A DNA stretch of 25,072 nt. Origin: a virus. The translations under genes were made by a program, and so were the position numbers. The DNA is taken from positions 1-25,072 of the IMG/VR virus record IMGVR_UViG_3300044798_000102; one strand, written 5' to 3'. Within the stretch, counting starts at the first letter, position 1, and the number at the start of each line of letters is the position of its first letter. The notes under the pieces were generated by a model. It worked only from the letters and a program-made list of their open reading frames with translations. It did not search any database and was not told the DNA's origin. Positions 1 to 25,072 of this stretch are shown here, in pieces.

Positions 1-528
1 GTTGACCGTCTTTCCTGCCGCTCGCGTGAAGCCTATCGCCAGATTCCCGATACCGGCTAGCGTCTGGAGAAGCGAGAAATAGCAGTCTGGCCCTTCATAG
101 ACGATGCCAGCCTTACTTTCAATTACTCCATGCTGGTGCACCCCGGACGCGGTGCTCAGTCCCCACTGCGTCCCAGTAGGAGGAAACAGGACAGCCGTCC
201 CCATTTTCAGGGGCGAGGCTTTCAGGGTCAATATATAGCCATAGATGCTTGACCAACCGTCCTGATCAAAAGAAATGGCAGTGGAATACACCGTCTGGTA
301 GGAGGTGCCTGAATCGAGAGAGATGGCGACAATGTCATACCACGAACAAGCAGTCTTGCTCGCAATCTGCCCGGTGACGGTAATCCGCTGCAGACTAAGA
401 GGGACGCCCAGGTTCATGCCTGCAATCAAGGCGGACGTGAGGCCTGCATCCTGCTCCATGTCCGTATCGACACGCTGTTTGGCCAGCGTATAGGTCGATC
501 CGCTAGAATACCGGACTATGGTGCTCAT
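1..528 (-). CDS. Tail-region protein after the tape measure (3' end missing)
   Basis: The frame is open from an ATG at 528 to the window edge, giving 176 codons without a stop, so the gene is cut off by base 1. Its ATG overlaps the tape-measure stop as ATGA. The N-terminus begins MSTIVRYSSGS and the visible part is rich in Ser, Thr, Gly and aromatic residues, as in beta-rich virion proteins. In siphoviruses the gene directly after the tape measure usually encodes the distal tail protein or another tail-tip component, and the position supports that role. I do not recognise a family from the sequence, so the function is inferred from order only. Confidence 0.75.
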   Translation of the reverse strand, partial: MSTIVRYSSGSTYTLAKQRVDTDMEQDAGLTSALIAGMNLGVPLSLQRITVTGQIASKTACSWYDIVAISLDSGTSYQTVYSTAISFDQDGWSSIYGYILTLKASPLKMGTAVLFPPTGTQWGLSTASGVHQHGVIESKAGIVYEGPDCYFSLLQTLAGIGNLAIGFTRAAGKTVN

Positions 529-1829
529 CCGCCCCTCCCGATGCCGTTGACTACAGCGCCGATACCGCCCGGGATTCTGTTAGTGACTGCGATAAGCGTA
601 TCCACGCGAGCAATAAGCTTTCCAAGTAGGTAGTCGGTTGAACCAAGCCGGTCGTTGGGGACGATGTACTCGGGTCCGCGTTCCCCCACCAGGGCAAGCT
701 CGGGGCCGTTCATCCCGACCCAGCCGCCGGAAGCATGGGGAGGGGGAATATAGGGCACAGCGACGCCACCCTGATTGACTCCCTGGTTGGCACCAATGCC
801 CTTAAGCCACTCGATCGCTTCTTTTGCGTGTTTGATGATCCATTCAATAGAATCCACGATGGCCTTGATAACAATGCCCAATCCCGTGAACGCCATCCCA
901 AGTACAGTGGCAACGTCCACCATCACCTTCTGTAACCCGGCCCCGCCCTTGCCACTAAGCCAGGTGAAGAGTTCCTTGATGTAGGGTCCCAGCGTCTCGG
1001 TGACGGAAACGATGAAGGGCTTGATGGCGTTATACATCTTGCCTGCTGTCTCGACTACCCAGGCGATTCCCTTTTGAATTGCCAGCACAAACGCCTGAAT
1101 CTGTGGCATGTGGGCGACAATGAACGCGGTGATCTTCTCGATCACGGGAGAGAGCACTTCCATAAGCGTTTTGGCAATCGGCAATAATGCCTGGCCCAGT
1201 GTCTCGCGCATGACCTCGTACGAGAGTTTCATCCCTTCGACCATGCCTGCCGTGGTTTTGTTATACGCTTCGGTCGACCCTGCCGTCTTATCCAGGATCT
1301 CCTGGAGATAGCTAGCTTCAGTCGTTCCTTTCTTGGCCTCGATGCCAAACTGCTTCAGAGACCTCGCCGTGCCGTTTGATGCCTGTGCCACCAAGTCATA
1401 AGCGGCGGCAACATTAATCCCTTTGAGCCGAGCGACTTCCTGCGCTGCCGAGACCGCCAGTTGAGCCGTACCAAGGTCTCCATATTTGACAATGGCCTTG
1501 TCCATCTGGCCCATGAGCACTTCAGCGTCGAAATGGTTGAGCTTCTCCTGTTTCTCAATCAATTTCTGCGCGGCAGCAATCTGTTCGTCGGTTGCCCCCA
1601 GGGTCGTTCGCATCGTGTTGCCGAACAGAGATGCGGCACGTTCAGATTCAATCCCCAGCTTGACCGTCGTATCGATCCACTTCGCCATAGCGCCGGCGGC
1701 GATCGCACCAATGACCAGCTTTAGCGCAGAGAAAGCCCCACTGACCTTCTGATTAAGGCCAGCGATCCCCTTCTCTGCACCCGCAGTATCTGCTGCTATC
1801 TTGAGGACAAGTTGCCCAAGCGTCTGCAT
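525..1829 (-). CDS. Tail tape measure protein (short, 434 aa)
   Basis: This protein sets tail length and occupies the tail lumen before DNA ejection. It starts just after the frameshifted chaperone product, as expected for a tape measure. The N-terminus resembles phage tape measures, with a Gly/Ala hydrophobic stretch at about residues 36-50. Long amphipathic helices follow, then hydrophobic segments at about 225-330. The C-terminus has the motif HASGGWVGMNGPELALVGER followed by GPEYIVPN, which recurs at the ends of many tape measures. At roughly 1.5 angstrom per residue (the rule from lambda-like phages) 434 residues would give a tail of about 65 nm, which is short. No lytic or peptidase domain is visible. 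Confidence 0.9.
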   Translation of the reverse strand: MQTLGQLVLKIAADTAGAEKGIAGLNQKVSGAFSALKLVIGAIAAGAMAKWIDTTVKLGIESERAASLFGNTMRTTLGATDEQIAAAQKLIEKQEKLNHFDAEVLMGQMDKAIVKYGDLGTAQLAVSAAQEVARLKGINVAAAYDLVAQASNGTARSLKQFGIEAKKGTTEASYLQEILDKTAGSTEAYNKTTAGMVEGMKLSYEVMRETLGQALLPIAKTLMEVLSPVIEKITAFIVAHMPQIQAFVLAIQKGIAWVVETAGKMYNAIKPFIVSVTETLGPYIKELFTWLSGKGGAGLQKVMVDVATVLGMAFTGLGIVIKAIVDSIEWIIKHAKEAIEWLKGIGANQGVNQGGVAVPYIPPPHASGGWVGMNGPELALVGERGPEYIVPNDRLGSTDYLLGKLIARVDTLIAVTNRIPGGIGAVVNGIGRGG

Positions 1830-1830
1830 G

Positions 1831-2375
1831 TTACCCCTTCATCACTTCGTCGAGGAATCGTTCTGCTTCTGCCGTTTCATCAGCCTTCGACAGGATCCCG
1901 AAATCAAAGTACCATTCCGTCGCCGTATGCCCTAGACAGTCACTTGGAAGGTTCCCGCTTCGTTCGAATCTGGCTCTAAGGATGGCACCGGTGTTGTCTC
2001 CGATGCTGCGGGCGAGACGCCATCCTTCGTCTGCGTCTTGTTGCCACGACCGAAAAAATCAGCAGCCACCTTCAACAGATAGTTCAAATCCTCCACGTCA
2101 TTGACGCTCTCGAGTCCGAATCCCTCCGGCCAGGTGGAGGCCTTGAGAACTTCCGTATACAAAACCACTCCTGCGGCAACCCTAGCGTCTATTGCTGCCT
2201 CGGTCTCGATGTCCTGATATGGCTTGACCTTTTCGTAAAATGCTAGAGTCATCGGATTGACCACGGCAGCCGGGGGCATGATCAGGTCGAACTCCAGAGG
2301 GCCGCCTTCGCAGCCCTCCGTCGACGGGAGAACGACGTGCCGTAGTGCCCGTTTCTTGTATTCCTCAAAGGTCAT
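1831..2375 (-). CDS. Tail assembly chaperone, gpGT-like -1 frameshift fusion
   Basis: If ribosomes slip back one base at the heptamer at 2058-2052, the -1 frame stays open for 73 more codons to a TAA at 1833-1831, just before the tape measure ATG at 1829. The fusion would be 181 residues: 108 from the zero frame, then a T-like domain. The extension ends GHTATEWYFDFGILSKADET and then AEAERFLDEVMKG, which looks like a real protein and not a shadow frame. A GT fusion that bridges tail tube and tape measure is well known in lambda-like siphoviruses. The frameshift is inferred from sequence; its efficiency is unknown. Confidence 0.85.
1932..2375 (-). CDS. Tail assembly chaperone, gpG-like (zero-frame product)
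   Basis: This 147-residue protein lies between the major tail protein and the tape measure, the position of lambda gpG and its relatives, which keep the tape measure soluble and recruit tail-tube subunits. It starts MTFEEYKKRALRHVVLPS and stops at 1932, about 100 bases before the tape measure. Its ATG overlaps the major tail protein stop by 4 bases. The codons at residues 106-108 read GAT TTT TTC, which contain a slippery heptamer. The last 39 residues after that point are polar and low in complexity, typical of the non-shifted tail of gpG. It is probably the more abundant of two products. Confidence 0.85.
   Translation of the reverse strand: MTFEEYKKRALRHVVLPSTEGCEGGPLEFDLIMPPAAVVNPMTLAFYEKVKPYQDIETEAAIDARVAAGVVLYTEVLKASTWPEGFGLESVNDVEDLNYLLKVAADFFGRGNKTQTKDGVSPAASETTPVPSLEPDSNEAGTFQVTV
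2052..2058 (-). promoter_or_regulatory. Programmed -1 ribosomal frameshift site (T TTT TTC)
   Basis: Read on the minus strand in the gpG frame the sequence is GA-T TTT TTC-GGT, a canonical X XXY YYZ slippery heptamer. Thirteen bases downstream is a possible stimulatory stem, AGACGC/GCGTCT, six pairs at 2033-2038 with 2015-2020 and a 12-base loop. That spacing is longer than the usual 5-9 bases, so the stem may not matter. The -1 frame is open from this point to the tape measure start. Confidence 0.8.
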
Positions 2376-2953
2376 AGCGTGATCGCCGTAATGGTCTGGT
2401 AATCGGTCACGATCATGAGCACATGCGTTGAGGGATCAGACCAGGCCTGCGCTGTCACGTTTCCGACATCCAGCAGCTTACCGTCCGCCATGCCGGACGC
2501 TTTGAGAGCCGGCGACTTGGTGAGGACGCAGTGCGGCAGCTTAAAGTGCCGCTCCACGGGGGCCGCGACTGTCACAGAACTATCCAAGGCGGCATTGACG
2601 TAGATCACAAACTCGATCGCGAACTCAGGGTAGGTGTGATCGTCCTTGAGGTTCGTGGTGAGGACCATGTTGGGCGTCGAACCCGTCAACGCGGGAGCCG
2701 TATCTCCCTGGAGACTAGCCCAGAGAGACTCGTCCATGACGGCGTTCCCGAAATTGAGATCTGCCTTGCCGCTGTTCTTGGCCGCGATGTAGAGTGTCGT
2801 GCCGTCGCCCTCGAGGACCTGGTTCACAGCGCCGGGATCAATGGCGACCTCTTGGATACCTTTCACCGTCTGCTGGCTGCCACCAAGAACCTTGACGGCA
2901 CAGACCTTGATGTTGCTAGCAACAACTTGAAAACCAATTGATGTGAGTGCCAT
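2372..2953 (-). CDS. Major tail (tube) protein
   Basis: This 193-residue protein sits directly before the tail chaperones and after the neck genes, the usual place of the siphovirus tail-tube subunit. It starts MALTSIGFQVVASN after an AGGAGG site spaced six bases from the ATG. The predicted composition is beta-rich, with many Val, Thr, Ala and Gly residues and short alternating strands. The segment around residues 80-95, DESLWASLQGDTAPALTG, and the end YQTITAITL are typical of tube proteins. Its stop overlaps the chaperone start. There is no C-terminal Ig-like extension. The identification rests mainly on size and gene order. Confidence 0.8.
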   Translation of the reverse strand: MALTSIGFQVVASNIKVCAVKVLGGSQQTVKGIQEVAIDPGAVNQVLEGDGTTLYIAAKNSGKADLNFGNAVMDESLWASLQGDTAPALTGSTPNMVLTTNLKDDHTYPEFAIEFVIYVNAALDSSVTVAAPVERHFKLPHCVLTKSPALKASGMADGKLLDVGNVTAQAWSDPSTHVLMIVTDYQTITAITL

Positions 2954-2963
2954 TAGCTACCTC

Positions 2964-3302
2964 CTAGCATTCCGCTGTGATGCGAACCGTGCCGTCATCA
3001 ATGTATCGAACATCCATTGAGCTCAGCGCACGTAACTGAGTCCTGATAGCGGTTAAGATTGCGAGTTCGACCGCCTGTTCCTGCGCAAGATTGTCTGATT
3101 CCTTGCAGACAGCCCAGATAGTCAACCCGTAGTCATAGACACCGAGACCCTTGCCATCGCCCTGCAACTCGTTCGTCCGTTTCAACTGGACCCCGGCGCA
3201 AGGCATCTGGTGCATCGTAAGTGGCGGCCCCTTGACGACACGGGATCCAAAAAGCGCGGAATTCTTGAGTTCGACGACCATTGCGTCCGCGATGTCACTC
3301 AT
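2964..3302 (-). CDS. Tail completion / tail terminator-like protein
   Basis: The protein has 112 residues and lies between the gp10-like gene and the major tail protein, where HK97-like phages encode the tail terminator or completion protein that caps the tail tube at the neck. It begins MSDIADAMVVELKNSALFG, and a later stretch YGLTIWAVCKESDNLAQEQA has the strand-helix character of this family. Its start overlaps the preceding gene by 8 bases, suggesting translational coupling. The family match is by size, order and general pattern, not by a diagnostic motif. Confidence 0.65.
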   Translation of the reverse strand: MSDIADAMVVELKNSALFGSRVVKGPPLTMHQMPCAGVQLKRTNELQGDGKGLGVYDYGLTIWAVCKESDNLAQEQAVELAILTAIRTQLRALSSMDVRYIDDGTVRITAEC

Positions 3303-3756
3303 CGGTCCCCGTCCCTGCGATAATGTCGCTGTCGGTCATTAACTTATCAATTGCCATCTTGCTGTATGCTTCCATGACGTCCTGAACGAGATAGGTCAGA
3401 GCCCTGTCCGAAGCTTCGGTGAAGTACCTGGTAGCCGGAACATGGGGCGTTCCGTCCCTCGTGACCGTCCCTGCATCATGGAATGCGATGTACCAAGCGT
3501 CCTCTGGCCCTCTGCGGGTCGTTGCATTCCTTTTGCTTCCCGCCATGAGATAGACAGCACCGTACTTCCTGGACATCCGGGCGCGGATAGACCGACTGCC
3601 CGCGCCCGTGTTCACCGGGACATTCACCCTGGCGAACTTCACCAAGCGCCTTGCCGTCACGAGCGCCCCCTTAAGAAACGCCTTGGGGACGTTCTTCGTG
3701 ACGTTGTTCAGTCGCGTCGCAAGTTCAGGAAGTCCTTCGACTTCGCACTTGATCAT
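3295..3756 (-). CDS. HK97 gp10-like head-tail joining protein
   Basis: This 153-residue protein begins MIKCEVEGLPELATRLN and continues with an amphipathic helix and the segment VKFARVNVPVNTGAGSRS. This fits the HK97 gp10 family pattern: a first strand, a helix, then a P-V-x-T-G-x-x-x-x-S-I motif. Conserved-looking R, G and H residues follow in the region AFHDAGTVTRDGTPHVPATR, also typical of the family. These proteins act at the neck during joining of heads to tails. The start overlaps the connector stop by 4 bases, and the next gene starts inside its 3' end. Confidence 0.82.
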   Translation of the reverse strand: MIKCEVEGLPELATRLNNVTKNVPKAFLKGALVTARRLVKFARVNVPVNTGAGSRSIRARMSRKYGAVYLMAGSKRNATTRRGPEDAWYIAFHDAGTVTRDGTPHVPATRYFTEASDRALTYLVQDVMEAYSKMAIDKLMTDSDIIAGTGTDE

Positions 3757-4301
3757 ATGGTCCCTCGAATGAATGGGATAAGCTTAGCCTTCGCGGCAGC
3801 CACGATCCGGTTGTCCCCAGGAATCACCTCGGGCGCCTGCAGCTGAGCCATTGACAATTCTCGGGCGGCAAGCAGGAAGATAGCCGACTTGATGGGACCG
3901 GGGTAATCTGCCGCATAGCCACCCACGTAGGAAAGCACGATCCGCAAGGATTCTGCAGTGATATAAGTCAACAGTTCCAGATAACGCGTCAGCCCGTCCA
4001 TGAACCTGCGCTGGACATAATCAGTTCCTTCGACGAGCGTAATGTCCTTTGTCGGGTCGACAGGATTTGGACGGTACTTGACCGATGTGAGTGTGGTAAC
4101 CGGCGGGTGCGCCGGGAAAACGATCTTGCAGCTGTCCTGCAACTCCGCTGTCACCGTAGCCGTGTCCAATTGATACCCTAATACCCGTTCCACGTCGGCC
4201 TGGGAACGCGCGAGGACATAGGCATTGTTCACGTCCCCGGTCGTATCGGCCGAGTCTATATGTGCAAATGCCTTGAATTCGGGCAGCAGGGTGACAGCCA
4301 T
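3753..4301 (-). CDS. Head-tail connector protein (gp6/gp15-like adaptor)
   Basis: The 182-residue product is mostly helical and begins MAVTLLPEFKAFAHID. The segments VLARSQADVERVLGYQLDT near the start and YPGPIKSAIFLLAARELS near the end correspond to the helices typical of head-tail adaptors that sit below the portal ring. Between them is a strand region, CKIVFPAHPPVTTLTSVKYR, with the hydrophobic-Pro pattern common in the DNA-packaging adaptor family. It lies between capsid-side genes and the gp10-like gene, as expected. The ATG shares one base with the stop of the preceding gene. Confidence 0.75.
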   Translation of the reverse strand: MAVTLLPEFKAFAHIDSADTTGDVNNAYVLARSQADVERVLGYQLDTATVTAELQDSCKIVFPAHPPVTTLTSVKYRPNPVDPTKDITLVEGTDYVQRRFMDGLTRYLELLTYITAESLRIVLSYVGGYAADYPGPIKSAIFLLAARELSMAQLQAPEVIPGDNRIVAAAKAKLIPFIRGTI

Positions 4302-4660
4302 TACGCGCCAGCGGCCTTAGCGGCTGCAGCGATCTCCGGATCCTCGTTATGTGCGAGGAAATCCGTCACGTACTTGGGATTCTCAGCGTAGATCTCCCGG
4401 ACCGTCTTGCCCTTGTATTTCCCAAAGGTCAACCGCAGTTCCACAGCAGGAACTAGAATGGGTTGTGCCGGCGCCAGCATGGCAGTCTCAACCATGTTGC
4501 CTCCAACAACCGATGTATACCGGCCATCGTTACCCCCAACGAGCACTGCAAAGTGTCCCTTGATGAGCGCCTGTCCCTGGTCTTCCGGGACCTCAACGTC
4601 CATCCCAGGACGCCAGACTCCGAACGGGCCTGCTGCGAGTGACAGCATACGTACAATCAT
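4301..4660 (-). CDS. Small head/neck-region protein with ExoX-C-like tail
   Basis: The protein has 119 residues. A well-spaced GGAGG precedes the ATG, and the ribosome site lies inside the end of the previous gene. The N-terminal part, starting MIVRMLSLAAGPFGVWRPG, and the phrase VPEDQGQALIKGHFAVLVG resemble a short phage beta-barrel protein often found near connectors. The last 45 residues contain LTFGKYKGKTVREIYAENPK and then YVTDFLAHNEDPE. This FGKYKGKT-x(n)-P-x-Y-x-x-x-L pattern is known from the C-terminal domain of ExoX-like exonucleases. No exonuclease catalytic domain is present, so this may be a nucleic-acid or protein-binding module reused in the virion. Function unknown. Confidence 0.65.
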   Translation of the reverse strand: MIVRMLSLAAGPFGVWRPGMDVEVPEDQGQALIKGHFAVLVGGNDGRYTSVVGGNMVETAMLAPAQPILVPAVELRLTFGKYKGKTVREIYAENPKYVTDFLAHNEDPEIAAAAKAAGA

Positions 4661-4662
4661 GA

Positions 4663-5034
4663 TCAGCCTCCAATCAGGGCGTAGAAACGTCCCGTCTTCG
4701 TGTCGCCGCCCCCGGTAATTGCGACCTTAAGCCGGTCATTGTAAATGGCGACAGCTTCCCGAACCTTTGTTCCTGCGGCAGCGTAGAGAGCATCGCCTCC
4801 CGCCTCATCCTGGATACCAACACGTGGATACTTGATAATTGAGGCTGCTGGAGTCGTCAGGGTGAGGACCGGTTCTGTCGTCGATTCAACCGTGATGGTA
4901 ATTGTTGGCGTGGCATAATCAGTCTTTACATACCGGATCGCAAGCACACGACCAGAGGCGACCGGAACATATCCGGTCGCCGTCCCGTCGGCAGCAGTTG
5001 TGACAATCCCTGAGTCAAACCACTGGGCGTACAC
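4663..5034 (-). CDS. Conserved-looking head-region structural protein
   Basis: I place the start at a GTG at 5034, preceded by GGAG six bases upstream, giving 123 residues beginning VYAQWFDSGIVTT. A longer reading to 5166 would overlap the previous gene by 131 bases and lacks a ribosome site. The chosen start lies one base after the upstream stop. The protein is beta-rich and soluble, with ADGTATGYVPVASGRVLAIR near the start and a final RFYALIGG. It lies in the head module between capsid and connector genes, so a head decoration or stabilising role is plausible but not shown. Family not recognised. Confidence 0.7.
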   Translation of the reverse strand: MYAQWFDSGIVTTAADGTATGYVPVASGRVLAIRYVKTDYATPTITITVESTTEPVLTLTTPAASIIKYPRVGIQDEAGGDALYAAAGTKVREAVAIYNDRLKVAITGGGDTKTGRFYALIGG

Positions 5035-5035
5035 G

Positions 5036-5497
5036 TTATGCTCCGTAATCCCCAGTGACCATAACCCTGGAAACGAACGTCTTCCCAACAGCAGGAAGAT
5101 AAGCGGCCACATAGTAGAGCGTCTTGGCGCTACTCGTGATGTTGGACGTGTAGATACCAGTGGCAAGCGTCTGGACTAGGTCGGCTTTGGCGGCCACAAG
5201 AACGCTCAGGTCGGTACCGCACGCAGACTTCACGGCCAGGGTCGTGGCGGCGGTTCCCGTCAATCCCAGACCCGTTGCGGCATCCGAAAGCCAGAAATGA
5301 ATGACCTGCGGCGTGGTGACTGCAACCCCCGCTCCATCCAGCACGGCGATGGCGCACTCCGAGACGGTTGAAGCAGCCGCAGTAAAGGTGAAGGTGACGC
5401 TTGCCGCGACATTGGCAGTGCCTACTTTCAGGACGGCGCCCGGCTCCAACGTCAAAAGGCCGTCTTCCTTGTGAACTCTTGCAGTAGAGCTTCCCAT
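5036..5497 (-). CDS. Head-region protein, possibly decoration
   Basis: This 153-residue protein begins MGSSTARVHKEDGLLTLEPG and has a GGAGG site six bases before the ATG. It is rich in Ala, Thr, Val and Gly and appears to be all-beta, with phrases such as SVTFTFTAAASTVSECAIAV and a later TLYYVAAYLPAVGKTFVSRV. A perfect hairpin lies just before its ribosome site. It follows the major capsid protein by one gene, a common place for decoration or head-fibre proteins. I do not recognise a named family. Confidence 0.7.
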   Translation of the reverse strand: MGSSTARVHKEDGLLTLEPGAVLKVGTANVAASVTFTFTAAASTVSECAIAVLDGAGVAVTTPQVIHFWLSDAATGLGLTGTAATTLAVKSACGTDLSVLVAAKADLVQTLATGIYTSNITSSAKTLYYVAAYLPAVGKTFVSRVMVTGDYGA

Positions 5498-5511
5498 TTG
5501 CTACCTCCGAA

Positions 5512-5532
5512 GGGGGCCCAATGAGGGCCCCC
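5512..5532 (-). other. Perfect 8-bp hairpin before the 5036-5497 gene
   Basis: The plus strand reads GGGGGCCC-AATGA-GGGCCCCC, an 8-pair GC-only stem with a 5-base loop. In the transcript it falls between the stop at 5549 and the GGAGG at about 5503-5507. There is no U-run after it on either strand, so it is not a normal intrinsic terminator. It could be an RNA-processing or stability element that separates the highly expressed capsid genes from those downstream (inference). Confidence 0.6.
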
Positions 5533-5548
5533 GATACATTGAACTGGA

Positions 5549-5998
5549 TTAGACAGGTGTGACCACAGAAAGGGACGACAGGCAGCCCTTGGTAACCAGC
5601 GACTGTGTCACAGGCATCACGCCCTTGCCGCGGAGAACGATCATGCAACAGATGACGGCGTTCGCCGCGCCGGGGGTCATCGTGAACTTGATGTAGCGCT
5701 TCGTGGGGCGGCAGACTTCAAGAACCTGCACGATGTTGGAAATGGGGGAAGAAGCGGGTTCGGTATAAGTAACAGTAGCCGCCGTGTAGGCGGTCGCCGC
5801 AGCAGCAGACGTGTCCCCACCGAATGCAGCAAGGGTGAGCGTTCCGTTTGCAAGGAGCGTATCATAAGAAGCAATGGCACATGCCCAGTCGAACCCGGCC
5901 ATATCTAGGACAGTCGAGGATTTGGCCACCTGGCCGGCGGTGAAGTACCCGACTTCCTGCGTGATGATGTTATTCTTGAGGAGACTCTTCATACCCAT
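5549..5998 (-). CDS. Head-region protein next to the major capsid protein
   Basis: The 149-residue protein starts MGMKSLLKNNIITQEVGY, with AGGAGG eight bases before the ATG. The middle is Ala/Thr-rich (TSAAAATAYTAATVTYTEPA) and the next part, VCRPTKRYIKFTMTPGAANA, looks like the beta strands of a small jelly-roll or Ig-like domain. Position immediately after the major capsid gene, before any connector, suggests a capsid decoration or accessory protein made in high amount. No family was recognised. A GC-rich hairpin follows its stop. Confidence 0.7.
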   Translation of the reverse strand: MGMKSLLKNNIITQEVGYFTAGQVAKSSTVLDMAGFDWACAIASYDTLLANGTLTLAAFGGDTSAAAATAYTAATVTYTEPASSPISNIVQVLEVCRPTKRYIKFTMTPGAANAVICCMIVLRGKGVMPVTQSLVTKGCLSSLSVVTPV

Positions 5999-6010
5999 GT
6001 CATCATCCTC

Positions 6011-7213
6011 CTATGGGGCAAGCGTGATGCGGGTGAAGGCCTCGGGAAGGACGGGTTGACCGTCTGACCAGACCTCACCATAGAACCCGGTCTCACCGGT
6101 GGCGATGTGCAGTTCCTTCGCGACGGCAATGGAAATACCGTTCGAGTCGACGATGCGGTAGCCGGACTTGAAGTCACCCAGGATGCCGACGTAGAGGCCA
6201 GCAGTCCAGGTATGGGGAACGTACAAGGACTCGTTCACGGGAACACCAAGGAGTCTGTCGGGGCTTCCGGTGACAACCGAACCGTACCAGATGTAGCGGC
6301 CCTCGCCGTCCTTCATCGATGCAAGTGCAAGGACTGCGGAGCTGTGGAACATCCATACCGCAACCGCTCGATATTGTTCCTGGATGTTGTACTTTGCGCC
6401 AATCAGGCCATCCAGGGTGAGGGCGGTCTGTGTGTTGCCGGTCGCAAAGTCGCGGTCAGTGTTGATGCCGTTCACCGAAGCGGTGAACACGCCAAGCGGC
6501 TGGTTGGTGCCTGAGCCGTTGAAATAACCATTCTCAAACGCCTTGGCGAACTTGAAGATGAAGCGTTCGCGGACCTTGCTCTCGACATCGATCCCCGAGT
6601 TCCGAAGGAGCGCGTTGGAAATCTTGATTCCCTTGCGCAGAACCTGCGGCTTGAGCTCGCGCTTGCCGAATTTCATGGTCACATCGAGCGTGGCCGCGGC
6701 GACTTCAGACGTCCATTCGGCGTCGGAAGCATCTGTAAGTAAGGTGGGTATGCCGAGAGAATCGGTGCCCGCGATGGTCTCGATCGTCGCCAGCTGGCGG
6801 ACGAAGACTTTGGCGTCGACACCCTGGATGAGTTGTTTCGCGAACTGCTCAGGTACGAGGTAGCCGCCATCGGCCTCACTCGACTGTGTCAGGGTACGAG
6901 CTTCGATCTCGCTGACGCGCCCGTTGCGCAGATATTTGACGAATGCGGCGCGCGCCTCATCCTTGGGTGCTTCTCCCTTGACCCCGCCCGCAGCAAGGAC
7001 GGGCTGTTTCTCGCCCAAAGAGACCTCCGCGGCTTCCAGCGCACTCCGACGGTCCGCATCCTCTCTGAGGGTGATCACGTCGGTCATGATCTTATCGTAC
7101 TGCGTCCGCTCTTCAGCGGTCATCTCGCGCTTCTCCTTATCCGCGAGATCGATCAGTACGCGTGCATTGCTGATAAGACCTGCACGCTTCTCGAGAATAT
7201 CTTTTACAGTCAT
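6011..7213 (-). CDS. Major capsid protein, HK97 fold
   Basis: About 400 residues. The N-terminal 70 residues, TVKDILEKRAGLISNARVLI onwards, are coiled-coil-like and match the delta (scaffolding) domain that the prohead protease removes in HK97-type phages. Downstream features of the fold include LTQSSEADGGYLVPEQFAKQ, the E-loop/spine region with WTSEVAAATLDVTMKFGKRE, and FENGYFNGSGTNQPLG, a standard phrase in this family. A GTG at 7216 precedes an ATG at 7213. AGGAGG is two bases from the GTG but five from the ATG, so I take the ATG. Portal, protease and capsid are in the canonical order. Confidence 0.95.
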   Translation of the reverse strand: MTVKDILEKRAGLISNARVLIDLADKEKREMTAEERTQYDKIMTDVITLREDADRRSALEAAEVSLGEKQPVLAAGGVKGEAPKDEARAAFVKYLRNGRVSEIEARTLTQSSEADGGYLVPEQFAKQLIQGVDAKVFVRQLATIETIAGTDSLGIPTLLTDASDAEWTSEVAAATLDVTMKFGKRELKPQVLRKGIKISNALLRNSGIDVESKVRERFIFKFAKAFENGYFNGSGTNQPLGVFTASVNGINTDRDFATGNTQTALTLDGLIGAKYNIQEQYRAVAVWMFHSSAVLALASMKDGEGRYIWYGSVVTGSPDRLLGVPVNESLYVPHTWTAGLYVGILGDFKSGYRIVDSNGISIAVAKELHIATGETGFYGEVWSDGQPVLPEAFTRITLAP

Positions 7214-7233
7214 CACTACCTCCTAGGTAGTCT

Positions 7234-8229
7234 TCACTTGCCGAGCTCTGCGAGCCTCAGCTGCTCCCGCAACACAGAAGTTGGGGTGGTATGTATGGGT
7301 TCAGGCAATGCCCCAGGGCATTGGCCTTGAGTGGCACGGTAATCATTCAACACGTCCAAGCCGGAGCGGACAGACGCGTCGGTCGTCGGATACGCGGGAA
7401 AGGTAACCGGTGAGACGTCGTAGAGTTTGACTTCCTGGATCGTGCGAACAAGATTCTTGGGATCTGATTGATCCCATTGCTCTTTCGTCACCTGGAAGGC
7501 AAAGCTCATCTGGTTCACGTCCCCGCGTTGCATAGGAGTAAGGACCATGTCCTTGATGAGTTGTGTCTGCGGCGCGTCGATCTCGACGGCCAGCCCTTTT
7601 TCGTCCTCGGTAAGCCGCAGGGTCTTCGGAGTTCGCCCGAGCACGTAGTCCTCGTTGTGGTTCCAGAGGGCTCGTACGTCATCGCGCTTGATGGCCGCCT
7701 TGAACGCGCCTTTGGCAATAACCTCGGTAAACCAGCCACCGATGTCGGTTGGCGTGTCGAAGACGGCGGCATGTCCGGCGATCATGGGATTCGCCCCATC
7801 ACTCTCACGGTACTCACAGGGCACGGTCCGGCGCTCAATCCTGTCATCCGCGAACTGCTTCAGTTCTGGCGCCACCAGACCGGCATCATCGATATGCGCC
7901 GCCAGGTGATTGTAGACGCCCTCTCGGTCGACATCGGGAATCGTGGTTCCGCCGCGGCCCCCGTTCAGCACGCCAATGCCCGCCTGGCAAGCCTTGACAT
8001 TGGCTGCGCCGATCGTGCCATCACTGGCGACTTCATGGTTAATAAACTTGTATGCCGCCTTTGTCTTTGGGTCTCCTGCGGGATCCTGCCAGGCAAAAGC
8101 TTTCCGGTAATAATCCTCGGTCTCATCCAACCGGAGATTTGCTTTCGCCGCCGGGCCGTCCCACGGCGCGTCTGACGTAGTTGTGTGATGTACTGCCAAG
8201 GCGTTGCGCAATTCAGCTATCTTATCCAT
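7234..8229 (-). CDS. Prohead protease (HK97 family, peptidase S78) with N-terminal extension
   Basis: The likely start is the ATG at 8229 (MDKIAELRNALAVHH), preceded by GGAGG and overlapping the portal stop by 8 bases. Earlier in-frame starts lie deep in the portal gene. The 331-residue product has an N-terminal module of about 115 residues with HEVASDGTIGAANVKACQAG and a later YNHLAAHIDD, a segment also attached to other phage proteases. The serine protease domain follows, with RALWNHNEDYVLGRT giving the probable catalytic His191 and GDVNQMSFAFQV the probable Ser242. The enzyme matures the prohead by cutting the capsid delta domain and then itself. Confidence 0.9.
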   Translation of the reverse strand: MDKIAELRNALAVHHTTTSDAPWDGPAAKANLRLDETEDYYRKAFAWQDPAGDPKTKAAYKFINHEVASDGTIGAANVKACQAGIGVLNGGRGGTTIPDVDREGVYNHLAAHIDDAGLVAPELKQFADDRIERRTVPCEYRESDGANPMIAGHAAVFDTPTDIGGWFTEVIAKGAFKAAIKRDDVRALWNHNEDYVLGRTPKTLRLTEDEKGLAVEIDAPQTQLIKDMVLTPMQRGDVNQMSFAFQVTKEQWDQSDPKNLVRTIQEVKLYDVSPVTFPAYPTTDASVRSGLDVLNDYRATQGQCPGALPEPIHTTPTSVLREQLRLAELGK

Positions 8230-9862
8230 TGCATACCTCCAGTTGTGCATTGACGGCCCCCAGAATGTCAGAGGCAAGCGACGCAGATGAGTTCTGCGCC
8301 CGTTCCGCATACCAGACCTCAAGAGCGTGCATCGGGTCAACGAACTCATCCTGCGCCCGGCTCACGACAGAGAGCAGTACAGCCTCTTCGGACTCGGCGT
8401 AACGCCTTGCCTGGACTTGCGCGAAGGCTTCTCCAACCAGCCTGTCCGCATCCTTGCCATCACCCATTGCGCGAATGTGTGCAAGCAGGGGTGCTGCAAG
8501 CCGCTCTGTTACCACTTTACAGAGTGATGTGGCACAGTATTCGCGCAACCATTGGGTGAAACCAGCAACACCTGATGAATCAAGGGCTTTCTTCCCCTCG
8601 GTCAGGACGTCGTGCTGCTCGCGTTTTCGAATACCCGCCATGACATCTCCGACGACCGGAAGCAACAGGCTCCGGATTGCTGGGGGGACGGTCATGTTCA
8701 GGGGCTCCAAATACCGGTCACCCTGGCTTCCAATAGCATTCATATTCTCCATATTTCTGATGTCGTTGACTGACAGGTAACCCCACTGGCGTCCAAGAGC
8801 GTAGGAAGCATGACGCGAAGCAGTATCGCCCCTCAGAAGACCATCCAGGACAAACTCAGCGAAGTAGGTCTGCCGATCGGGCTCAGGAAACAGGGCCACG
8901 AGCTGCTGCTCAATGTTCACCAACCACGGCCGGACGGTATAAGTGACGTACTGGATGGCAAGGTTCTCGATGTTGGAGAACGTGCTATGGTCCAGATCTC
9001 CTACGAGGTGCGGGGGGACCCGGAAGATGGAGGCGATTTCTTCGCGTGAGAACTTCCTGGTCTCAAGAAACTGGGCATTGTCTGGGTTGATCCCAATGGT
9101 TGCGATGTCTGCGCCACCTTCGAGGACAGCGGTGCGATGCGCATTGCTTAATCCTGCGTGCGTCGCGTCCCAAGTCGCGGCGATTTCCTTGGCCCTGTCA
9201 GTCCCGAGTGTTCCTTGAAATTTGAGCGCCACACTCGGATTCGCATTGTGAGCGAAGAACTGCTCTCCATACTGCTGAGCTGCCATAGCAAGACCAAGCG
9301 TCTCACGTGCCTTGTCGATGGGCGAGTACCCGACAATCCCATCGAAAGAGAGGCCATGCAAATGAAGAATTCGGTAATCGGGCAACTTTGCGGTGGTTCC
9401 ATCGGGCAGTGTGTAGATGTATGTCAAACTCAGGTCCGCATTCTGCCAGATCTGCATCTTGTCAGGACGGAGCAGCCACAAAGCGGCGGTGCGCCCGGCA
9501 CCATCCAGCTGGATCTCAGAATAGGAATTGCCCCAACCCAACAGATGGCTCGCAGCTGCCTGTCTCCAGGCAAACGACGTCATGCGCGAGTTGACCTTGT
9601 CATGCAAGAGTGGATACAGCGGATGATCCGACGCCCGGTCCTTGCCATCCTTGGTTCTCCGATAGACGTTCAAAGGAAGCGATGCAATGGTCGACGCCAA
9701 CAGATCAATACAGGAGTACACCGTCGTCAAGGTGAGGGCCGTACTCTCCGTCACCGTCACGCCGGAGATGGCATTCTGACCGCCCAGCATCCGGATCAGT
9801 ACCGGATCGTTCGAGGTCAGCAGCCACTCTGTCGCCCTCTTGAGTCGTGTCCAGAAGTTCAT
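8222..9862 (-). CDS. Portal protein, HK97 family
   Basis: The start is taken as the ATG at 9862 (MNFWTRLKRATEWLL), eight bases after GGAGG and just past the terminase stop at 9867. The open frame continues further upstream but without a ribosome site. The 546-residue protein has the HK97-portal signature: TVYSCIDLLASTIASLPLNV near residue 50, HDKVNSRMTSFAWRQ, and FSREEIASIFRVPPHLVGDL followed by STFSNIENLAIQYVTYTVRP. It forms the dodecameric channel through which DNA is packaged and ejected. The C-terminal 150 residues beyond the core are helical and acidic. Overlap with the protease gene suggests coupled translation. Confidence 0.95.
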   Translation of the reverse strand: MNFWTRLKRATEWLLTSNDPVLIRMLGGQNAISGVTVTESTALTLTTVYSCIDLLASTIASLPLNVYRRTKDGKDRASDHPLYPLLHDKVNSRMTSFAWRQAAASHLLGWGNSYSEIQLDGAGRTAALWLLRPDKMQIWQNADLSLTYIYTLPDGTTAKLPDYRILHLHGLSFDGIVGYSPIDKARETLGLAMAAQQYGEQFFAHNANPSVALKFQGTLGTDRAKEIAATWDATHAGLSNAHRTAVLEGGADIATIGINPDNAQFLETRKFSREEIASIFRVPPHLVGDLDHSTFSNIENLAIQYVTYTVRPWLVNIEQQLVALFPEPDRQTYFAEFVLDGLLRGDTASRHASYALGRQWGYLSVNDIRNMENMNAIGSQGDRYLEPLNMTVPPAIRSLLLPVVGDVMAGIRKREQHDVLTEGKKALDSSGVAGFTQWLREYCATSLCKVVTERLAAPLLAHIRAMGDGKDADRLVGEAFAQVQARRYAESEEAVLLSVVSRAQDEFVDPMHALEVWYAERAQNSSASLASDILGAVNAQLEVCNG

Positions 9863-9866
9863 CGTC

Positions 9867-11456
9867 TCAGCCTCCAGCCACGAAGATGTCGTGGGTCTTG
9901 TAATAGTCGTCCTGAATGGTCGGTTGTAGTTCCAGATGTCCATGCAGGGCACACAGGAGCGCAATCAGCAGGTCGATATGGGAGGCATTGTTGCGCTTCA
10001 CCGGCTTGATGTTCCCCGCGGGGTCCTGGATCACCGACACGTTGTCGAACATCCAGCGCATCACCGGGTTCGGAGGAAAGTTGATCCTGCCGGCCATGAT
10101 GAGGCGCTGCAATTCCTTGGCTGACGGGCTCATGGTCTTGAATCCCTGACGTGCTTCGAGAACGTTCCAGCCATCCTTCTGCAGGTCATTGCTGAACTGC
10201 GAGAAGTTCCACGGATCTCCCAGGAGGTCGTTGCACTTCGTGATCTCGCGCCGCTTCTCCAGATAAGAACGGATGAAGTCGTAATCGCACACGTTCCCCG
10301 GTGTCGTCTGGATGAATCCCTGCTGCACCCATACGTCATAGGGGACATGGTCGGCACGTGAACGCTCCTGCAGGTTGTCGCCGGGGATGAAGGCCATGGG
10401 GACAACGTCGCACTGACCATCTGGCTTAAGTGGAGCCCATAGTTCGACACAACCTACCAAGTCGATGGTCCGGGCGAGATCGATACCAACAAACCCCACG
10501 CGCCCGGCAGTCTCAAATGGCTTATCGGTGATGCACTTATCATAGAAAGCCATGTCCAGCCAGCGCTCTGACTGCTGTGTCCACTGATTGAGAAAGAAAC
10601 GCCGGAAGGCATTCTGCTTCGCAGGCACGTTCGTTGCCTCACGGCACTCGGAAGCAAGGTAGGATTCAGGGATGATGATGTCCAGGGAAGGATTTGCCTT
10701 GTACCACACCTTCGGATCTGTCCAGTCATCTGTGGGATCAGCTTCATAGATGACCGTGAAGAACGTCGGATCGTCCATCATGCCGGCGGCCACGTTCTTA
10801 GCATACTGGTACGTTTGATAGCAGACAGATTCTTGATCATTGCCTGCCATCGTGATTTCAATAATGAGTGGCTGCTTGCGCGCGCCCGTGCCTGTCATGA
10901 TCAGGTCCACCAACTCGGGATCGTCGAAGGCATAGAGCTCGTCGATGACTGCCCCCGAGACGTTAAATCCTGCCTTGGTCTTGACATCAGAACTGAGCGA
11001 ACGGAGAACGGAGCGGCTGCTCTCCTGGACGATAGAGGTTTGGTATGCCAGGATGCGTTCCGCGAGCACGGGAGAGGTTTCCGCCATGATCTTGGCGCAG
11101 TCGAACACGATGTGCGCCTGCTGTTTATCATTGGCGAGACAGTAGACCTCGGCGCCCGGCTCCCCATCGGCAAACGCCAACAAGAGGGCGAGACCAGCAC
11201 AGAGGGTGCTCTTCCCATTCTTCCGAGGGACCTCGATGTACGCTTTCCGGTACATGCGAAGACCGTCCGAGCGGTGTTTCCAACCGAAAAGTTGCGAAAC
11301 GATATAGGCCTGCCAGGGCTGGAGCGTGAACGGCTGCCCGGCCCACTCACCCTTATACTGCCTGAGATGCGCGAAGAAGCGAACAGCGTAGTCGGCTGCT
11401 TCCTGGTCGAAGTAGTAGGCCTTCGTATCTATCCGAGAGACGTCGTTGGTGATCAT
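9867..11456 (-). CDS. Terminase large subunit
   Basis: This 529-residue ATPase-nuclease drives DNA into the prohead and cuts the concatemer. The ATPase half shows a Walker A variant, PRKNGKST at residues 77-84, and Walker B GAVIDELY near 168-175. The nuclease half begins around residue 318 with VGFVGIDLARTIDLVG, whose Asp326 is a likely metal ligand. A conserved-looking Asp occurs near the C-terminus in NASHIDLLIAL. This is the Terminase_1 (HK97-like) type. The start overlaps the small subunit stop by 4 bases, and the HNH gene two genes upstream fits a cos-type packaging module. Confidence 0.96.
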   Translation of the reverse strand: MITNDVSRIDTKAYYFDQEAADYAVRFFAHLRQYKGEWAGQPFTLQPWQAYIVSQLFGWKHRSDGLRMYRKAYIEVPRKNGKSTLCAGLALLLAFADGEPGAEVYCLANDKQQAHIVFDCAKIMAETSPVLAERILAYQTSIVQESSRSVLRSLSSDVKTKAGFNVSGAVIDELYAFDDPELVDLIMTGTGARKQPLIIEITMAGNDQESVCYQTYQYAKNVAAGMMDDPTFFTVIYEADPTDDWTDPKVWYKANPSLDIIIPESYLASECREATNVPAKQNAFRRFFLNQWTQQSERWLDMAFYDKCITDKPFETAGRVGFVGIDLARTIDLVGCVELWAPLKPDGQCDVVPMAFIPGDNLQERSRADHVPYDVWVQQGFIQTTPGNVCDYDFIRSYLEKRREITKCNDLLGDPWNFSQFSNDLQKDGWNVLEARQGFKTMSPSAKELQRLIMAGRINFPPNPVMRWMFDNVSVIQDPAGNIKPVKRNNASHIDLLIALLCALHGHLELQPTIQDDYYKTHDIFVAGG

Positions 11457-11968
11457 GGCTTCCTATGTCTTTCGACAACCATGTGCGGCGGTGAGGATTT
11501 CGGAGGGGTGAGCACATCGGTAGGCGGCTTCGTCGGCTGCTGAACCCTGACCCCTGAACGGGCAGAAGGAGTGAACCCCATCTCCCTCGCTGAACGCATC
11601 ATGGCGTCATGGTACGTCTTACTGATGCTCACCCAGGGGGACGGCTGCTCCGCACAGTATCCATGTTGGCCAGTGATCGTCACGGTCGAGCCTTCCTCTT
11701 CCAAGTGATGTTCGGCCTGACGCCAGCGAGCATAAGACTGACAGTACGAAGCCAGAACGGAACGGTCAACCGAGGTCAGGAGGCCGGGAACCTTCGAGAG
11801 AACGCCAATGACCCGGCGCCATTCACTCTTTCCCTCGCCCGTCAGCCAATTTGGGCAGGAGATCAGGGCGGGAAACCGCGGCTCAGCCATGTTGAGGGGA
11901 CGATGCCCAGGGTTGCCCTCGAGCTTCTTGATGGCGTCTGGCTTCCGCGGTCTGCCTGTACGACCCAT
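11453..11968 (-). CDS. Terminase small subunit, P27 family
   Basis: The protein begins MGRTGRPRKPDAIKKLEGNP followed by GHRPLN, the hallmark N-terminus of the P27-type small terminase, and continues with a helical DNA-binding/oligomerisation region around ASYCQSYARWRQAEHHLEEE. It recognises the packaging site and loads the large subunit. A GTG at 11971 directly precedes the ATG at 11968; a G-run lies upstream and better spacing favours the ATG (about 171 residues). The 138 bases before it (11969-12106) hold no gene I can support, only a weak 48-codon frame entering from the HNH gene; a cos site could lie there or further upstream. Confidence 0.92.
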   Translation of the reverse strand: MGRTGRPRKPDAIKKLEGNPGHRPLNMAEPRFPALISCPNWLTGEGKSEWRRVIGVLSKVPGLLTSVDRSVLASYCQSYARWRQAEHHLEEEGSTVTITGQHGYCAEQPSPWVSISKTYHDAMMRSAREMGFTPSARSGVRVQQPTKPPTDVLTPPKSSPPHMVVERHRKP

Positions 11969-12106
11969 CACAAGCCCCCCAGGGTCACAACTTTCGCACT
12001 CGCAAAAGCGTGGCCTCGCGCCGTCAGACGTAGACTACCTTGTGGGTTTCGCATACCCCTATCGCCTGTGTTCATGCGTGTTCTAGACAAGGTTCTTTCG
12101 CACACG

Positions 12107-12478
12107 TCAATCATGCCTTCCGCCCTTGTCCGGATGATCCGCATTGTGACAAGCATCGCATAGCGACTCGAAGTTCGTGGGCTCCAACGCGAGATCGGGA
12201 TAGTCCTTGACTGCCTTCTTATGATGAACCATGACAGCCGGGACAAACTTACCCTGTTCAAGATGTCGCTCACAATAGGGATGGTCGAGCAGATAGGCGG
12301 CTCTCGCAACCTTCCACCGTTGCTGACCATAGAACTCACGCTCGAGGGTGTCTGTGCGTTCTTTGTTGTAGCGATGATTGACTGCCTGGTTATGCTCATC
12401 GCAATATCCTTGGCTTGGATTGCTGACAAGGTTGTGGCAGCCCGTGTATGCACACACATGCTTAGGTGCATATGGCAT
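12107..12478 (-). CDS. HNH endonuclease of the packaging module
   Basis: The 123-residue protein begins MPYAPKHVCAYTGCHN and has a first Cys cluster (C9, C14 and a later C-D-E-H), then the HNH core VMVHHKKAVKDYPDLA followed by NFESLCDACHNADHP. Proteins of this type adjacent to terminase, such as HK97 gp74, work with the terminase to cut cos ends and are required for head morphogenesis in some phages. It lies two genes before the large terminase, the standard place. This one is probably part of the core machinery, unlike the three other HNH-type genes of the window. Confidence 0.9.
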   Translation of the reverse strand: MPYAPKHVCAYTGCHNLVSNPSQGYCDEHNQAVNHRYNKERTDTLEREFYGQQRWKVARAAYLLDHPYCERHLEQGKFVPAVMVHHKKAVKDYPDLALEPTNFESLCDACHNADHPDKGGRHD

Positions 12479-12479
12479 C

Positions 12480-12648
12480 TCACCGCGTCCTGTTCGCCCA
12501 ACCGAACCTTGGGAGCGAGAGGTAACGACATGTCCACCAACCGAGCACGAGCCAAGGCATAGGTTGTATCAATGCAGCAGACGGGCAAAGGGGTCCGCGT
12601 TCGCGGTTGGGAGGAAGCTCGCCTACTGCATTCATACGACCGACCGTG
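12480..12648. other. Intergenic region with short inverted repeats, candidate packaging site
   Basis: About 170 bases upstream of the HNH-terminase genes carry no convincing gene. On the plus strand CCCAACCG (12497-12504) and CCAACCG (12537-12543) are direct copies, and CGGTTGGG (12604-12611) is the inverted copy. A compact inverted repeat CCGCG-TT-CGCGG occurs at 12595-12606. Repeated short sites before terminase genes often are terminase-binding or cos-flanking sites, but nothing proves this here. No strong promoter was seen. Confidence 0.3.
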
Positions 12649-12876
12649 TTAGTTGGCATTATGAGCAACCTGGAAGGCAGCGTACAACGTCGTATCCGCC
12701 TGGTTCTTGATCATGGCGAGTTTATTGACCTCGGCCAATTGCGCTGCAGATGCAACGATGACTACCTTGGTCTCACCGAAACGATCCGTTTTCGAAGAAT
12801 CGAAATAGCACTCAAAGCAGCACACGTTATCGACAACGCGCTTTGCCTCGACCTTGCGAATGACTTTCTTAGCCAT
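12649..12876 (-). CDS. Small basic protein of unknown function
   Basis: The 75-residue product begins MAKKVIRKVEAKRVVDNVCC and continues FECYFDSSKTDRFGE. It is Lys/Val-rich with three Cys residues, C19, C20 and C23, and no membrane segment. The only plausible ribosome site is a GGGGG run seven bases before the ATG, and that run forms the 3' arm of a hairpin (12884-12933), so translation may be controlled by RNA structure. It stands alone between two non-coding gaps of about 170 bases. The family is not recognised. Confidence 0.6.
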   Translation of the reverse strand: MAKKVIRKVEAKRVVDNVCCFECYFDSSKTDRFGETKVVIVASAAQLAEVNKLAMIKNQADTTLYAAFQVAHNAN

Positions 12877-12883
12877 GCAGAAA

Positions 12884-12933
12884 CCCCCATGCGTTCACGG
12901 GCAAACAGCGGGCCTGACCGTGGTACATGGGGG
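12884..12933 (-). promoter_or_regulatory. Hairpin that can mask the ribosome site of the 75-aa gene
   Basis: In the transcript CCCCCATG (12933-12926) pairs with CATGGGGG (12891-12884), and inside this CACGG (12922-12918) pairs with CCGTG (12900-12896), with a 17-base loop and a small internal bulge. The GGGGG of the 3' arm is the only Shine-Dalgarno-like run before the ATG at 12876. The fold would therefore hide both the ribosome site and an out-of-use ATG. There is no U-run typical of a terminator. Confidence 0.5.
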
Positions 12934-13046
12934 CTTTGCAAGGGGCGTGACAAGGAACCAGAACGAACCTGGCATACTGCACATTCCTGGTACCCTCGTG
13001 AACACCGTACGACATAAGACCCCCTAGTCTGCGTCGTCCTTATAGT

Positions 13047-13610
13047 CTAGGAGTGCATTCCTGCATTAGCAAGCCCTTGGAGGGACTTCTTGCCAAGCAA
13101 TCGGTGACGTCCAGGATGATGTTTCACGTACAGGCCCTTGGCAGAGATGGCCAGTAGAAACGAGTCATAGGTCCCAACATAGTTCCCGCCAACCCGTACC
13201 CGGTAACGATCATTCCCAGTGCGCCAGATGCTCGGCGTCCCTGTCGGAATGCGCACACACACGTGCGGATAGCGTTTCTCTGCTTCCTCGGGCAAGATGA
13301 TCCGTTCTATGATTCGTTCTGGCTTCCCGTGCGTCCAGTGCCCAACGTTGAGAAACGTCACATGCTTCCCGTTTCTGAGCCCACCATCAGCAATCTCGTA
13401 CAAAAGGTCGAAACGGCGGCTCAGACCGAAAACAATCGCACCGACGAACTCACTATGCTCTTCCTTGCGCAACTGTCTGCGGAGAGCACGCACAACATTC
13501 CGCGCATTGCCTCCCTGACAGAGCAGCGCTGTAATCCTGCCGCCTCTTTCAAGCGTCTTGAACCCACGTACGTGCAAAGGACTCTGAGACCATCCGTGCC
13601 ATCCGGTCAT
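13047..13610 (-). CDS. Unknown protein with possible AP2-like C-terminal segment
   Basis: The 187-residue basic protein starts MTGWHGWSQSPLHVRGFKTL after GGAGG five bases from the ATG. The central part around QGGNARNVVRALRRQLRKEE is a basic helix. Residues about 128-160, WRTGNDRYRVRVGGNYVGTY then DSFLLAISA, follow the strand-strand-strand-helix pattern of AP2-type DNA-binding domains in which a G-x-Y/F-D-S segment precedes a helix. Such domains are common in phage HNH proteins, but no HNH core is present here. The assignment is weak. A 107-base gap separates it from the large Cys-rich gene upstream, and an imperfect inverted repeat overlaps its stop codon. Confidence 0.6.
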   Translation of the reverse strand: MTGWHGWSQSPLHVRGFKTLERGGRITALLCQGGNARNVVRALRRQLRKEEHSEFVGAIVFGLSRRFDLLYEIADGGLRNGKHVTFLNVGHWTHGKPERIIERIILPEEAEKRYPHVCVRIPTGTPSIWRTGNDRYRVRVGGNYVGTYDSFLLAISAKGLYVKHHPGRHRLLGKKSLQGLANAGMHS

Positions 13611-13717
13611 GTGCGCCTCCGTGCGTTTCGCCGTGCGCCCTCATTTCTATGAAACAATCCCTCACCGGATATTCAGACGGCCCGCTTTGCCTTGGTTGGG
13701 TTGGGGATGGCTGGTTG

Positions 13718-15940
13718 TTAAGCTTTCCTATATCCTTCGCAATCGACCGCCCTTTGATGACGAGCTCCCTTGGCCTTGCATCTACTGCAGGGGTTGAGGG
13801 TGTTGTCCAGGCGGCAGTCCTTTTGATGCAGACACGTCTCACAAAGGCAATGCTCACACTCGGGTTCGTCACCATAGGACTCGGCGCGGTGTCCTGGCAG
13901 ATACTTCGCGGTCGACGTGTCCACAAACCGCGCATAGCCAAGATGTGGCCACTCATTACGGGGATCCTCGAGATATCCCTGGGCGTCCTTGTGCCCCTTC
14001 GACCCCGCGGGTTTCAACCAGACGTGCGTGAACCACGTCGGACCAGCCGCATTCTCTGCTTCCTCAGTGGCGCAAAGTTGTTCGACCTGTTCTTCGGTGA
14101 GGACGATGACTCGGTCGTCGGCGAACTTCTCGCCATAGACACTGTCGTAGTGATTTTTCTCGACGGCATTATCTACTTGAACGACCACCTTGCCGCCTTC
14201 GGCCCTCCAACCGGCAACGCCCCAATCAACGAGTAGCTCATCCTTGCTGGTCAGCCTGCGCCGCGGGTGCCGGAAGTCGTCCCACAGATCACCGTAGATC
14301 TGCCAGCCGGCGTCCGTTCTCTCCACGCGTGTCACCTTGCGAATGTCGTACACAAAGCCTCTTGTGTGCAGCCGGGTCACCAGGTCGCCTACCTTGACCA
14401 GGTCTGGAACGTCCAGTTCGGCAGCCAGCAGCATCACTGCCTCGATCGCGGCCACATCTTTCTTCGCATACCATCGACAAGCATACTGCCCCGTCTCCAT
14501 CGGGTAGCCGGGGACACCGCACGTGCTATCGCAATCGGGCGTTCCATGCTTGCACGAATGGCAGAGACAGGGGCCGCCTTCGCCGTTGTACATTAGTTGA
14601 CAGGCAATCTCGGGGCAGGGTCCCATGCCAGGGGCCAGGATGTCCGCGGGGAAGGTTGCAGCGTCGCGCCAGTGAGGACACTTCTTGACGATCGCAGCGT
14701 AGACCTTCCAGTGATGCGGATGATTCAGCCAGCATGTAGAACAGATGAGGACTGGTTCATCGCCATTGAGCGCACAGTTCAGGTTGCGGTAGCCACAGGT
14801 CTGGCACTGACAGGCAGTGCATGAGCCGTCTGCGCATTCGGTTGGCCGGACGTACCGCTGAACCGTGTCGACGTGCAACTGTTCCCGCAGCAGCTGGCTC
14901 TCGGTGTTGCCCATGACTTCGGCAGTGAGAGCAGCCTTGCGTCCGCAGAGCGTTGTCGGCTGGAGCTCGGGCTTCCCCAGGCACTGGTCACAGCCGCAGG
15001 GAGGGCAATCCTTCCACGTCTTGTCCGTATAGTCCAGATGTGCCTGGTTCAGACCGCAGGTCTCACAGTCGCAGTGCGAACAGATGTCGGCGTTGCTTCC
15101 GGGGAGAGCGTTGCCATTATAGACCGTACTCGTGAGCTTCGGTTGCTTCTTCGCCTTGGCTGGCTTCGTGGGCTCGACAGGCGCAACAGGCGCCTTCTGT
15201 CGATACCGCATGAGCAGCTTCCACTGTTCGAAGGGTTCATAGACTCCAATATCGTTGCGCTCGTTCTGCTTGGCAACAGCAGCGAGAGTCCAGGGGGTGT
15301 TGTTGATGCGCCAAAAGAACTCTTCCGTTGACTCACCCAAGTCGTAACGGTACCCGTCGTCAGAGCCTTGGATAAGTCCCTTGTTGTATACCTGGGCGAG
15401 GAGCTCCTTCGGGAACAACGGCGCGATCTCTTTGGCCGTAGGCATGCTGACTCTCTGCAGGTACATGATGAGTCTGTCCTCTGCCAGCTTGTCGAACTTG
15501 TCGCTAGCCGGCCAGTAGCCGACACAGCGCTCGACGGCACAGGGAGGTTCCTGCCGACAGTGGGGTTTGCACATGCAGCCATAGAGCGGACACGTCCCGC
15601 CGTGATACTCGCCACAGTTCCGGCAGTCACACGCCCAGGGAGATTCGAGCTTTGGGGCGGGCTGAGTGAGAGGCACGAAGTTGTCATCACAGATCACGCT
15701 ATCCACCATCACCACATTGTCGACGATCGTGATATCGTGTGACAGCGCTTTCGCATACCTGACCGAACACTTGAATCTGTCTTGGTCCCAATGCTCACAT
15801 ACAAAGCCGACTCGTTCCTTGCAGCCCGGCACGCATACAAAGCGATGATCTACTCCACCGTCAGATTCATGTGGTTTCGGCGCAATCGGCTCAGGAAACA
15901 GGCTGCCTGCCCATCCGGACACTTCGGGTCCGCGTCTCAT
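13718..15940 (-). CDS. Large protein with five repeated Cys clusters
   Basis: This is the longest gene in the window, 740 residues with about 49 Cys. Cys clusters lie at about residues 104-128, 287-320, 374-403, 458-474 and 695-721. The core pattern is (C-x2-)C-x-C-x2-C, a spacer of 5-16 residues and Cys, often closed by C-x2-C: for example CSHCDCETC at 287 and CEHCLCETC at 695. A further Cys pair group is at 36-58. Between clusters are ordinary segments: residues 150-245 could hold a winged-helix-like unit (TAKEIAPLFPKELLAQVYNK), and 505-620 is a mixed alpha/beta region. The clusters suggest structural zinc or metal-cluster binding and possibly nucleic-acid contact. No enzyme motif, signal peptide or membrane segment is visible. 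The ATG overlaps the preceding stop as ATGA. I do not recognise the family. Confidence 0.85.
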   Translation of the reverse strand: MRRGPEVSGWAGSLFPEPIAPKPHESDGGVDHRFVCVPGCKERVGFVCEHWDQDRFKCSVRYAKALSHDITIVDNVVMVDSVICDDNFVPLTQPAPKLESPWACDCRNCGEYHGGTCPLYGCMCKPHCRQEPPCAVERCVGYWPASDKFDKLAEDRLIMYLQRVSMPTAKEIAPLFPKELLAQVYNKGLIQGSDDGYRYDLGESTEEFFWRINNTPWTLAAVAKQNERNDIGVYEPFEQWKLLMRYRQKAPVAPVEPTKPAKAKKQPKLTSTVYNGNALPGSNADICSHCDCETCGLNQAHLDYTDKTWKDCPPCGCDQCLGKPELQPTTLCGRKAALTAEVMGNTESQLLREQLHVDTVQRYVRPTECADGSCTACQCQTCGYRNLNCALNGDEPVLICSTCWLNHPHHWKVYAAIVKKCPHWRDAATFPADILAPGMGPCPEIACQLMYNGEGGPCLCHSCKHGTPDCDSTCGVPGYPMETGQYACRWYAKKDVAAIEAVMLLAAELDVPDLVKVGDLVTRLHTRGFVYDIRKVTRVERTDAGWQIYGDLWDDFRHPRRRLTSKDELLVDWGVAGWRAEGGKVVVQVDNAVEKNHYDSVYGEKFADDRVIVLTEEQVEQLCATEEAENAAGPTWFTHVWLKPAGSKGHKDAQGYLEDPRNEWPHLGYARFVDTSTAKYLPGHRAESYGDEPECEHCLCETCLHQKDCRLDNTLNPCSRCKAKGARHQRAVDCEGYRKA

Positions 15941-16140
15941 TCCACTACTTCCAGCATACCAAGGCAGCGGCTGAGGCGGCTTGCCTTAACGGTGAATTGG
16001 TCGCCGTACTTGTCTGTCAGCTCGACCCATTGTTGCACCCCATTGCCGACGACGAGCCCCTTGAAGATACGGCCGTCAAGAAGAACCAGCTGGACCTTGT
16101 TGCCTGGGCATAGCGTTTTGATGACACCGTTGTTCGTCAT
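15937..16140 (-). CDS. Small Sm/SH3-like barrel protein
   Basis: The ATG at 16140 overlaps the stop of the 3D-domain gene, and the stop overlaps the start of the large Cys-rich gene, so all three are probably co-translated. The 67-residue product has the sequence pattern GNKVQLVLLDGRIFKGLVVG followed by WVELTDKYGDQFTVKASRL. A strand, D-G-R-x-F-x-G turn and second strand recall Sm/LSm or other small beta-barrel folds used to bind RNA or proteins. The resemblance is short and the function unknown. The same frame is open upstream to 16338 but that part overlaps the 3D gene and has no ribosome site. Confidence 0.65.
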   Translation of the reverse strand: MTNNGVIKTLCPGNKVQLVLLDGRIFKGLVVGNGVQQWVELTDKYGDQFTVKASRLSRCLGMLEVVE

Positions 16141-16670
16141 TTCTTGGCCTTCGGAATGTAGAGCACCCGGACTTCGACATTGCGCCGCCTGCCCCACTGG
16201 ATTGCCTCGCTTTCGTGCCAGTAGAAAACATCCAGCTTCAGCCCCTTGATAGCACCGCCCTGGTCGATAATGGTGCAAGGGTTCCCGCCATTGTAGCCTT
16301 GCACGGTGATGATACTTCCACAGGGCAGGACGCGCCAATCTGCCGCGATACCACCGACGCGAACCTTCTGGCCTGATGCCGTCGTCAGCGGATCACCATC
16401 ACACTCTTGAACCGTAGGAGAATACGCTGTGCACTCCATGTACAGAACCTTGACTGGTTCTGACTCCCTTGTCGTCACCTTGTCAAGAGCAACCTTCACG
16501 ACTGCAGTGCGAGTAGCGAGACGCAGATTGACCCAATCATCGGCGCTCCTCTGACGCGGCGCAAAGAGCAGGAATGCCGCAATGTACAGTGCAGCGAGCA
16601 GGATGGCAATCACGATGATTACAATCTGGCTGTAGTCGATGCGGCGCGACGTGCGAGAGGACCACTTCAT
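16137..16670 (-). CDS. Membrane-anchored 3D-domain cell-wall protein
   Basis: The 177-residue protein has a positively charged N-terminus (MKWSSRTSRR), one transmembrane segment at about residues 16-37 (IVIIVIAILLAALYIAAFLL), and a C-terminal 3D domain from about residue 77. The domain shows ECTAYSP, TASGQKVRVGGIAAD, LPCGSIITV, then CTIIDQGGAIKG and LDVF, with the three Asp residues that name the family. 3D domains share the double-psi barrel of MltA-type lytic transglycosylases and act on peptidoglycan in Gram-positive-type bacteria. It probably lies outside the membrane, anchored by the N-terminal helix, and may be a lysis enzyme or wall-remodelling factor. No separate endolysin was found in the window. 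Confidence 0.8.
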   Translation of the reverse strand: MKWSSRTSRRIDYSQIVIIVIAILLAALYIAAFLLFAPRQRSADDWVNLRLATRTAVVKVALDKVTTRESEPVKVLYMECTAYSPTVQECDGDPLTTASGQKVRVGGIAADWRVLPCGSIITVQGYNGGNPCTIIDQGGAIKGLKLDVFYWHESEAIQWGRRRNVEVRVLYIPKAKK

Positions 16671-16683
16671 TTCTGCTCGCCGC

Positions 16684-17232
16684 TCATAGTGTCACCACGT
16701 TGAAGGGCGCCCTGACGCCCGCACAGTTGCGCTCAGTAATCTCCAGGGCAATACGAATCATGTCCTCAGGTGCGATGTCACCTGCGCGAATCATAGCCGC
16801 CATTGCACCTTTGGCATACTCTTCGCCGCACCCGGTAGCGTCATAGGGGTGGAGCGCTTCGCTTATCTGGTAGTCACTCTGGACCTTGAACAGGCGACCT
16901 TCATAGCCGACAAGAATCCAGCTGTCACCAGTCTTTTCTACTTCCTTGTCTTTCTCAGCAACGCCGCCCGTTTTCAGACAGCCACGGATGGCGTCGACAA
17001 AAGTTGTCCTCATCCACTTATCGATGTCTTCATCAGGATGTCTCTCAGGAACCACGAGGGCATAGCGCAGCAGGTCTCGCACACGGAAAGAGCCACACCC
17101 GCCCATGATGTAGGGTCCGTTCGTGAACACTTTAGGATCCTTGTGCACCGTCAGTGTCCATCCGGATAGGCCTGCCGAATCCCCGCCGATGTAGACCTTG
17201 CCTTTCGTGCTAAAACCAACGATGCAGGTCAT
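16684..17232 (-). CDS. Proteasome/HslV-like Ntn hydrolase
   Basis: I choose the ATG at 17232, which overlaps the NinG-like stop as ATGA, giving 182 residues that begin M-TCIVGFSTKGKVYIGGDS. After Met removal Thr is residue 1, and Asp17 (in GGDSAG) and Lys33 (in HKDPKVF) fall exactly where proteasome beta subunits and HslV have their catalytic residues. A later GCGEEYAKGAMAAM corresponds to the G-S-G-x-x-Y-A helix start, with Cys in place of the usual Ser129. Family knowledge says such enzymes cut peptides with an N-terminal Thr nucleophile inside ring assemblies. No ATPase partner is encoded here. The role in the phage is unknown; options include proteolysis of host proteins or of phage proteins. 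Confidence 0.82.
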   Translation of the reverse strand: MTCIVGFSTKGKVYIGGDSAGLSGWTLTVHKDPKVFTNGPYIMGGCGSFRVRDLLRYALVVPERHPDEDIDKWMRTTFVDAIRGCLKTGGVAEKDKEVEKTGDSWILVGYEGRLFKVQSDYQISEALHPYDATGCGEEYAKGAMAAMIRAGDIAPEDMIRIALEITERNCAGVRAPFNVVTL

Positions 17233-17759
17233 GACTTGCTCCATGCCTGTCCGGTGATTGCGCGGTATTGGGCTTTGAGCCTGGCGTTCTCGGATTCGTA
17301 GAAGGCCTGACGGTCATGGAGCAGTGCCATGGATTCGGCCCACAGTTGATCGAGGTAACCTACGCCCACCTGCGTCTTCGCCCAGGACATTGCCTCCTTC
17401 CGGCTGAGATCGTGCCACCATCCGTTGTGACAGTCGGAGCAGAGCAGGACAGCGTTGCGAGAGTTCCAGCGCGTGCCGAAGAGTTCCCGGACAAAGATGT
17501 GTGACCACTGGGCGTTGCGACCTTCGACGTGTTGATGACAGTGACGACAGACCATGCCGTCACGAAAGCGAACGATGTCGCCACAGATTGTGTCGTTCTC
17601 GTTTCGCAGGGCCGTCAGACAGCGGCTGCGTATCTGCGCAGCTTCGACACCCTTGCTGACTGCCTTGCACGTTCGAATGCTCCCTTCAGAGGTTCGTCCG
17701 CTTTTCTTGAATGCCGTGCGCCGTAATGGTGTTCGCCGTAATTCCCCAGTCCGCATCAT
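17229..17759 (-). CDS. NinG-like HNH/zinc recombination protein
   Basis: The 176-residue protein is basic at its N-terminus (MMRTGELRRTPLRRTAFKKS) and has a Cys/His core CRHCHQHVEGRNAQWSHIF followed by WNSRNAVLLCSDCHNGWWH, the zinc-binding pattern of lambda NinG (Rap), a Holliday-junction endonuclease, and related HNH proteins. The final helix carries SENARLKAQYRAITG. Two adjacent ATGs (17759 and 17756) are possible; the G-run upstream is better spaced for the second. Position in an accessory block between replication and packaging matches the nin region of lambdoid phages. Activity could be junction cleavage or DNA nicking. Confidence 0.72.
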   Translation of the reverse strand: MMRTGELRRTPLRRTAFKKSGRTSEGSIRTCKAVSKGVEAAQIRSRCLTALRNENDTICGDIVRFRDGMVCRHCHQHVEGRNAQWSHIFVRELFGTRWNSRNAVLLCSDCHNGWWHDLSRKEAMSWAKTQVGVGYLDQLWAESMALLHDRQAFYESENARLKAQYRAITGQAWSKS

Positions 17760-17837
17760 ATCCCCCAGTCCGCTATTTTTTGTGCTATACCCCTAAGGCT
17801 ATCCGACGCTCAATGGCGCGTCGTTTCTACATTCTTG

Positions 17838-18119
17838 CTAGGTGATGATCGGCAGGATACCCCCTGCTTCGACTTTCTGAACGACAGGTTCACTGTCTAT
17901 GATCGGTTCAGGTTCAACGCTCACAATGTTTCCTTTGCGTACCAGGGACGGATCGAACACGACCCTGTCAGCCCACATAGCCTTCTGACCCTTATTCCAT
18001 TGGGAAACAGGCCTCAGATAGCCAACCACACGGCTGTAGACCTCAGTCCTGGTACGTTTCTCAGCGGGGATGATGACGCCGTTGTCCAGCTGGAGATCAC
18101 CGTTCGGCAGTTCAACCAT
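17838..18119 (-). CDS. Stand-alone NrdD-type glycyl-radical mini-protein
   Basis: The protein has 93 residues. Residues 27-45 read VYSRVVGYLRPVSQWNKGQ, which closely resembles the C-terminal glycyl-radical segment of anaerobic (class III) ribonucleotide reductase, where the Gly in R-V-x-G-Y carries the radical and is followed by a W-N-x-G-K region. Here Gly33 would be that residue. The catalytic barrel of NrdD is absent and no such gene is in the window. Small free glycyl-radical domains are known to repair cut host enzymes (GrcA/YfiD for pyruvate formate-lyase). The N-terminus MVELPNGDLQLDNGVIIP and the C-terminus are not recognised. It overlaps the HNH gene by 8 bases. About 78 bases without a gene follow its stop. 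Confidence 0.65.
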   Translation of the reverse strand: MVELPNGDLQLDNGVIIPAEKRTRTEVYSRVVGYLRPVSQWNKGQKAMWADRVVFDPSLVRKGNIVSVEPEPIIDSEPVVQKVEAGGILPIIT

Positions 18120-18771
18120 TGGGTGCTACCTCGCAGATCATGTCAAGCCCCTTCCATTCTCGCGGAGTTCTCTTGTTCTTGCTGGCGTTACAATGTCGGC
18201 AAGCTGGAACGATGTTTGCTTTGGTATGCTTGCCGCCCTTAGATAGAGGGATGACGTGATCCTGCTCTGGAACCTCCCATCTTGTCCCATCGAGTCGCAA
18301 CTTGTGTCCACAGTAGGCACAACGGTAATCAAACCGCTGGAGAATGTCTTTCCACTCGCCAAGTGTCAGCATTTCGTCAATCGGCGTATTAACTACCTTC
18401 AGGGCTCGATATTCACGTACTCGAAACCGACACAACATCCTATGTCCGAGGCGCCAATGTCTATTGGTCTCCACAATCCTCTCTCTATGCAATTCTGTCC
18501 AAGCAATCCGGATTTCGGGGTGTTCCTTTCGATAGGTGGAATTGTAGGATGCCATCTTGGTTCTCCGTTCTTCGCTTTCCCAGTACAGAGCTGAACGCCT
18601 CGCAGAAATCTCTTCACGATTATCCGACCGCCATTTCTTCACGTGCTCCAAGATTTGCTCTCGATGTTCCCCGTAGTACGCGACGCAGCGTTGGGCGTTT
18701 GCTTCTTTGTTCTCTTCGTAGTATTCCTGGTTGTACTGACGTTTGTGCTCTTTCCGTTCTTCGTCAGTCAT
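18112..18771 (-). CDS. HNH endonuclease with charged helical N-terminus
   Basis: The C-terminal third of this 219-residue protein is a complete HNH domain: CAYCGHKLRL, then EQDHVIPLSKGGKH, and NIVPACRHCNASKNKRTP, with the two CxxC pairs binding zinc. The first 110 residues are highly charged and helical with many Glu, Arg and Tyr (for example HKRQYNQEYYEENKEANAQR), a common leader of phage HNH proteins. It is probably a free-standing homing-type nuclease that moves with the accessory block. Its start overlaps the stop of the BRO gene as ATGA and its end overlaps the glycyl-radical gene. Confidence 0.85.
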   Translation of the reverse strand: MTDEERKEHKRQYNQEYYEENKEANAQRCVAYYGEHREQILEHVKKWRSDNREEISARRSALYWESEERRTKMASYNSTYRKEHPEIRIAWTELHRERIVETNRHWRLGHRMLCRFRVREYRALKVVNTPIDEMLTLGEWKDILQRFDYRCAYCGHKLRLDGTRWEVPEQDHVIPLSKGGKHTKANIVPACRHCNASKNKRTPREWKGLDMICEVAPNG

Positions 18772-19499
18772 GTTAGCAAAGCCTCTCCGATGATGTCAAA
18801 CACCTTCCTCATCCAGAACGTCTGGTAGACACAACGGCGATTCTCCAGTTGAATAGGCATCGTCTTGGCGTACTGCTTTCCTCGCTCATTTGGGATCCAC
18901 TCTCCCCCAACCCTGAACTGGAGGCCGCAGATTTGTAGACGGATATTGACCTCAATTCCAGAAAGCCGGGGGTTGAACATGCGTCCAATTTGGGTCGGTG
19001 TGATAAATTCCTCGCTCGCGTTGGACGGTACTGGCAGGGCAGGGATCCCCTGGGCGATCTTGTCGACGCGCTGACTTACTTGGTCAACTTTGGCATTGGC
19101 CGCGGCAATCTGCTGGTCCTGACGCTCCAGGTCATCAACAAGTCCCCTGAGAATCCCGTAGACGTTCTTCGAGCTCGGCAGGTAGGACCCGGTCTTGCGG
19201 ATCTGCGGAAGGACCGTACCGGTGACCCACAGCCGAAAGGCCTTCGCCTGGAACTTGTGGCTTCTGATGATCAGGGCATAGATTCCTGATTCACTGATGA
19301 CAGTCATAGACTGTTCGCCACCAAGGGTCAGAACTTGGGCCTTATCCCTTTCGGACGCATCAAGACCTTCGACTGCCTTGCTTGTATCTTTCAGATCCAG
19401 AATGCTACAAACGTCCTGTGCCACGAACCATGGATCTCCATCTTTTGTTACCGTTCGAATCTCATGAGCGTTATACTGCCATACTTGCAATTCCTCCAT
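18768..19499 (-). CDS. BRO-N domain protein (antirepressor-like), copy 1
   Basis: The 243-residue protein has a BRO-N domain at residues 1-105: DPWFVAQDVCSILDLKD, TLGGEQSMTVISESGIYALI, then FRLWVTGTVLPQIRKTGSY. Such domains bind DNA and are common in phage antirepressors and late regulators. A short coiled region (about 117-150) links to a C-terminal domain starting SEEFITPTQIGRMFNPRLSG that resembles other antirepressor C-termini but is not the KilAC type found in copy 2. GGAGG lies six bases before the ATG. The gene follows the replication protein by 38 bases, which suggests control of replication or of the switch to late genes. Confidence 0.85.
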   Translation of the reverse strand: MEELQVWQYNAHEIRTVTKDGDPWFVAQDVCSILDLKDTSKAVEGLDASERDKAQVLTLGGEQSMTVISESGIYALIIRSHKFQAKAFRLWVTGTVLPQIRKTGSYLPSSKNVYGILRGLVDDLERQDQQIAAANAKVDQVSQRVDKIAQGIPALPVPSNASEEFITPTQIGRMFNPRLSGIEVNIRLQICGLQFRVGGEWIPNERGKQYAKTMPIQLENRRCVYQTFWMRKVFDIIGEALLT

Positions 19500-19537
19500 T
19501 GTAGACCTCCCTAGTCTGTAGATTCTTACTGGCTTTG

Positions 19538-20083
19538 TCAGGTCTTTTGCGTCATGCTTTTGTGTTTTGGAAGAGAATCTGTAAGGATTGGATTAGGATT
19601 GGATTCGGATAAGGATAAGGATAAGGATTCAGGCTGCAATTCGCGCAGATTGTTGCAACTTGTTGCAACTTGTTGCAACTTGTTGCAGATTGTAACAGAT
19701 TGTAACAGATTGTCTAGAGTAGCTGCAACGTCTTGCGATTTATTACCATCTGCGACAGGTAGTGGATATCTATGGCGCTTCGTGCGGATATGCTGATGCT
19801 GTTCCCATTTAGTGACCTGAAGATATTCCTTTCCCTCGACTTGATACAGAGTAATCAGGCCGACGTTGGCAAGGTTCTGTAGCCAAGACGCCATTTCGTC
19901 AGGTTGAATCCTCCCAATTCGCAGCGGATAACACCGCGCCAGGACAATGACCGGGCGAGCATCAGAACAGCCGTAATCATCTACGACAACCAAAAGTCGA
20001 TAGAACAGGTTCTCTTGCTCGGGACAGAGTTGATCCAATGTTTCTGAGGTGGTAATGGACTCACCAAGGATTCGATTAGACGT
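19538..20083 (-). CDS. Replication initiation / helicase-loader-like protein, ACG start proposed
   Basis: The C-terminal stop is at 19538. The usual-codon start would be a TTG at 20038 with no ribosome site, giving 166 residues. Fifteen further in-frame codons lead to an ACG at 20083, preceded by GGAGG with six bases between. They read (M)SNRILGESITTSET, which matches the start of phage replisome organiser/DnaD-like proteins, whose N-terminus usually continues into a helix like LDQLCPEQENLFYRLLVVVD and a conserved DDYG plus DARPVIVLARCYPL. The winged-helix-like part ends near KWEQHQHIRTKRHRYPLP. The tail, rich in Asn, Gln, Ser and Thr, is encoded by repeats that look like an origin. The protein probably binds its own gene and loads the helicase. 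Confidence 0.75.
   Translation of the reverse strand, partial: TSNRILGESITTSETLDQLCPEQENLFYRLLVVVDDYGCSDARPVIVLARCYPLRIGRIQPDEMASWLQNLANVGLITLYQVEGKEYLQVTKWEQHQHIRTKRHRYPLPVADGNKSQDVAATLDNLLQSVTICNKLQQVATSCNNLRELQPESLSLSLSESNPNPILTDSLPKHKSMTQKT
19585..19630. repeat. GGAT-rich tandem repeats (GGATAA x3 plus variants)
   Basis: The plus strand carries GGATT units followed by three perfect GGATAA hexamers (19607-19624) and flanking GGATTC. On the coding strand these are TTATCC and encode the Ser-Leu repeats of the replication protein tail. They lie next to the 10-base iteron-like array and may be part of the same origin or a low-complexity expansion. Confidence 0.7.
19651..19710. repeat. 10-bp iteron-like array, likely replication origin
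   Basis: Six consecutive 10-base units occur on the plus strand: TGTTGCAACT three times (19651-19680), TGTTGCAGAT (19681-19690), then TGTAACAGAT twice (19691-19710). The first type contains the perfect palindrome GTTGCAAC, repeated once per helical turn. Lambda and several other phages place origin iterons inside the initiator gene, as here. The period of 10 is not a multiple of 3, so it is not selected for a protein repeat. Confidence 0.65.
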
Positions 20084-20250
20084 GGTACGCCTCCAAACCC
20101 AATAAGGGTTTATCTGTTCCTATTGGTGGGAGGCTGGACTCTGAAAAGACTCTCACCGCATAACCCGCAAGCGTTGACGTAGGAGGCGGCAGCCCTATGC
20201 GGTTGGTTGTCGAACAGTAGCTGGCTGTCCCAAGCCGCCTTCTACTACGA
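20084..20250 (-). ncRNA. Structured leader RNA before the replication gene
   Basis: The transcript expected from the promoter at 20251-20278 begins near 20244. A long stem can form at once: GTAGAAGGCGGC (20245-20234) with GCCGCCTCCTAC (20190-20179), 11 of 12 pairs. Inside its loop ACCGCATA (20203-20196) is complementary to TATGCGGT (20162-20155) downstream, so a pseudoknot or an alternative fold is possible. A third stem GGTGAGAG/CTCCCACC follows, and AACCC-TTATT-GGGTT sits just before the GGAGG. GCCTCC upstream can also pair with that GGAGGC. It matches no riboswitch class I recognise. I infer a cis-acting control element. Confidence 0.45.
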
Positions 20251-20278
20251 ACTATAGCAATGTCCATTTGTGTGTCAA
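20251..20278 (-). promoter_or_regulatory. Sigma70-type promoter P2
   Basis: On the minus strand TTGACA (20278-20273), a 16-base spacer, and TATAGT (20256-20251) preceded by TGC, giving an extended -10. It lies in non-coding DNA about 160 bases before the replication gene and points to it. The predicted RNA start coincides with the first base of the long leader stem. Confidence 0.65.
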
Positions 20279-20460
20279 GCCCCAGTCTTCAAATGCAAAC
20301 CCTCGCGACGCAGACTAGGGAGAGAGGTCACGAGGGCAACCGTTACCATACCAGTCTTCCTCGAGATTGTCAACTCTTTCGCCTTCATGCCAGTAAGACG
20401 GCCTACCTGCATGCTGGCACGCTGACAAGCCGCTGTACTGTCATGCCGATACAGCGTCAT
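20275..20460 (-). CDS. Possible 61-aa protein (low support)
   Basis: The ATG at 20460 overlaps the DUF5131 stop as ATGA, as in the neighbouring gene chain, and the frame runs to a stop within the -35 box of P2. The product includes MKAKELTISRKTGMVTVALV, which faintly recalls AbrB/MazE-type DNA-binding strands, then SLPSLRREGLHLKTGA. There is no good ribosome site, and a promoter-like sequence lies inside the frame. It may be real, a decayed gene, or chance. Apart from this frame, 20084-20456 holds promoters and leader structure. Confidence 0.35.
   Translation of the reverse strand: MTLYRHDSTAACQRASMQVGRLTGMKAKELTISRKTGMVTVALVTSLPSLRREGLHLKTGA
20345..20373 (-). promoter_or_regulatory. Sigma70-type promoter-like site P1
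   Basis: On the minus strand TTGACA (20373-20368), a 17-base spacer, and TATGGT (20350-20345) preceded by TGG. It points to the replication gene about 95 bases upstream of P2. It lies within the weak 61-codon frame, so either the frame is not a gene or the promoter is internal. Confidence 0.5.
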
Positions 20461-21320
20461 GCCGTCATTGTCCTCGGATATTCCTGGATCGTCTTGCCAT
20501 CAGGCCAGAAGTGTGCCAGATTCTTCTTCTGAAATAGGGGTATACCATGCTCTAATGCACGGCTACTAAGGTCATAGACCCAATCGGCTTGCGGTTGCCG
20601 ATTCTTTGCACCCGGCCCTGTCATGGCCCCGATCACCAGCCAGTCAATCATCTGGTCTGCCATGTCGAAGCGCGAGGCGATGTCTTCCAAGAGCGGTTCA
20701 GCTGATGCCCACGTGTGCCAGCCGCGAGAATGTGCCAACATCATGGCCGCGCCCGTTGGGTCATCGACGGTCATCGAAAACGTGTGGTCTAGGGTGTCGC
20801 ATGTCGTCCCGAGCCACCAATTCAAGTGCGCGGTCTTCTCACGGAAGACTGTCTCATATCTGCCGGCGTTCTTCGTGAGGAACAGGTACTGATGCTGCGG
20901 GTTCATCTCGCACGTTGCCAGGACGGAGTAGATCCAGTCATCCGGCACCCAGTCTCCGAACAGGTCTGCCATCGAACAGACGAACACCCGCGAGGGCTTC
21001 TTGACCCACGACGGTTCAGGCAAACGGTACTCATGGAACGTCGGCTCGAAGTTGAATGGATACAAACTGCGGTTTTCTCGGGAACCCAGTATCATCGGCC
21101 GGCCGTGTTGATCTTCAAAGGTCAGATCAACAAACTCTTCTTCAACATTAAACCGAATATAGTGCAGATGCGGCCTGTCGGGATATGTGGTGTCAAAGTA
21201 ATAGGTGTCGGCACCGAAGCGAGTAGCAATCCTGCGGGCATAGCAGTAAGAACAGCCATGCTGACAGCCCGTTATGGGGTTGAAAGAATACTCGGCATAA
21301 TCGATCGTCGTCTTCTTCAT
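20457..21320 (-). CDS. DUF5131 (Gp37/Gp68) radical-SAM-like protein
   Basis: The ATG at 21320 overlaps the HNH stop as ATGA and has a GGA-type ribosome site; earlier starts fall inside the HNH gene. The 287-residue protein begins MKKTTIDYAEYSFNPITGCQ and has Cys19, Cys23 and Cys26 (C-x3-C-x2-C, in GCQHGCSYCYARR), the signature that holds a 4Fe-4S cluster in radical SAM enzymes. The middle segment PSRVFVCSMADLFGDWVPDD and the later LVIGAMTGPGAKNRQPQADW are standard for this phage/plasmid family. Its reaction is not established. Placement in the accessory block next to a homing endonuclease suggests a modification or defence-related role (inference). Confidence 0.85.
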   Translation of the reverse strand: MKKTTIDYAEYSFNPITGCQHGCSYCYARRIATRFGADTYYFDTTYPDRPHLHYIRFNVEEEFVDLTFEDQHGRPMILGSRENRSLYPFNFEPTFHEYRLPEPSWVKKPSRVFVCSMADLFGDWVPDDWIYSVLATCEMNPQHQYLFLTKNAGRYETVFREKTAHLNWWLGTTCDTLDHTFSMTVDDPTGAAMMLAHSRGWHTWASAEPLLEDIASRFDMADQMIDWLVIGAMTGPGAKNRQPQADWVYDLSSRALEHGIPLFQKKNLAHFWPDGKTIQEYPRTMTA

Positions 21321-21847
21321 CTCAATCCTTCCTTGACGCAACCCCATTTGATGCCTAGGGCAGCACGTCTGATGGCAGTATGTGATACGCCGAACTGCTG
21401 TCCTAGCGCCCGCAGCGTCTTCGTACCATGAAGTTGTCGGATTGCCAGAACGTCTTCTCTTGTGAGTTTGTGCGTACCAGATTTCTCACCGTCGGACATT
21501 CCTCCGTTTATCCGCTTGTCATTCATGTTCTCAAGGCGTGTTCCCCACTCGAGATTGCGGATGTCGTTGTCCTTTGGGTTGTCGTTAAGGTGCCGGGCTT
21601 CTTGGCCGTTTGTAGGCAATCCCTTCCAAGCAGACAGCACAGCTCTGTGGACATACATCTTGTGTTCCTCTCTGTCAACGGACATGAACACGTAGAGGTG
21701 TCCGTCCTGACCAACAATGGGCTTCATGATGTGGCGATTGCGCCTTCTGAGCGAGACGATCTGCCCGTCCCGAGAAGCGTAGTAGCCTTCGTATCCGGGG
21801 ACTGCGTTCCATGTCTTGTCGGCCCAGTCGATTGAGGTGCGATTCAT
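21317..21847 (-). CDS. NUMOD4-HNH homing endonuclease with DUF5131-like N-terminus
   Basis: The 176-residue protein has a NUMOD4 region (about residues 13-45, WNAVPGYEGYYASRDGQIVS), an HNH core around residues 65-110 (YVHRAVLSAWKG, then ARHLNDNPKDNDIRNLEWGT), and a C-terminal helix-turn-helix (LTREDVLAIRQLHGTKTLRA and VSHTAIRRA). This order is typical of phage SPO1-type homing endonucleases. Unusually, the first 14 residues, MNRTSIDWADKTWN, match the N-terminus of DUF5131 proteins (compare KTTIDYAEYSFN at the start of the next gene). It looks like a nuclease that took over or fused to the start of a DUF5131 gene. ATGA overlaps on both sides. Confidence 0.9.
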   Translation of the reverse strand: MNRTSIDWADKTWNAVPGYEGYYASRDGQIVSLRRRNRHIMKPIVGQDGHLYVFMSVDREEHKMYVHRAVLSAWKGLPTNGQEARHLNDNPKDNDIRNLEWGTRLENMNDKRINGGMSDGEKSGTHKLTREDVLAIRQLHGTKTLRALGQQFGVSHTAIRRAALGIKWGCVKEGLR

Positions 21848-22275
21848 GCCGCAATCTCCATTACTAGTTCGAAAAGAGTATCCTTAATCATTGCGCTGGA
21901 AGTGCCAGCCTCTATTGGCCGTGACATCTGCGTGAGATAACCGTCCGAACCAAACTGAAAATGTACCTTCGAGATGCGGATAGACCCATATCGTCCATTC
22001 TCAGCAAGAGTCCGGAACCCCATCTTGGCGGCATATTCCACGGCATCCAGTCCGAGCAGGTACTCCAACAGTTCGCCGACCGTAGGCGCATGGCTGAGGA
22101 ACGTCATTTCGCCCTTCAGATCATCGATGTCTTCCATCCTGCTTCGTTCTATGAGTTTGACCTGCTGATCATCATTGTCTCTGACGTAGCAGAAGCAACA
22201 ACCGACTAGGATGATGTTATGCTTGGTCAAGTCCATCGAGCGGTCAAACGAAAGACACAATTCAGTGGGGGTCAC
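21844..22275 (-). CDS. Unknown early-region protein, GTG start
   Basis: I place the start at the GTG at 22275, after AAAGGAG, overlapping the previous stop as GTGA; a longer ATG frame to 22356 overlaps that gene by 85 bases. The product has 143 residues and begins VTPTELCLSFDRSMDLTKHN. A Cys pair appears in GCCFCYVRD near residue 24, and a helical section LGLDAVEYAAKMGFRTLAEN follows. No membrane segment or known motif was recognised. It lies in the ATGA-linked chain and is probably translated with its neighbours. Confidence 0.72.
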   Translation of the reverse strand: MTPTELCLSFDRSMDLTKHNIILVGCCFCYVRDNDDQQVKLIERSRMEDIDDLKGEMTFLSHAPTVGELLEYLLGLDAVEYAAKMGFRTLAENGRYGSIRISKVHFQFGSDGYLTQMSRPIEAGTSSAMIKDTLFELVMEIAA

Positions 22276-22526
22276 GGCTTCTCCTTTGCGACAATCGTCA
22301 CCGTGCCCCCATAGGGATAGTTCTTCACGCACTCTGGCAAACGAGTATACAGCCACATATGGTAACGTCTCCCCTTTGGCGGCTTCACTGGCACTTGCTC
22401 GCGGAACATTGCTCCAGGAAAGGCCTCACAATAACAACCTGCGCTACCACTCCGCAGTTGACAGCCGTGGTGTTCGCCATCCTTATCCGGCCAGTTACAG
22501 TGCAATCCTTTCGGTATGTCATTCAT
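22272..22526 (-). CDS. Small Cys-rich unknown protein
   Basis: The ATG at 22526 overlaps the previous stop, after GGAGG. The 84-residue product begins MNDIPKGLHCNWPDKDGEHH and continues GCQLRSGSAGCYCEAF, with four Cys in the first half (C10, C22, C32 and C34) that could bind zinc. The second half has RYHMWLYTRLPECVKNYPYG followed by a strand, TVTIVAKEKP. No family recognised. Upstream in-frame codons to 22571 lie inside the neighbouring gene. Confidence 0.7.
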   Translation of the reverse strand: MNDIPKGLHCNWPDKDGEHHGCQLRSGSAGCYCEAFPGAMFREQVPVKPPKGRRYHMWLYTRLPECVKNYPYGGTVTIVAKEKP

Positions 22527-22741
22527 TTCTTCCCCTCCTTTGTGTCGGGGGTGAGGACAGCGTCCAGCCATGCCAGCAGGTCATTTGCCAGTTGGGAGTT
22601 CTCGGCCCTACAGGAATCAGCATACGCACGAAGTGCAACAGGAGCGTGCGGGTCAGTCAGCTTCAGGACGAAGTAGTCACCCTCCACCTCTTTACCTGTT
22701 TCATTCTTGATGATGGTGTACTTGCCATAAAGTCCCCTCAT
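22523..22741 (-). CDS. Small conserved-type phage protein
   Basis: The 72-residue protein starts MRGLYGKYTIIKNETGKEVE and continues GDYFVLKLTDPHAPVALRAY, then a helix ending in ANDLLAWLDAVL. The pattern KY-x-I-x-K-x-x-TG-x-E-V-E-G-x-(Y/C)-FVL-x-L with a following ALRAYA helix is common among small early proteins of many phages and prophages; their function is not known to me. The start overlaps the preceding stop as ATGA and the end overlaps the next ATG. Confidence 0.75.
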   Translation of the reverse strand: MRGLYGKYTIIKNETGKEVEGDYFVLKLTDPHAPVALRAYADSCRAENSQLANDLLAWLDAVLTPDTKEGKK

Positions 22742-23046
22742 GGTTTCCCCCCCTTTGTGGGGGCGAGGAGGGAGTCGATTGGAACAGAGAACGCTCTTAC
22801 GGGAATGAGATAGTGCCTGACCCCGTTGATAGAGCGTGTCCCTTCTCTATCTCTTGCTGCCTTCAATCTTCGCCGTTCCTTGCTTACCCCAACCATTGCC
22901 CCCTCTGCCACGCCTTCGGCATACTTAGCAACAAGGAGGGCGTTCAGAATTGGGTCAACGGCCATAACATCCTTGACGTTGCCGAACTTCAACGCAGGGT
23001 CAAGTACGTTATTTAGTTTCGCTCGTAGTTCTTCAACCTTGGTCAT
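22738..23046 (-). CDS. Unknown helical early protein
   Basis: The 102-residue product begins MTKVEELRAKLNNVLDPALK, contains a helical ILNALLVAKYAEGVAEGAMV, and has a basic stretch SKERRRLKAARDREGTRSI near the middle. The ATG overlaps the previous stop. It has no Cys cluster, membrane segment or catalytic motif I can name. Its role is unknown; the basic central part could touch nucleic acid. Confidence 0.7.
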   Translation of the reverse strand: MTKVEELRAKLNNVLDPALKFGNVKDVMAVDPILNALLVAKYAEGVAEGAMVGVSKERRRLKAARDREGTRSINGVRHYLIPVRAFSVPIDSLLAPTKGGKP

Positions 23047-23330
23047 ACCGCCTCCTTTGGCATTTTGTTCAACTCTTGCACCACGACCATGCGATAGTAT
23101 CGCCTCGCGTTATGATACGGCTCTGCCCCGAAGACAGGGTCGCCTTCGTCTTGCTCCTTCTGCATCATCTTGAAGTGATCGACTGGAATGTCCATCGTGA
23201 CGTCCTTGCCCTGAGGCATCCAGGGGACTAAGCAGATCCATCTCCCTTCTTCGAGGACAAACTTCACGCGCCAGTAGTAGCGGAAGGTGACGGCGATCAT
23301 CTCCTGCGAGGGCTTGATGTTCACTCTCAC
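23043..23330 (-). CDS. Unknown early protein, GTG start
   Basis: The 95-residue protein starts with GTG at 23330, overlapping the previous stop as GTGA. It contains aromatic-rich strands, MIAVTFRYYWRVKFVLEEGR then WICLVPWMPQGKD, and a later helix HNARRYYRMVVVQELNKM. The composition fits a small globular alpha/beta protein. No family recognised. The next ATG overlaps its stop. Confidence 0.7.
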   Translation of the reverse strand: MRVNIKPSQEMIAVTFRYYWRVKFVLEEGRWICLVPWMPQGKDVTMDIPVDHFKMMQKEQDEGDPVFGAEPYHNARRYYRMVVVQELNKMPKEAV

Positions 23331-23878
23331 GTCCGCCTCCGTTCCTGTGCTACGGCAACGCCAACAACATCGAAGTCTGCCCCGGCGTCCGCGTCGCTCA
23401 CATCATCGCCATGCGCCAATTCTCTCAACATCGCCGTGACCTGATGGTCCGGATATTGTTTGTCCTGGTACTGGACGGTTGCCAGATACGCTGTGCCGTC
23501 TTTATTCCAGCGCTTCACCGGAAAGTGCATCATCGCGCCATCGAACCCGATCTCGACGAACTGGTTCGGATAGGTCTCCAGGGATTCGACCAGTGGGCGC
23601 CACTTCGCCAGCAAGTCGAACGCCCGGCACATGGTGGCTGTCGTACCAGCGAGCTTTGCCCGCAGGTCTTTCATGGCCTTGGCATATCCACCGGAGGCAT
23701 GGAACACGCCTGCCTGGAAGGCCTTCTTGCGCTCAGCCCGGCGGTTTGCTCGTTCTGCATCCCACGTCGCCGATGCGTCATGCCAGAACTTGACCTCGTT
23801 CTGGATGTCCTCATTCAGCCAAGCGAATGAGTTCAATTCTCTCTCGGTCATGAGCACGAGCTTGCCGATTCTCTTCAT
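23327..23878 (-). CDS. Unknown protein with charged coiled N-terminus
   Basis: The start is the ATG at 23878, preceded by GGAGG and overlapping the stop of the small membrane protein; an upstream extension to 23995 would read through that gene in another frame. The product has 183 residues: MKRIGKLVLMTERELNSFAW, a helical stretch ASATWDAERANRRAERKKAF, a middle LAKWRPLVESLETYPNQFVE, and an acidic end HGDDVSDADAGADFDVV. No catalytic motif was recognised. It may be a scaffold or regulator; nothing shows its partner. Confidence 0.7.
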   Translation of the reverse strand: MKRIGKLVLMTERELNSFAWLNEDIQNEVKFWHDASATWDAERANRRAERKKAFQAGVFHASGGYAKAMKDLRAKLAGTTATMCRAFDLLAKWRPLVESLETYPNQFVEIGFDGAMMHFPVKRWNKDGTAYLATVQYQDKQYPDHQVTAMLRELAHGDDVSDADAGADFDVVGVAVAQERRRT

Positions 23879-24000
23879 CGTTCCTCCAGCAGACCGAGAC
23901 GCACGAGCCAGTGAACGCGATGCCCAAGGACGATGACTGCAAGACAGAAGACGCCAACGAACGCCGACACGATCATCAGGCCGACAGCGAACCACATCAT
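23875..24000 (-). CDS. Small single-pass membrane protein (41 aa)
   Basis: A 41-codon frame lies exactly between two ATGA overlaps: its ATG (24000) overlaps the stop of the small Cys protein, and its TGA (23877-23875) overlaps the next ATG (23878). The product begins MMWFAVGLMIVSAFVGVFCL, continues AVIVLGHRVHWLV and ends RLGLLEER. Residues 3-25 form one hydrophobic helix followed by basic and amphipathic residues. The exact fit to the overlap chain argues that it is real. Single-pass proteins of this size serve as holin-like, antiholin or superinfection-exclusion factors in other phages; which applies here is unknown. Confidence 0.72.
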   Translation of the reverse strand: MMWFAVGLMIVSAFVGVFCLAVIVLGHRVHWLVRLGLLEER

Positions 24001-24257
24001 CGCGCCGCCTCGACCTTGATCTTCACCTGCTGATCGTCCATGGTGACGCCATGAGCTTCAGCAAGCAGGTCGTCAATCACCCGGCAAATGTCGTTGCCAA
24101 GGTCAATGGCCGTCTGCCCTTCATCAAACTTGCGGCAAATCACCTGCTCGGCGACGATCCCGGGACGGACCAAGCACATCATGGTCTTGCGATGCAGCAG
24201 AAAGTTGAAAGTACAGGCCTGATGCTTGCAGACTTCGCACAGAATGGCGCGCTTCAT
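23997..24257 (-). CDS. Small Cys-containing unknown protein
   Basis: The 86-residue protein begins MKRAILCEVCKHQACTFNFL, with C7, C10 and C15 (CxxC then C) and a later C28 and C41, consistent with a small zinc-binding fold. The second half is acidic and helical, DLGNDICRVIDDLLAEAHGV. It overlaps the BRO gene upstream (ATGA) and the 41-residue membrane protein downstream (ATGA). No known family was recognised. Confidence 0.72.
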   Translation of the reverse strand: MKRAILCEVCKHQACTFNFLLHRKTMMCLVRPGIVAEQVICRKFDEGQTAIDLGNDICRVIDDLLAEAHGVTMDDQQVKIKVEAAR

Positions 24258-25006
24258 GCCTGCGTCACCTGGACCAGCTGGCGGATGAACTCGAGGCCTT
24301 TTTGGTACACCACGCTCTTGAAATAGACGTGTTGGTTGCCGTCAGGATCTGTCCAGGACGACTCAATGACACGAAACAAACCCATGTCGACGAACTTCTG
24401 ATACGGGCGATTGTTCTGCATGAGAACGCCTTCCTTCCGCAGAAATTCGAACAGCGTGGTTCTTCCCATGCCCGGGATAGCGAGAACCTTGGCGACCGTG
24501 CCGATGTCCGTGGTGTCGGAGCTCGAGGCGACGGTGTCGAAGAAGGCGACCTTCGGGGCGGCAAGTGCCAGCTGGGCAGTCTGCTGTTCGATCTGCTCAG
24601 CCTGCTTGGCTGCCAGGTAGAGCGCGGCACTAAACGAGGTCGGCACCGTGGGCATCTGAACAGACGGGACAGTATAGGTGCCTTTCGCTCGCAGAGATGG
24701 TAACACATCCGACACGATCCACTTACGCAGAGCGTGCGCCTGTGGCTTTCTTGACTGCATAATCAAGATGTAGAGTCCGGCCTCGGTGACTGCCGTCATC
24801 GACTGACGTCCTCCAAGGGTAGGGGTAACTACTGAACCCTTTTCATCAGCCTCCAGTTTCGATACTTGGTCAGCCCAACACTTCAAGCCCAAGATAGCCG
24901 AGACATCCTTCGCTACGAACCAGACCTTGCCCTCGATGACCGACGTCCGCACCGGCTCATGTCCGGCGAAGTTGAACGTCGTGATGCTGCTTGCTGTTGC
25001 TTCCAT
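24254..25006 (-). CDS. BRO-N/KilAC phage antirepressor, copy 2
   Basis: The 250-residue protein has an N-terminal BRO-N domain: VWFVAKDVSAILGLKCWADQ, LGGRQSMTAVTEAGLYILIM, and LRKWIVSDVLPSLRAKGTYT. A coiled linker (AAKQAEQIEQQTAQLALAAP) leads to a KilAC/ANT domain with IGTVAKVLAIPGMGRTTLFE, FLRKEGVLMQNNRPYQKF and VYFKSVVYQKGLEFIRQLV. This is the usual architecture of phage antirepressors. GGAGG lies five to six bases before the ATG. The 66 bases upstream to the window edge show no clear promoter. It heads the overlapping gene chain. Confidence 0.92.
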   Translation of the reverse strand: MEATASSITTFNFAGHEPVRTSVIEGKVWFVAKDVSAILGLKCWADQVSKLEADEKGSVVTPTLGGRQSMTAVTEAGLYILIMQSRKPQAHALRKWIVSDVLPSLRAKGTYTVPSVQMPTVPTSFSAALYLAAKQAEQIEQQTAQLALAAPKVAFFDTVASSSDTTDIGTVAKVLAIPGMGRTTLFEFLRKEGVLMQNNRPYQKFVDMGLFRVIESSWTDPDGNQHVYFKSVVYQKGLEFIRQLVQVTQA

Positions 25007-25072
25007 TGTGATCCTCCCAGATCGAGTGTCTTACGTTTTCACGCATGCTCGGACCCGTCTGTGCACTCCATT

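Follow-up and report, generated by a model that had tools for sequence, protein, structure and literature searches.

A mosaic family of cysteine-rich phage proteins with a constant N-terminal tag and exchangeable modules

The P0001 protein family, encoded by uncultured phages, is a domain-shuffled mosaic in which a constant N-terminal tag is followed by varying selections of modules at one locus. The same modules recur in other orders and beside other neighbors at homologous loci, and most of them contain Cys, with eight in the commonest. An earlier sequence-only reading of this DNA singled out the Cys clusters of the protein but missed both their exchange as modules and the mosaic make-up of the gene behind its constant front end. 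The family is large and absent from all family libraries searched. Its anatomy of tag, linker seam, and exchangeable modules (Table 1) is clear and testable.

The P0001 gene and its product

The window is the whole 25,072-nt stretch of DNA analyzed (IMG/VR virus record IMGVR_UViG_3300044798_000102), a 25-kb virus record that encodes tape measure, capsid, prohead protease, and terminase proteins. Distant relatives of its TerL (44%) occur in Oscillospirales and other phages, and a scan of the window for RNA families and tRNAs returned none. The P0001 gene sits between the replication and terminase genes.

The ORF translation of P0001 contains 49 Cys in 740 residues, as previously estimated. C-x-C-x2-C cores occur six times (residues 104, 290, 315, 377, 458, and 698), with the cores at 290 and 315 only 25 residues apart; the repetition noted earlier is genuine, but the count is six rather than five. 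Four of the six have the form C-x2-C-x-C-x2-C, which had been described as the prevailing one, and the phrase C-x-H-C-x-C-E-T-C does appear twice, at residues 287 and 695. Shuffled sequences of the same composition (20,000) held a mean of 0.20 cores and a maximum of 4, so that none reached six and chance clustering of Cys is ruled out.

Most shared modules of the family have dN/dS of 0.05–0.3, which reflects purifying selection and identifies P0001 as a real protein-coding gene. This constraint and the occurrence of the gene on independent contigs exclude a non-coding stretch or an artefact. P0001 contains no membrane segment, and no signal segment was found in it.

Table 1. Coordinates of P0001, its modules, and the two genes upstream
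Feature	Position	Residues	Strand	Basis
Modular Cys-rich protein gene (P0001), 740 aa	13718..15940		minus	ORF and translation; relatives from IMG/VR and from one MAG contig
Constant N-terminal tag T, MRRGPEVSGWAGSLFPEPI	15884..15940	1-19	minus	Opens every member with an intact 5' end
Module v	15650..15739	68-97	minus	Also in L040 and L058 beside other modules
Cys module B, 9 Cys	15506..15643	100-145	minus	Common to L002, L003, L006, L007
Module C, no Cys	15191..15505	146-250	minus	Module map; winged-helix-like by eye only
Linker KPAKAKKQPKL, seam at module joints	15134..15166	259-269	minus	Same 24-nt DNA at nine joints, unrelated flanks
Cys module D	14891..15115	276-350	minus	Module map; leave-one-out profile above all 1,000 shuffles
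Cys module E	14627..14863	360-438	minus	Module map; one of 1,000 shuffles above leave-one-out score
Cys module F	14459..14623	440-494	minus	Module map; shared origin with other Cys modules weakly supported
Module G, no Cys	14189..14410	511-584	minus	Module map; barrel-like by eye only
Module H	13907..14113	610-678	minus	Module map; dN/dS about 0.1-0.3
Cys module I, 8 Cys	13730..13870	691-737	minus	Leave-one-out profile; paralogue alignment, 7 invariant Cys columns
Small 67-aa barrel gene	15937..16140		minus	ATGA overlap with both neighbors
3D-domain protein, N-terminal membrane segment	16137..16670		minus	Pfam 3D E 6.5e-10; upstream in relatives

Relatives and database searches

Relatives of P0001 were found on 15 IMG/VR contigs in viral contig scans, whose E-values are relative to candidate stretches only, and on one MAG contig; two of the 15 contigs, L021 and L022, encode the same protein. 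A genome-contig scan with the family alignment gave no relative, and the MAG copy came later from a genome terminase scan. This copy lies beside its terminase on a contig of 4.2 kb from a Lake Pavin sediment MAG that carries a Chloroflexi label, and the Chloroflexi assignment depends on this one contig. Among 400 genomes of the phylum to which that MAG is assigned, the Cys-module profile matched only the same MAG. The sampled relatives are mostly contig fragments from a few related phage groups. Phages with unrelated terminases have the locus in common: L006, L009, L010, and L012 come from phages whose different terminase does not match that of the window.

P0001 has no significant match in Pfam (nothing up to E 5), PHROGs, NCBIfam, PADLOC, or PDB sequences, and whole-protein profile searches of the family libraries with eight relatives were likewise without a significant match. 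Searching each cluster on its own, as had been proposed, yielded nothing significant for 29 single Cys modules against the family libraries and PDB sequences; the best PDB profile matches were retroviral nucleocapsid zinc knuckles at a non-significant E of 0.23. No structural PHROG or Pfam family, regulator family, or toxin or immunity family was matched by the P0001 family, and the PADLOC models of anti-phage defence gave no match up to E 1. Among 50,697 phage and 72,556 plasmid records, none contained a convincing relative, and a search of the published literature found nothing relevant. The earlier view of P0001 as undescribed is supported in that the protein resembles no family in these libraries.

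Module shuffling and the linker seam

The module map over all members comprises about 28 modules, a number that is approximate because module definitions were drawn by eye from alignments, in 13 architectures. Fourteen modules have more than one right-hand neighbor. The window copy reads T-v-B-C-linker-D-E-F-G-H-I, while L010 reads T-n-a-k-r-e-c-g-h-D-E-F and L021 reads T-n-a-k-x1-x2-q-f-h-y-w-x2-z; L035 and L012 read T-f-s-h-g-w-x2-z and T-y-w-x2-z. Module B is missing from L004, L005, L010, L021, and L035. In DNA, the window gene and L004 share 39–47% identity before the linker, 87% across modules D and E, and 91% in module H.

A natural chimera is seen in L058, whose 5' part matches L010, L021, and L040 at 87–89% DNA identity and whose 3' part matches L035 at 84%; the 5' similarity stops at the linker, and the changeover lies around it. 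Module q also recurs in a second protein of the phage that carries L003 (IMGVR_UViG_3300049914_000152, 9163-9291, a 249-aa ORF, 42% identity), which suggests that modules may be recruited from other genes.

The linker, KPAKAKK(Q/P)PK, is found at joints of unrelated modules. At nine non-homologous joints, its 24 nt have a mean identity of 85%, whereas resampling codons for the same peptides from the family's own usage gave 74 ± 1.6% and a maximum of 80% in 5,000 simulations. Because the observed identity exceeds this expectation, the joints most likely share descent at the DNA level. Unrelated proteins often contain the linker peptide, and since the exact DNA string also appears in unrelated viral ORFs, the peptide alone is no proof. 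The linker was rejected as a specific mobile site for the same reason, and the excess identity within the family is what counts.

The constant N-terminal tag

The tag spans about 19 residues with the pattern G-[WY]-x-x-[SE]-LF, mostly followed by x-EPI, and is kept in every member with an intact start, even where all later modules differ. Three successive tagged genes occur in L023 (starts 7177, 7380, and 8375) and two in L040 (starts 3739 and 4001). These tandem genes carry different bodies, which suggests that the tag has a shared docking role. A beta-sliding-clamp-binding peptide was considered for the tag and rejected; the leading-Gln QLxLF-type motif is missing, with no QL[SD]LF or Q[LM]xLF in any family member, and only S-L-F is in common.

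Cysteine modules and proposed metal binding

When 29 copies of the main Cys module are aligned, seven Cys columns are invariant, and the eighth Cys shifts position between subtypes and is mostly kept. Cys is 93% conserved across relatives, followed by Gly at 83%. Many modules hold exactly four or eight Cys, and several hold 5, 7, or 9.

The relatedness of the clusters was assessed with leave-one-out profiles against 1,000 shuffles of the tested sequence. Module D scored 12.8 bits (best shuffle 8.1), module I 17–25 bits (best shuffle 9.4), and "a", an extra cluster in L005, 14.1 (best shuffle 10.9). Module E and the extra cluster x1 scored high, yet in each case one shuffle of the 1,000 scored higher; F and x2 scored weakly, and B was not detected. 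Common ancestry of the repeated clusters is therefore supported for D, I, and "a", is less secure for E and x1, is weak for F and x2, and does not extend to B.

The conserved Cys of the modules show C-x2-C and C-x-C spacing, a general trait of zinc proteins. Zinc sites in the cytoplasm would fit the conserved Cys, the many modules with four or eight of them, and the lack of a membrane segment. AlphaFold models have a confidence too low to judge metal sites or name a fold, with pLDDT of 28 for full-length P0001 and 49 for a single module. A metallothionein-like metal store or redox buffer, to which the many C-x-C and C-x2-C motifs might point, is highly improbable: the family is only 6–12% Cys, has normal aromatics (7–12% F/W/Y/H), conserved non-Cys residues, and Cys-free modules, and reaches about 790 aa, whereas metallothioneins are small and very rich in Cys with few or no aromatics.

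Neighboring genes

The translational coupling reported earlier is present as ATGA overlaps between P0001 and the barrel gene and between the barrel and 3D genes. Cooperation of the three products, which had been suggested on this basis, was not supported by the survey of relatives. The 3D gene is the usual upstream neighbor: it is found in all members with enough upstream sequence and immediately precedes the tagged gene in L005, L023, and L035, but the barrel gene is dispensable, being absent in L005, L021/L022, L023, L035, L040, and L058; a fixed three-gene team is thereby ruled out for the barrel. In L012, a cytosine methyltransferase gene lies between the barrel gene and the tagged gene. 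In L007, an HNH gene lies between the two remaining ends of the 3D gene; in L058, only a C-terminal end is seen, on an HNH ORF. Since the barrel gene is often absent and the 3D gene is curtailed in these two relatives, the trio is unlikely to work as a unit.

The HNH endonuclease ORFs that interrupt the 3D gene (L007:3322-4625 and L058:12707-13225, minus) end in frame with the last residues of the 3D protein, an arrangement that looks like a homing endonuclease insertion.

The gene order also bears on whether P0001 is an extracytoplasmic, disulfide-bonded protein that acts at the cell wall with the membrane-anchored 3D-domain protein. Gene overlap or near-overlap in the window, L005, L023, and L035 is consistent with such a partnership, as are the even Cys numbers of many modules. 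It is nonetheless very unlikely, since P0001 is without a signal or membrane segment, its C-x-C and C-x2-C spacing suits metal better than disulfides, and only ends of the 3D gene are seen in L007, with the C-terminal one alone in L058.

Several other genes of the minus strand lie nearby. An HslV-like phage peptidase (16684-17244; phrog_1040, E 4.3e-23) is encoded just upstream of the 3D gene. A 187-aa protein (13047-13610) is conserved just downstream of P0001 in many relatives at 33–84% identity; its C-terminal stretch is AP2-like by eye, with no Pfam match. A 93-aa protein (17838-18119) contains SRVVGYLRPVSQWNKG and matches only the C-terminal glycyl-radical tail of NrdD (PF13597, E 2.5e-6, profile positions 532-562 of 562). 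By analogy with GrcA/YfiD, which serves pyruvate formate-lyase, it looks like a free-standing glycyl radical domain, and similar ORFs occur in L005 (2958-3293) and L040. A DUF5131 radical-SAM-like phage protein is encoded at 20457-21347 (E 2e-38).

Proposed role of P0001

P0001 is best read, if tentatively, as a cytoplasmic phage effector or adaptor composed of interchangeable metal-binding modules that are exchanged between phages. Each Cys module, typically C-x2-C-x-C-x2-C-x5-C ... C ... C with eight Cys or sometimes four, would fold with one or two Zn(Cys)4 sites at its core, and each module would bind a macromolecule of the host or of a rival element. The tag would dock every version to one shared partner, and exchange of modules at the linker would let phages keep up with changing hosts, as other counter-host proteins do. 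The 13 architectures, the L058 chimera, the seam DNA, the tandem tagged genes, the low dN/dS, and the conserved Cys argue for this role, as do the lack of a membrane segment and the sharing of the locus by phages with unrelated terminases. The low-confidence AlphaFold models lend it no metal-site or fold evidence, and no functional homologue was found. Also against it count the modules with 5, 7, or 9 Cys and the occurrence of the linker peptide and its exact DNA string outside the family. Low dN/dS within modules is not the signature of a residue-level arms race. No direct link of P0001 to host defence emerged, PADLOC having given no match.

The main rival is a nucleic-acid-binding protein that would control late genes or serve packaging, with zinc, winged-helix-like, and barrel-like modules that bind phage DNA or RNA close upstream of the terminase genes. 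The position between replication and terminase genes, the basic linkers that accompany the Cys modules, and the zinc knuckles as best, if non-significant, PDB profile matches are consistent with this role. It is unlikely, however, as the downstream packaging genes stay the same across widely differing architectures, the locus is found in phages with unrelated terminases, no regulator family is matched, and the retroviral-type knuckle motif C-x2-C-x4-H-x4-C (CCHC) does not occur in any member. The large size, the modularity, and the adjoining morphogenesis genes would also suit a virion or injected protein, either a modular decoration of the particle or a protein ejected into the host. With no structural family matched and a gene that lies ahead of the terminase genes rather than among head or tail genes, this is quite unlikely.

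An extension of the effector or adaptor role, which is doubtful at present, is that phages maintain a dedicated locus that draws on a pool of interchangeable zinc modules to build counter-host proteins, with a common docking tag and a DNA linker as the recombination seam. Such a combinatorial cartridge locus, if true, would be a system not described before. Modules directed against hosts would make the locus a ready-made source of small metal-binding inhibitors; nucleic-acid-binding modules would illustrate the diversification of late-region regulators. In both cases, a single phage gene shows in-frame exchange of modules, and its DNA makes the seam visible.

Comparison with known systems

Zinc knuckles and ribbons, such as those of retroviral nucleocapsid and of the Elf1 and PRK11032 types, resemble P0001 modules in being short and built on C-x2-C pairs, with matches at E 0.2 or worse. 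The P0001 module differs in lacking CCHC and in following C-x2-C-x-C-x2-C with more Cys, and no match is significant. Among 3D-domain cell wall proteins, one is the usual upstream neighbor of P0001, which itself has no 3D domain.

BRO/KilA-type viral regulators are domain-shuffled proteins of phages with a conserved N-terminal part and interchangeable C-terminal modules, and a Bro-N gene is present in the window at 18768-19499. The P0001 family has the same plan of a conserved front and swapped modules. Unlike these regulators, it contains no Bro-N, KilA-C, or other Pfam domain (Bro-N, KilA-N, and KilA-C gave no match up to E 5 for P0001 and up to E 1 for eight relatives), its constant part is only about 19 residues, and its modules are mostly Cys-rich.

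Polymorphic-type proteins also join a constant N-terminus to swapped modules. Although the P0001 family differs from them in having no secretion signal, no toxin or immunity match, and purifying selection inside its modules, it resembles them in its constant front end, combinatorial body, and tandem cassettes.

Follow-up and report, generated by a model that had tools for sequence, protein, structure and literature searches.

In 2021, Fuchs, Alva, and Lupas added 22 homologs to the known relatives of the proteasome, PPH and AAH included, for which neither AAA+ partners nor a telling gene context were found (PMC8665760). PPH, a protein of about 140 residues without helix H2, was presented as "the first true viral member", and AAH, the alphaproteobacterial and actinobacterial proteasome homolog, was reported from many phages, through which it has been inserted into Firmicutes and Bacteroidetes (PMC8665760). 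In prophage AH14a, a 156-aa "proteasome subunit beta", which may be a PPH, is encoded three genes ahead of the terminase (PMC4936722). Among related proteins, BPH has been shown to lose its initiator methionine and to react with epoxomicin through Thr1, but showed no activity on casein or on any peptide tested (PMC5777263), and in the 20S proteasome Ser129 and Asp166 protonate the Thr1 amine (PMC4792962). The literature that we found leaves AAH- and PPH-type proteins without a known function, and no functional study of a phage proteasome homolog was found.

Here, we analyzed a gene in a 25,072-base virus fragment (IMG/VR record IMGVR_UViG_3300044798_000102, hereafter the window), which very probably belongs, as a working phage copy, to the AAH-type branch of the proteasome-like N-terminal nucleophile (Ntn) hydrolase family and encodes a predicted peptidase. 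The novelty implied by the initial annotation was not borne out, as the protein adds a member to a family that was already on record from phages and bacteria, including phage members without an ATPase partner (PMC8665760), and that is annotated in PHROGs and RefSeq.

The gene and its start codon

The translated open reading frame (16684-17232, minus strand) begins MTCIVGFSTKGKVYIGGDSAG..., with Met followed by Thr1. The features of the gene and the gene directly upstream are as follows.

16684..17232 (-): proteasome-like Ntn hydrolase, probably AAH-type (PHROG 1040 "peptidase HslV family"); 182 aa plus stop
17227..17232 (-): start codon and codon 2 (ATG ACC), initiator Met and predicted catalytic Thr1
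17179..17181 (-): Asp17 codon (GAT)
17131..17133 (-): Lys33 codon (AAA)
16828..16830 (-): Cys codon (TGC), Ser129-equivalent, residue 134 with Thr as 1
17229..17759 (-): HNH/NinG-like endonuclease, directly upstream, start/stop overlap

The start originally chosen, an ATG (17232-17230) that overlaps the TGA of the HNH gene as ATGA, was upheld by the comparison of homologs, and a GGAG is found 7-10 bases 5' of it. The Met-Thr start is universal among the 174 homologs collected, and a start codon directly precedes Thr in all 173 non-window loci (ATG, 150; GTG, 14; TTG, 9). That translation truly starts at another in-frame ATG 12 bases upstream (17244, MEQV), leaving Thr internal and the protein therefore no Ntn hydrolase, can scarcely be credited, since 114 of the 173 homologs have no upstream in-frame start codon at all and the 82% identical locus L004 has a stop just before the fourth upstream codon with a GTG but no ATG between, while Met-Thr is kept at this position in 174/174 and the GGAG spacing fits 17232 better. 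The start annotated for the homolog of Moorella phage MTATph1 (5001-5558) falls 42 bases within the gene, and homology places a TTG start at 5001, restoring the Thr1 start.

Conservation, predicted fold, and family assignment

After removal of Met, Thr1, Asp17, and Lys33 stand at the proteasome/HslV spacing, as had been claimed from the window alone. This spacing is not a matter of chance, because each of the three residues is identical in 174/174 homologs, all of which start with Met-Thr. The window gene is under purifying selection, with Nei-Gojobori dN/dS values of 0.035, 0.148, 0.132, and 0.176 against loci L003, L004, L006, and L142, respectively, the larger dS values being near saturation.

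The helix start at the place of Ser129 reads TGCGEEYAKGA, so that the proposed G-C-G-x-x-Y-A pattern is present as G-C-G-E-E-Y-A and Cys134 aligns with the Ser of GSG in HslV and BPH (proteasome Ser129). In the window protein, Cys thus replaces the Ser129 that makes up, with Asp166, the second, proton-shuttle set of the 20S proteasome. The description of this Cys as unusual holds against HslV, BPH, and the 20S proteasome but not within the family, where Cys is the commonest residue (147/174, with Ser in 13/174). Since so many members share it, the substitution is a chemically interesting, family-wide trait rather than a peculiarity of this phage. The segment at the oxyanion turn is more particular to the window and its nearest relatives, which have GGCGSFRVRD where the family has GFTSSFRMGQ, with a conserved S-F-R-M-G-Q after the turn. 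Cys2, Cys84, and Cys134 occur together in 117/174 homologs; the three also vary independently, and a metal-site or disulfide reading is not claimed. Nor is a caspase-like S1 reading of the conserved Arg49 claimed, as the alignment with proteasome residues 45-49 is ambiguous.

Profile matches to the protein differed in strength. PHROG 1040 matches it at 2.1e-22; Pfam PF00227 (Proteasome) gives 15.6 bits, under its curated cut-off of 22.4, and matches 9 of 101 relatives at E 0.01 or better (best, 6.1e-6). The NCBIfam HslV models stay below their cut-offs (TIGR03692, 15.2 vs 157.75 bits; NF003964, 16.6 vs 137). A profile built from the 101 relatives matches full-length BPH at 1.8e-5 and several HslV chains at about 1e-4. 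The AlphaFold2 single-chain model, computed with the 101-relative alignment, predicts with confidence a proteasome-family Ntn fold (pLDDT, 95.8) with helices H1-H4 at residues 49-57, 70-88 (H2), 137-150, and 155-169 and a terminal strand at 178-181, after which the chain ends. The top PDB match in Foldseek is BPH (5ovs; E, 1.3e-11; TM, 0.83), and VIA gave Z 21.4 for BPH (172 residues, 2.4 A) and Z 21.2 for HslV (166 residues, 2.8 A), a tie between the two. The triad together with the predicted beta-sandwich proteasome fold argues for membership in the superfamily, and conservation, profile matches, and the structure model all lend good support to the original prediction of a phage proteasome-like Ntn peptidase over a different fold.

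Given the presence of H2 and a length of 182 residues, the protein is not a PPH, and AAH is the fitting label, assigned here from the published description. PPH, likewise compared by description, resembles the window protein in being phage-encoded without an ATPase partner, but is shorter (about 140 aa) and lacks the helix found here at 70-88. The traits of AAH group I are present: BPH and HslV as nearest relatives, H1-H4, no propeptide, and no C-terminal S12/H5. The host range agrees as well, since the best 80 genome hits, gathered by means of a DNA pattern and a narrow alignment (A2), come mainly from Alphaproteobacteria (Azospirillum, Rhizobium, Ensifer, Mesorhizobium) and Actinobacteria (Streptomyces, Dactylosporangium, Frankia), with a few Bacillota and others. 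The window protein resembles AAH in hosts, occurrence in phages, compact subunit, and the lack of a propeptide and of an AAA+ partner.

Homologs occur in 176 GenBank phage records, among which are T5-like Epseptimavirus, Vibrio, Aeromonas, Moorella, Geobacillus, Ochrobactrum, and jumbo phages. No GenBank phage matched the window in a megablast search. The "peptidase HslV family" proteins of PHROG 1040 and RefSeq (T5-like phages, Moorella MTATph1, Geobacillus E3, PBECO4) are direct homologs, 25-43% identical, with the triad and Met-Thr start of the window protein, and in the tree those of T5-like and jumbo phages split off as a divergent branch. In Aeromonas phage 2L372X, the gene at 4001-4552 and the next gene are both annotated as "peptidase HslV family" and may be a paralogous pair. 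BPH (PDB 5ovs, 5ovt, 5ovu), for which no unfoldase has been found, is the best PDB match by both fold and profile, and its exposure of Thr1 by Met removal is likewise expected here; it differs in having Ser at the 129 position, a long acidic pore loop, and about 19% identity. HslV (ClpQ) shares the fold (Z about 21) and the Met-Thr start, but has a partner, HslU, and Ser in GSG, and the window protein scores far under the TIGR03692 cut-off.

Gene neighbourhood in the window and in relatives

Downstream of the peptidase gene, the following features lie on the same strand, the head module starting about 4.7 kb away.

16137..16670 (-): membrane-anchored 3D-domain protein, likely cell-wall hydrolase, directly downstream (Pfam 3D, 6.5e-10)
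13718..15940 (-): Cys-rich protein of 740 aa in which Cys-x-x-Cys motifs recur
11453..11971 (-): terminase small subunit, start of head module (phrog_83)
9867..11456 (-): terminase large subunit (phrog_9)
8222..9964 (-): portal protein (phrog_12)
7234..8349 (-): prohead serine protease S78, the head maturation protease that this phage itself encodes (PF04586, 1.4e-44)
6011..7216 (-): major capsid protein (phrog_10)

On the upstream side are HNH genes and genes for an antirepressor and a replication initiator; the adjoining HNH gene is 100% identical in L002 and 71% identical in L004. Apart from the terminase, no ATPase was found among the window genes scanned, in particular no AAA+ unfoldase or linked hslU, in agreement with the initial annotation and within the limits of a record that is a fragment. 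Several other genes deserve mention. The 740-aa Cys-rich protein, without a Pfam or PHROG match, is kept in L002 (86%) and L003 (58%). Adjoining an HNH gene, a 93-aa open reading frame (17838-18119, minus strand) matches Pfam NRDD over no more than the final 31 positions of the model (E, 2.5e-6). It represents the glycyl-radical tail (RVVGYL...) of anaerobic ribonucleotide reductase standing alone, is conserved in L004 (89% over 62 aa), and could be a spare radical domain or a split-nrdD remnant. Two Bro-N antirepressor genes (18768-19499 and 24254-25006, minus strand) are present within this single small stretch of phage DNA, the second also with a KilAC domain, and 20457-21347 (minus strand) encodes a DUF5131 protein (phrog_2045) with a weak radical-SAM match.

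In the dereplicated IMG/VR loci, neighbouring families include the terminase large subunit, portal, head morphogenesis, head maturation protease, and major head protein. Of 67 loci, 17 have the AAH gene directly beside a gene for terminase, portal, protease, or capsid (8.1 expected) and 10 have it between such head genes (2.0 expected), where expectations derive from the other non-head genes of the same loci and head genes were called with profiles from neighbour clusters; these counts come from partial contigs and simple ORF calls, with relatedness partly removed and profiles seeded from the same loci. The excess persists when only same-strand open reading frames of at least 80 or at least 100 aa are counted and when loci are thinned to below 60% identity (adjacent, 10 vs 4.0-4.5 expected; between, 5-6 vs 0.9-1.3). 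Head-linked members are scattered on the tree, and the slots vary (TerL>portal, TerL>S78, portal>S78, portal>MCP). This head-module context is absent from the published account of AAH, so that the enrichment goes beyond PMC8665760 and offers a lead to function.

About half of the dereplicated loci have no head gene in range. In several large phages (T5-like, Geobacillus E3, Vibrio 2.058), the gene lies near thymidylate synthase/DHFR genes, the T5-like members sitting among nucleotide-metabolism genes, unlike the window gene, and chromosomal copies without phage genes exist. The conserved neighbours of the Azospirillum-group chromosomal copies (tRNA synthetases, a mannosyltransferase, a beta-lactamase fold) were considered as partners and rejected, as they look like a fixed locus of the genus.

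Proposed mechanism and rival roles

Methionine preceding threonine is removed by methionine aminopeptidase. In the mechanism that we propose, the peptidase would be translated together with the upstream HNH gene, and the host aminopeptidase would strip Met1 to expose Thr1. The Thr1 O-gamma, activated by Lys33 and Asp17, would then attack peptide bonds, with its amine presumably held by the Cys in place of Ser129. Subunits would probably form a closed ring or double ring as in BPH/HslV, enclosing the active sites. Since the nearby genes include no dedicated unfoldase, substrates would have to be unfolded, small, or delivered by a housekeeping factor. The likely task would be to process or clear proteins of the phage or the host in the course of infection, virion assembly being one option, to which the head-gene context lends slight weight. 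We place most weight on a peptidase, with its role split between host-protein processing and head assembly.

One tentative, less likely possibility is an accessory cargo gene, degrading or editing host proteins or defence factors during infection and inserted wherever operons tolerate it. The distribution of the family is patchy, HNH neighbours are frequent, and slots vary among close relatives, the gene order of L006 being unlike that of L002 and L004; in the tree, host and phage copies are intermixed (12 label changes). However, the triad and family motifs have been strongly conserved over the long term, and random insertion leaves the head-module enrichment unexplained.

A complete triad is no proof of protease activity, since BPH, of the solved structures the closest relative, acted on none of the substrates tried (PMC5777263). 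A single-substrate processing enzyme or a connectase-like peptide ligase (transpeptidase), rather than a general protease, is unlikely. That connectase, a proteasome relative, is a ligase (PMC8665760), that BPH does not cleave standard substrates, and that the family carries Cys for Ser129 and the conserved S-F-R-M-G-Q are consistent with such an enzyme, but the model differs from connectase: it is compact with H1-H4 and has no two-helix S3-S4 insertion, whereas connectase has the insertion and lacks H1/H2.

Distinctly unlikely is a role devoted to virion assembly, in which the peptidase would work beside the S78 protease, removing scaffold or delta-domain fragments or trimming head proteins. 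The excess of head-adjacent and head-flanked copies and the head module downstream in the window point towards it; the loci without head genes in range, the copies near thymidylate synthase/DHFR genes, the chromosomal copies, and the S78 protease that this phage already carries argue against it. A more specific form of this proposal, that AAH-type phage proteasomes are a second, ATP-independent, self-compartmentalising head-assembly peptidase, repeatedly recruited between head genes (terminase, portal, prohead protease, and capsid), with a Cys-tuned Thr1 clearing scaffold or protease fragments, is improbable. If the protein were nonetheless a head-module peptidase, relatives of the proteasome would serve in virion assembly with no unfoldase. 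This small phage protein is highly conserved, its triad is exact, and its genomic position is non-random, which makes the question of function in the family testable.
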